Shown here: positions 1 through 64,000 of the stretch, one piece after another | Layout of the letters: each line of letters begins with the position of its first letter | How positions within the stretch are numbered: position 1 is the stretch's first letter | Assembly (NCBI GenBank): GCA_030248195.1 | Contig: JASAND010012768.1 | Span: 46,939 to 110,938 of the forward strand | Reading direction: 5' to 3' | Origin: Trissonchulus latispiculum | Lineage: Eukaryota > Nematoda > Enoplea > Enoplida > Ironidae | Length of the DNA: 64,000 nt | Position numbers and translations under genes: made by a program | Notes under the pieces: model-generated | The model's input: the letters and a program-made list of their open reading frames with translations, nothing else | What the model was told of the DNA's origin: nothing | The model's database searches: none

Positions 1-374
1 GCCTATCTTGCCCGTCGAACAGTCTCGCTTTTAGACTTAGACAAATTATTAGAATCATCAATTTTCAGCAAATATTTTGCGTTTTATCCATTTGCCCATT
101 TCATCCCCCACTACTGAGGGAGGCAGTTCATCCCCAGCTTACTTGTGTGTAGGAATCCCCTGTGCTTAATGTACTGTAGCGAGTGATTCATTAGGAATGA
201 TGGAAATTCACAAAATTCAGGACGTCTTTTATTCTCTATTGAAACAGCAGCCTGGTCTACTTATAGTGGACAATGCAGTCCCACTTTAGCAGTCTAGCAA
301 CCTTGTTTCCTGAGGGTTGGCTGGCTGATGTTTAGGTGTTTGTACGTTTCTATTTGAATTTTTTTAATTTTTAG

Positions 375-631
375 GGTTGCAATAGTGATGACCGCAATGG
401 TGCTGCCGGCGCCAACAGTCAGACTCATATGAAGCAGCGGTGTGAACTGCAGACTGCCGAGCTGACCCGGCTGATTGAGACGCTGCAGGAGGAGGGTGGG
501 CCTCTCTCCCGGCCCGATACGGGAGATCTCCTAAACCAGCTGGCTTCCCTGGCCACCCTGCCCTCGCCAGAAAACGCCGCCAGTGGGGGACACCCGCCTC
601 CGCCTGCGACTCGATCCACAGTTAATATCGG
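375..631 (+). CDS. Candidate internal exon of an unrecognised gene
   Basis: A GC-rich open stretch follows a good 3' splice site (T-rich tract ending TTTTTAG at 374), in sequence that is otherwise AT-rich. It reads from 375 with no stop and encodes a polar segment, a helix-like stretch around QTAELTRLIETLQEEG that could be a short coiled coil, then a Pro/Ala/Gly-rich tail. The 3' end is uncertain: donors are possible after 620 (ACA|GTTAAT) or 631 (TCGG|GTGGGT). I do not recognise the protein. Base composition and the acceptor are the evidence for coding. It may share a transcript with the exon at 2137, but phase could not be tested without the true donor. Confidence 0.45.
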
Positions 632-2136
632 GTGGGTTAACGGTAATAGCAGTAGTTGTATACAGTTGTTGTGTTGTTGTTGTGTTACTTGCTGTTACTT
701 GTTACTTCGTCACACCTTTAGCCGAAGGTGTAAAGTGTTAGCCAGGAAACTGTTCCTTTAGGATTATTCAAAAACAACTCAACCAAGTTGCCAATGGTAG
801 TTTCAAAATGCGATCCACATAACGACAGATGACGTCTCCTTTTTTAATAATTATGATGAGCACCTGTATTTTTTATATTGTGTCACCTATTTTTAACGTT
901 AACGAATATCCGGTGGTTCCGCTTATTCAACACTATGTTTTTCAAGAAAATGTTTCTTTTTCAAAGTTAATTTTTCTATTTTTGCCGATATATAGATGTA
1001 TTCTAATTTTTCAGTTGTTTGTCAGTGTTTTCATGTATAATAATGTTGAATTACAATTGCCAGATCAATCAATACAGCCTAAATTTCAACTGTTTACATT
1101 TTCAAATAAATTTTGCTATGTGTTTTTGAATCATAAATTTTTTCATTAACCAATTGCTAATTTTTATTAGTTCGCTATAGAGAATCCTTATTTTCTCAAA
1201 TTGGATTTATATAGTATAGGTATTTATATAATATTTCCGATGGTAATATAGGTAATAGGATTTCCGATGCCCGTCACTTGTAAACGTTAAATATAATATT
1301 TATACACTATTTAGTATTAATAAAATACGTGTCATAGCTACCGTATTTCTTATTTCTCTTTCCCTGATGGAGTATTTCAGGAGTTCCCCAAAATCTAACC
1401 GAACACTTTACAAACATTTCATTTTTATTAAACATTTGACATTTCAAGGAACTTCACTTACAAAGAAATGCACTTTGCCGGAGTATTTCACAGAAATTGT
1501 CTAGTTTTGGGGATAAATTTAAGAAAAATAAAAAACGATTGGCAACAGTTGAAAATTTTCGTTAGCAGTTCTTTGCACGTTTTTACAATAGTTTCTTAGC
1601 CAGTCACGTGCCTGCACAAAGACAAAATAAATTGAGTTACCAATATGCAAATTAGTCTTAACAGTGGCACTGCAAGCGTCTATCTTTATACATACAAACT
1701 TCTTGCTAAATAACTGATTGCATATTTCGCAAACAAACAGGGGCAGTGAAAGTGACAAAAGCGAGAAGCACTTTCGTCAAATATGCAAATTACTGTACAC
1801 AACATTTCCTCAGAGCAACATAATTGTACAACTGCACGTGAAAAACGTACGCAAAGTGTCTTAATACAAATAGATTTTTCTGTGTAGGGTAGGTAAAGCA
1901 AACATTCGTCTTATCTTTTGTTTGACTGGCTGAGGGACTGTTTGCTATCAAAATATTATGTGCTATGGATATAATATTAATAATGGAACGTAACATTGTC
2001 TCTGTGGTTTTGTAGAGAAATTTAACACTCTGTGCACAAGGAATTAGAGTCACGTTATTTTCGTTCCATCATACAGGATTTCTTTGAGAACACTACAGGC
2101 AAATGTGAGAAAAATAAATTTGTTTTTTTATTCCAG
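632..2136. other. AT-rich interval, probable intron
   Basis: The stretch lies between the two candidate exons. It is strongly AT-rich, and its longest open frames are phenylalanine/isoleucine-rich translations typical of AT-rich non-coding DNA. I see no RNA gene or element with clear ends. Confidence 0.4.
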
Positions 2137-2364
2137 GAGTCAGCGTGTGATGTGATCCCGTGTGGTGGACTGGATAGCCCAATACGAATTGAAGCTCACC
2201 ACCAAACGAATATAAAAATAGCGTCCCCACTCCCTAGTGGTCTCGCCCGCCCCCTTGTTTGTTGTAGAATTCTGTTTTTGTTGGTTTTTGTACAACTGTT
2301 GTCTTTATCAAGTTTGCCCTGTTCTATTTTTCATTTCGATGGTTCCATTGGAATATTCTGTTGA
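2137..2364 (+). CDS. Candidate terminal exon of an unrecognised gene
   Basis: An exon appears to start after the acceptor TTTATTCCAG at 2136 and is open in only one frame to a stop at 2362-2364. It encodes ESACDVIPCGG, a polar middle, then a hydrophobic C-terminus (LLVFVQLLSLSSL). An AATAAA polyadenylation signal lies at about 2603-2608, which fits a last exon. It may belong with the exon at 375-631. No family is recognised. The hydrophobic tail could be a membrane anchor, or the frame may be open by chance. Confidence 0.35.
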   Translation, partial: ESACDVIPCGGLDSPIRIEAHHQTNIKIASPLPSGLARPLVCCRILFLLVFVQLLSLSSLPCSIFHFDGSIGIFC

Positions 2365-2649
2365 AGTTCAACTTTTCATGATAAATTGACTTATTTTTAG
2401 CCATGAGATAATTCTAGAGTTTGTTTTAGCTGTAAGATAATGCTATAGTAGTACGTTGAAAAAGATACATCGCTTTGCAACAAGACTCAGTTGTTTTCGG
2501 GCATCCAGTCTTTTTCCAGTGTGTTTGGGGCTTTGGGCAATAGTTGTTTCTGTTATCCCATACGTTTGTTATTTGTTAGTATGGTGATACATATGTTTAT
2601 GGAATAAAATCTGTGGCGTGACTAAGTTTCTATTCTCAAACAGCATAGG

Positions 2650-5600
2650 ACAGATATCCTACTAGACTAGGTAGGTAAGAGAGCGTGTAGGCTACAACTG
2701 CGTTCACAGGGGAAACGCATTGTATACGTTGAATAAGTGCACTTCAGGGGGGATTAGAAAAAGATATAGCGCTATAAGAGTCTTCTTTTTTGCAGTAGTG
2801 GCTAGTTTTGTTGTTCCCTGTGTATTCGCGGACAGCAATGTTACTCGAACACGTAGACGCCCTCCAGCGGAGCGAGCCATTAAAGACTGTCCTTGGTCCA
2901 CTCGTTTCCGCGCACTCACTAAATGCTTCATGCACGCTTCATCCTATACTGTCCCGAATGGATCAGTTGTAAGATGGGGGCCGTCCGACCTATCCGTTCT
3001 AATTTGAGAATTTTTCTGCAATAACACGACACTTCGTCATTCCATTATTCTATGCAGCTTTTATAGTTTCATCAACTAAACTAGAAATAAAGAAATGTGT
3101 TGCAACAACAGTATTGCCCTCTGCATATGGATCAATGTAGTGGCGCTAGCCTCATGACGGAAAAATTAGTGCACATTTAACGAGCCTGACAACCGGTCTT
3201 TTCTATATCTGCTAATAAGATGAAATAAGTCAAACAACATATGGTGCAGTGCATTGCCCTACTTCAAAGAAAATAGATTCAATAGATTATTGTCATCGTG
3301 TTGCTAACCTTATCTAATGCAATTCCTTCGTTGAATAAAACGTATAATTTATTATCTAAACGTTTATTCTCACATTAGGACTCTGCAATTATCTATTAAA
3401 ACATAGTGTAATGACGACAGGTGATTTCTATTCCTTTTCACTGTCTTTAGCAAATAGGAAAACCTTTATACTTGTTTCTGCTCACTAGAAAATGAGAAGG
3501 TGGCGAAAGGTGGCGGAAAGTGGAGTGTCCGCCACCTTTAAACAGCACACATTCTAACATACGAACGTATGTGCGCACAGACACACACAGTTTGACAAGT
3601 GGAAGGTGGCGAGCAAATACAGTACTGAAGTTGAATGTGCAAATTAGGTTAGACATAGCTACCACAGCTGTGCAGCATAAAACAGTGTAGTTTGCATGAC
3701 AGATGAGAGAGAAGTGAAAGAGAGAAAGAGTGGGTAGCTAAGTGTTCTCCCCCCTGTACACTCTTGCTTGTAGAGTAGGTGTAGCTGTATGTCCTTCTCT
3801 TAAATAGTTCTATCCCACTAAAACGGGCCACACGAGACGGTCAGGAGCTGACAGTTTTGGTAACAGAATTTCATTTTTCTTCAAAAATCCTTATTTTTCA
3901 AAAATCTCTTTGTTGCTTTATAGTCAGAAACTTGGGTATCTAAGTAAATTTGGTGTGCTAATTTGCAGGCATAAAATTGTGTATCAAACGCCTTTGTTTT
4001 GCGTTAGCTGCATACTTCGTCTGCCTTGCGGACAGGTATGGACTTATGGAGGCATGAACACGTATGCTTTAAGGTGCTGGTTCGGGTATTTGCAGCGAAC
4101 TTTGCAAGGCTGTAGTTTACTCAATTTTTGGTGTTAAATGATAACTTTTATATTAAAGCTCGGAATGTGCTTGTTACAACTAGATAAAGTGCAGCTGTCT
4201 CATTTTAACTGCTTGGCTTGAAAATGCGATAACAGGAAAACAATTTTTGAACATGGATTTCTCGAAGTGTGGGAAAGCTAAACGAAAACAGACCAGTTCA
4301 GGCTCCAAAAGAAACGTCTTAACAAGGGCTATTTTTTCTGAAATTGTTTAATGTTCAAGTAAGCTCAAGGTTTTGAAATCAATGAAAATTTTGTCTGATT
4401 TTTCTAAAGTTTCAAAAGTTTCTAATTTGAACGGTTATTTATCTCGAACAGAAACACTAAACGCGAAACTATCAAAAATAGCCCTCGGCAATTGTCGCAA
4501 AAATGTGTATAGCAATTTTCTAATTGCTTGCGTGAGTTGTGAAAAATCCGTGTTCAAAACAACCTGGTTGCCATTTCAAAATTTTCCATTTTTGTTGCTG
4601 TGAATAGGCAGAGTTGCCGCAGAAAGCTCTCCGTTGTGCATAACATGTCCTTTAGGAGTACAAATATGGACAATATGCGTCTATCAAAAGATTCTGATCC
4701 CGACTACCGACCCACTGTCACTGGACTTAAAAATGTCAGTTTTTGCCGAATTTTTTACCTGTGGTATTTCATGGGGTCGATGGAATTTGGTCAATTGAAA
4801 TTTCCCAAATTTTTTGTCTGTGATTAAATTCTAAAGATTAGGAATTTGGCAGACTTTAATTTGGTTACAAAAAAATTCCTGTGAGTCAATTCCAACGGCT
4901 GTGATTTTGGCGAGTTGCTTCCGACCAGCTTTCTTAATCTGTCATTGGTGGTTGAAAAACATACATTCTAAGGTAGCTGACTGCAATCTTGCCAAATTTA
5001 GTCGGCTTTTTTATGGGAAATGAATGTTTTTGACCTAACAATACTTCTTTGTATCATTTTCCTCTTTTTTATCTGTGATTTTTGCCGGTTAGCCAGGATT
5101 ATTGGAAATTGGATTTTGTCAGATTTTTTCCTGTGAATTTTTGTGGTGAGGTCGGAATTTCGTCGAAAAAAATTAGCCGAAATTTTTCCTGCGATTCTTT
5201 ACGTTTGAACGGGAATCCATTCTATTTGAATTGATTAAAATTTTTTCCTGTGAATTTTCGTGGCGAGACAGGAAAGTTGCTGTTCAGTTTTTATCAAAAT
5301 TTTTTGTCGGTGATTTCTCGTGACGCGGTTTTAGCACCTTGGAAAGCGTGATTGTGGAATCAGAATCTTTTGATAGACGCAATATTTGACCGACGGACCA
5401 ACGCTGTTAAAGCTGTCGAAATCTTGCAATATTTGATGTTCTGAAAAATGGTCATTTTTGGACCTGGAAAATCAATTTTCGCTGTTATCCCTTAAACTGT
5501 AAGCAATCGAAGAATACTCTCAAAAGCAAAGTTGTAGGTCTTGGAGAGAGGATTTGAATGATTATAGGTTTGTCCGTGCATGATGATCACAGTGCAAGTT

Positions 5601-6756
5601 ATGGCTGATTAAAGCTTATTTTTCCATAACTCAAATTTTCACGCCGCGACTTTTCCAAAATGTTTTCAAGCCTAAATGATGTAATTGTAACAAATGCGAA
5701 TACATTTCAACGCCAATTGCGCTTTTAAACCCGAAAAATACACGAATCCGAACCTATCACCTTAAGCCGATGTATTTGTCATGCCATAGTCTTTTGTCAT
5801 CCTTTTTGTATGCGACATCGTAGCCCTCAGCAAAGGGATACTGGTGTAAGTATTACATTGTAAAAATTTGAACTGTAATATCGCCTAGCTGGGTTGACCC
5901 AGAACCCTAAAAATTTGCCTTGTTTTTGGAGACATATGGGGGTATACTATTACATGAAAATGAGCGAAATCGTTGACTATAAAATTTGGTACACGGTGAC
6001 CCCCTTATCAATATCAGAAGAATACTGTGATCAGTCGCCGCTTCTGAAGAGGGTGAAAATCCTGCTACCGACGTATTTGTGGCAGCTAACATTGTTGTTT
6101 TTGTTTCAGTGAATATTAAAGTGTAATTTCACCACACCATCTTTTTATTCAGCACCGTTTATACACCTTCCTTCTTCCCTCGTATACGTTTCGTTAAGAC
6201 TTCTAATCTTGATTCCCTGATCAACGACATATAATAAATTAAAGTAGAGAAAGAATTGCTGAGCTACTTACTCTCATCAGACGCTTCTAAAGAGGGCGAA
6301 GATGCTGGCATCGGCTTCTTTGTGGCAGTCAGCATTGTTGTCTTTGTGTCTGTAAACGGTAATGTGTTGATACCAAAACGATTGACTTATAAAAGAACCT
6401 TTGTCGTTTCAAGTATATAAATAAATTGCATGCAAGAACATAAATTAAATTGAAAGAAAACATACAAAAATCGAATCAACAAATAGAAGTCGCAGTAAAA
6501 TGAAAAGATTTTTCATAAGGAAATAAACCATAAGTAGTTTTTGATGGACTTTAGTTATCTTGCCGCTTTACTATTTCATTTGTTAGATATGAATTTTTTG
6601 TTAAGTTCTAGCTTGCTATAGAGCCTTGCATTGATAGCATCCTATAGTGTACTAAACTGGAATGGACTACTGTTGCATTTTGCGTAAATGCTTCGAATAG
6701 CACTAGAAATATAACTTCGAATAGCATTCGCAGAAGCACTTTATGTTTAATATCGG
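2650..6756. other. Gene-poor stretch with degenerate repeats
   Basis: No gene can be supported here. A plus-strand frame at 2720-3007 includes a hydrophobic N-terminus, but it has no family resemblance and no convincing splice context. From about 4730 to 5330 a loosely repeated unit (variants of ATTTTTTCCTGTGAATTTT) recurs several times. A 23-bp segment at 4677-4699 recurs as its exact reverse complement at 5358-5380, which suggests an old inverted-repeat element around this array. Confidence 0.4.
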
Positions 6757-7164
6757 CAAGAGTACATAATACATAAGAGTATGACAGCAGTCATACTCTA
6801 TGTATTATAAGCGTGACACATCCTCTGCACGCTAACGGCTGAGCCCCCCGCAAATTGGACCCTTCACTTCAAAAAATTTTAGCCGCTATGAATGTGTTCT
6901 GCAGCGCGAAACAGACACAAAACTCGCGCACGTAGTGCTTGTGTTTTCGAGCTTTAGCACACAAGCATAGAGCGAGTGAGCGTACCCCCGTTGCGACTGG
7001 GTAGTAATTTGCGGGGGGGGGTCACTGGGGTCCAATTTGCGGGGGGGGGGTCACTGGGGTCCAATTTGCGGGGGGGGGGTCAGCCGTTAGCGTGCAGAGA
7101 ATGTGCAAGCTGATAATACATAGAGTATGCCAGCTGCCATACTCTTATGTATTATGTACTCTTG
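6757..7164. mobile_element. MITE family A, copy 1
   Basis: A 408-bp non-coding foldback element with ends CAAGAGTACATAATA and TATTATGTACTCTTG. It is flanked by an exact 7-bp target duplication, ATATCGG (6750-6756 and 7165-7171). Inside the ends, a second inverted pair (GCACGCTAACGGCTGA... and TCAGCCGTTAGCGTGC) brackets G-run repeats at about 7010-7080. It encodes no transposase. Confidence 0.85.
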
Positions 7165-8049
7165 ATATCGGGGATCAAAGAGTCATAAGAACTTTTACAA
7201 AGAACTTAAGATTTTTACGAATATTTTTTGGCCAAGGTCTCACTGTTTGGACTCATTTCCTTATGAAGCAACTCCCTGAACAATTTGTTTGCCAACTTAG
7301 TGTTCTAAGATCTCCCTGCCGGCCGATGCTTCCCGATTTTGCCACCACACGCGACCGACAATAAAAATGATGCCAGCATTACTGATTCTGGGCCAAACTT
7401 CAGCCGGAAGAAGTTCTGATTCCTGGAGAGAATGGTTGTGAGAGGAGAAATACACAGGATTTCCTGCCCACAGTTACACGGCTAAGCCAAAATTACCTAC
7501 TTCAGTTTTCGAGCATTCTAAGTTATCTAAGTTGAAAATTGGTAGTTAGAGCGGTATCTATAAAGACGCATATATTGGAACGCAGGTTATTGCTGATTGT
7601 AAGTATAAAATAATATCGAGATAAGGCAGTTTAAAGAGGAAATTCATATTAATTAGGACCTATAGCAGTGTGCTGGGTGCGCTACCTCCATTTTCAGCAA
7701 CCACGTAATTTGCTTTGAGGCGTATAGTCGTCTAAGTAGAGTTCTGTGTGGTATCATAGTAGACTTGTCTCCTGCAATGCCAATAGTTGTTGCTTTTAAT
7801 TGTTTTATAGACAAAGTGAATTCCAAAATGATGGAAACAATTGCGCCCATAGTCCCGACTGCTTCAAGAAAAGAATTGCAACGATAGCAATGAAATATCC
7901 TTGAACCTTCCCACTGCCTCCAAGCAAAAAGAAAAGTTTCTGATTATCAACAGTGTTTCTATATTGTTCCATGTTATATGTATTGCTTCGCTACCTGTGG
8001 TCCACCGGACCAACATGTTGACTTTTTGTTATATATGCTTCTGGGGCCA
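7165..8049. other. No gene seen
   Basis: AT-rich sequence between MITE copy 1 and the candidate exon at 8052. I see no supported gene, RNA or repeat. Confidence 0.4.
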
Positions 8050-8051
8050 GC

Positions 8052-8200
8052 TGGCACCGGACACTAGCACTCCCCCTTTCCCCATGTCAATTAATTGCCC
8101 GAGAGTTAAGGGGCGGCCGCCTTCGGGTGGAGCTGCCGAGGAGCGTTCATCACATAGACGAAAATGGACAAATCTCCAGCCTTGGTACTCGCCTCGGGTA
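8052..8200 (+). CDS. Candidate internal exon, product unknown
   Basis: A GC-rich open segment lies between a possible acceptor (GGGGCCAG at 8051) and a possible donor (CTCGG|GTAATTG, after 8200). It would encode a Pro/Ser/Arg-rich sequence beginning LAPDTSTPPFPMS and ending near WYSPR. The evidence is composition and an unbroken frame only. The acceptor's pyrimidine tract is poor and no family is recognised. Confidence 0.25.
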
Positions 8201-8282
8201 ATTGTGAAGACAATTATTCGGTGTTAGCCAACCACCCTTCCCCAATAGTCAAAGTTTAAAATTATTGCGGCTGGCACTACTC

Positions 8283-9195
8283 CTAACCGGTGCACATCCA
8301 ACTGGAGTGGGGCGTACGGAAAAAATAGTCATAACTGCTCTGACCTATGCAATTAGTGTGAGCATTACTCCCTTCTTTGGTAAAAATGTAGTGGTCCAAC
8401 ATGTAAGTAGTCCCCATGGATTCTGCCAGTGACAGGTCCTTTGTCAAATAAGATTGGTCATCCACAATGAACAGGTATACAGCCGCGTAGTCCGTAGTTG
8501 GAAGCCAGTGCGGTGCCTCTTCCATCACCCAACAAAGTTTAAACTCTGTAACGTATCCTTCGCGTTTCTTTAGTACATTGAGGAAGCCTGAAATAGCATA
8601 AACGGAATTAAAATATTGAATGCGTTGATTTGAATACACCGGAAACGTTGTGCCAAATGTTGCCATGAGATAATAACATTGTCGTAATGCTATACTAATA
8701 CATATTCTCCCATTCATAGTTCTGAAAATGTCAAATTCTAATATTAATTTATTCGTTGTCATTTTCACAAATGATTTTTCATCGTGTTTAAACACTTAAT
8801 GGACTTAGGCAGTTTCAGTGACAGTCTTGACACTATTTAAGCCCGCCAGCAGATAAAGTAACTCTTCGAGCTTACTTACTGGAATTTGCAGTGGCAACAT
8901 GAGTATTCGTCTTGGAATTATAAGCCCGTCGGAGAGGTACCATAGTCAATCCAGTTATTGGCTTGGTGGTGCAGTGTCCCAGAACTCCTTTCAAATTAAA
9001 CTGCCCTTGCCCTTCGTCCTTGTCAATTGTGTAGATGGTGTCCGACATAAATCCTTTTTGATCAGTCGCTTTTTCGTACACTGTTCTATCATGGCAAACT
9101 AAAAGTCGCAAAATATGGTCACCGCAACTTAGAATTAGTGCAGCATAATTAAAAAGCAACCAAATACAATGATAATGTTTAATTGATGCTCTCAT
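8283..9195 (-). CDS. Small secreted protein with DUF5648-like (PLYR-type) repeats, copy 1
   Basis: Two-exon minus-strand gene. Exon 1 is 9195..8880 (ATG at 9195), the intron is 8879..8588 with donor GTAAGTAA and acceptor ATTTCAG, and exon 2 is 8587..8283. The phases agree (1 nt plus 2 nt), giving about 206 aa. The N-terminus has a signal-peptide-like segment (IWLLFNYAALILS). The body resembles the repeat family with a 'GY-x-x-x-x-P-x-x-G-x-x-x-VPLYR' signature; here it reads GHCTTKPITGLTMVPLRRAY, with LRR in place of LYR. The protein ends RTPHSSWMCTG. The family occurs in secreted or cell-surface proteins and is poorly characterised. Carbohydrate or surface binding is inference. It is a paralog of the gene at 9700. 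The family name is recalled, not checked. Confidence 0.65.
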
Positions 9196-9699
9196 TTTAC
9201 CAGTCACGTCACGTCTGCAGCGCTACGTGCAAGCCATCTCCGCAATAAGTGGAGAACAGAATCAAAAGTGCTGATTAGTGTAACCAATTAATATAATTGT
9301 ATAGACTGTAAGGCCCTATTTAGTTGGTACAAACTGGTATGGGTACTTTCTCGTTTTTATATGTTCGCTTCTCTATATGGCTGCTAATCTCTACAAGCGT
9401 ATTGTCATTGTTAGACTGGTGGTTACAACACATGCTCGCAATCACCATTTAACATTCATTTGCTTCTGAAAAGTCCTACATCTTTCACATATGAGACAGT
9501 TTTTGTATTAAAGGAAGTTCTAACGTTAATTCAGTTAATATGCTCTAACGTTGTTTCAATCAACAGCAATAAGATGTCTATTCTGCTTTGTGGTTGTTCC
9601 TGGATATGATGTGCAAAGCAATTTATCAACTATTTCGCAAACTTTAATTATGTAACAACTGTCACTGACTTTATAACATCGCTAGTGTTTTAAATTATT

Positions 9700-10208
9700 T
9701 CAACAGCAAAAGATATGAGTGCTCCAACCTTCAGGAGATGGCTTTTCCAAATCGCAGGAGTTAGGTTCTTTAAATATGTAGAAATGTACTGCCCACACTT
9801 CAAAGCCACGTTGACACATATCTGGAATTTTATTCCAGTCATATTCTAAGTAGGTTATTTTCACGCTTCCAAGCAGATACACTGGATGGTAGTTCTCTGG
9901 CTTCATGCCATCGATGCCCTGGAGCACGTAACACACCTCTCCCAGTTGTTCAAAAGGAGGATCAATTGAAGTGGATTTATTGTAAAAATTTTCGTTTGCT
10001 GTATGTCTGTATCTTCCGCCAGTTTTACGCATTCGATAAAGAGGTACTAAATCGAATCCTTCGATAGGCTTTAAGCTGCAGTAGCCAATTGGACTCTTTA
10101 TCATGAATTCTGGAAACTCTGTTACGTCTGTTGTATAAATGCCGTTGTTATTTTCTGCAGCTGAACTTTCATCCATTCGATACAGTGGTAGTATGGTAAG
10201 ACAGGGCA
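9700..10208 (-). CDS. DUF5648-like (PLYR-type) secreted protein, copy 2, 3' exon
   Basis: Terminal exon on the minus strand. The acceptor is AATATTGCAG (AG at 10210-10209), the first two bases complete a codon, and the frame then runs 169 codons to a stop at 9700-9702. It holds two PLYR repeats: LPLYRMDESS...IYTTD and GYCSLKPIEG...LVPLYRM. These are closer to the family consensus than copy 1. The C-terminus (SPEGWSTHIFCC) aligns with the end of copy 1. The upstream exon must end in phase 1. The signal-peptide exon at 13903..13796 ends in phase 0, so at least one intermediate exon is missing from the model or that exon belongs elsewhere. Confidence 0.6.
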
Positions 10209-10229
10209 CTGCAATATTGGAAGAAACCC

Positions 10230-11050
10230 GTTCAGATAGCTTTTAAGTTTAACTTTTTTACTTGTCTTAATATATAGTTTACAAAACAGCAGATGTTGTT
10301 TTCATGAGGGTTCTCTGCATTCTTTTTGGTTCAGAACTAGCTAATCAATACAATTCCCTAAGAAATATAAAATAAAAAAGGGTAATTGTATTCTGGACCT
10401 CTTTAAGGAATTTTATTATTGAAGACCAAAACTGAAGAGAATTGAATATTAAAGACATTGAATTCAGCAAAAATGTGTTGATAGGCATAATCGGAATTAA
10501 AATATAAAAACAAAGTTAAGGGGGGGTCCATTGTGAAAAACTTTTAGACCACGGATTTCGCTCATTTTCACACATAATCTAGCCTTATATGTCTACATTT
10601 CAAGTTTAAATTTTGAGTTGTTTCGTTCAGTTCTCCGTAAGTTATGAGCCATTCATTGGGTACAATTTGAATATCAGCGAAAATGAGGGTGCTGCAGACA
10701 ACTAAAGCAAGTTTGCATAAATCAACTTTATATACTTAGCTTATTTTGTTATGCACATTTAAAAACAATTAATAAAAACATTTTCGAACAGATTCAAGCC
10801 AGAGAAGCATGCTCAGAAGCTTCCTTAAAGGATATTCCGAAGAAACAAGGCTCTTGTTCCCCCCGATGTAATGAAATATTTAAGAGCGCTTAACTTAAAA
10901 TAGAAGCATTTCCGAGCCATAGTTCTATGGGAAGAATTCATCCCTGCACTGAGAGCTTTCGATTGATATATAACATGCCATATTTTGAAAATTTTGAAAA
11001 ATCGCTGTTTTGTGAATTTCGGGGTCTGAGGTTCCCCATTGGCTCACTGA
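10230..11050. other. No gene seen
   Basis: AT-rich sequence upstream of PLYR copy 2. I found no exon with matching phase and no element with clear ends. Confidence 0.35.
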
Positions 11051-11981
11051 GGGCCTATTTCTTCAAAGATTAAAATGGTCGGATTAAACGGATTAAAAAT
11101 CAGCCGGATTAAAATTTTAATTTCTATTTCATTAATGCAGGATTAAACGGATTAAATGGATTAAAATTAGCTCGTTCAATCCGACCATTTTTAATTAAAT
11201 TAAATTAAATTAAACGGATTAAACGAGTTGATTTTAATCCATTTAATCCGCCATTAAAGAAACAGCGATTAAAAATTTTAATACCCCAACTTTTAATCCG
11301 TTTAATCCGCGTAGCTGCACGAGGATTAAAAGTTAGTTGAAAATGCAGGCGGAGGATTAAACGGATTAAAATTTATCTTTAAAGAAACAGCGATTAAGCA
11401 GGTCGGATTAAAATTAACTCGTTGAGTTTTTAATCCTAAAGGCCGGTTCACAGGCTCAGTCGTATGTCGCGTGTCGCGTGTCGCAGAGTCGTATGTCGCG
11501 TGTCGCTTGTCGCGACAGTGTTCACAGGTTCATAGCTTGTTGCGACAAATTGTAGCGTGTCGTAAGGAGTTGAAAATGTTTTAACTTTTGTCGCGTGTCG
11601 CGTGCCTCTAGGATATTAAATGTGGCTTTGGGAAGTGTTGCACTAAGATTTCCTGCGACAGGACATAAGCCTGTGAACACATCAGACACTGCGACAAGCG
11701 ACATGGGACATACTACAAATCCTACGCGACATGCGACATACGACTTGCGACATGCGATACGCGATAAGCGACAGCCTGTGAACCGGCCTTAAGTGTGAAT
11801 AAAGAAACAGGATTAGATTAAAATTTTAATCCTAAGTGCATTAAAGAAATAGGATTAAATTCAATCCGTTTGACTCGTTTAACTCGCTGGATTAAATTTT
11901 AATCAGTTTAATCCGAGGTGCTATTTCTTTAATGCGGATTAATTTTAATCTAATCCGTTTAATCTTTAAAGAAATAGGGCC
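11051..11981. mobile_element. Harbinger/PIF-like MITE built of GGATTAAA motifs
   Basis: The ends are inverted (GGGCCTATTTCTT on the left; AAGAAATAGGGCC on the right, allowing one mismatch) and are flanked by the 3-bp duplication TGA (11048-11050 and 11982-11984). The body is almost entirely variants of GGATTAAACGGATTAAA in both orientations. A T-N-A target site with GGGCC ends is the PIF/Harbinger pattern, so assignment is by ends only; there is no transposase. The element is interrupted by another at 11440-11789. Confidence 0.6.
11440..11789. mobile_element. Second Harbinger/PIF-like MITE nested in the first
   Basis: A 350-bp element with inverted ends AGGCCGGTTCACAGGCT / AGCCTGTGAACCGGCCT and TSD TAA (11437-11439 and 11790-11792). 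Its interior is rich in GTCGCGTGTCGC-type motifs and their complements. It lies wholly inside the element at 11051-11981 and is therefore younger. Confidence 0.7.
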
Positions 11982-12129
11982 TGAGAAGTACTGGACACAG
12001 CTGTTGGCATAACTCATGCAACAAATTGATTCTAAGGCATGAATAAATATGTTGAAATGCAAAAAATGCAATTTCGCAACACAGCTTGGTCGTAAAATGC
12101 CTATCTTTCGAAAAAACAGCAATTTTCGC

Positions 12130-12505
12130 AATTTTGCAGAAAAAACTTATTTCTGCGCCAAAAAAATCTCGACACTGGCAAAAGATTCGAAGTAACATTT
12201 GGTATCGATTCAAACCTCTAAACAGATACTGTGTCACTGTGGAATTAGAATTTTTAGTTAGGACTTCTATTTTTTATAATATGCAGTCAAACTTAGTGAC
12301 CCCAATTTTTGGTTACCAAAAACGACAGATTTTAGCGATTTTCGGCAATTCGCTAAATTCAAAAATTCATAAAAATTTATTGAAGGCCTAATTCAAAATT
12401 CTAATTCACAGTGACACAGTATCTGTTATACCAAATGTTACCCGGTATCTTACATCGGTTTCGAGATTTTTTTGGCGCAGAATTATAATCGACACTTTTT
12501 CGATT
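12130..12505. mobile_element. Inverted-repeat element of unknown class
   Basis: Two arms are reverse complements. Left-arm markers (CTGCGCCAAAAAAATCTCGA near 12150-12170, then GATACTGTGTCACTGTG at about 12225-12242) recur inverted in the right arm (CACAGTGACACAGTATC near 12408-12425, then TCGAGATTTTTTTGGCGCAG near 12460-12480). Each arm is roughly 110 bp. The exact ends and any target duplication could not be fixed. Confidence 0.5.
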
Positions 12506-13200
12506 TCCTATGTTTAACACATGCACACCTCTACTTTGAGGTGAATTTTCTCAACAGCCGTAAGAGATCCAACTTAAATTTTATCAACTCGTTAAAATAT
12601 CCCACCTGGACAATAAAATATGTGAAAATGAGAAAAATCGGAGATGGTCGAAAAAATGACCATAAGTTTAGCTTGTTCCACTGATTTTAATAGGTCAGTT
12701 TGTACATGACGCAAGTAATTTCAAACTAACAAAAACAGTAATACTTTTTGTGTGGGTTCGGCGCAATGGATTGATATGTGGGAGTGGCATTTTCTGTGGA
12801 TTGTCTGCCTAAACGTTGTAAATCTGAATATCTTTTAATGTATTAAAGAATATAAATACATAATGCAAAGCATACGTTATATGTCAGTTGAAGAAATTTG
12901 AACATATTTTTGAACTAATGTACATGGACGTAACAGTTCCAGCAATGCATACATTTCAATATGATTAGCAGAACTTATCGCACAAAGTTTATTAGAGAAC
13001 AAAAACATATGTTCCAAAACAAAACAAAATTCAATGAAACGGTTTCAGTTATTTTGTTTTAACTACAGCTTTGGTTAAGAAAACGAACGAGGAGAGTTTC
13101 ACAGAAAGCTTATGCCATTGGAAATTGCACCAGCTATGAAAGAGTTAAATAACTGGCGGTGTAAATCACTTCAGTTATCGCGAGATGGATTAGATGTAAC

Positions 13201-13640
13201 CAAGAGTACATAATGATAAGAGTATGACAGCAGGCACACTCCCTGTTATCAGCAGAAAACCATGCTCTGCACGCTAACGCCATAACTCCCCAAAAATCGG
13301 TACCCAGTGACCCCCCCCCACAAATCAGACCCCAGTCAGCCACCCCCCTCACAAATCAGACCCTAGTGGATTTCACTAGGGTCTGATTTGTGGGGGGGTC
13401 ATTTCACTTGGGTCCAATTTGTGTGGGGGTCATTTCACTAGGGTCCAATTTGTGGGGGGGTCAAATCCACTAGGGTCTGATTTGGGGGGGGGGGGGGTGG
13501 CTGACTGGGGTCTGATTTGTGGGGGGGTCACTGGGTACCGATTTGTGGGGGGGGGGTAGGGCGTTAGCGTGCAGAGCATGGTTTTCTGCTAATAACATGG
13601 AGTGTGCCTGCTGTCATACTCTTATCATTATGTACTCTTG
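13201..13640. mobile_element. MITE family A, copy 2
   Basis: A 440-bp foldback element with CAAGAGTACATAAT / ATTATGTACTCTTG ends. The 7-bp flanks are ATGTAAC and ATGTTAC (one mismatch). The centre is a near-perfect inverted array of GGGTCTGATTTGTGGGGGG-type units (about 13300-13560), giving long C runs on one arm and G runs on the other. It has no coding capacity. Confidence 0.8.
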
Positions 13641-13795
13641 ATGTTACTGTTACGGTTACAACAGCTTATCTCAAAACTGAAGCAATTATGCTTAGGTGCA
13701 ACTTGTTAAGCCTCAAACTATACTGTCCAAAGTAAACAAAAGAATTAATACTCGACTCCGAAAATTATTAAACAACGAAACAGAAAACAACTTAC

Positions 13796-13903
13796 GAGTA
13801 ACGTCATATTAGTGTAATCCGGTGGAAGGGCTGCTTCAGCTGTAATATCGGCTAGATAAATGAAGACTGCACTGAAGAAGCAGTTAGCAAAAAGAATACC
13901 CAT
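13796..13903 (-). CDS. Candidate signal-peptide first exon
   Basis: ATG at 13903 opens 36 codons with a clear secretory leader (MGILFANCFFSAVFIYLADI), ending at a strong donor (CTC|GTAAGTT at 13796/13795) in phase 0. It probably starts a minus-strand secreted gene. The nearest candidate downstream exon, PLYR copy 2 at 10208, needs phase 1, so the pairing is incomplete. MITE copy 2 and both Harbinger-like elements lie in between and may have displaced or hidden an intermediate exon. Confidence 0.45.
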
Positions 13904-14723
13904 TTTTTCTAAATAAAAGCACTATCAGCAAAATCAGGACAATTTGTTTTAATAGGAGTCGTTCCGATGAGAAGCCGAGAGTATAGAAATCACTTAGAAT
14001 CTTGAAATTTGTAACAAAATTATTAATAAGTGGAAGTAGGTGAGACTATAAAATATGCTTTTGTTGCTTCGCAAAACACAAAGGCAGGACGTTAACACGA
14101 CTGTTCTTACAAACCCTATCTCCAATTAAAATTGTTTGACATAGATCTGATAAATTTTGGTGGCATACTATAAAGAAAAGAACAGTTTTGAACAAAAGTA
14201 TTTATTGTTTATAAACACAATATTTAAATTGTTTTTAAAATATTAAATTGTCTACAATTAGTGCTGGTGATAAAAATAGCTGTCTTTCGTCAGTTAAGTT
14301 GTTTTCCACAAACAAGATTGTCGAGCAGTTTATTATTAATATTAATAAATAATAACCCATAAGTAATATAATTACTTTTTGACTGATGCTTGTGCTAGAG
14401 CTCAGTATTAACACTGCCAGAGTTATGAGGCTCTCTAAAATAGGATAATGATATGATTGTGACAATTGAAACTTTTCTGACTATGCTATTGTTCATTTTT
14501 CAACATTGCAGCTGCCAAGGTGCATCAATATCAACCCTGATGTCAGCTATTAGATCCGGCTCTTAAAATGGGTCCGTTCCAGTCTGGTTCAGTAACCACT
14601 TGACTTTTTGTGAAAGAGTATTTAAATCCGGGTTTGCACATGTGACATGTACATATCCGACTATATTCTCAATACATTAATCTAAAACGTGGGAGGGGAT
14701 CCTACTGAGCTTATGAGTATTAT

Positions 14724-15096
14724 CAAGAGTACATAATATAAGAGTATGCCGCTAGACACACTCCCTGCTATCAGAGCAAAAACTATGCTCTGCTCGCTAA
14801 CGGCCCACCCCCAGCAAATTAGACCCTTCACTTCAAAGAATTTTGTGCGCTATGCCTGTGTTCTAAAGCTCAAAGCAGGCACAAAATTCGCGCACGCAAT
14901 GCTTGTGTTTTTGAGCTTAAGCACATAAACATAGAGCGAGTGAGCGTACCCCCGTTTCGACTAGGTAATGATTTGCGGGGGGGGGTCACTAAGGTCTGAT
15001 TTGCGGGGGGGGTGGGCCGTTAGCGAGCAGAGCATAGTTTTTGCTCTGATAACATAGAGTGTGCCTAGTGGCAAACTCTTATATTATGTACTCTTG
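14724..15096. mobile_element. MITE family A, copy 3
   Basis: A 373-bp element with the family ends. Flanks GTATTAT (14717-14723) and GTGTTAT (15097-15103) match at 6 of 7 bases. The inner inverted segments (CTCGCTAACGGCCCACCCCC and its complement) are shared with copy 1. Confidence 0.75.
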
Positions 15097-15316
15097 GTGT
15101 TATGCAGCTAAGTAATACTTGATTTCGCTATTTTAGGCAAAAATTCTATACACACCCGCATAGAAAATACAATTTTAGTAGAAAGTGCGGGATTCACTTT
15201 TGTAGATGTGAATTACTAAAGATCGCAAAAGTACAGTTTGTACAAGTTATCGTTTGTGCATTCATCAGAAATACTTTGGTGCAATGGATTACAGGTTCGA
15301 TCACTATTAGTAATAG

Positions 15317-16658
15317 CAAGAGTACATAATGATAAGAGTGACAAGCGTCACACTCTATACAGTGAAAGTCAAAACTATGCTATGCGCGCTAGCGGCTGAC
15401 CCCCCCCCACGAATTGACCCCCTCTCACACCGCCCCTATATGGGCACGTGGTCCAAACGGGGGTCGCTCACTGCTTTGCATAATTACACGCTGAAATTAA
15501 CAGAGGCCCAATTTGGGAACGTGTATCCTACTTACACCTATCCTACTTACGCCTAATGTTTGATGTTTCCGCCTAGAGATAACAAAACTAAAAATCCTAC
15601 TTACGCCTAAAGCTCAAAACTGAAATTCCTACTTACGCCTAAAATATTTCCTTGCAAAACTCCAATTCCTACTTACACCTAAAACGAAAGCTCTACCGTA
15701 ATCCACTTGTATGTTTTTACCGTGCAGACTTTGTACTATGTCTAACTAATGCGTGGAAATAATAAATGTATAAAAATCTTCATCTAAACTTCAATGGAAC
15801 GTTTTGACAAATAATCTTTTGTCAGCTAGAGAAATTGCACATGTATTCAAAGACATACGGTCAAACGTGTATGCATTTATGGTCTCATTTTATAATTGGA
15901 GAATATAACACAGGGGCTGTTCAGTATAAGCTAAAGTTGTAAACATAAGCATACTTAAAATTTTTAAACTTAAAATTGTATGATCAGTTAGGTAATTGCT
16001 GGGAAGCTTCTGTACAAAATTTGAGCTAAATTGGTTAAGTTTGCTGAAGAAAAAAACGAACTCCTCGTTCAAATTGTTTGCTAGATCCTCAAAATTATGT
16101 CCTTACTTTAAAATTTAAAAACATTTCGGTGTGCTGTAACATTTCAATTTGTTTGTTTAATTTTTCTGGAATTAATGAAATTTATTTCTAATAAATAAAC
16201 TTGAACCGCAAAATTGATATTTAGTTCATATAAGCAAACGTATATTCATCCTAAGAAAAATTCAAACAACTTCAGGAACAAAGTCAGAAAGTGGATACTG
16301 TAGATTTTAGGCGTAAGTAGGAATCCGAGTTTTGCATGAACATTCTTTAGGCGTAAGTAGGAATATGAGTTTTGACAGAAAGAATTAGGCGTAAGTAGGA
16401 ATTGGAGTTTTGAAAACGATTAGGCGTAAGTAGGATAGGTGTAAGTAGGAGTAAGCTTTGGGAATGGGGTAAGCGTGTATGTTTAACATTTGTGTGTAGA
16501 AAACATGATAAGCGAGTGAGCGACCCCCGTTTGGGACTATGTACCCATATAGGGGCGGTGTGAGAGGGGGTCAATTCGTGGGGGGGGGGTCAGCCGATAG
16601 CGCGCATAGCATAGTTTTGGCCTTCACTGCATAGAGTGTGACGCTTGTCATACTCTTG
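15317..16658. mobile_element. Long family A element with subterminal repeat arrays (copy 4)
   Basis: A 1,342-bp element with an exact 7-bp duplication GTAATAG (15310-15316 and 16659-16665). The inverted repeats are about 350-380 bp. Each arm carries about five copies of CCTACTTACGCCTAA or close variants (15527-15685, mirrored at 16306-16450). Such arrays are typical of transposase-binding sites. The central ~600 bp (about 15700-16300) is AT-rich and I see no intact transposase. It may be the least deleted copy of this family in the window. Confidence 0.75.
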
Positions 16659-16665
16659 GTAATAG

Positions 16666-16790
16666 CAAGAGTACATAATAACTAAGAGTTGACAAGCGTC
16701 ACACTCTTAGTTGTTTAGACCGGGGACATGATCTACACGATAACGGCTGACCCCTTACACAAATTAGACCCCAGTGACCCCTCCCACATA
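16666..16790. mobile_element. Truncated MITE family A copy (5)
   Basis: A family A left end (CAAGAGTACATAATAACTAA, then an inverted GACAAGCGTCACACTC segment and ACGGCTGACCCC) begins immediately after the target duplication of copy 4. No right end was found, so it is a 5' remnant sharing its insertion point with copy 4. Confidence 0.6.
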
Positions 16791-16799
16791 TGAGTACAT

Positions 16800-18426
16800 A
16801 TGAGTACACATAGTAGTATGAGTATTAGTAAGGAAAAAGGTAAATACAATGGAAACGACAAAGCCTTGTGCAAATCTCAGCCAGGGTTTTGTGGTTGAGA
16901 TGAAAAATAAAGGAAAATTACCTGATTGTTTGCCTAATGGTCAGAGGATTTAACGTCAGATGCAGGTCCTTATACCAGTAGGGAAAGAAAAGTAGACCTC
17001 TTTAGCGACTTTTACCAAACTTAAACATCTAACCAAATTTAGGGACTAAAAATTTCTTAACAATTGTTAAATGGTTTAAAATCGTCATTCCGACTAATTT
17101 CTATGACAAATTGTGAGAATTCACAATTTATGCTGATTCTGGGATAAACCCACTTAAAAGTTTGCATTTTTTTGGGTTGACTCCTCCTAGAATAGAGGTT
17201 AGTCCCCAAAATGCCCTATGAGTTAGTGTTGCTGCCCGGCCGGTTTAGTGGCTCGTCCGGCGGGACCCGGCAGGCCCAGTTGAACAGGCCGGCCGGTTCC
17301 AGTTTTGCCCATTTTACAAATGTTTTTGCACTAAATGATACATACAGTCACTCTTGGTTATGTATAACAAATAAAATCACGTATTAACCTGGTTTTGGAA
17401 ACCGGCCGGCCGGATTGGCTATACTGTGACAGATGGAGATATGCAAACATTCGCCTTGGGCTTTCTTGCCTTCACACGATTCTCGGCTTCTCTTTACGCC
17501 TCTCGCCGAGTAAAAGTCAATAAATTTTCACCGATCTAAGATATGTAGAGTTGTGGGATATTTGCTTGCTTTGTCACCGGTAAACTGAAAGTAGCCTAGC
17601 ATTCCAAACCTTCATTGCGACTGAGGATTCTAAACATATATCCTTTATATAGGTTAACTTCAAACGTGAAGTCAGGACAGGTGCTCACAGTTCGGTTCCA
17701 AGCTTTTTGGTCAGTCTTTGGCTTATAGGGTTCTGAGTCTTAGAAACGTTGTGTAGAAGCTTCAGTTCTATAAACAACTGATTCTAAATGCAGTGGAGCA
17801 GATCAGTCTGTGGATATTCGAACCCCGAAGGATCGCACAAATATAAATAAGTCCGAGATAATTCCGCTCACCTTCTGATATTCTGAACTGGACCTTTTCT
17901 TGTTGCGACTTTTGCCTTTGCGGCATTGCTCAATGCATTTGCAATGTAATGAAAAATGGCGATACACCTGCACTAGACAATATCAATTTCAAATCAATAT
18001 CAATCACTTTCGATTAAATTTTCAATGTGATAAAATTTTTCAACTGGTGCCTTCGTAGGACAGAATTCTGTTAACTTTCAGCAGTTCCCGAGCGAAGGTC
18101 TGACACACAAAGGAAACCACTAAATATTTTCCTAATGCTAATGCTAATGTTGAATATTTCCACTACTTTGCTTTGTGAGCACTCTTCGAGGTTGAATCTG
18201 AGTCTCTGACAGCTTCAATGTCTTTCCGATATTGCCAGATTTCTTTTGTTTTGCGTTTTCACAGCTACATATTATATTGTCGACTTAACAACTAGCAATT
18301 ATTAATAAAGATTATAAAATTAATTAATAAACATACTCTGAACATAGTGAGATATATTAACAATTTTATAAAATGGAGCAAGGAAGCTAATTCAGCAGAG
18401 TTGCGTTAAACCATTGGAACTGAAAA
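16800..18426. other. Gene-free stretch with an old family C-like remnant
   Basis: About 16980-17215 is a diverged copy of the sequence found at 48057 and 63128 (TAGCGA...TTTACCAAA..., TTCTTAACAATTG). A GC-rich patch with CCGGCCGG motifs at 17225-17420 looks like another transposon end. I see no gene. Confidence 0.4.
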
Positions 18427-18815
18427 ATGCCAATAGCAATTCAAAACAGAAATAATAAAGATCTAATGGAAAAACTACAAAATTGCCATAGATATATTGA
18501 TGACATGACTTCATCAAATAGTAAAAACGTTTTCGTAAATATTTATCCTGGTCTATATCGTAGGGAACTTGAACTGAATCAGGTCAATACCAACAATAAA
18601 CAAGCTGATGTACTACATTTGAGTATTAGAATTGTGAATAATTTCCAAGCAAAAGAAGCAATTTACGATACGAGAGAAATTATTGAGTTTCAAGTAACAA
18701 GGTACCAGCTGTTAGTTCCAACATAAGCAACCAAATCATAAACACTGCTATAAGTAGTCAGATAGAAAGGGTCTTCAATAAACTATATATAATAATCATG
18801 TGGATCTAATTTCAG
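18427..18815 (+). pseudogene. Reverse-transcriptase fragment
   Basis: The frame at 18427-18726 carries a palm-domain motif (HRYIDDMTSS, the YxDD catalytic pair), followed by IYPGLYRRELELNQVN, a DVLHLSIRI segment and YDTREIIEFQV. This order is seen in non-LTR or Penelope-type reverse transcriptases. After a frameshift near 18715 the similarity continues in another frame as NISNQIINTAISSQIERVFN. Both ends are missing. Subclass assignment would need a search. Confidence 0.55.
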
Positions 18816-19399
18816 GATTGAGAAACTGCGTGAAGGAGTTTAAAACACTGGGCTATTCCATTAGATCAATCTAAACTTCTTCAAAACTGTAAACAATAAT
18901 ATAGAAATAACCCGAAACATGAAAGGAACAAATCGCAGCATATGGGTAAAAAGCTATAGTTAGGTACGCAGATATTGTTTAACGCACAATGTGAACCTTA
19001 CCACTATTACGCTTTTTCTGTTAATTATGAATCCTTTACGGATTCCATTATGGACTTTATGTCTCGTTGAATATGGATCCTATAGGATTCGTTCCATTTT
19101 TATTTACTGATTATATTATTATAATCATAATTATAATTATAATTATTATTATAAACTGATTATTATATACTGTATTATGTTCTATGTTCATTCATTGCAA
19201 CCCGCGTATATGGTTGCGTTCCTGTGTTATTTGTTAATATCACGTCTTGAGGCGACCAGTGGCGAAACCGTTTCCGTTCAAATTTTTTCTAACATTCAAT
19301 TAAAATCGTTAGTTCCATACAGCGCACTGATGAGCCGCCTGTATCGTGAACTCTGGTCTAACAGAAGTCGCATGCATTACCAACTTAGAATGCTAATAT

Positions 19400-19460
19400 T
19401 TTTAAGCTGACACTACTCCTAACCGGAGAACCTCCAACTGGAGTGGGGCGTACGGAAGAA
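19400..19460 (-). pseudogene. Relic of a PLYR-family 3' end
   Basis: The minus strand encodes FFRTPHSSWRFSG followed by a stop. This nearly matches the last codons of the PLYR copy 1 gene (8283-8330), and the DNA matches over about 45 bp. An in-frame stop lies a few codons upstream. It is the remnant of a third paralog. Confidence 0.5.
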
Positions 19461-20159
19461 AAGTCCAATCTAGCTAATTGCAGTGACGAAACGCAGCAGA
19501 ATACGTTCGTAGTGAGCCATATTATGAAACATTACAAAGAGAGATCCTTTTTGTCCATCGCTGGCATATAGCATTTCACTTGGATTAAAGTATTAACCCC
19601 CTGAGCTGACTTTCCAAAAGAAACAATAAGCCAAACTCAAGAGAAAGCAGCAGATTACCATAACGCTTGTCTTTCTGGCAGTAAAACAATCTGTAAGCGT
19701 TTCCTTTCCCAAAATAGTTGCAAATCGATGCGCAGCTATCACAGACTGCAGCCTGCTTGATCCTATCAGCCAGAAAATTAGCGAAATTAGAAAATTTAAA
19801 AAAAAATTAGAAAATTAGAAAATTGCGCGAAACATCCAAATTTGTGAGTACACAGATTCTACACCGCTTCTACACAATTATAGGACCCAAATAAACAAAA
19901 TAGAAGATGCCTTGGAAAAAATTGAAAGCCGGAGTTTTTTGTTAATCTTTTTACTTTTTCACTAAAATCCACCAAACTTTTTACATTTTTTCGAAAAAAT
20001 TGAAAATTTTGTTGCGAAGTTTTTTAAAATTAGCGTTAGTTTTTTGAAAAATTTCACTAATTTATTTTTGAGGTACAAGCCCCCCCCCCCCAGAAAATTT
20101 CAAGGTACAAGCCCCCTCAAAATTTTTGAGGACAGGTCTCCCCCCAGGACCCGACTCTA

Positions 20160-20900
20160 TGTTAATGTATGTTCCAAATAGTCTTTGAAAACACGACTCA
20201 GAAAGTGTGGGCTGTTGTCGGTTACATTTTTTTCTGGATAACCATGTCTGGCAAATGTTGTCTTCAGAAATTGACTACTGCTTTAGCATCAGCATGATTG
20301 CAGGTATGTAGCCACTTCCGAATATTTTGAGTGGTAGTCTACTAAAACTATCAAGTATCTGCAATTTGTTGGAGCCTTAAGGTAAGATCCACTGATGTCT
20401 AAACCAAGCCTGTACCAAGGAGTTTTAGACTTTAGACTTTAGAGTTGTCGGGGGCTGCCGAGCTTTTGCAGTCTCGTTCGCATTTGTATCTGCAAATTTC
20501 ACAGCTCAACGTTTTTGGCTGAAAATGGCCACCAATATTTTTGTCGTAGAACTTGCTTAACGGTCCGTGTCATACCTTGATGACCACTGTCCAATGTCAA
20601 ATCAGCCTCCGTGAGCAAGCAACCGCTCACTGATTCGGGGAGAAACAGTTTTTCAACTATTAAGTCGCGAACCATTTCATCTCTGAGTGCCCCATATTGA
20701 CAGTTCACTCACTACAAGAGTTCGGAGAGAGGCACACCATCCGTCAGTCGTTTCAACTGGACGCTGACCCCGATTCTTGAATTCATAACGACTTGCGATG
20801 ACGTTCTTCCTTAGTTGAAAATTCCAGGGTATCCAGAACTTGGACGGAAGTATTGGTTTCGGATCGTCCCCATTTTCCGGCACCAACTGATTGGCAATGT
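20160..20900 (-). pseudogene. Ty3/gypsy-type gag-integrase deletion derivative
   Basis: On the minus strand, a gag-like segment (SRYEFKNRGQRPVETTDGW..., then QYGALRDEMVRDLIVEKL and LLTEADLTLD) runs directly into an integrase zinc-binding segment (GHQGMTRTVKQVLRQKYWWP). An integrase core segment follows (LGLDISGSYLKAP, YLIVLVDYHSKYSEV, then TDNSPHF). The usual protease, RT and RNase H block between gag and integrase is absent. Several frameshifts and stops make it non-functional. Confidence 0.6.
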
Positions 20901-21286
20901 TTAATGTGTGGTAAAGTTATTGTCCCTCTATTCCCAGAGAGTTCAGTAAAATGGCGATTCGGCGGAATGAGGGAAATCTTGACCTCCGATAGCTGTGAGG
21001 AAACTGAGGAATGCCTTCTTCCAATCTGGCCAGGGAACCGTAGATTGCAAAACACGGGAGGTGACTGAAGATTATACATACTAGGTCGTCGCCAAAATGA
21101 AGTAGCGACTATCTAATGTACTCTCAACATGTGATAGCTCTAAGCAACGCACATAACACAAAAGTAATTTTTAACTTTTTAAAATTTCTATTACAACAGG
21201 TCTACGAAGGAGTATTGCTGGCCTTGTTCACAGTAATTGCTGTATTTTAATTCCGAACAGATCCATTTGAAATCTATAACTACAAC

Positions 21287-21624
21287 CAAGAGTACATAAT
21301 AACTAAGAGTGTGACAAGCGTCACACTCTTAGTTATCAAGTAAATAACATCATCTGCACAATAACGGCTGACCCCCCCACAACTGAGTATGTGCAATTCA
21401 AACAAATTTGCACGCTATGCCTACGTTATAAAGCTCAAAAACACAACTAGTCAGTTGGTTCAATGTGCGTCTGTTACCAGCTTTATAACGCAGAATAGCG
21501 TACAAATTTCTTTGAAGTGCACATACTCAGTTGTGGGGGGGTCAGCCGTTATTGTGCAGATGATGTTTTTTGCTTGATAACAGAGTGTGACGCTTGTCAC
21601 ACTCTTAGTTGTTATGTACTCTTG
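21287..21624. mobile_element. MITE family A, copy 6
   Basis: A 338-bp foldback with the family ends. The 7-bp flanks are CTACAAC (21280-21286) and CTACAAG (21625-21631). Its outer stem contains a perfect hairpin, AAGAGTGTGAC-AAGC-GTCACACTCTT. Confidence 0.8.
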
Positions 21625-21781
21625 CTACAAGTAATAAACTTGCTATTAGAGTTTTGCCAGTTGCAAATAGGATGACACTTCTGAGTGATTCCAGTTGGAT
21701 CCAGCTTTCGATTTTTTTGTTTTATCTTCGATTACGATAGCATAGGATAGGCAAATGTCGCAAGCTGTAGCAATTAATAGC

Positions 21782-22851
21782 TAGGGTTGTGCCAGGGCCG
21801 TGAAGCGGGCTTCGGGCTTGGGCCGGGCTCGGGCTCGGGCCGGCCCGAAACCGGCCCGGCCCGGCCCGAGTTTTTAATGAGACGGCCCGGCCCGAGCCCG
21901 ACCCGAGTTCTCTGGTGAGCCCGGCCCGCCTCGGGCCGCTCGGGCCTTTCGGGCCGCTCGGGTCGCTCGGGCCACTCGGGCCTCTCAGGCTTTTCGGGCT
22001 GTTTAAGTAGTTTGTCATTGCTGAAAAATATTGATTTTTCGTTGTGACTTGAGTGTTTTCTTTGTCCACACACGTTGTCTTCTTCAGTGCTTAACATGCA
22101 AATTCTACTATCCAAATGCTATTAGCAAGCATGTTGCGAAATGCTAACCTTTATACAGGTGTTCTATATCTGCAAAAAGTTATGGATTAGTTAGCAGCAA
22201 ATTGTCTGCAAACAATTGTCTGCAAACAATCATTTGCAAAATTCAAAACTAATTATCTTAGTTACTCTGCCTGCGGCGGTAGACACTGGTTTGCTACAAG
22301 GAAGCTAAAATGTAAAGCTTTGCCGGATATCCGCTTTGCCAACTTCCCACTTTTTAGTCAGTGGTCAATTGTGTGTTTTAAATCTGCTAAATATAAGCTG
22401 TGTGAGTGATTTATTTCTTTTTCCTTTTTGAATGATTCAATACTTAACCAAAAATCTTACAATCTACAAGATAAGCTTTATAGTTCCAGTGTGTGGTTAC
22501 AAATTAGGGCTCAAAGCATCTGAAAATTGTGAAATGAAAAGCTTCAAACAATAGCTAATGTTGCACTTGAAGTTACAGCTAATCGATCCATGAAAGTTCA
22601 TTTTGGGTTTACTGATACATCATACTAATAAAATTGCTGGCGCAAACCGGATGCGATTCGAGCCATTTTTGAACTTGCTAGACTATGCTTGGGCCACCTG
22701 GGCTGAAGAGACTACACTCGGGCTGCTCGGGCTGCACTCGGGCTCCTCGGGCCGTGAATCGGGCTTCGGGCTCGGGCCGTGAAGCGGGCCTCGGGCCGGG
22801 CTCGGGCCGGGCCGCGCCCGGCCCGAGAAGTTTCCTAACAGCACAACCCTA
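21782..22851. mobile_element. Non-autonomous hAT element with GC-rich subterminal repeats
   Basis: A 1,070-bp element with ends TAGGGTTGTGC / GCACAACCCTA and an exact 8-bp duplication TTAATAGC (21774-21781 and 22852-22859), the hAT signature. Both ends carry dense CGGGCTCGGGCCGG-type repeats, in marked contrast to the AT-rich centre. The predicted proline/arginine-rich frames are products of these repeats and are not genes. No transposase was found. Confidence 0.85.
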
Positions 22852-23429
22852 TTAATAGCTACTTCAGATTGTCGACAATTAAAGCAACCCGCGGGGTAGG
22901 CGCACCCAACAGCCAATCAGACTACAGAAATTTTCCGGTTGGCAGAGGGCAGTTATACAGGAATTTTCACTCCGCAAAACAGGGGAAGGCTTACCAGACT
23001 TCCTTCTACTATCACTCGGTGTAGTGCAGCCCCCACATAAACGGGGGGATCCTGTCTTTAGTTCGGGCTTACTTTTTTGAGCAATAATTTGATTTTACCG
23101 TAATTTGTGCAACTGTGCTGAAGTCTGATTAGCTTGAAAATTACAACTGAAAACGCAGTGATTCAGAACTAATTGATGTTTAAGCAAACATAGGTATGTA
23201 TGACATAAAAGCGCACGTCAAAATAGTGCAAGTGATATCATTTAATTGCTGATTTTTCCCAACCTGTAAACCTGATAATCTTTTTTAAAGTTAACCTGTT
23301 CTTATTTGTACCAAACAACCGTGACACAACACAAAAATGTTGCGAATTGGTCTGACAGCATTGCTCTGTGTTCATCTTGCAGAGGCCTATTCAGGTTAGT
23401 ACTGTCTGTCATCTCTTGTGCCCGAATTG

Positions 23430-23500
23430 TGATGATGGTCTAATGGGCTGCTCAGAACTTCCGATTTTACGGTCAGCGGTTCGAGTCCCTACTACTGCAA
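23430..23500 (+). repeat. tRNA-like sequence beside the Polinton insertion
   Basis: The stretch has an A-box-like GATGGTCTAATGGGCTGC and a B-box GGTTCGAGTCC at normal tRNA spacing, ending about 30 bp before the Polinton target duplication. The acceptor pairing is poor, so it is a pseudo-tRNA or SINE head and not a functional tRNA. Confidence 0.4.
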
Positions 23501-23530
23501 AATTTTCTCAGCTCTAGCACTATCAGCACT

Positions 23531-24195
23531 AGTAGTATAGATGATGGATACCCCCCCCCCGTATCTTTAACACATGATGTGTTAACCATATAGCGCCGTC
23601 TTGTTGGACGGGTATTTTTTATAAAAATCAATAATCGGATTGTCAGTTCTTACATGACAACTAATTAATTTAGCATTAAAGACACCACAAAACAGCTGTG
23701 GTTTGCTATAAAATATGTTTGGTTATATCACGTGATGCTTACAAACGTCAAAGCCAGCTAATAGTTAGCTCTAAACTAGCTCAAAATGACGTCATAATTC
23801 CTGGAATTTCGGCAAATATATTTAAAATAATTTCACTAATGACTCAAATATCTCGCTGCCCGCAGGCGCAATCAGCTGCGCTGATTGCGCAAGCGTGCAG
23901 CGAATTCAATTGTTTGCCCCCGCTACCCCCCCCCCCTCTAGCAGATGTTTCTTCTTTACATTAACTTTTGCCAAAAACAGAGGATTGTCACTCCTACAAT
24001 TCTGCTACATGACGCTTCCTACATATTTTCCAGCAGAAATTTACGCTTACGCCGACTTACATCAGACTTACGCCATCATTTGGTAAGTACTTACTGTAAG
24101 CATTGCATCTACTGACGTAAGTAATTGTTTTGAGTCTTACGTCGTCTGGTAAGTATTTATTGTGCACTGACGTATCCTTACGCGAGAATAGTAAT
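23531..24195 (+). repeat. Polinton left terminal inverted repeat
   Basis: The sequence matches the reverse complement of 32230-32892. It begins AGTAGTATAG, then has a C run, a near-palindrome around TTAACACATGATGTGTTAA, and an inner zone (about 24040-24190) rich in ACTTACG / CGTAAGT motifs. Similarity ends at about 24195. Confidence 0.85.
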
Positions 24196-25164
24196 GCTAA
24201 GCGCTTTTCTTCCAGTAAATAAGCAAGTTAACTAAAACATATATATATATATACTCCATTGCCAAAAGCTGTTCTTTGTGGATCCATATTTGCTCCAATA
24301 GCTCTGCATTCTGTTTTCGCATGGATGCTATTTTTGCTATGCTATTTCAAGCTCATTTTCTACATTTGCATGTAAGGGAATCTACTTGTAACATTAAATT
24401 TGCTATTCTGTCTGTCACTGCATGTGCTTAAGAGGTGGCTTGCTTTAACTGTCTGTATGTCTTCCTTACATCGACCATCTCAAGTACTTACTGTCAGTCC
24501 TACTTCGGATGGTATAAGTACCTAATTTAAGCCTTACAGGTGCAAGTAATTGTATTTTGATTCCAGTAATATTTCAGTTGTAAATAGTAATAGAGCAGTG
24601 AAGTTACGTCTCTGTTCAGAATCTGTATTTTCTGTTAAGTATTTTAATTCTGTTGGGCATATGCTTACTATTCTATCAGCAGTGTTCATATGTTTAAGTT
24701 TAACTTAATTATTCGACAACTATATAAGAGTTACGACCTTAATTTTAAAAACTCGTTATATATACCATTTGGATAATAAAATTGTGTAAACCTGCGAAAT
24801 CAGAGAAAGTCCAAAAATGACCCCAAAAGTGCACTCCCCTTAATTGCCGACTGACCTACATTTTATAGCAAAGCCTGCATTTTATATCAGGGTCTGTAAG
24901 TCTGTTCAAAAGTCTGCATTTTATACCCAAGTCTGCATTTTATACCCAAGTCTGCTTTTTATACCCTGGTCTGCTTTTTATACCCGAGTCTCCGTCTGCA
25001 TCAAAGTCTGCGTTATATACCCCAGTCTGCTGGTCTGCGTCTGGCGTCTGAGGCCCAAATAATTGGCAGCTTTTACATACTACAACAACACCCAGATGAG
25101 CATTGGACATATAACCACGGCAACTTTTTTACTACAACATATCAAGACGGTTTAAGCAATCAAA
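24196..25164. other. Polinton left interior, non-coding
   Basis: AT-rich sequence between the left TIR and the polymerase 3' end. At 24850-25040 a degenerate tandem repeat (about 18-24 bp units of the form AAGTCTGCATTTTATACCC) repeats roughly eight times. No reading frame resembles integrase, ATPase, protease or capsid proteins. Confidence 0.55.
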
Positions 25165-28100
25165 CTAATCTAAGTAACCAAACGGTAAAGTGGTAAAGTC
25201 ATCTTTCAAAATACGTTTATCATAAACACGCTGGTACTTCTTAGTAGTGGTTTTGCTGTGAATGCTCAAATCTCTAGCATTCTTGCTAATTTGGGAATAA
25301 TTGACTGGTAAATGTTGTCCAGAGTACAACAGATTGATCATTGTTTCTTTGGTGATCTTCTTTGAAACGGAAACGTTCAATGGGACGCCTTTGATTTTGA
25401 GTTCTGTTAATCGTGTTCCATCTTTCTTTAGGACAGTGAAGCCATAATTCTTTGGACCCAATGACCAGAACTGCTCCACTTTGGCATCTAACCCATAACT
25501 GTCTTCTATTTCGTCTTTCAGATCGCCCAGGCCATGCCCTGTAGTAGGCTCAGCTTCTACTTCAGTTTTGTTGCTGATGAAGAAAATACTGTCTGAAACA
25601 AACAAAGATAATAGTTAAGTAAGTAAGTAAGTAAATATTATATACTTCCCTCCAGATAGCAGTGACCTGTTGCGAGGCCCCTTATGAACATTCAATGCAA
25701 GCTACCCCGCTTCACGCAAGGTTATCGTCATCGAATGTAGGAAGCTTGCCGAAGGCTTGTCGTCCACACTTTTGTGTGCATAACAGTAGAACGAGACCAT
25801 AGCTGCCCGAGCATGTGAAACAAATAAACAAAATAATAAATGATTAACAAGTTTGAGTTTAGAAATTGCTGCACCATTTGCCTTGTCACAGAACCTAGTT
25901 CACATTCCCTCCCGTGCGTGCAATCTTATTAAGAAATTTGCCTGCATGTGCTGCAAAATTCGTTCAATGAAGTTGAATATTGCTATATCGAATGTTCCTG
26001 TGTTATTAACTTCTGGATTTGTGTTAAGATGCTTTCTGTCTGTTCTTTATTTTATTTTCGGTTCTTTCCACACATATATACGTACTCGTGTACACAAAGA
26101 AACTCTGTCCTCTTTCTTTTACTTACCAGTGTCGAAGTACAGAATCTTCCGACCCAATTGTTCCAGGTATGAGTACAACTTTATTCGAGCGTAGCATGTG
26201 GTAAACGCTGCAATAACCACATTACTTGTGGAATCTGGTTCCATTAAGTCAATTTTCCTCTTATAGGAAATTTGTGCCATTGAATTGAATTCTGTAAAGT
26301 ACAGATCGGTTATTTCCAGAGTGTCATCCAGCAAATAATCAACCAGGCTGTGATAATCCGATACATAGACGGTGTTTGTGAAGTTGGTTCTCTTTCCAAA
26401 ATAGCCCCAAAAGCTGAAACCAAATATAATTTGACACAGGTGTTATATCCTCCAACTTTCATTGTACAATATGTTCAGCTTTGGTAAAGTCAATAAATTA
26501 AAGTTTGAGAGAAACTTAGTTGAAGTGATGGAATTTATAGCATTAATTAGTCCAAGTATTGTGGCATGGTCGTCTATTTTTATGTTTATAAACATATTCC
26601 ACGTATACGTAATGTGAAGGAAGTCAGTGGTTATGACAACTACAACTCAATCTACTTTCTTTAAATTACTGAAATCAGTTCAAGTTACGGTACAAAATTA
26701 AATCTCACCTATTTAACATGGTCTTTGCAACAGCTCTTTTACCAGGATTCTTCTCTATTTTATGAGGTTCGAGAACAACGCCTTCTTGTTCTTCAAAATT
26801 TGAAACATATTTTCTTTTTTCATCATCTGATCTGCAGTTAGATGGCCATCCATTGGCTTCTTGCTTGAGTTTTAAAAACGTTTGAATATACTGCAGGAAC
26901 AATGACGACGACTTCTTTTCCCAATGCCAAACTTCGTAAACTTGAAGGACCTGATAACCTAACAAAACAGCCTTCTCTATTTCTGGTGAACACCAAGTTC
27001 CCACAATAGCCCTATCATCGGGCGGATGTTCGCATTTAGTCGTTTGGCACGTGTCTGCGCAAGTCCTGCACAAAGGAAATAATAGCTTGTTTCGGCTTTT
27101 GTAACCGAGAACTGGATGGAAAAGATTTCGTGGCGGAAGTACTTTCAGTTTCAGCAAACCGAAATACAAGTCTATAGAAGTAAAAGATTCGGTAATGATA
27201 GTAGGATGACCAACAGGATACAGCTGTGTAGCATTTACCCAAGGATAGAGTGATGTTATGTCAAAGTACTTTATAGTTTCGTTTAACTGTGCTGTATGAA
27301 ACAGCTTAACAGCATTGCACCTTCCCCCCATGAAGGCTTCTCTTGGGATAAGTCTTGTTTCCAAATCCATGCTATCATAAATACTTCGCAGGTTTAAGTC
27401 AGTCATCAATAGATGATCAAATTGACATTCCCATATGTAGACTACAGTTAATCCTTTAGCTTCTAGCAGTCGATTTCTGTCAAACGTCTTTTCATAGCGT
27501 TTACGCAATTCCGAGAAATCAGTGCAGGTTCTTGTGTTGATACATTGGTGACCATGGTAGAAGCAACCGAAGAATTCGTATGCTGTGGATGGTTGTTTGA
27601 AACCGTCTAGATAAAAATTTTCTATCCTCACTTCGCCTCCATTTAGCGCATGGCGTATGTATATTGATTGTTCCTCGCTTAACCATTTGAGCCAAGCTAT
27701 GCTCTTTCGACTGAATTTTTTCTGAGCTTTATATCCCATAGGAGGTATTATCGCTACAGTATTCATTGGCATAAAATTTCTTCTGTACACTCGATTACAG
27801 GCAGAGGCTATTGTTATAGAGCTGGCAAATGGGTCAACTCCATCAGTCGCGACCTCAAACTCTTCTTTAAACTTCATGCATGCTTCACGCAGAATTGTGA
27901 CATCGCTAATACAATACTCTAACAATTCTTCTTGAAGATTAAATTCAAGGGAAGGATTCTCTTCGTATCGTCGAGTTTCCGCTGTGTACCAATCAACCAA
28001 TTCTTTGTATGCAGCGTTCTTTCGGCTGTATGGATCATAGTACTTTAAATCTGGAAGCCGCCCGACATAAGTCTGGTGATGAGGTGTGTTGAAAAGGTAA

Positions 28101-29960
28101 GGAAAGTGACCCTTTTTCAGTTCTGTCAGTCCAAATGTCTTCGGAAGTTTAGAAAGGGCCATTCCAAAGAAGTTTAGGGAGTCAATAAATCGTAAGTTCC
28201 GTCCAGCTACGGTAAGCATTAGTATTTTTCCTCCCCGGCGAATAAGCTTTGGCTGAACAGCGTTCTGGTGTAGGTACTCAAGAATAAAGTATCCGTCGTA
28301 GCTGCCGAAGTTGTGTGCAATAAATGTTGCGTTGCGAATACTCCGAAAAATCCATGAGCAAAATTCATTCGCGCAGTCGTCTCCTTTGAATATCATCATT
28401 TCTCCAGTTTGTGATTGCGCAACGCATAAATTTGGGATGTGCTTCAGGTCTGGTTGAGTTATCATGCATTCGAAATCAAAAAACCAGTATTTATTGCTGT
28501 GACTGAAAGGCCTTTCTTCAGGCAGCAGTTCAGTTTGATTTGCCTCATCCTCTTCACTGACTTTCTTTGCCCAAGCTTCTGCACTTGCATCCACTTCTTC
28601 GTCTCCAGACAGGTCTGATAAGCTATCAGCATATTCATGATGAAGTTCTTCATTTATATTATCAGTTTCCAGCACGTTGTCGGCCACAGTATTATTTTCC
28701 TTTTTGATGCATTGGATATAGCATAAATGATTTGCTGGTTGTTGGGTCCGGCAAACAGAGCAGTAATAAAGACCGCAGCTATGAGCTTGAGAAGGCGCCA
28801 GTTTGCTTCGTTTAACGACACGGGAGCATTTACGGCAGCGGGCAAAAGCGGCACAAACGGTTTTCTTGTGATGACTGTAGCAAGTTGAGGTGAGCCAGTG
28901 CCGGTTGCAGTCAACACAATAAATAGCTTCCTCTTCCGTTTCAGTGTTGCTGTTTTTACAATTCGCGTACTTGCAAAACTGGCAACTACTTTCACATCTG
29001 TGTTCACCTTTAGCTCGATTGAAACCTCGTTTACATTTGTCACAGAAGTAAGATGTATTCATGAAGCCTGCCATACTGGTTATGACGTCATAATGGTTTT
29101 GATACATCAATAGATTGATTTGTTTCTTTCTGTATAACCCACTGTATACTAGCTTACCAAATTCGTCTATAGACCATACATTTATCTGATATTCTGGTAA
29201 TGCCTTTTGACATGTCTTGATATCTTTCAAATTCAGGTAAGACCCACGAGTGAATCCACACTGGTTGTATAACTTTGTAAGACGATGCTCGCGTTCGGGG
29301 CAAATCTTCTTGTCCATTCTGGTCAAATTCTTTAGTGATCTATCTCTACCTTTTTTCCCAAGTTTTATTTCTACAGTGCCTGCTTCCTTGGCATGTTGGT
29401 GATCCACCATGGCTTGGGCAATTACTATTGCATGTCCAAGACAATCTTGCTCCTCAAGGACCCGATAGATGCAACGTTTCTTCCGAAGAAATTCTGGCAA
29501 GTCGATAATTGATCTAGTGCGAAGGTTCCCAATTCTTGGTTTTCCAGTTCCACCAGCTGGCAATGAAATGCGGGTAAATGTGATCTTCACTGTGTCGTCA
29601 AAAACGAAGTCCTGATAGGACTGTAGTACTCTGGCAATTTCATTTAAAATCAACTCTGCGTTCACATCAGCTCTATCAACTAGGGGCACAATCACTGGAA
29701 AATCAAGCGTAGGTGATTCCAGTGCAAACCGAACCTTATCTTGTGGAGCCGTTTCTTCTAATATTTCAGTAAAGGCAGAGTCAAGCGCATCTCTAAGGCG
29801 TGTGTATATGTTTTCTAATGTGAGCCCATGCATTCCGATCAAGCGAAAGTTGTAGTCACTTTCTTTCGCTCTAAACTTTGTAATGTCGTGTTCCCTTGTT
29901 TTCGATAATGCATAAAATGGCTGTTTGGTGTCTCCAGCAGAATCTTCTTTGGTAGTTGAG
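25165..29960 (-). CDS. polB: Protein-primed DNA polymerase B (Polinton type), three core exons
   Basis: Replicative polymerase expected to copy the element using a protein primer. Exons are 29960..26709, 26413..26127 and 25592..25165, with acceptors TTATTTTTAG, TTGGTTTCAG and TTGTTTCAG and donors TAG|GTGAGA and CTG|GTAAGT. All phases agree. The N-terminal part has a Cys/His-rich zinc-ribbon-like region (CDKCKRGF...CQFCKYANC...CRKCSRVV). The 3'-5' exonuclease motifs are FFDFEC, HNFGSYDG and SDVTILREA. Polymerase motif A is YFDITSLYP. Motif B (Lys, then the Asn-Ser pair before Trp-Gly) is assembled across the second junction, and motif C (the Asp-Thr-Asp catalytic site) across the third. A KxY motif (KNY) follows. 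All catalytic residues I can check are present and there is no internal stop, so the gene looks intact. Confidence 0.88.
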
Positions 29961-30545
29961 CTAAAAATAAAATCTCTATGTCAATGCAAGAACTACGGAA
30001 GCCAGCACAGAATACAACAAGCAAATTGGCATGAATGGGTTGCCGCTGGCATTTTTCCTCTTATCGAGGGACATAACTTAGTTTGCATGCAGTTAGGAGC
30101 TTTGGCTCTATTACAACTTTTATTCATTCAACGAGAGCTTTCAATGATACCCATATTAGACTGATACCGTTACTTTAAATTTTGAACCATTCTGCAGCAT
30201 CACCGTATCGAGTACTTTTTTGTTCCGCAAACCTGTCCAAAACGCAATTGCAACTTTTTATCTACTCAATTACTCAATTTTTATCGAGCTTTCGAATGAT
30301 ACCGATATGAGCCCGATCTGAGAACTTTACATTTTGAGCCATTTTGGCCGTCTTTAATCTTTGTTTTGTTTTGTGGTTCTTTAATTAGTTATGCATGCTA
30401 GGAGGACTAGATTTTACCGTACGAAACTACTTTTGGTTTAATCTCGCAAGAATCGTCTAATTAATGGAAGGATCTGAAGGTTAGCGTTTATACATGGTAA
30501 ATAAGAGTCAAAATATATACGTACGTAAAACTTTGATAACTATAC

Positions 30546-30833
30546 CTTTCTGGTACTCCGGCGCCTTCCTGAACGGTTATGCATACTGACGAAGTGGACG
30601 GTTCTGAATCAACAACAGTATTGTCTTTGTTACTGCTGCTAGCCACTTTCTTATATGGTACGGCACATTTGGCTGGTTTAGCATGACGTTTTCGATTATG
30701 GGTTTCAAGGTTGTCTCTCCGAGCAAAAGTCTTCCCACAGACGGCACATGATAATTTATGATCAATGCCAAAATGTTCGTGCAGATCTTTTCGTGACGGT
30801 AGAATCTTGCCACAGACAACGCAAGTTACTGAC
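30546..30833 (-). CDS. Upstream zinc-finger exon of the polymerase gene
   Basis: The exon encodes two C2H2 fingers: CVVCGKILPSRKDLHEHFGIDH and CAVCGKTFARRDNLETHNRKRH (each quoted in outline: C-x2-C-x12-H-x3-4-H). A Ser/Thr-rich linker follows. The acceptor is TTTTTGTAG (AG at 30835-30834) and the donor is AAAG|GTATAG (30546/30545). The phases match the exon at 29960 (2+1 nt) and the exon at 31274..31012. N-terminal C2H2 fingers in polymerase-associated proteins of such elements would fit DNA or TIR binding; that role is inference. It could instead be a separate small protein. Confidence 0.6.
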
Positions 30834-31011
30834 CTACAAAAATCAATACATAAATATAAATTAAGAAAAAATTTGACTGAGGTGAAAAGTCGTAAATGTT
30901 TCATGAAATAATCAAATTATTACGGTTTCTGAAAATCAATAACTATTGCTGCTACGCTACTATTAAAGAAAACGATAACAAGATATTTCATTATCAAAAA
31001 TGTTAACGTAC

Positions 31012-31274
31012 TGTTCTGAGTTTCCCTCGTCGGACGAAAGAGTAATGAAAAAAAGAAGGAGATAAAGCACCCATTTCGAGGACAAACAAGCATTGATGCA
31101 GAAGTGAATAATATGTGCGAAAATGTTACTGATAGCAAGGCCAATGCCAGAAATGAAACTATTCCAAATAGTGCCAGCAAGCAGAATAGTCTTTCGCATG
31201 CTCGTGCAAAGTTTGGGCAGGGTAGAATTGAATCTTCCTATTCTTGCCCTCCAGCTTGAGATATCATTGCCCAT
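31012..31274 (-). CDS. First exon: N-myristoylation motif and hydrophobic segments
   Basis: ATG at 31274 starts MGNDISSWRARIGRFNS. The Gly2 and Ser6 pattern fits an N-myristoylation signal. Two hydrophobic stretches follow (LAGTIWNSFISGIGLAISNIF and WVLYLLLFFITL). The possible donor ACA|GTACGT at 31012/31011 leaves phase 2, which matches the one-base start of the zinc-finger exon, with a 178-bp intron. If joined, the whole gene is about 1,505 codons in five exons. If not, the frame continues to a stop at 30963 and gives a stand-alone membrane protein of about 103 aa. I do not recognise a family. Confidence 0.45.
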
Positions 31275-32229
31275 GCTAAAAATAATTATATCGGAATCTA
31301 AGATGGAAGGTTAGAAACTTAGAAGATAGAAACATTAAAAGTAGAGGTAACATCCAAATAGCAAAATAAAAACTTATGTTTAGAGTGGGTAAACCAATGA
31401 TTGTATAATGAACAAGATCTCTGGATATTTTCGTTTATGCTTAAACCGAGAAGCATGGCTTCAGTTGTTTAATAATAAAGTTTCTTTGCTGCATCAGACA
31501 ATCAGGTTGCGTAGTGAATAGATAACTTATCAGCTTCTCAAGAGATTTAGTTTCAAATGAATTGAAATAGTATTAAAGATCATGGAGTGGTAAAGCATTC
31601 TTCTATTGTTTAAATATTATTTAAACAATTTTAGAAGGTTCGTATGCAACATCATACGGTCAGGTTACGTAGTGAGCAGATGATTTAGTTTACTGCTGCA
31701 TCTAAATCGGAATATCTTTCTTTCATATAACATAACGCATATAACTTAATTTACCAATATCTAAATCTAATTATCTTTCTTCAATTCAATTAAATCTAAC
31801 TATTTAAGATCAACGTATATTTGTTATACATATTTAAAACGCCGCTATTTAATAAACTTCTTTTGCAGTGTTCATTGATCAAGTTTCAATTTGCGAAGAG
31901 GTAAAAATTTAGCTATTCCTTTCTCTACGGTTCATCGATTACAACATAATTTCAACTTGTGTAAGTTGGACACAATTTCAGTACCGCGTGTTAGTGATGT
32001 AAGTTAAAGGCGCAGCAAGAGTTTTGCAAAAAAACGCTTCAGCATATTCTCCGAATTACGAAAAGATAAGGAAAAAACACAAAGAAGGTATGCTTAAGTC
32101 TCTAAGCTTGCTGGCTTTTGAAGTAAAATATTGATGATTCCCATTATTGGCAAGAGAACAACTGCACTGCGACGTAGTCACTTAGCTAACAAGTTCGCAA
32201 AGTAGCTGGCAGACTGGCCTAAGCGTCAA
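31275..32229. other. Polinton right interior, non-coding
   Basis: About 950 bp of AT-rich sequence upstream of the first polymerase exon. It presumably holds the promoter. No open frame of interest and no second gene is visible. Confidence 0.5.
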
Positions 32230-32892
32230 CATTACAATTCTCGCGTAAGGATACGTCAGTGCACAATAAATACTTACCAGACGACGTAAGGCTCAAAACA
32301 ATTACTTACGTCAGTAGATGCAATGCTTACAGTAAGTACTTACCAAATGATGGCGTAAGTCTGATGTAAGTCGGGGTAAGCGTAAATTTCTGCTGGAAAA
32401 TATGTAGGAAGCGTCATGTAGCAGAATTGTAGGAGTGACAATCCTCTGTTTTTGGCAAAAGTTAATGTAAAGAAGAAACATCTGCTAGAGGGGGGGGGGT
32501 AGCGGGGGCAAACAATTGAATTCGCTGCACGCTTGCGCAATCAGCGCAGCTGATTGCGCCTGCGGGCAGCGAGATATTTGAGTCATTAGTGAAATTATTT
32601 TAAATATATTTGCCGAAATTCCAGGAATTATGACGTCATTTTGAGCTAGTTTAGAGCTAACTATTAGCTGGCTTTGACGTTTGTAAGCATCACGTGATAT
32701 AACCAAACATATTTTATAGCAAACCACAGCTGTTTTGTGGTGTCTTTAATGCTAAATTAATTAGTTGTCATGTAAGAACTGACAATCCGATTATTGATTT
32801 TTATAAAAAATACCCGTCCAACAAGACGGCGCTATATGGTTAACACATCATGTGTTAAAGATACGGGGGGGGTATCCATCATCTATACTACT
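32230..32892 (-). repeat. Polinton right terminal inverted repeat
   Basis: Reverse-complement partner of 23531-24195. Visible differences are homopolymer length (8 versus 10 in the terminal C/G run) and scattered single bases, for example CCCCGACTTAC versus GCCGACTTAC. The small open frames here duplicate those of the left repeat and are not genes. Confidence 0.85.
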
Positions 32893-32922
32893 AGCACTAT
32901 AAAGCCTACTACGGTGGCAAGG

Positions 32923-33135
32923 TAACTGGTGACTGTGTTCTAGTGTAAGGGAGGCCTCAGCTTTTCATTCAGGATTGAAAGTAAAAAATTGACCCAGGCG
33001 GGGTTCGAACCACGCCCCTTCTGGTCCCGGGTCAGACGTGCTATCCAACTACACCACAGGGCCTTCAGGTGAACTCCCTTATCAGGCTTATCAATCTTTC
33101 CTATGCCTGCTTCCTTTACAGTGGGGTAAGGTCAG
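32923..33135 (-). repeat. tRNA-derived SINE, family S1, copy 1
   Basis: Read on the minus strand, a 73-nt tRNA-like head (33063..32991) has an A box (TGGTGTAGTTGGATAGCAC) and a B box (GGTTCGAACCC), but T-arm and acceptor mismatches. It is followed by a body containing ACTTTCAATCCTGAATG. Related copies are at 35590, 38345, 42320 and 43160. Confidence 0.65.
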
Positions 33136-33174
33136 CTGAAGGATAAAGCTGATGTAAATGCAAAGGCTAAGTTG

Positions 33175-33300
33175 TTGCTTCAGCATCTAAGAGCTGAAAA
33201 AGTCAATCATCAAGTAAGTTTCGAACCCACGGCACCCGGGTTAACGTTCCAGCGCTTTGCCCAGTGAGCAACAAAGGCTACAGCTGCCCCAGGCTAGGCC
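33175..33300 (-). repeat. tRNA-like SINE remnant (S3)
   Basis: On the minus strand, GTTGCTCACTGGGCAAAGCGC resembles an A-box region and GTGGGTTCGAAACTT a B box at tRNA spacing. The head differs from S1 and S2. It is a pseudogene-like copy. Confidence 0.4.
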
Positions 33301-33729
33301 AAATTTGGCTCGTAATTAAGGTTAAACTGATTGCTCCAGCATACTAAGCTGTCAAGCATGAAATTCATAAACCTTTCTCTTTAACATTTACAATTTAAGT
33401 CTCCAGGGTAGGATAGTAGTTTCTCCGATTGTAATTTAAGTAACTTTGTATTGAATACTATAATCATGACAACATTTGGGGGCTCAAGCTAAAATAGTTT
33501 ATACCATCCATTTAATTCGAGTCTTTTAGATTTTATTAATTTAGATATTATTAATTTAATTTAAGTCTTTTAGATTCGTATCACAGAAAGGATTGAGTTA
33601 AAGTATATAACATCATTACAGTAGGAAACAGTTTTGTGTCCTGCGATCCTGATAAAATCTAGTATGATCCGATTAAATGGATTAAAATTCATTTTATTTA
33701 AAGCTTGACATTTATCGTTTACCTTCTCA

Positions 33730-33889
33730 GGGCCTTTTCAAGAAAGGCTAGAGCAGAGTTAAAATGAAATAGCTCCTTTTCATGAAAGAATTAAAAGAGG
33801 GAAACTCAGACCTGAGTGAAGTTAAGACGAGTTAAGATAGTTAACTCTACCTCTACTTTACTCTACTCTGCCCTTTCTTGAAAGGTCCC
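33730..33889. mobile_element. Short Harbinger-like MITE
   Basis: A 160-bp element with ends GGGCCTTTTCAAGAAAGG and CCTTTCTTGAAAGGTCCC as inverted partners, in T-N-A flanks (TCA on the left, TTA on the right). AGAGTTAAAATGA-type motifs occur on both arms. It lies in the expansin intron between the Polinton and exon 2. Confidence 0.5.
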
Positions 33890-33894
33890 TTACA

Positions 33895-33965
33895 TGGATC
33901 TGACAGAGCAAAATGAAAGAACAAACGAAACTAAGATTATCACTACAGCACCTCTGACCCGAAAA
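33895..33965 (-). repeat. SINE S2 body fragment
   Basis: The minus strand reads GGTGCTGTAGTGATAATCTT, then TTTCGTTTGTTCTTTCATT. It is the same body as the S2 copies at 38640-38765 and 41100-41165. The head is missing. Confidence 0.5.
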
Positions 33966-35014
33966 ATTCCTAATTTTCCAGTTAATTGGTTTTAATTGGC
34001 TAAACTGTGTTCATATTTTAGGCGATGCCACAGCCTACGGTGACAGCTGGCAGGGCCACAACTGCGGCTTCACCGACCTGCCAGCGAAAGCGAAAACCTA
34101 CTTCGCTGCCATCATCAGTGGGACGGTGGTCGAAATTGCGGTCGATGCGCCCGAATCCGGTATTCGACCGGGAAAACAATCGATGTTCAGATCACGGATC
34201 AGTGTCCGGAATGTCGGCACGGAGATCTGGATCTGTCCAGTCACGGATTTCGGGAACTGACCGGATCCCATCCGGCTCGTCTCCCGATTTCCTGGGACTG
34301 GATCGGATGTCAGGAATCCGGTTTTGTTTCCGGAAATCTGAAACTCTACCTAAAGGACGGCTCAAATCCGTGGTGGTTTGCCATCCAGCCCCGGAATTTT
34401 GTTCAACCAATTTCCGAAATTCGGATGGAGACGGGCGGGGAAACTATCAACCTTCAGGGACCCGGATCAAATTCCATCAGTAGCTACTTTTTTGTTGGAC
34501 AAAAATCTAATGGTCTTTCGGGGTCGCTTAAGATTGTGCTAACCTCAGCTAACGGTCAATCTAAGACTGTTTTTGCGCCAAAGCTTTGGACGGCTGGGAA
34601 AACCATTCAGACTAATGTGCAGTTTTAGGAAAAAACACAAAAAACTAAGACTTAATGATTTCTGATAATTGATTTTGAGAGAATTAAATGGTTCCTTGTT
34701 TGCACTGTTTACCATAATTGATTTAGTCATCTCATCAATAAAATGAGTGTATGCTTATAATTAGTAAATTAAAATTTAAAATAAATTAACATAATTATGT
34801 TTGAATTCTACTAATTTGTTTTGACGAAATTCGTCACAGTGGAGCTGGAGTTTACAAAATCTAAATTTGAATGCAGGAGAGTGATTAAATTAAACCAAGA
34901 GATTAAACTAATGTATTACATGTTTATGTTATAGTTTATTATAGCTTATCCTGTGCTTTATATTCCAGTTGTTGTTTTCAAAATATTCTGTGCTCTTGTA
35001 AATCAGACATATAA

Positions 35015-35095
35015 AATCTGCCAAGAATCGAACGACGGCCCTTCAATTAATGCACACTTAATGCTAGCCACTACACCACAGAGACGTAAGGGAAG
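35015..35095 (-). repeat. tRNA-like sequence
   Basis: On the minus strand, CTCTGTGGTGTAGTGGCTAGC (A-box region) and CGTTCGATTCTTGGC (B-box region) are spaced as in a tRNA, but the acceptor stem does not close well. Probably a SINE head or tRNA pseudogene. Confidence 0.4.
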
Positions 35096-35294
35096 AGCAC
35101 ATAACGTCCATATAATTGGTGTTCTGTCGTAGCAAGTTATCAGAATTGCTCATTAATTTAACACCCTACGCAAACACAGACAAGCGGTTTAAGAACAGGT
35201 TGCAAATGTTGGTGTAATCGGTGAGAAAAAACTTGCAAAAAAGCAACCCATTGCATTTAGCGAATGCAGCCCGATTTAACAAGTTCCAGTTTCG

Positions 35295-38230
35295 ATGATG
35301 TCATTTTGTTGTCTAATTCTCTTCTGCTGTGTTTGCCTGTGGCTGCCAAGCGCCAGCCAAGTTCTACGTACAGTGATTTTGGTGAATGTTGAAACACAGC
35401 TTGGTGATCACGTATTTCTGCGCGGAGGATTTCACCATGAGGATTTGCTGGGTAATTGGAGGTGATGGCTAGATATTGTAAAAGTTTTGCGCTACCCGGA
35501 AATAAACTTTGATGCTGGTTGCGTCGCGAAAGTCCACCTCCCCTGACTCTTTCTTGATTGAAGTTTTGCTATGCGAATGAATGACAGTGTTCTGCTTCTA
35601 CCAGGGCTGGTGGACCAAGAGAAAACCGAGAACAAGCCCAAGACGGGAGGCGTCAGGGCGCCTTTGTACCCACGAAACCAGGACCTAGAGAAGGCAATAT
35701 GGTTCGGCTTTTCATTCAGGATTGAAAGTAAAGAATTGGCTCAGCCGGGGTTCCAACTACGGTCCTTCAGCTTCAAAGTCAGATAGGCAAACCCACTTTC
35801 CCACAGGGCCATCAGCTACACTATCGTATCAGGCTTATGAATCTTTCCTATGCCTGCATCCCTTACAACAGTACTTGTGGCATGATAAACTCAAATTTAT
35901 CCGCTCCGGTGGCAAGAAAAGGCCAATCATTAATAGCGCAACGCCACAAAGAACGTATATATACCTAGTCTCTGAATTAACAATGAATTCAGCGCAGGTT
36001 CACAAAACAAATTTGATGTATTTGTATGCAGTGGAAACAGTGCTCAACAAAGACGTGGTGATTTCTAGGTTTATAAAATTTAAAAATAAACTAAACTGTG
36101 GACAAGCCTGAGGTCCAACTTGGTCCTCCACGTCCTAATCCAACTGAGAGATTCCCTGAACCGAACCCGACTGTTTAATATTTATATCGTTTAAAAAGAT
36201 CTCGTTCTACGCAACATAATGATTATAAATTATTGCTGTACGACTTTCCTAGCTCAAGCTTCACGAAAACATCTGTTTTTGAAAAATGACAGCATGCTAC
36301 ATGCAGAGAAGCCTCATCCCAAATTTCGGCCTTAATGTTTCAAGCATATAGAAGGCTTAATATAATGTGAAACTCTGAGTGTCTTGTCTTACTCTTCCTA
36401 TTATAAACTCTTGGTTTCACTTATGTGGGAAGGTAACAGGAAACCGTGTAGGGCATCTGCCTTGACGAGCTGGCTCCTCCTTATCGGTTGTTGGAATTAT
36501 TACAATCATTTCCGAGATTCTTAATTCAAAGTATTTAAAGGGTTGATGTTAACTTCATGAACGTTCAAACTAAAATTGTACTGTTGTGTGCGGTCCAAGG
36601 CCGGACCTAGCGAATAAACTTTTCGGTTCAGTTGAAATAATTCCACACAGTTATCATTCGAGGTGACACTCCTGGCTCATGGGAATTGTGAATCACGATT
36701 CCTAATTACATACTAAATCCATAAATCACAGTTTTTTCCGGATGTTATCCTATCATTATTGTGTTGTCCACTTTTCCAAAGGGAGGGCAAAACCTTGTTA
36801 TTGGTCTGTGCTTATTATTATTATTCGTCTCCCCCCCCCCCCTTGATCTTGAGATTGGGAAGGGGTACAGGGCTGGTTGATACCTTATTTTGAAGCCCTT
36901 GACTAGGACATCTCCCGGAAGCGAGATGGTTCCAAAATTTCGGGTTTTGAAAATTTCGGATGGTAAGGGGGGACCAAGGCGAAATTTCAAAACTCAAAAC
37001 GAAAATTTGGTCAAAAATTTTTGTCTCAGATTGGGCTCCAAAGTGGGTCATAGGGTAACTCGCCTACGCTGATTCCGAAACTGAAATTGAAATTTCCGGC
37101 AAATTTACGGATTTCGAGATATTCGATCCGGAAAATTCCGGATATCCAAAAATTTTCCCAAACGTGGTTAATATGGCACTCAAAGTAGTCGTCGATCTGA
37201 GCAATTTTTGTCATTACTGCATTTTCCGGAAATGTTTCTATCGAAAGTTATGGCCGCAGATTGGAATATCCGGAATTTGCGGAAAAACCGGATTTTCAAA
37301 AATTCGTTGAAACATGGGCAATACGGTGCTTAATTGAAAGCTCTCTGAGTCCTGGGACAGATTTCCAGAACAGAAATAACTTTAAAAGTATCTAGCAAAA
37401 TCCATACCCCAAAGGAATGTGTTGTGGGCAACACATTCTTGCTGTAGCGCTAGTTGCTACAATTTTTCTAGGTTGCACCAGAGAGGTCTACAGCAGTGCC
37501 TGCGCCATTCCAATACTGAACACAATCCTACAGCGTGGAGACATCCGGTACAAGGAATGGGTGATTGGGGATGACTATATGGACTGGTATGGACCCGAAC
37601 CCTTCCAAGGTTTGGCTTAAATTGATTTAAAACAAAAAAACTAAAAATTATTGCAATATCTTTGGGTGTTCCAGTTTGTGCATTCTTTGGTAACTGCTTT
37701 CTTCAAACGTAACGCAGGGTTGTTCTGTAATTGTGATAAAACCGAGGCATCTACCTGCATCATACATAGTAGGATCAAGACGATAATTAACACCAACATA
37801 CCTGTAATATTTAATTAATTAATTAATTAATTTATTTATTTATTTATTTACTTCAGGTAAATCAATGGGCCAGCCAGCCCCGGGCACACCGATGACCCTG
37901 CTAAATGCCAGCTGGTGGATTGCCGAATTTGAAATGCTCTGCACCAGTGCCAAGTATAACTCAAAAGACGACCTGTGGGGGTTCGATCTATCGATTTTGA
38001 TCCTGAAGCCGAACAGGTCTATTGTCGAAGAGGCCCCGTTTAATCAGCGCGGTTGCATCTACAGACCCCTATCTCGATTGCTCCAATCAGAGGTTATGAC
38101 TGGATGGGCCTGGGGGCCCAATCACTACGCACTCTGTGGTCATGTCACCCGACTCTACTGGGGTGGACAGGGAAAGTGTAGTTATGATAGTGTCAGCACG
38201 TTCCCTGTACAGGACTATATTTTTGTTTGA
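35295..38230 (+). CDS. Secreted protein resembling the accessory domain of invertebrate alpha-amylases
   Basis: Three exons: 35295..35451, 37472..37609 and 37857..38230. The donors are CTGG|GTAATT and CAAG|GTTTGG and the acceptors TTTTTCTAG and TTACTTCAG. Both junctions are in phase, giving about 222 aa. A signal peptide comes first (FCCLILFCCVCLWLPSASQ). Landmarks are TVILVNVETQ, VFLRGGF, SSACAIPI, GDDYMDWYGPE, SWWIAEFEM and NHYALCGHVTRLYWG. From memory these match an accessory domain found beside GH13 alpha-amylases in some invertebrates and also as stand-alone secreted proteins. Carbohydrate binding is inferred; there is no catalytic domain. Several Cys suggest disulfides. Intron 1 contains an S1 SINE and intron 2 a (TTAA)/(ATTT) microsatellite. 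A search would settle the family. Confidence 0.6.
35590..35875 (-). repeat. SINE family S1, copy 2
   Basis: A copy inserted in intron 1 of the gene starting at 35295. It has the same TTTCAATCCTGAATGAAAAG body (minus strand) and a degenerate tRNA-like head at about 35745-35812. It also shares, with the 38345 copy, the extra region ACCAGGGCTGGTGGACCAAG. Confidence 0.6.
36130..37410. other. Intron sequence with TTCCGGA-rich degenerate repeats
   Basis: This part of intron 1 of the gene at 35295 has, from about 36890 to 37320, many loosely spaced TTTCCGGAAA / ATTCCGGATA motifs resembling a decayed transposon. No exon is supported. Confidence 0.35.
37810..37853. repeat. Tetranucleotide microsatellite
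   Basis: (TTAA)n followed by (TTTA)n immediately before the exon 3 acceptor of the gene starting at 35295. The T-rich tract probably also serves as the polypyrimidine tract. Confidence 0.8.
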
Positions 38231-38344
38231 AGTAAATATGTTACCACCGCGTAAAGTGTTCATACAAGGGACAATTCTTTCAAACTTCGTCCTCTGAAAT
38301 GTCACTACAGTTTGGGAACAAATTCAAACTTAAGCTTGGTTCGA

Positions 38345-38640
38345 TTTGTAGCGCTTCTACCAGGGCTGGCGGACCAAGAGGAAGCCGAGGACAAGGCCAA
38401 AACGGGGGCGTTAGGCATCCTTGTACCCACGAAGCCAGTACCTAGGAGGGAGAAGGAAAGAAGGAGATTCTGCTTTTCATGCAGAGTTGAAAGTAAAGAA
38501 TTTGCCCAGCTGGGGTTTGACCCGCGACCCTTCTGATTCCGAGACAGACGTGCTATCTACTACACCACAGAGCCATCAGCTGAACTCCCATATCAGGTTT
38601 ATCAATCTTGCCTATGCCTGCTTCACTTACAGATTGTGCC
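38345..38640 (-). repeat. SINE family S1, copy 3
   Basis: The tRNA-like head (minus strand, about 38575..38510) has GTGGTGTAGTAGATAGCACG and a B-box-like GCGGGTCAAACCCC, followed by the family body. An S2 SINE begins right beside it. Confidence 0.6.
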
Positions 38641-38770
38641 TCTATCGGTAGAGCGTTGGCCTAGATCGTCAAAGGTTCTGGGTTCGATCCCCATCTGAGG
38701 CCCGAATACTTCGGTTCGGAGATGCTGTAGTGATGCCTCTTAGTTTCGTTCGTTCTTTCATTCAGCTATG
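38633..38770 (+). repeat. tRNA-derived SINE, family S2, copy 1
   Basis: The head reads GCCTCTATCGGTAGAGCGTTGG with B box GGGTTCGATCCCC, closed by CTGAGGC. The body is GAAT-x-CTTCGGTTCGGAGATG, then GTTTCGTTCGTTCTTTCATT. The D-arm is shortened relative to a true tRNA. Confidence 0.6.
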
Positions 38771-38829
38771 TTGAACTCTCGAAGCGTTCCAACAAACGAG
38801 TCCAGTTTAACTCAAACCTTTTTAAGCGT

Positions 38830-39988
38830 GAACCAGTCAAGTTTAATTTAAAATAATTTTCATGAAAGAATTCTTCGACAAAGAGAAACCAAAGCTTAAG
38901 TGGAACCGGACGAGGTAATATTGCTAATAAAACTCTATTCTGTTAAAGAAAATTAATTAAAGGATGATTTATGTTCTACTCTACTAAGCTCTCGTGAAAA
39001 AAGTCCTGAGATTTCCCAAATTTCAAATCTCTTATTTAAATAAAAATAATCCCTGCCGTAAAATTACCACTGATTAGAATTATGTAATTAATTATTTGGG
39101 GTCAGTGAAAGTTAAGCTCATTAGCTTCTAATTCTGTGGTAACCATCAGAGCTCAAACACGACTTGTATCCTTAGCTTCAATAGAATATTTTTTAAAATC
39201 TTTTCGTTGATACAGAATTTCTGTTGAGTTTATGGGTTGGTTCAAATGTGCTCACACTTTGGATCTCAGACTGCTACTAGAAATCTTAATGATTTTAAAT
39301 TTTAGAACTATAAAAATATTTAAAAATTCAAAAATATTCCATGCATTCATTTCCGCTACCAAACGAAAAGCACAGCCTACGGGGAGGGGGTATCCAAAAA
39401 TGTTAGGCAATTTTCTACCCAAACTTCATAGCATTTTTTATTGCTGCTAGAGCAAGCTGTATCAGCGGTAGAATTCACAGTGTTTCTCGCAGTTCTCAAC
39501 TCTTGCATATTTTTGGATGAGTAAGTGTAGCGTGGGAACTTCATTCGTATAGAGGAACATTAGGGATTCCTCGAAGTTTAGCCCTTGAGCTCTTCTCTTT
39601 TATGCGACTCAACGAAATTGGCAAATTTCTCCAAAATAGAAATGTCATGAAATGTCCAATTTTTTTCAGATCAACCGATAAATCTTTCCTACTAGTATAC
39701 AAACTTTATTCTGAAAGCTAAAGTTCATCTGTTATCAAAATTGCCTTTTGTGAGTTACGTTTACTTCAGAGCTTCAGTAATAACGTTAATGGAGAATCTC
39801 AGCGAATGTCTGTTAAATGCTGACTTCTGGCGTAGAAATACAATATCGCATATATTCCTTAGACCGAAATAATAACACTATTAACATTAAATAACATTAT
39901 TAGTAATTAATTAATAATATTAAATGCAGAAACTGAAATTAAAAGCTCTTTAAGATTTTTAACCAACCTTATCTTACGATGTCTTCGT
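38830..39988. other. No gene seen
   Basis: AT-rich stretch downstream of the SINE pair. Open frames are short and of AT-rich composition. Confidence 0.35.
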
Positions 39989-40150
39989 TTATACTTTGAG
40001 TGCACCCGCAGCTGACAGCATGTAATCCAAATATTTCAAATTTTCCATTAAAAATTCACACTTTTGTGGCTTGACCTTAATCCCAGCTTTGGCTAGCTTC
40101 TCGAGAACTAGAGTTTCTGGCAATGCTTTTCGTAAGTCCTTCCAAAAACT
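39989..40150 (-). pseudogene. Ty3/gypsy reverse-transcriptase fragment
   Basis: The minus strand encodes LVLEKLAKAGIKVKPQKCEF followed by a LKYLDYMLSAAGAL segment. This is the region just after the catalytic site in gypsy-type RTs, where the usual wording is 'KCEF...FLGHVVSAEGI'. Upstream, the frame loses similarity at once, so it is a short truncated relic. It may come from the same lineage as the gag-integrase relic at 20160. Confidence 0.6.
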
Positions 40151-40561
40151 AGAATATACAATCTTTATATTCCAGTCCACCATAAATATTAAAGAATATA
40201 ATAGAAAGTAAATAAATGGATAGAAATAAAATAAAGAAATAAATAGAAAGTAATAATTTAATATTATTAATAATATTAAATAATAGGGTTGTGCGGTTTG
40301 GCACAAGCTAAATGGATTATCGATTGCCGATATTCGGATATAGCTCAACTGACAGCTAAACCAGGGAATGGCAAAGACTAACAGTAAACTGAGTAGCATT
40401 CTTTGCTGATTGCAACTTTCAAAAGAATTAGTATTGTCTTGGAACAATTTTTGAGCATTTCCTACAGAAGTTCTAACAGGTCTGCTAAGGACTATGGCTC
40501 CTTTCTGGACCAACTTATTATTATTCAGTTAGTTTTTCATTCATTCATTCATGATAGTTTT

Positions 40562-40620
40562 TAAGGCCAGTTCACAATAACAATAATAAGCACAAGCACA
40601 ATCACAAGACGAAGTCGTTC
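40562..40620. mobile_element. Lone left end of a Harbinger-like MITE
   Basis: AAGGCCAGTTCACAATAACA resembles the AGGCCGGTTCACAGGCT end of the element at 11440. No matching right end was found. Confidence 0.3.
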
Positions 40621-41099
40621 ATACTGCGCAAGAGCGCAGCCAATTGAATTTGGCATTGCCACGTCTTCTGCTCATAGTGTAAAAAAAGTATAGGTCCCCG
40701 AATTTCGCCTAGTACTTGGTGGCGTGCAACTTTCTCTTAGTCTTCAATTTAGTGTACCTACCGGTGTGCATAGCAAGTTGTCCTAGCTATTGAAATTAAT
40801 GAGCAGTCATTGAGATTAATATTTAATTAAGTCAGATTTTTGTGTTTGCGTAAGGCATTCCAGTTCATTGTCAAAACCGTTGGAGCTAACATTTCTTCAA
40901 TTGCGGACCGAATGACAAATTATGACAATAAAAGGGAAATCAAATTGAATTAATTCCAAATTCATTTCTGTCCCTGAAGAGCAGTTTCTCAAAACAAAGT
41001 AGAGTAGAGTTAAAATTAAGTTTCAGGTGTTTTGCCATTCCTGAAACGTACATGCTAAATTTATGCCATTAATTTATTTATTTAAAAGATTTGATGTTC

Positions 41100-41330
41100 A
41101 CCTCAGGCTCGAATTATTCGTATCGGAGGGGCTGTAGTGACACATATTAGTTTCGTTCGTTCTTTCATTATGCCAAGCATAGTGTTAAACGTAGACTGCT
41201 AAGTCCTCTAAAAGTCACTAAAGTTTGGGTTCGATCTTACTGCTAATCTTGAGTGGCTCAATCGGTAAAGCGTCGGTATAGTTGATCGAAACCGTTGCAT
41301 CGATTCTCACCTAGGAAAACGAATTTTTTA
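41100..41330 (+). repeat. S2 SINE fragments
   Basis: A body fragment (GTTTCGTTCGTTCTTTCATT near 41147-41166) precedes a degenerate tRNA-like head (GAGTGGCTCAATCGGTAAAGCG, 41244-41266) with a decayed B box. Confidence 0.5.
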
Positions 41331-41904
41331 GTATTATTTTTGTATAGTAGTTTTTTGTATTCTAGTTTTGTATAGTAGTAGTAATATAGTAGTGTTTTTG
41401 TATATCTCTGTTTCGCTTCTTCTGTTACTACCTCAAAGATCTATTTTAAAGGCGAGCCAAGCTCAGAGTTGGCACACAGTCACAACTGCATCTAATTAAT
41501 AGTCAATTAGTGACTCTTTGTTTTGGCGAAATTTTTTGTTTTCTTTGAAGTCATTTTCCACAAACCGGCCTCAGGAGAGAGGTGGGCTTAAGTCAGACTA
41601 TTACCAAAAAATGAAGCTTCTAATTAAGAGCCCCCAGTAAATTGACATATATCTATCTATCCCTGGCTTAGGTTGCCAGTTCTTTTCCTAATTCAATTAC
41701 TGAAAAAATATTCACGTGATTTTAGTTTTGTCTTGTTTTCTAATTTTTTTCGAAATGTGCATTCTATTCTATTGTGTACGCAAGTCGGAATATTGTGGAG
41801 CTGAAACTGAAACGGAAGCAAGCCTCTATTTTGAGCTCAAATTAAATTTGAAAGTTTTACAGTGCAGATTGGGAATAAAATTAAAACTTGGGCTTGGTTC
41901 TATT

Positions 41905-41985
41905 GTGTCTCTGTGGCTCAATCGGTAGAGCGTCGGTTTAGGCAACTGAAGGTTGTAGGATCTTTTCCCACCTTAGACCAAAATT
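41905..41985 (+). repeat. tRNA-like SINE head (S2 type)
   Basis: TGTGGCTCAATCGGTAGAGCG is a good A-box region. The B-box region (GTAGGATCTTTTCCC) is mutated and the acceptor stem does not pair fully. Confidence 0.5.
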
Positions 41986-43159
41986 TCCCGAGTCTCCGGA
42001 GCTATAAGTGACTTCTTTCTTTTTTATTTCCCCAATTGTCATGCATATTCCATCAAAGGATTTTTAATTTAGCTGGCACCTACGCCCACATTGTAGCACA
42101 GATCTCTCGAAAATCCCTGATTGTTTACGCTGTCAGGTTGAAGTGTGCCATTTTAATTGAATGGAAATTTTAGAGTTTGTTAAAAGGGGACCTAATTTAG
42201 TCTGAGTAAGCAGGAGGCAATTTTGCTGCTTTGCTTTCTGACATTTTGGTTTCGCCCAAGTATCCATAAAACCGGTCCAAAGTGTTTGTTTCAATTGGAA
42301 AAATTTTTTAGGAAAACAACAGCACATTGAAAGGTTGAAATCAGGATTGAAAGAAGTAAAGAAAAGTGTCCAGAGCTGGAAACGAACCGCTCAAAACCTT
42401 TATATTGAAATCTCCGGAGGGCTTTTTAGGAGTGGAAACGTACTGAGCTGACATTTTGCAAAAATATCCGTTTTCGGCAAATTAATTGCTGCAAGTTGAA
42501 GCAATGCTTGCTCTCTGTAGAATGCTCTCCTCACCTTTTACTCTATACTTACGCAGTGAACGCAGGGCAAGGCAGAGTTAGCTGTATAATGTTTGTAGGC
42601 TGTATGCAGTGTGAAATTAGCACCGGCAAGGAAGATATAAATTATGCTGGCGATGTTAAAGTGAATTCAACAATTTACATTTCATCGAACACCCAATGTT
42701 TCTTTGTTCTCTTGACTAAATTCGTAAGTCTGTTAGCTAACTCTCATTATTCGAGTTATTGGGGCGAGGAAGTTGCTGAGTTGCGATTGATATTCGATCG
42801 GGGTAGGTTGTAATGTGAATCCGGGGCAGTTGACTTGGGTGAACTAAATATTGCTGTTTGCAACGAGTTGGGTAAAAGATTTTGGTCAACTTTAAATCTG
42901 TCTACTTGTATTTTGGACTAATTTACCAGTTGTTTTGAGTGCTCCGAAATTATCCAATACACCGTTGTAAGTTTTATAATTGTCTCAGTTGGTCAGGCTT
43001 TCATAATTCACCGATACCGCACACCACCGGTATTCACTTGTAATCTAGGATCTCAACCTAATAGTCAAAGGAAGACAACAATATTTTACTAATCCCGTAG
43101 ACTTAAACTTCACAGCAGCAGGTCCGAAAGCTTGAAATCAGCGTAATAATCTAGTCTCG
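41986..43159. other. No gene seen; one SINE fragment
   Basis: Apart from an S1 fragment on the minus strand at about 42320-42400, nothing is supported. A plus-strand frame at 42496-42813 contains a good ATG but no family signal and no splice context. Confidence 0.35.
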
Positions 43160-43290
43160 CTGTCCGGGGGTGTGGCCCTAGCGGTAGAGCGTTCTTCTTC
43201 GAAACCAATGCTCGGCGGTTCGATCCCGACCCTGGACACTTTTCTTCACATCTTTCAATCCTGATTCCAACCTTTCACCTTAAGAATTGT
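43160..43290 (+). repeat. tRNA-derived SINE, family S1, plus-strand copy
   Basis: TGTGGCCCTAGCGGTAGAGCG (A box) and CGGTTCGATCCCGAC (B box) are followed by the family body TTTCAATCCTGATTCCAAC. GTCCGGG and CCTGGAC can pair as an acceptor, but the A-box spacing is two bases off a canonical tRNA, so this is not a tRNA gene. Confidence 0.6.
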
Positions 43291-44060
43291 TCAGGTGTCC
43301 GTAAACCTGCATTTACGCAATCAATTGAGCTCAAATTGTGTCTGGCGTCAGCTGAAAATTCATTAGGGATCCTTATGACACATGCTGAATTCGTGCATTT
43401 GTTTGCTCAAGTCTCAGTCTCTGAGTGTTTAACACAAGTTTACGGTCTACCGCTCTGCCTAGCACCACTGTAAACGTTTATTAGCATTTTATTGGCTGTT
43501 ATTCAAGTAATAATTCCTTGTAATTTTGGATCCTTCATTATCATTGTAGCTTTGCTTTTCGGGTCGCCCGCCATTAATTCGTCTATGTATCAACAGTAGG
43601 CGGCACCCATCTCACACAAAATATCCGCTTGAATGAATATACATATCAAATACAGCAAAATAAATGCTGTTCAATTTAGAATCACTTGGGTAAATCAGTA
43701 ATTATGTTATCATGAACACAAAGTATTGTTCGAGCAAACGCGGGGTAGATGATGATTACAACACTTGATTTGTTTTTTGAAGCATGGAAAGTTTGCATTA
43801 AATTTTCCTATCCTTCTGTAGATTGGTGCTCTAGCATTACGTTTGCTTACTAAAGCTGTTTTTCTTCTGTGGTGAGTTTGAACTGTATCGAATCACTAGC
43901 CCGCGCACCAAGCAACATAATTTACCCGTAGGTGGTGCTGTCAAGAAGCAGAGATCACGGACAAAAAACGTGAACCCAAGAAAATACTCAGTCAGTTGAA
44001 GGCAGTTGAAATTGTTCATCCATTGACAGTGGTAATAGCAAAAGCGCAGAACAAGTGTAA

Positions 44061-44216
44061 GTTGTAGCACTGCCAGCAGTGCTCTCAGAGATTTGTATGC
44101 ACACTAGCAGGCGAAGCTCCGAGTGAAGGGCACGAGTGCGCGAAGCGAACGAGTACCCTTCACGAAGGCTTCGCCTGCAAGTGAGCTTCTGTGAGCACAG
44201 CAAGCAGTGCTACAAC
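44061..44216. mobile_element. Small foldback element
   Basis: A 156-bp element. GTTGTAGCACTGC and GCAGTGCTACAAC form the ends, and an inner hairpin pairs GCAGGCGAAGC with GCTTCGCCTGC and GTGAAGGG with CCCTTCAC. No clear target duplication was found. Confidence 0.5.
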
Positions 44217-45092
44217 TGGCTTGTAATATGGGTCAACAAATAGAAGACATTTAGTCTTCTATATGTCATGTCTTTAAAGACTGACATTTGGCTTCAAATT
44301 TCAGTCGTTTATATACTATTCAACCTAATTTGCATATTTCTTTCGGCAGAAAGTATATAAGGGGGAGAAATTCTTTATCATTGCAGTCAGTTCTGCTGGC
44401 TGTCAGCAGCTTCGCTGCATACTCCGACAGGAGAGCAGTGAAGGTATACCGTGCAGTACAATTGTACTGCACGCTACACCGAACAGTACACTTGTACTGC
44501 ACGGTGTAGAGTGCAATTCAATTGTACACAGGCGGTTGTAGCATGGTTCGATTCACTGAGCCATGTTACAACTGAGGGTATGCTACTAGGCATGCTTTTA
44601 TACTTGGTTACAAGAGTAAGTAAAATCACATTATTGGTTGATCACACGAGTGATCAAACAACCTTCACAATTGATTTCTCCTAAATCGTAAGGAAACGTT
44701 TAGTGTGCATCTTAAATCATAAGGGAAAGTTTCGTGGGGTGAAAAGCCCAAATCTATGACTTATATCTCAACTTTTGGAATGTTTATTAGCTTTAACATT
44801 CTGACGTTATCTCTATTAGTGCTGCCCTTATCCATCACCGATTAAGTCGACGGTTGCGCATTTGATAGCGCAAGCAAGCATACACGAATGGTAGGTAGGA
44901 ATTATGGCAGGGTCAATTTATGCAGGTACATGATATGTACTGGTTGACTCCCACTAATAAACATCTACTAGCGTTTGTAGAAGTATATTCAGATATACCT
45001 TGGCCTTGTGAAACTTACAGAACTGACAGTTGCAGAAGTTTAAGCTAATTTGCATATCTGATCTGCAGTTTTCCAGTTCGAATAGACTGCTA

Positions 45093-45524
45093 TATATATG
45101 TTAGGGGCAGATGCGAAAATCGGACACTTCTGAAAGTGTCCAAATGGATGGATAAATTCTTACAATTATCGCATTCCGTCCGGAGAGATGCATAAATCAT
45201 CTAACAAGAGTAAAGTTAAAATAGAGTTGAAAATAATAATGAAGTTAAAAATAAGCTATAAACCCAAATATATTGTTCATAGTTTCATGAATTCATGACA
45301 TTCATAGCCTGTCTCATTGACATTATATATATATATATATATATATAAATATATATTGACATCAAATGTGTCCAACCCTGCTCTGGACACATATATGATT
45401 TACTCATCTGTCCGGACAGACTGTGATCATTGTAGGTATTTATATATCTGTCTGCGCACAATTTATCGATCTGTCTGGACACTTTCAGCAGTATCGAATT
45501 TACTCATCTACCCGTAACATATAC
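45093..45524. mobile_element. MITE-like inverted-repeat element (family B)
   Basis: The left arm (TATATGTTAGGGGCAGATG, then GACACTTCTGAAAGTGTCC) is mirrored imperfectly on the right (GGACACTTTCAGCAG, then CATCTACCCGTAACATATA). A (TA)n microsatellite (about 45324-45347) and several GTCCGGAC/GTCCAGAG motifs lie between. Confidence 0.5.
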
Positions 45525-45692
45525 ATTTACTTGCTTATCATTGTCTACGTCATTCTTCGATCTATTCCTACATTGTTGTAATCTACATTACGTTGTGCTC
45601 ATGTTTACACTTTACTTGCATGCTAACATTAATCTCAAGCTTAGAGTCATACTATGTATCTCTAATTTGCTTTGCACGATAAATATTGCAGG

Positions 45693-45899
45693 ATGGCGTT
45701 CAGTTACGATACACGATTTCTCCTTTGCCTTGTCATTTTTATTGCTATTTTCTGTATGCACTTTGGACTTTCTACGAGCAAAGCGATATATTTGAACGAC
45801 ATTTCACAACCAGTCAAAAGATATGGGTCTGTGCCGATGGCGGAATTCTATCTTCTGCATGGGAGTCTACACGGAAGACAGAATAGATTGTATTATTGA
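45693..45899 (+). CDS. Candidate small secreted peptide precursor
   Basis: ATG at 45693 lies three bases after a good acceptor (AATATTGCAG at 45690), as in a gene whose 5' UTR intron ends just before the start. The 68-aa product begins with a strong signal peptide (FLLCLVIFIAIFCMHFGLS). A short mature region contains a dibasic site (QPVKR) followed by YGSVPMAEFYLLHGSLHGR, whose terminal Gly-Arg resembles an amidation/cleavage signal of neuropeptide precursors. There are no Cys in the mature part. I do not recognise the peptide. The frame is short and could be fortuitous. Confidence 0.4.
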   Translation: MAFSYDTRFLLCLVIFIAIFCMHFGLSTSKAIYLNDISQPVKRYGSVPMAEFYLLHGSLHGRQNRLYY

Positions 45900-47127
45900 T
45901 TTTATCTAACAATGAGACACAGTGAAACTTCATTTCTGTCGATTTTAGTCAGCTGAAGATGAACTCGAAATGTACGAACGAAAAAATGTTTGTTTTGCTT
46001 GCTATAAACTATCATTGTTAAAGAAAGTTGTGGGATGTTCAAAATAGTTCCAGCTAAGTCAGTTTAGTTACGTGGTTTAGCCGAAGCGTTAACATACAGT
46101 AGGTAAGGAGCAGTGCTAACAGATCCATAAGTAGCTCGACAATCACGTCGAGTTTTGTGAACCATTGAATTTGCGTTGCTGCATCTGCTTATATTTAGTA
46201 CAGATGCTACATGTGTTCAGACATAGAGTCTCACTTAACAATAACAGCAATAAGATGTAAACATAATGAAAACAAAATTGTGTGCTATTATCTCGTAAAC
46301 TCGATTTATCTGCGTATCGTCAAATACAAGCACGTACTTTCTAAAGTCTGACCAAAAAATGTGTGTACAAAATCTGTAAGGCCTCCAGTGAACTAAATAT
46401 ACGTCAGAACCCCATAAAACCATACATTTTCGGAATCCTTGCAGCGAGACGAACATTTTTATAAAATTTAAAATTTTCTAAATTTCAAAAATTTTAAAAT
46501 ATCGGTTTTCCGGAGAATTTTTTCGGACCGTTCAAGGTATTCAACTCATTCGTTCGGACAAATTTTCCCGTCCGAAAACGCATCGATTGACACAAGAACG
46601 AGAAAAATCGGTTGAGAAATAAGCATTTTATTCAAAAAATTCGTTTTTCCATTTTCTTTGATGTTTGCCGCTTTTTGCAACTTTGACTGGCCGTTACTTG
46701 TGACTCGCTCAGTGGAAAAATTTTTGGATTAGATTTTCAGGACCGCCTAGGCGTCAGCTTTGATCTTATATAGGTGGTATTTCAAAATTAAAATGTCGAT
46801 TTTTTCGAAAAATACCACTTTTTGACCAAAAATTTCGGCATAGTGATTCTTGCAAAAGGGAGTAAAAATAGCATAATCATAAAGTTCAATCTGAGGTGAA
46901 TCCAACTATATAAACTTTTTGTGGCTACGACTTATATTGCGCCAGCAATCAATGTTTAAACAATATCCCTTATTTCAGCTGGTTTTTACCTCTCTTTGAT
47001 GTTGCCGCCGTGATTTGACTGAAGCAGTGTAAACTATTTAATTAATACTGCATTTCTTTAGACATTTGACCACAGGTCAACATCAGTAAAATAGAACAGG
47101 ATTTTGTCAAAAACGCTATAAACGAAT
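45900..47127. other. No gene seen
   Basis: AT-rich sequence between the candidate peptide gene and the receptor's 3' end. About 46440-46860 has TTTTCGGA/TCCGAAAA motifs like a decayed repeat. Confidence 0.35.
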
Positions 47128-49135
47128 CTAAAACTCAGGGCCTTGAGGTGGTTTTTGACGCTGGGATTTTGAAACATTGATTGTGCTAATGGTTTGCACA
47201 GTAGTAGACCTCAAATAGTTTTGTAGCAGATTCCACAACTTTGCCAAAATATCTGCAACGATTTTCAGCAAACTGTGTCTCAGTTCCCTGTTACAAATAA
47301 AATAAAGCACCCCATTGCCAAAATACACAATACAGGTTAAAAAATTATACAAGTGATATTCTAAGGAGCTCGGTGGCATATACATCTCGTTAAACAACGT
47401 GTATTATGTATGAATACCCTCACGTAACAATGCAATTAAACAAATTATGAAAGCTTGCAGGGTCATTGATGCTTCTCGCCGTAGTGTTAAGGCATTTGTG
47501 GAATGCTTCTTTCTGTAGACCAACACACCAGCTGCAGCAGCACTGACTGCAAAAGCGCTGACAGTGCAAATGTTGACCACAACCTTGGTTGCCATTATCA
47601 GAGAAAGTCCCCCAGATGTGAACGTTAAAAGAAGCCTCTCTGTGCCGTTGATCTTAAAACAGACTGAAGTGCAGCAGGGATGAAATTGAAAGGAATAGAT
47701 AGCAACAGTTCCAACTGTTCCAGCGGCAATAATGATCGTGGAAACTGTATTTCCGCTTTTCTGAAATTTAAATCAATGAAATCAGTGACGAGTCAAAAAT
47801 GCAGATGAAGTGCTTGTAGGATGAGACGTTTATGCAGTCAATTGTTAGAACTTAAGGAAGTGATTAGTTTTGGTAAACGCTTATTCAAGGTGTTCCTAGG
47901 AAATGATGCCATAACAACGCTTTCTATTTGCAAGGATTTTTCAAATGACTTTTAACTGTAAAAAGCAAATTGCGGGATCTGCTTATTTGCTTAGCTTCCC
48001 ATTTTTCTGCAACCGACACCCTTGCCAGATAATGACGGCACAGATACGCTTAGTTACATAGGATAACGTGGGGGGGGAGAATGGGGGTGTGTGCAGACCC
48101 CCCCAGACCGACAAAAAATGGGTAGACCTCCTCAGCGGAAAGGAAAAAAGGGCGGACCCTCTCGTCCAGAAAGGAAAAAGGGTAGGCCTGTCAGCGATTT
48201 TTACCAAAAATGAGCATTTTTTAGCAAATGTTAGCGAGTTTTTCAAAAAATTTCTTAACAATCGCTAAAAAGTTTTATTATTTACTAATTTTTTGTCAAA
48301 AAACGTTAAAAATTCGCAATTTTCACTAATTTAGTGGCAGACCCCTTACAGGTTTGGAATTTTTCAGGGGTAGACCCTTCCCCCATGTCGGGGTAAACCC
48401 TCCAGAATCGGACTCCGAGTGTGCTTAGTTATGACCATTAGTGTCGTATAGTACCGTTTAAGATGACATAAATTTAATTTTAAACCGAATTGTGGCTTCC
48501 CTGGCAATTTGGCGTTTAGACAGGGAAAGCAAAGTCAAATTGCATCAAAATCGAAGGGTTAATTTTTGAAATTACCACTAATCAAGTTAAATTCTTTCCA
48601 ATCACAAACTAATCTGTTGAGACGACATGACTACGACATTGTGTCAACTTATTGAAGTGTGTTCTTTGTGACCTAGTTTTGTCTCTGTTGCAAGACAATC
48701 GGTATTGCTTGCAATTGAGCTGTCCAATTTAACGTTGCAGCGTTTCTCCATCTTTTCCTGTCTATAGACGACGGTGCTTACCTGATAGATAAATGGAAAC
48801 AAGACGGCGTAGAATCGTAACACTGCCATGCTAAACTGGCAAAGTGGTGACATAAAACCACCAAAAAATGACACCATTATGATCAGTTGAGCATAAATGC
48901 AGTGTCTAAAGAGCAAGTGACCATAATAGCCAATGAGCATCACATAGTGATAGGTGACTGCCGACAAGAAATCAGCGCCGGCTAGCCACAACACTGTCAA
49001 ATAAAACGGCGTTCTAAATTTGCTAATTTTAACAATAATTACGGCAACTGCAACTGCATAGACACTGCAAAGAATGTAGGAATGAACAATATGAATGGTC
49101 GTCAAGGCCTTGGCCGTTTTCTCCGAAAGCATCAT
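47128..49135 (-). pseudogene. Class A-like 7TM receptor with an in-frame stop
   Basis: Two exons: 49135..48782 (ATG at 49135, donor TATCAG|GTAAGC) and 47760..47128 (acceptor TAAATTTCAG), joined in phase 0. Exon 1 gives TM1 (VYAVAVAVIIVKI), TM2 (FYLTVLWLAGADFLSAVTYH) and TM3 ending FSMAVLRFYAVLFPFIYQ, where LRF replaces the usual DRY. Exon 2 gives TM4-5 (STIIIAAGTVGTVAIYSF, LLLTFTSGG), a basic third loop, TM6 and TM7 (VYFGNGVLYFICNRELR, an NPxxY-like end with helix 8). A TAA at 47406-47404, between TM6 and TM7, is in the same frame as everything after it. The full length would be about 328 aa. It is probably a recently inactivated chemoreceptor-like gene, or it carries a base error. Confidence 0.7.
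48057..48423. mobile_element. MITE family C, copy 1 (receptor intron)
   Basis: A 367-bp element starting CATAGGATAACGTGGGG, with the 8-bp duplication CTTAGTTA (48049-48056 and 48424-48431). Its interior (GCGATTTTTACCAAAAATGA, then TTCTTAACAATCG) matches the copy at 63128. The right terminus is a few bases shorter than in that copy. 8-bp duplications suggest the hAT group. Confidence 0.7.
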
Positions 49136-51120
49136 ACTGACAATCAATCCAAGTAAAAGAAATTTAGACGTTGGGAATTATCCTAGAAGCTTAGCCAGCT
49201 GTGTAATGTTTACAATAATCCTTAGCAAGCTGTTAGTACAGAAACAGTAGTAATACTGCTCAAGTTGTAATATTGCAGCCGGATTATAGTTGTACAACGG
49301 AGCCGTCTCTAAAGTGCAAATTCCGCAATAATGTGACGGAAACAGGAGTAACCGTTAATATACTGCATGCAATGGCGTAGGCCGATGATTTCTGATGTCC
49401 CGAAAGTATAAAAAAATAGCGCACCTGCATGACTAATATGCAGGAAAAACTTATAATTGCAAAGTATCCAATTTTAAATCGGCTTTAATTAGGATCTAAG
49501 TGTAGTTAACAATTTCATCATATGATTCTAATGAAATCGACTGGGACTTAGAATAACGTATTTGCGCACAAGAGCACTGGAATACTCAAAACTTGACGGA
49601 AGAGCTTTTGTAGTTCAATGCAAGTCAATGAGTCATAAACAGCTATTTTCCTTTCTTATTTCATTCTGTAATGTTAACAGATGGGTGTAGACTTTACATT
49701 GCTAATACACGCACTCTTGCTAATACCTTAAGCAAATAGAATTACAGGAAACGTCAAATTTGTTAAGATATGCAGATACGCAAAGGACGAGTGATGACAA
49801 CTGAAGAACCTAAGAATTTATGCTACAACTTCTGCTGATGCGGTGCCAGTTTATCGTTTTCGATAGTAACTGTTAATGCTGTTTTCTGAGGCACGATTTA
49901 TGGCTGTGGTAGCACGCATCTCCGAGAGCACGTCAACCTCTTGTCTGACCTTGGATAGGTGCGCAGACGGCAGATTATACCTCCGGCACTCGCATGGAAC
50001 GGAATAACTTCTGGCTAGAAGTGAGGATCTTCTAAGTCTATACTAGGCATGATCCTGCCCCTGTAGCGAAACCATAGCGCAACCGATTTTCGAAGAACTC
50101 AGTTAATTAGTAACGCATTTAAATTGGTTTTGAGAAGACTTGGAAAAATGTGTAAGCAGCAGTGAACTAGTAAGAAAATAATCTGAGAAATCCCAAAATA
50201 CACCTTGTAACGGGTGATCCAACCGCAGGATTTGGATATGAGCATTAGTGGAGCACGTGCTTGTTCGAATTAGTTTCGAATTATATTTAATTAGCTAAGC
50301 AGTACATAAATTAGTTTAATTGATTTGCAGACAACCACACAACATATCTTAGGAAGATCATTAGTGAATAAGTTGTTTTACCCGTGGTTTCTCATAGTTA
50401 CTACGGTTACAAAGTGCCGATTTTCTTTAGATTAAGGTAATTAGCTTGGCATAGAAACTGCACACCGACGCAGTATAACCGGGAAATTTCCACGATTTCC
50501 ATGAACCGCAGCCCAAATTTCACGGAGCGCAATTGGAGGGTCCATTGTGAAAGCTACTGTGCTTTAACAGATGATTCGTTATTCTACTTACCATTATTGC
50601 CATTATAAAAGTTCTTTTACCCAGAAATTTACCATTAACATTTTTGGATGAAAAACAGCATTCTAAATAAAAACTTTTGGAAATATTGGTAAGTTAAATT
50701 TGTTTTATGTAATTTTCTTTTCTAATTTGCAATTTTTTAGTTGAAAAGTTTGGAGGGCATTGAGTAACGATGTGATCACTGCGATAAGCTTCAAACTTCA
50801 CTTCTAGAAGCTCATAGACAAGCTTTTGAACTTCAGCTAACCTTGACATTGTTTGGGTTAAAGTGGTAAAAATTGTCAGCTTTTAATGTAAGATCAATAC
50901 ATAACTAAATTACACAGAGTACAATGCTATGCTTACTGCACTGTAAAATAAATCACTTCATCGACAATGTACATGATGCTATACACTAGATTGAAGTGAT
51001 CGCTTAAATTCTACAACCAACAAGCAAAAGTCGTATGCAAAATACTTGTTGGTAGCATTGGAGTCAAACTAAAATGTTAGTTGGGGCCGGCTACGCAGTA
51101 AATATTTGACTAGAGAGAAG
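49136..51120. other. No gene seen
   Basis: About 2 kb of AT-rich sequence upstream of the receptor. It may hold the receptor's promoter. No supported gene or bounded repeat. Confidence 0.35.
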
Positions 51121-51124
51121 ACCC

Positions 51125-51391
51125 TAGTGGCCCACCCGCGAATCGGTACCTGGTCGAAACGGAGATGCGCTCGTTCGCAATATGTATGTGTGTGTGTTCA
51201 AGCTCTAAAACACAAGGGGCGTGATAGCGAATTTTGTGCCTGCTTTGAGTTTTAGAACACAAGTATTTTCTTTGATGTGATGAGTCTAATTTGCGGGCGG
51301 GGGATCAGCCGTTAGCGAACAGAGCATAGTTTTTGCTCTGGTAGCAGAGAGCTTGCATAGTGGCATACTATGACATATAATGTACTCTTTG
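51125..51391. mobile_element. 5'-truncated MITE family A copy (7)
   Basis: The right end ATAATGTACTCTTTG and the inner GGATCAGCCGTTAGCG segment match the family, and the internal GCTCTAAAACACAA motifs match copies 1 and 3. The left CAAGAGTAC end is missing, so the left limit is approximate. Confidence 0.55.
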
Positions 51392-51444
51392 TTCTACGAA
51401 TCAGTGTCTCGCTCAATTTTGCTTTGTTAATTATAGATGTGTAG

Positions 51445-52290
51445 CAGCGATGGAACCGGGTCACCGGGTCAGTTCGGGTCACTTTTTAGACCGGGCCACC
51501 GGGTCAAGAGCTTTGACCCGGTCTTGACCCGGTTTTCTGAATTACCTCAAATTTTAGAAATTTTTGGCTTACCAAACTAAAATTTTAGGTTAAATTTTTT
51601 GTTCGATGTACAATTTGAATTTGCTTTTTTTCTACATTTTAGCCTTGAGCAGAAATTTTTGGCTTACCTAACTAAAATTTTAGGTTAAATTTTTTGTTCG
51701 ATGTACAATTTGAATTTGCTTTTTTTCTACATTTTAGTCTTGAGCACTTTCGCAGCTTTCGAGGTTATTTGAATCGGTCAGTCTCTGGCAAATTATTGTT
51801 TAGCTTTTGTTTTAGCTTTATAAGTTCCATGATGATTGCATAACTCTATTACAATATGGTTTGCAGTTATTTTCGCAACCAAGGTAAACGTTGAACGAAA
51901 TGAACAATTTAATTTAATTTAACTCACTACGTAATGAAAACCAAATTTTTAAAATACTCCGTGGTTTTGGACAAGTATTCATATTAGGCCCTGCAAAATT
52001 TCGCAGACGGATAAATTATTGGTTTTGCAACTAATTTCTGCATAAATTTAGAATATGCTACAGCTACTATTAAACTCATTTCAAGAAAACCTAGACCAAA
52101 CATAAGTATGTTATAGTTATTCTTTTCAAAGTGGTTATGGAACATGGACGCCAAAAATTTGGCGTTCTTAGGCAAAATCGAAAATTTTTTGCAACTTTTG
52201 GAATTTTCTGGAAAACCGGGTCACCGGGTCAGGGCTCAGCCGGGGCACCGGGTCACCGGGTCAAGCCTAAGTGACCCGGTTCCATCACTG
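51445..52290. mobile_element. Non-autonomous hAT element with an internal tandem duplication
   Basis: An 846-bp element with ends CAGCGATGGAACCGGGTCAC / GTGACCCGGTTCCATCACTG and an exact 8-bp duplication ATGTGTAG (51437-51444 and 52291-52298). Both ends carry ACCGGGTC-type subterminal repeats. A segment of about 95 bp (starting GAAATTTTTGGCTTACC) is tandemly duplicated at about 51556-51743. No transposase. Confidence 0.88.
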
Positions 52291-52299
52291 ATGTGTAGT

Positions 52300-54387
52300 A
52301 TTGGAAAATGCAGATTGCTTTTCCAGCATAGCTTGTTCGCTCAACCTCCACATTATTTTGAACAATTTTCAAAGTTTTGTTGTTAATAAATCACCTAAAA
52401 AGTCTCCAGTGATTCGATACCACATTGAAATGAAAATTTACAAATACAAATTCTGCAGATGAGCGCAAGCTAAGCCTCATTTGCATAAATGTTTTCCACG
52501 AAATCCTAGGGAGTGGGAATGGAGAAACATGAAAACATCACAAAATCTAGTTTCGAAACAGGTATGAAACTCCAAGTCATGTATTAAAACCCCTATGCAC
52601 ACTTAGCACACATCGCATAAAGAAGCAGAGAGTTTTACGTGTCCAGGAGAGACAGTTATACACAGCATAATGTATAATAGCCGGCTACGCTGAGGCGTAG
52701 CCGGAAAAATAATACAGGCAATTCTTTGATTCAAAAATGGATTGTTTTGACCTTCTGTATGCATGAATTGTTCCAATACTTCTATGGTTTGCAGCACAAT
52801 TCAACAATGACAACGTCTTGGCTGACTAGACTTTAAGGTTGATTTTATAAAAAGCTTTGCTTTTTATCTCTTATCAAAAATCCTTTCTTCTGCGTCCTGG
52901 TTATAATAACACCCAGATATCTCATTACCTTCCACTTGTCCAAAAACTCGATGAAGCGTGTTAGACAAAATGTTGAGTATTGGCTAGAAACAGAAATTTA
53001 AGCATTAGCTAAAATCTGGATAATATCAAAAGAAGAAAAAATGTAACAGAAATTTTTGTTTTTAATGGGGGGAGGTAGGGTGGAGGGGGGGAGGGATGGT
53101 AGGGGTGAGGGGGGGGGGGGGGGAGGTTGGTGGGGGGGGCGTGTGGTTTGGTTGTGGTAGGAGGGAATAGGGGATGTGTTGGGTGTGGTACCCACTCACA
53201 CAATAGGGGGGGGGGGGGGGCATAGTATGGTTCTATAAAAAATAATCCTAATTCCAGAAATGATCTTGATTGGAAATAAAAGCACAGCGAAACAATAAAA
53301 TAAGCAGAACTCAGTGCCTTTTCATAAATTGGATTAAACTGATTAACGTAAAATTTTTGATTTTCCGGATAGATATTAAAATTGCTTAACAGCTTTAAAA
53401 AATTGAACTTTAATCAAAAAACTAGTTTAATGACTTAAACAGGCCAATTTGATCCGAGGCTAAAACTCTGGTTATGATATGACAACAGATTAAACGAACA
53501 GTGGATTAAACATAAAAATCAACTGCGTATTTTAAGATAACTAAATTCTATCGGCTTACGTTACTTAAAAACTGGTTCAAACGGATTATATCCTATTTTT
53601 CAAAACAAAACAATCCCCGTTCCAACTAGTTTACAGCTGTTCTGAGTAGTGTCTCCCCCGATCACAACTTTTATTGTCCTTCGCATTAATTTTAGCACTC
53701 GCAACAGTGCGGCATGCCCTAAATAGCATTAACCTTTGCAGTTGAGAAACACATTCGTAGAACATGGTAGAATAATCAAGCAATTCGTTTGATCCAAAAT
53801 ATACTTGTTGTTCTGTGATTAGTAACTTCAAGCCTTCATATTGTCATAAAGGGGATATAATTAATAGTCCAGGTTAATTTCAAACTCTTTTAGCCATAAT
53901 TTATGAAATCCAGTGGCTTCAAAATAACCAAAATATTGTGCATTGTGCAGAAATATTCTTACGGATAATAAAATTTCTAATGATTATTGAGTTATCTAAT
54001 CAGCTAAGTTCTGCTTGAGGCAGCTGCGTCTACACATGCTGCAACAAATGTGTACAATTTAACCGTGTTACTATTTACTTAAGTTTTATTAAAATCATAA
54101 GTCAATGTATATGTAATACAATCTCACTTGAAACATGCTATATCTGGGGATACCGTAATAATTCCGGGGTTTCAGGGAAAGCAGTAAACACAGTACATTA
54201 ATACGTCTGACGAACTACTGACAAACGACACATCCCGCTTTATAAGAAGAAGCAGCAAATATCGGTACAACTGCGAAACTGTCAACAGCAATGTAGACGT
54301 TGTCGCTGTTTGATTCTTCATTGATAAACAAAATCTCCGTAGAATGCAAAAGTCAGGCGCCAACGGCCACAGCGAGGCAATACAATT
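52300..54387. other. Gene-free stretch with a G-rich microsatellite
   Basis: No gene is supported. About 53060-53222 is a G-rich simple repeat (GGGGGAGG / GGGGTGAGG / long G runs). Its complement gives proline-rich open frames that are artefacts. Confidence 0.45.
53060..53222. repeat. G-rich simple-sequence tract
   Basis: Runs of G3-G15 separated by A/T-containing spacers on the plus strand, with potential for G-quadruplex formation. Long G homopolymers make its exact length uncertain. Confidence 0.8.
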
Positions 54388-57300
54388 TTATAATAAAGAA
54401 GGTGACCAATTTTCGAAATGCAATCGTTCAAGATACTCACTAAGTCGACAAACAAAGACTTGTTGTGCCTCTGTTGGGTCTTTGAGGGCGCATAAGCTAG
54501 GAATCCAATCTGGCAGTGGGTATCCAAAAGCTAAATAGTCAATCAGATATGTACGGATCAGAAAATCGGTTAACGTTAAATTCGTCTTAATATTGTGCAG
54601 ATAGGACAGTTTTACATCTTTGTCAATCTTATGAGGGGTATATTCGTCCAAAAAAGGATCGGTATTGTTGGGACCCCAAGAGGTCATAACTATGTCACGT
54701 GACCAGCCCACATTCAGAAGGGATAGTCGCATTTGGCTCTTAAATTCAGGCCCATTTGCGTATCTAAATACTTTAGTGAATGCCTGAAAACGATGTTCAA
54801 AATCGCAAAACCAAAACTGTGGAAAGAAGTGATCCCAGAATCTGGAATAATAGCGGCTATTATGGCGACTAGCCTTATTTATCTTTTCCATGTTCCTTTC
54901 AATGAAACATCTAAAACCAACATGGAAGTATGGAAGCACACAGACAGAATCATGTAAACATACGGTGCTGTACATTTTTTATTTTAAGAGTCCATCTGTT
55001 TCATGATTTTTATTTTGCACTTTGTTTCTAAACCAAAACTTTCTGGGAATAAGACGTAATGATTACTAACTTATAGTCATACATTAACATATGGGTCCCA
55101 AGGATCTTGTCCCAAAATTTGAGGAGGCTGTACTTAAAGAGATAATCCAACAAAATTTTTCGAAAAATTAACACTAATTTTTCAAAACCTGCGGTAAAAT
55201 CTTCGATTTTGAGATAGTAATTTCAAAACAATGGCCCATTTTTACGAAATATTAAAATTCAACAGAAAAAATTCTAAATTCTAAATTCTTTTCAGTAAAA
55301 ACAAATTTTTTCGGCCAGTTTTGGTTACCCCTTGACGTTTTTCCTTCCCGGTTTAACGGCGGTAGGGCCAATACATAGCCAGGGCTGGGTGACCTCAAAT
55401 CTTAAATTTAAATCAAACAAATTTAAATTATAATAATTTAATATACTTAATTCAATAATTGTTAAATTATTGATTGATCTAATAATGATTAGAAACGTTA
55501 AAAATAATAGTAATAGTAATAGTGATAAATAATAAATAATTTCAAATTAATTAAAAAACTTGAATTAAATTTGAATTAATTTAAAAACTAAACCTTAAGC
55601 TAAATTAACTTAAAAATTAAAATTAAAATTCAAAACTAGCCGACTTTACAGCAAATTTCCAAAACAATCCAAGCATCCATCTTTCCGTCTATGTTTCAGT
55701 TCTCCATTTTCCCCACATTTATCCGCAAACCCGGAAATAAATCTTGAGATAGGATCTCTAAGAATGGTCCAACGATTCCACGTTTGATCTGACCAAATAT
55801 GTTTATCTCTGATTTCAGAGTAACGTTTAATCTGAAAAGAAATTTTGTACCTAAAAATAGATCCTTGTTTAGAGAATCCTTCGACGTAATGTAAAGAGTG
55901 ACTTCAAACAAGTATTTTGTGCTTCGTAACTCCAGCAAATAAACCAAATTAGGATTTTAAATAATGAAATTTCTTCATCACTTCCTCAGCCAGATAATGT
56001 TATAGAAATGGTCTGACATGCTTTGAAATTGCTCATCAGAACAAGCAATATGTTTTGCAAAAGGTTGAGTTTCAAAATAATATTTATTGAAATTATAAAC
56101 CTGCTGCGTTATTATGAGTCCAGTTTTTTATAAGGCTTAGGAATTGCACAGTATTGTGCAAAACATCGCACAGGTGTCATGCTACATTTTAGTTTAATTT
56201 AGAATCTCACATTTTGAACAATTCAATTCAATTCAGTTATATTTTTATACAATTCAATTCAATACACTTCAGAAAGACAATTGTTGCAGATTTACTGTTA
56301 CAAAATCTTAATACGATAGGCGCAGAGTTGCTCTGTTCTAAGGCTTTAATTATTAGCCATCACCAGTGGAATAGAAATTCCGGTTTCGAATTCTGCAAAC
56401 AGAATCCAAACACAAATACCACACATGCGTAATTACATGGACTAGAAGCAGAAGCATTTAAACAGAGAAAAACACAGAGAAATTATGCATTGCCTATCTT
56501 AAACCATTGCACACATGCATTTATGGTGAAATGCATGCTTTACAAACAAACGTGTGCTCGAGCCTGGGCCGAGCAAACACAAGAGACCTGCTGCGCTGAG
56601 GCTCAGCAGGAAAAAGTGCTTTCAGATTGTTTAATACCTTTGCAGTAAGGCTACAATTAATTAAACAGCAGACATGAGTCGGAGTGTGATCAGCCTGAGT
56701 TCTCTGTTTATTGAATAAAACTTACCTAATGCGGAAATTTGCCTTGGCTAACATTCATAAATGCAAATTAATATTATACAAAAGACAAACATACTTTGGT
56801 TCCCAAACGGTTGTGCAAATCCTGGATATCATCTGTTGAATAATTTGGTTTTTTGAGTTGTTTTTTTATAAATAGAGCCTTAATCTGAAAGAAATGCGTT
56901 TTGTATAGTAATTAGCGATAATTATAATAGATATTATCATATATCAAACTATCATTAATCATCAGTCAACCTATGTCGTAATTATCATAATCTGAGCAAG
57001 AATGAAATGAAACTATGTTTATTAGTAGCTTATTCGACCCCTCTTTGGCAGTTTTTAACATTATGGGTTCTTTATCTTCCAGCTTAGACATTTAATTCTA
57101 GCCAAATATTGCTTTCTTTCCGCAAAATTGCTAAAAGCATAGTTGTCTTTCAAATATGACCTTGACATGGATTTAAGACACGAAATTCTACAAAATGCCT
57201 TTTCGCTCCGCGAGTTCGAGAAGTACAGCTCACCTCATTTTCCCACACAGAGTTAATGAACAGATTAACAAACTCACTGATTCTTGAAGTGCTTTGTTCC

Positions 57301-58253
57301 GACATGGTCTAAATGTTTTCAGCTGGCCTTGAACTTACTACCTCTTGGTACTACCAAGAGTACATAATACATATGTATTAGGCACTCTTGGTACTACCTA
57401 ATATGTGACACGCCAGTTTTGCAAGAACTTAATTCATCATTCACTTCATTCTTACTTCGTTTATACAATTTTAACTAACATTTATGTGATTTCTTTATTT
57501 AATTTGATCTTCCTGGCGTTATCCCCTGTCCGAAGTATTTTTAGCTCCATGTACCATGAATTCAATTTTCAAGGTCTCGTATTCCCTACGAACCAACGGT
57601 TGTTCTTTCATGTCGTGTTTTTGAAGAACCTTGACGAAAGAACCTTGCATTTGCACACCTGCTTTGTCGATAGTCAATATTCAAAATATTCAAAGAGACC
57701 CACGAAAACACCGAGAACCGTCTTGCTAAGGTGTCGTTAAAGATGTACATTTTAACTCGCCTTTTGAGCGAAATGAACTAAGATTTGTTAACTCGAACTC
57801 TAGTTATGTATCGGCTGTGATGTTAGCACACCCTGTTATCATCACCTGTGTACAAGCATTCTTAGGTATGTAACAGAATAGGAGTTTGCTGGAGTGATCA
57901 ATTAGCGGCACTTTTTGAACCTTTCTGATGGCAGGGTTACCAGCTGGATACCAGAAAATGTTCTGGAAAATGTCCGCCCACACATGACCTGGCACGTCTT
58001 GTTTGGATTTTCCAGTCAGAAATGATGGCCTCCTACGCCGTAATTCAGAAAAGTTGGAATGTCCTATTGGAAATAAAACGGTGATCACAAGCATCGACCA
58101 AGCGCCACCGATCAATATCACCAATACAGATCGATAATTGATCAATCGACTGGATGTCATGTGGGATTGTGAATCGAACCAACCAAAATGAACACTGATA
58201 TGGAACACGATTAAAGACATTACGATGACTAAGGTGTAATGTAAGCTTTTCAT
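54388..58253 (-). CDS. Carbohydrate sulfotransferase (Sulfotransfer_2-like), copy 1
   Basis: Golgi-type enzyme expected to transfer sulfate from PAPS to glycans. Exons are 58253..57846, 56884..56795, 55831..55650 and 54910..54388. Donors are ACAG|GTGATG, AAA|GTATGT and CT|GTAAAG; acceptors are TTTCTTTCAG, TTCTTTTCAG and GGTTTTAG. All phases agree, giving about 400 aa. Two N-terminal hydrophobic segments are visible (TLVIVMSLIVFHISVHFGW and VLVILIGGAWSMLVITVLF), where one anchor is usual. The 5'-phosphosulfate loop is LLFCYIPKNACTQ, split from the next exon just after Gln, and the 3'-phosphate site is LRDPISRFISGF. A Trp/Phe-rich C-terminal half follows (FWDHFFPQFWFCDF). It looks intact. Intron 1 holds a 36-bp family A MITE. 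Confidence 0.82.
57355..57390. mobile_element. Minimal 36-bp family A MITE (copy 8)
   Basis: CAAGAGTACATAATAC and ATGTATTAGGCACTCTTG face each other with essentially no interior. Exact 7-bp duplications GTACTAC flank it (57348-57354 and 57391-57397). It is the smallest copy in the window. Confidence 0.8.
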
Positions 58254-59737
58254 CGTTTAAACACTGTCTATTCAATGACTATCAGCGGGTGCATCTAGAG
58301 TCTGGACAGGCTTGGAAAAGATCAGCTGCATAGAAGAAACAACTAAAATCTAAAAACGTATAATTTTAAGTATGGGAGAGTATTTTAATGAATGATTAAC
58401 GCCCTCCACCGGATGAATAAAATTTTAATCTGTTGCAATATTTATTATGTAATGCGATATTTACAAGGAGATAAAAACTGTAGTTTTTGAGGTTGTTGAT
58501 TTTTAATTAAATAGGGAACTAATAAACAAAGAAGTTTTTTTGCCATGCAAAGTTCGCAAAGCTAAGCTCTAGTGTAGTCGAAAATGGATTCAACGATTTG
58601 TTTCTACATCTCCAATGTCGGGATACAGATCTCGACTCAAGGTCTCAAACGGAAATATAGTATTGATTATTCTAGAAAAAATGCCCCCAAGCGAGGGCTC
58701 CAGCCCAGCGGTTTTGATAACTAAACAAGTAAAGCTAGTTTACTTGATATTCGCAAAATTTGATACTGTCAAATGTCCTGTATGTATCAGGGGTGATTTC
58801 AATTAGACTAAGTATTTGGGCAGACGCAGAGTAATAATATGTTAGGCAATGTTGACTGATGCAATGCTCTAGGAAACACGATTTAACTATGTAGTTATTA
58901 CTACGCTGTAGAGACAACTCATCAGGATGGAACTACGCTTGACTTAATTATATCTGTAATGACTCTCTTAATAGATTAACCTCATTCTCTTCAAACTTCT
59001 GACCAATTAATTATTGCTGGCAATTTGGACCTTACAATGGGACTTTAGCCAATGTGTCCATCAATAACCTACACTTGCCAACAACAAATTTTGCGGGAAT
59101 TTAAAGCTACTGATGAGGGTATTGAATACAACTACTGCAGAATCTGTTTCTATCGTTGCAGAAGTTCATGTGTTTTCCAAATTTTCAAAGCTAGAACCAT
59201 GTTGCGAGTGAGTTGAAAGAGTTGAGTTAGAAAGTTTGAACTCGCTAGCGATGCAGGCGACTTCAAATAAACTGTTTAGTTTTTTGACAATGTGACTGGA
59301 AAAAATTGAGTTTAATTGAGGGCTACAAATATGCGTACTCTTAGGGCGACAAAAGTTACCAGGGTGACCAGTACTTCAAGACTATACCAACATCTCTACC
59401 TGTAGATAGTTATTGCTGAATAAATTTCATTGACAGGCTAAACAACGACGAATTAACGGCTCTTGAGATATGTGCCTCAATTTGCATTGACTGAGGCTAT
59501 ATTTGGAAAAGTTTAACATTTGTTGTTTTGTCTAAAGGTGTCCGACATTCGTTGTGGCATTTCAACCAGACTTGAATATCAGCAATTGGAGTGAAATTTA
59601 GCACATATCTGTTCCCCATATGTGCCGATAATCACTTCAAATGTGGCTGTAATGTTGCCATTTGGCTGAACCTCAGAAACCTCTACAGAAGAGAAGTTGC
59701 AAAGTCTAGAAAAATTTCTTTTCTTTTGCTTTATTTA
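58254..59737. other. Spacer between the sulfotransferase copies, left part
   Basis: AT-rich sequence upstream of copy 1, presumably including its promoter. No supported gene or bounded repeat. Confidence 0.35.
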
Positions 59738-60650
59738 AAGAATTGGCTTGTAGGAATCTGGTGGGGCCCCCAAAATTGGAAGAGAAAATTAATCCTTTAA
59801 TTGCTCTCCTGCTGAGACGTTGGTCTGTATTAAGGAAACGTGGAAAGGTCAAATGTAAAGGTCAATAGTTTGGGGGCCGCATCAGATTCTCTAACCGCAA
59901 AATTAGTACAAGATATTAAAACTTTCGAAAACAGTAGTTTAAAGGTTAGAGCAACGTTATAAGGTTTTACTATGTTATAATAATAATCAAAATTAAAAGT
60001 TAAAGCTTCTCGATAGTGTGAATCTCATTAAATCTGTTACTCTTAAACAAAATTGTGCTAAGTTACACAGTTTATTTTTAGCTTTAAGGACATTACTGTT
60101 TTTAGGAATTAATGTAGTTTTAAATTTAAAAAACAATTTTCTGAACATTTTTAATATGTACAGTTACAGTAGAACTCCATTAATCCAGGCAACTTAAAAC
60201 TTACTTTCTTACTTAATTAATTAAATTAATTTCATTTAATATTTGCGTTTTCAATCAGTTTAATTGCATAATTATTTGTCAAATATTTGAATACTGTTCG
60301 AATTCCAAAACTGGGGACTTCTAAATTCAATATATATTTTGTACTTTTGCACTAACTTTGTAGTTAAAGAATCTGATGGGGCCCCCAAACCTATTGACCC
60401 TATTGACCTTGACCCCCAAAACCTTATAACGTTGCTCTAACCTTTAAACTACTGTTTTCGAAAGTTTTAATATCTTGTACTAATTTTGCGGTTAGAGAAT
60501 CTGATGCGGCCCCCAAACTATTGACCTTTACATTTGACCTTTCCACCTTTGTTTAATACAGACCAACATCTCAGCAGCAGAGCAATTAAATGATTAATTT
60601 TCTCTTCCAATTTTGGGGGCCCCACCAGATTCCTACAAGCCAAAGAATTC
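59738..60650. mobile_element. Long inverted-repeat (foldback) element
   Basis: A left arm of about 230 bp (59741-59970; GGCTTGTAGGAATCTGGTGG, GGGGCCCCC, GGTCAATAGTTTGGGGGCC) is mirrored on the right (about 60412-60645). A third partial copy of the GAATCTG-x-TGGGGCCCCC end occurs at about 60368, so the right side appears to hold nested ends. The loop is AT-rich. No reading frame or clear target duplication. Confidence 0.6.
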
Positions 60651-61032
60651 TTTACATCTTCTTTCTTTTTCTTTCCCCTAAAGTTCAGACGTGGCTGTAC
60701 TAGTAAGGCAACTTGTAACATTACAATATAAATTTTGTAACTGTAACAAGAAACACTGTAGGCAAGAGTAGCAATCGGCCACATCAAACATGCCAAGCAT
60801 GCTGCTACCAATTTCGTGGCGTCCAGGAAAAATTACAGTCACAGCATCTTAGCATTTGAGCAATTTGAGACAGCAAGAATGGCAAGTAAGAATAGCAAAT
60901 TTTAGTTCTTCCGTATTTTGAGCAACAAAACGCCAACTTGCGGCTATTGTCAAAGCCTGAATCTCAGTTGGTGAATCAAAACAGTTCCAATGAAGCACAC
61001 GCGTTAACGACTGCAGCGAACAAATAAAAACT

Positions 61033-63917
61033 TCATGATAAGAAAGTTTTCCTCCAGTTTTCGAAATGCAATCGTTCAAGATACTGACTGAGTCGACAAA
61101 CAAAGATTTGCTCTGCCTCTGATGAGTTCCTAAGAGCGCATAAGCTTGGAATCCAATCTGGCAGTGGGTATCCAAAAGCTAAATAGTCAATCAGATATGT
61201 ACGGACCAGAAAATCTGTTAACGTTAAATTCGCTGTAATATCCCGCAGATAGGACAGTTTTTCATCGTTATCAATTTTATGCGGAGTATATTCGTCCAAA
61301 AACGGATCGGTATTGTTGGGACCCCAAGAGGTCATCACAATGACACGTGACCAGCCCACATCCAATAGGGATTCTCGCATTTGATGCTTAAATTCAGGCC
61401 CATTTGCGTATCTAAATACTTTAGTGAATGCCTGAAAACGATGCTCAAAATCGCAGAACCAAAACTGTGGAAAGAAGTGATCCCAGAATCTGGAATAATA
61501 GTTGCTTCCGTTGCGACTGGCGTAATTTATCTTTTCCAAGTGCCTTTCAATAAAACATCTAAAACAAGTAAATATAGTGCAGGCGGATTTCACCAAATAT
61601 TGCATTTAATAAGCCCAGTCGTTCATGATTTTCTAAACCCCGGCTTATTTTCTTGTCTCAGCATAATAATTGTTGAGTAGGGATTTGATTCAGTTCATAC
61701 TATTTAGTTCATACTATGTGCTGTTAATTAAGCAAAGATTAAATGTCAAGTCTAACAAACTTGAGCATACAGTTTCCTGAAAGAAGACTGATTTAGATGC
61801 CTGCCAGCTTAACACTTCTCGATTTTATTGTGCTCATCCGTGAAAGTTTGAGGGCACCAATTTGATTATTAATAATATGTGATATATCTTTCTTCAATTA
61901 TAAATGTTAAAGCAATAGATGGGAAAATTATTTGCTCGAGAAGTACATTTGGAGATATAATGTCTCAAGCTACCCTATTACATAGAATCCCAAATCTAAC
62001 AACTTTACGGAAGATTTCCAAAACAGTTCAAGCATCCATCTTTATGTCCACGACCGAGTTCCCCATTTTTCCCACATTTATCCACAAATCCCGACACGAA
62101 TCTTGAGATGGGATCTCGGACAATGGTCCATCGGTTCCAGGTTGGATCTGACCAAACATGTTTATCTTTGATATCGGAGTAATGTTTTATCTGTAATAAA
62201 TTTAAAGTCATATAAATGAATTTTTTGATTATTGGATGCACGTTTAACAAATCGTTGAAGTTGAAAAAGACTACCTCAACGGATTTTTGAACGCTTAGCT
62301 TTTGTAGGTTGGGAGAAAAAATAAACTTAACGTTTTCGGACAGCCCGGCTGCCTTCAGTACACAGAATTTGATCGATTATAGATGTGATATCGGAACTTT
62401 TAAATTTTTAAATTTTAAATTTTAAATTACTATTTCTTTGTCTCAACCAGCAACAGAGCCAATCGAGAAGGAATGACAATTTGAATTGGTTAGTCGCTTT
62501 AATTGTGCCTGTAAGCCGATACAGGACTGTAAATACTTGAAGATTTTAGCTTTTAACTTCGTTGTAATTAGTAATTTGTGTTTGCAATTAGTACCTACAT
62601 GCGGGTGAGAAAAGAAATAGGATTCTACATGGGATGCTTGGACTAGGGCAAATTGGCTGTTCGTAATTGGGAATTTGTTTCAAATCAACGTTAACAGTGA
62701 ATCGTTTTGACAAACGTGTGGTTCTTTTTCTCGCACTCTGATCAGTTGTCGCCTTATTTCGAGTGAAAACGTTACGTTACCACAGTATGCAAATAATTAA
62801 ATTGCAGAAAGCAGCCAGGTACAACAGCTATAAACTTTTTTTCAGGTTTTTGCCAAAATATGTCAAGAAGCTGGAACAAAAGAATGTTTAATACAGGCAT
62901 ACTTTAATTCCCAAATGATCATGCAAATCATGTATATCGTCGGTAGTATAATTTGGCATGTTGAGTTGTTTCTTTATGAACAAAGCCTTAATCTGAAATA
63001 AACGTAGTTGATCTAATTAATGTGAGAATCGTAATGAATCAATAATATCATTATTAATAGTCCTTGTTAGTTAGTTAATTATTCATACCTATTATCACTG
63101 AACTAATTTGGCAAGTAGAGATGTTTCCATAGGATAACGTGGGGGGCGGGAATGGGGGGTGCAACCCCCCCCCAGACCGACAAAAAACGGATCGACATCC
63201 TCCGCGAAAAGGAAAAAAGGGCAGACCCTCTCGTCCAGACAGAAAAAAGGGTAGACCCCTTAGCGATTTTACCAAAAATTGGTATTTTTTAGCAAATTTT
63301 AGCGATTTTTTCAGAAGACTTCTTAACAATCGATAAAAATTGTCATTTTTTACTAATTTTTTATCAAAAACGTTAAAAATTCGCAATTTTTACTAATTTC
63401 AGGCCAGACCCCAATAAAAGTTTGGAATTGTTCAGGGGCAGATCCTGTGCTGAGGTTGGGGTAGACCCCCCAGAATCGGACCCCGTGTTAATGTATGGAT
63501 GTTTCTCTGTACAGAAAAAATTATCCAAAGCAACCGTAACTGACGTATTAATCAATAGTCCTAATTTAGGCTCTGAACTTTAGCATTAACTGTTGCCTTC
63601 ACCTGTGTACAAGCATTCTTAGGTATCCAACAGAACAGGAGTTTGGTGGGATGGTCGATTAGGGGCACTTTCTGAAATTTCGTAATGGCTTCGTTGCCCG
63701 CAGGATACCAGAAAATGTTCTGAAAAATGTCCGCCCACACATGACCTGGTATTCGTTGCACTGATTTTCCGGTGAAAAATGAAGAACCAGCACCACCTAG
63801 GTCAGAAAAGCTGGAATGTCGTATTGGCAATATAACAGTAATCAGTAGCATCGCCCAAACGCCACCAATCAACAGCGTCAACACTGTTCGATAATTGAAC
63901 AGTTGACTGGACGTCAT
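61033..63917 (-). CDS. Carbohydrate sulfotransferase, copy 2 (tandem paralog)
   Basis: Same structure as copy 1. Exons are 63917..63603, 62992..62903, 62190..62009 and 61558..61033, with identical phases and identical sizes for exons 2 and 3 (90 and 182 bp); about 370 aa from the ATG at 63917. The PAPS-binding motifs are LLFCWIPKNACTQ and VRDPISRFVSGF, and the C-terminal half (FWDHFFPQFWFCDF...) is nearly identical to copy 1. The protein starts at the Met that copy 1 has internally (MTSS), so copy 1's first hydrophobic segment is missing. Just upstream of that ATG lies a family A MITE, which may have cut off the original N-terminus. The remaining hydrophobic segment (VLTLLIGGVWAMLLITVIL) could still serve as the anchor. 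Confidence 0.8.
63128..63497. mobile_element. MITE family C, copy 2 (sulfotransferase intron)
   Basis: A 370-bp element with ends CATAGGATAACGTGGGG / CCCCGTGTTAATGTATG and an exact 8-bp duplication GATGTTTC (63120-63127 and 63498-63505). It lies in intron 1 of sulfotransferase copy 2. Its interior matches the element at 48057. Confidence 0.8.
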
Positions 63918-63944
63918 TTCTGATGGCAATCTTTCTGATGGAAA

Positions 63945-64000
63945 CAAGAGTACATAATAACTAAGAGTGTTCTCAGGTGTGACTCACACTCTCATTGTAA
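63945..64000. mobile_element. MITE family A, left end at the window edge (copy 9)
   Basis: CAAGAGTACATAATAACTAA followed by an AGAGTGT...ACACTCT hairpin, cut off by the window end. It begins 27 bp upstream of the sulfotransferase copy 2 ATG. The adjacent 7 bp on the gene side are ATGGAAA. Confidence 0.75.

Follow-up and report, generated by a model that had tools for sequence, protein, structure and literature searches.

Polymerase-only Polinton-type elements in the nematode Trissonchulus latispiculum, probable satellites of resident full-length Polintons

A 9362-bp element at positions 23531-32892 of the window, i.e., of the whole 64,000-nucleotide stretch of DNA that was analyzed, is in our reading a polymerase-only Polinton satellite, which would be replicated by its own family B DNA polymerase (PolB) and integrated in trans by the integrase of resident full-length Polintons. 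We give this reading a probability of roughly two in three. The structure is that of a replication module, consisting of the small open reading frame (ORF) orfS and a zinc-finger PolB gene, which is enclosed by Polinton-type terminal inverted repeats (TIRs) and lacks the integrase/capsid module. Repeated insertions with 6-bp target site duplications (TSDs), purifying selection on PolB, relatives in the same genome whose integrase and capsid frames are open, and TIR arms changing together were all observed. By definition, a Polinton carries both PolB and integrase, and the polymerase-only elements are therefore addressed here as Polinton-derived satellites and not as Polintons proper.

The initial annotation had reported a perfect 6-bp TSD and TIRs of about 665 bp, and both are confirmed in the bases (Table 1). 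The two arms differ by three substitutions and three single-base gaps, the latter in homopolymers. The host assembly (733,804,655 bases, 734 Mb, in 21,732 contigs) was searched with the TIR, whereby 40 of 325 candidates were scored. Among these, the whole 665 bp were matched only by the window element and an element on contig C5606 (four arms), and the inner ~290 bp were likewise confined to these two. Another 36 matches, at 84-87% identity, are limited to the outer part and reach to position 363-406, other matches being shorter or weaker. Full-length relatives with the same TIR, for which a search had been proposed, were found in part: copies with integrase and capsid genes (e.g., C2021, C7815, and C1853) are bordered by the outer TIR at this identity, but have only this outer part in common with the window element. 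These relatives are putatively autonomous and possible helpers. The CTTACG/CGTAAG-type repeats of both arms are possible candidate sites for the polymerase or a host factor. Elsewhere in the window, ARAGORN predicted a tRNA-Pro (AGG) at 41907-41979, and the regions 57804-63983 and 34022-34628 contain what we take, by resemblance, to be host ORFs, namely repeated sulfotransferase-type genes and an expansin-like ORF.

Table 1. Features of the window element (window positions) and locations of the further complete polymerase-only elements (contig:positions).
Feature	Position	Strand	Basis or remark
Left TSD AGCACT	23525..23530		read from bases
Left TIR, terminus AGTAGTATAG	23531..24196	+	outer ~373-406 bp also in relatives (84-87%)
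CTTACG/CGTAAG-type repeat cluster, inner left TIR	24046..24183		9 matches
Minisatellite, 19-bp unit	24856..25031		resembles repeats dispersed in host genome
PolB C-terminal exon (DSIFF..., stop at 25165)	25165..25592	-	GT/AG borders
PolB middle exon (SFWGYFG ... YFDT)	26127..26413	-	GT/AG borders
PolB main exon (exonuclease domain, DITSLYP, start of NSFWGYFG)	26709..29960	-	PF03175
PolB N-terminal C2H2 zinc-finger exon, 5' border approximate	30546..30835	-	GT/AG borders
orfS, small ORF (MG.D.S.WRARIG.F; hydrophobic C-terminal stretch)	30966..31274	-	homologues beside PolB
Right TIR	32230..32892	-	
Mirror CTTACG/CGTAAG-type cluster, right TIR	32244-32364		8 matches
Right TSD AGCACT	32893..32898		read from bases
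Polymerase-only element	C5606:9834-19241		TSD AACGCC
Polymerase-only element	C19441:28636-39285		TSD CACAGA
Polymerase-only element	C2511:2250-12766		TSD TTTGGC
Polymerase-only element	C11758:2673-13256		TSD GTTGAA
Polymerase-only element	C16599:4599-15630		TSD AGCGGC

The PolB gene, which had been annotated as an apparently intact protein-primed polymerase, is indeed of the protein-primed-type family B; it lies on the minus strand, comprises at least four exons with GT/AG borders, and its minus-strand piece 26708-29980 matches PF03175 with an E-value of 5.6e-44. By eye, the catalytic motifs (A, B, and C) are complete, as the exonuclease motifs and DITSLYP are located in the main exon, NSFWGYFG spans intron 2, and YFDTDS spans intron 1. 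No start-codon exon was located upstream of the zinc-finger exon. Protein priming would be expected from the family to which this PolB belongs. In a PolB intron (30068-30192), 12 substitutions relative to C5606 are clustered in near-identical surroundings and possibly represent a conversion tract. The nearest PolBs outside the host genome show 30-35% identity (seven proteins); an IMG/VR scan with the PolB exon yielded three pattern matches with no relative among them, and a PDB sequence search gave no match up to E 0.1. Within the same genome, the window PolB is ~65% identical to PolBs of full-length Polintons, and the suggestion of a new self-synthesizing lineage was therefore overstated.

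Homologues of integrase, capsid, ATPase, and protease genes were not found in the window element. When its non-coding parts were compared by tblastn with 10 proteins from a full-length relative, all scores were at chance level (best E 0.26), and no remnants of lost genes stood out above chance. The four gene types that the initial annotation could not recognize were thus not recovered in this analysis either. Among pieces of all six polymerase-only elements described below, the only matches with E <= 1 were at 0.066 and 0.44, neither of them in the window element. The value of 0.066 is also the best one obtained for the RVE integrase by tblastn with two integrases, compared to 1.9e-54 for the sensitivity control of the integrase/capsid-module search, a 34%-identical integrase in C8713. 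In the four further elements on C19441, C2511, C11758, and C16599, no homologues of X152 (our name for an ORF of C1853), ATPase, integrase, capsid, protease, and TBP were found at E <= 0.01, and a module of the type found in Polinton-like viruses (PLVs; MCP, mCP, and ATPase) was not detected in the polymerase-only elements. When ten ORFs from these four elements and from C1853, including the largest unexplained ones, were compared with Pfam, only the zinc finger matched.

The statement that the element carries only a polymerase had overlooked orfS. This ORF adjoins PolB in polymerase-only as well as in full-length elements and was found in 13 of the 15 loci in which the N-terminal side of PolB was read, the window included, with no match in C13231 and C15512. 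All six polymerase-only elements have homologues. The orfS of C11682 contains an in-frame stop, and that of C11758 lacks the ATG at the usual position. For pairs with finite dS, excluding those with C16599, dN/dS is 0.25-0.43. The predicted product has ~90-100 aa and no recognized nuclease motif; it had no match in Pfam, and a protein search returned a single, non-significant candidate. One may speculate that orfS takes part in replication.

Polymerase-only copies recur with different TSDs, a point that the initial annotation had proposed to check. Altogether, six complete elements of 9362-11032 bp with six different perfect 6-bp TSDs were identified. The element on C5606 has the same design as the window element, a different TSD, and unrelated flanks, so that the polymerase-only form itself must have moved. 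Both candidate places for the right interior of C5606 are those of the window and C5606 themselves, and for its full left interior, where 40 of 1461 candidates were scored, no place beyond these two was found, other matches being restricted to the minisatellite region or to other parts. In the coding pieces, the two elements differ by five substitutions in 4812 bases (three synonymous, two non-synonymous), and the PolB frame of C5606 is interrupted by three one-base indels in homopolymers, which are either real or assembly errors. The other four elements (10.5-11.0 kb each) were found by reading past PolB; their arms show 97.2-98.5% identity where aligned, and all four contain the zinc-finger, middle, and C-terminal PolB exons together with orfS. 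In C16599, the stretch 8311-11094 is PolB according to the genome search. The flanks of C11758 and C16599 are ~98-99% identical over most of the compared length and less so in a repeat. The window element is nearly identical to that on C5606, as is C11758 to C16599, and the number of lineages among the six is therefore four. Because there are six such elements and, among the scored candidates, the inner TIR is confined to the window element and C5606, the element is not a unique deletion derivative of a full-length parent with the same TIR, the case that the initial annotation had named as its refutation. It is nevertheless still likely that the polymerase-only form arose when the capsid/integrase module was lost.

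A PolB census was carried out on the best 42 loci scored of 1089 candidates. Six of these correspond to the complete polymerase-only elements; in 20, PolB is adjoined by X152 and/or integrase/capsid genes, and 16 are unclassified (C11682, C14615, C15821, C11922, C19815, C8412, C21419, C17003, C11997, C12488, C10661, C16480, C19130, C9553, C14371, and C11163). Counting PolB loci that are missing from the integrase/capsid lists as polymerase-only was ruled out, since C8713 carries a distant integrase; such loci were therefore left unclassified. In C14615, which is close to the window element, there is no X152 in the 832 bp past PolB, where the assembly stops before the element end. The PolB main exons of C19441, C2511, and C11758 (clade B) are 79-81% identical. 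Their pairwise dS values of 1.26-1.38 are near saturation and imprecise, with dN/dS of 0.075-0.099, compared to 1.43-2.20 for wrong-frame controls on the same alignments. For the window PolB and that of C11682, dN/dS is 0.143 (wrong-frame controls 1.53 and 1.97). Given the low dN/dS of clade B at a dS of ~1.3, PolB appears to be maintained by selection in elements without integrase and capsid genes.

With the PolB of clade B as query, 42 of 1104 candidates were scored, and six loci were assigned to the clade, including C16599, C21655 (76%), and C18031 (75%); the next best showed 67%. All four members of this clade for which both ends were read are polymerase-only, and their PolB main-exon matches are without a stop. 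C18031 sits at a contig start. In C21655, the 1454 bp that come after PolB contain neither X152 nor a recognizable TIR, although the TIR starts within ~1.2-1.35 kb in three of the four sister elements. In the phylogenetic tree, two polymerase-only clades are separate, and the full-length element C11789 stands beside clade B (92/92); with two outgroups, the branching order is unresolved. The best tree needs two changes of the polymerase-only label, and a single origin is not rejected (p-AU 0.08, with C11682 counted in). Besides module loss, module recombination is a possible route of origin.

Among the full-length relatives, C1853 carries on a single strand the genes for a TBP homologue, protease, capsid, integrase, ATPase-like protein, X152, PolB, and orfS. 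Its protease is of the adenovirus type (PF00770, 4.2e-4, just below the curated cut-off), and its integrase comes with a chromodomain (PF00665, PF00385). The 454-aa protein may be a DJR-type capsid protein, as indicated by its position and by weak DJR matches of its homologues P0008 (E 0.013), P0025 (2.4e-5), and P0053 (5.8e-6), all below the curated cut-off; P0115 and the query itself gave no DJR match up to E 10, and a PDB sequence search with the capsid protein one chance match. The smaller capsid-like protein is a putative assignment by position, and the ATPase-like protein a putative one mainly by position, with a weak AAA match. On its left side, C1853 does not end in the family terminus, and the identity between its arms is no higher than 86%. 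In C11789, TIRs of the family were located at 2079-2421 and 17270-17619; they show 69-71% identity to the C2511 TIR and start with AGTAGTAAACATGG, and the 15.5 kb between them contain PolB, X152, integrase, and capsid genes. C11789 is the one full-length element in which both TIR ends were inspected, and its 6-bp flanks (CATACT/ATAATT) do not match. Genome searches listed at least 93 places for the capsid gene, of 1696 candidates, and at least 108 for the integrase, of 4019 candidates, the best 15 of the latter without an internal stop. The capsid proteins of C12783 and C11789 are 98 and 96% identical to that of C1853 and the integrases 94 and 91%, but the PolBs of the three elements are only 48-65% identical, which argues for an exchange of modules between elements.

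Several further observations concern the Polinton complement of this genome. The TBP homologue of C1853 (L011:1340-1903; PF00352, E 1.1e-21) is also present in L017 and L023 and as fragments in L016 and L022. We know of no other Polinton that carries a TBP homologue, and none was found among the titles and abstract openings of the literature searched. Two non-autonomous elements of 5.1-5.2 kb, L013 (C2061:76568-81658; perfect TSD TATAAA) and L019 (C18514:9948-15139; perfect TSD TAAGTT), are largely palindromic and have no PolB match. L046 (C8713:31741-35741) belongs to a second Polinton lineage, in which PolB and the distant (34%) integrase face each other.

The TIR arms of the polymerase-only elements change together. 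In the outer 250 bp, C5606 has four changes that occur in both of its arms and in none of the 16 arms compared from 15 other elements. Three changes of this kind distinguish the window element, together with a fourth whose position is variable among the others. Near the inner TIR end, two changes separate the left from the right arm in the window element and C5606 alike. As both-arm changes arose after the split of the two elements, the arms exchange sequence in the polymerase-only form. This fits panhandle or strand-displacement replication; gene conversion, including conversion from unsampled elements, is also possible.

In the satellite mechanism that we favor, PolB would be expressed and would start protein-primed copying of the linear element at both TIRs, as its family leads one to expect, presumably with a preference for its own element as template. 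The integrase of resident full-length Polintons would recognize the common AGTAGT... ends and insert the copy, resulting in the 6-bp TSD. Speculatively, the copy may also travel in Polinton capsids. The initial proposal of a streamlined element that borrows its integrase agrees with this as far as the PolB, the Polinton-type ends, the mobility, and the need for an external integrase, if any is used, are concerned; the integration in trans itself is what we infer. Whether the polymerase-only Polintons form an old and diversified class that has lasted long by replicating itself and stealing integration, perhaps also encapsidation, from full-length Polintons, and that serves as free-standing polymerase modules in a genome with exchange of polymerase and capsid/integrase modules, is a broader claim on which we are evenly balanced.

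The elements could instead be ordinary non-autonomous derivatives, in which the capsid/integrase block was deleted repeatedly and a doomed PolB is carried along by chance, with both PolB and integrase acting in trans. We regard this as unlikely. It would agree with the existence of full-length relatives that have similar ends and share the PolB-orfS side, with the frame breaks in the C5606 PolB, with the PolB-less family members on C2061 and C18514, and with the two label changes on the best tree; however, the strong purifying selection on PolB in the three clade B elements compared, at a dS of ~1.3, argues against a passenger gene, and recent independent deletions would not predict a clade in which four of four fully read members are polymerase-only and free of PolB main-exon stops. 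That the element is autonomous, with integration performed by an unrecognized gene such as orfS or by the polymerase itself, is very improbable. The occurrence of orfS in all six elements and its lack of Pfam matches or homologues found by protein search would leave room for such a function, but orfS is also present in the integrase-bearing C1853, its short product with the hydrophobic C-terminal stretch shows no nuclease motif, and TSD length and terminal AGTAGT are as in Mavericks (PMC8097293). Finally, identical TIRs or repeats could have made the assembler drop the capsid/integrase module, and many Polinton copies in the assembly do stop at contig edges; yet one design is seen at six loci with matching TSDs on both flanks, and the left interiors of the window element and C5606 are one sequence over 970 bp, which makes an artefact hardly credible.

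In a PolB-only lineage under selection, replication would be split from integration and packaging. The polymerase-only elements would allow a direct test of this, with PolB acting in cis on its own DNA and the integrase in trans on the common ends. Linear protein-primed plasmids are likewise small linear replicons around PolB and TIRs; the window element differs from them in that it sits in a genomic contig with TSDs. With Polintons/Mavericks it shares the protein-primed-type PolB, TIRs of hundreds of base pairs starting from AGTAGT, and the 6-bp TSD, and among the best 42 of 1089 candidate loci the closest PolBs outside the polymerase-only elements are, two unclassified loci apart, those of full-length-type Polintons of the same genome. 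It differs from them in that RVE integrase, capsid proteins, ATPase, and protease were not found in the polymerase-only elements and in the size of the latter, 9.4-11.0 kb compared to 15-20 kb. Vertebrate Mavericks are described as having two gene modules, AGT-AGT ends, and 6-bp TSDs (PMC8097293), and the RVE integrase as the universal Polinton/Maverick signature (PMC4642659). Krupovic et al. (2014) reported nine MCP-less Polintons that are also without protease and ATPase, and removed elements of <10 kb as incomplete (PMC4028283); the absence of MCP, protease, and ATPase is alike here, but integrase-less polymerase-only families are not described in the parts consulted. Integrated PLVs without integrase were suggested by Yutin et al. 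(2015) to use resident Polinton integrases in trans (PMC4642659). PLVs retain the capsid module, and PolB is present in only several of them; the window element is the reverse. For Entamoeba histolytica, Polinton-type family B2 polymerases were reported, and integrase, protease, and ATPase were not found in the genome (PMC3511435). In the parts of that report consulted, these solo polymerases appear as genes and not as TIR-bounded elements, whereas the genome studied here is rich in possible helpers. A TIR-bounded polymerase-only Polinton family was not found in the titles and abstract openings of the literature searched, which included few subscription papers and no Repbase reports. The findings suggest that surveys in which short elements are dropped may overlook a class. 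The recurrence of one design within one genome further suggests that the satellite class is a lasting one. If this is true, Polintons would gain a satellite tier, like the virophage or transpoviron systems.
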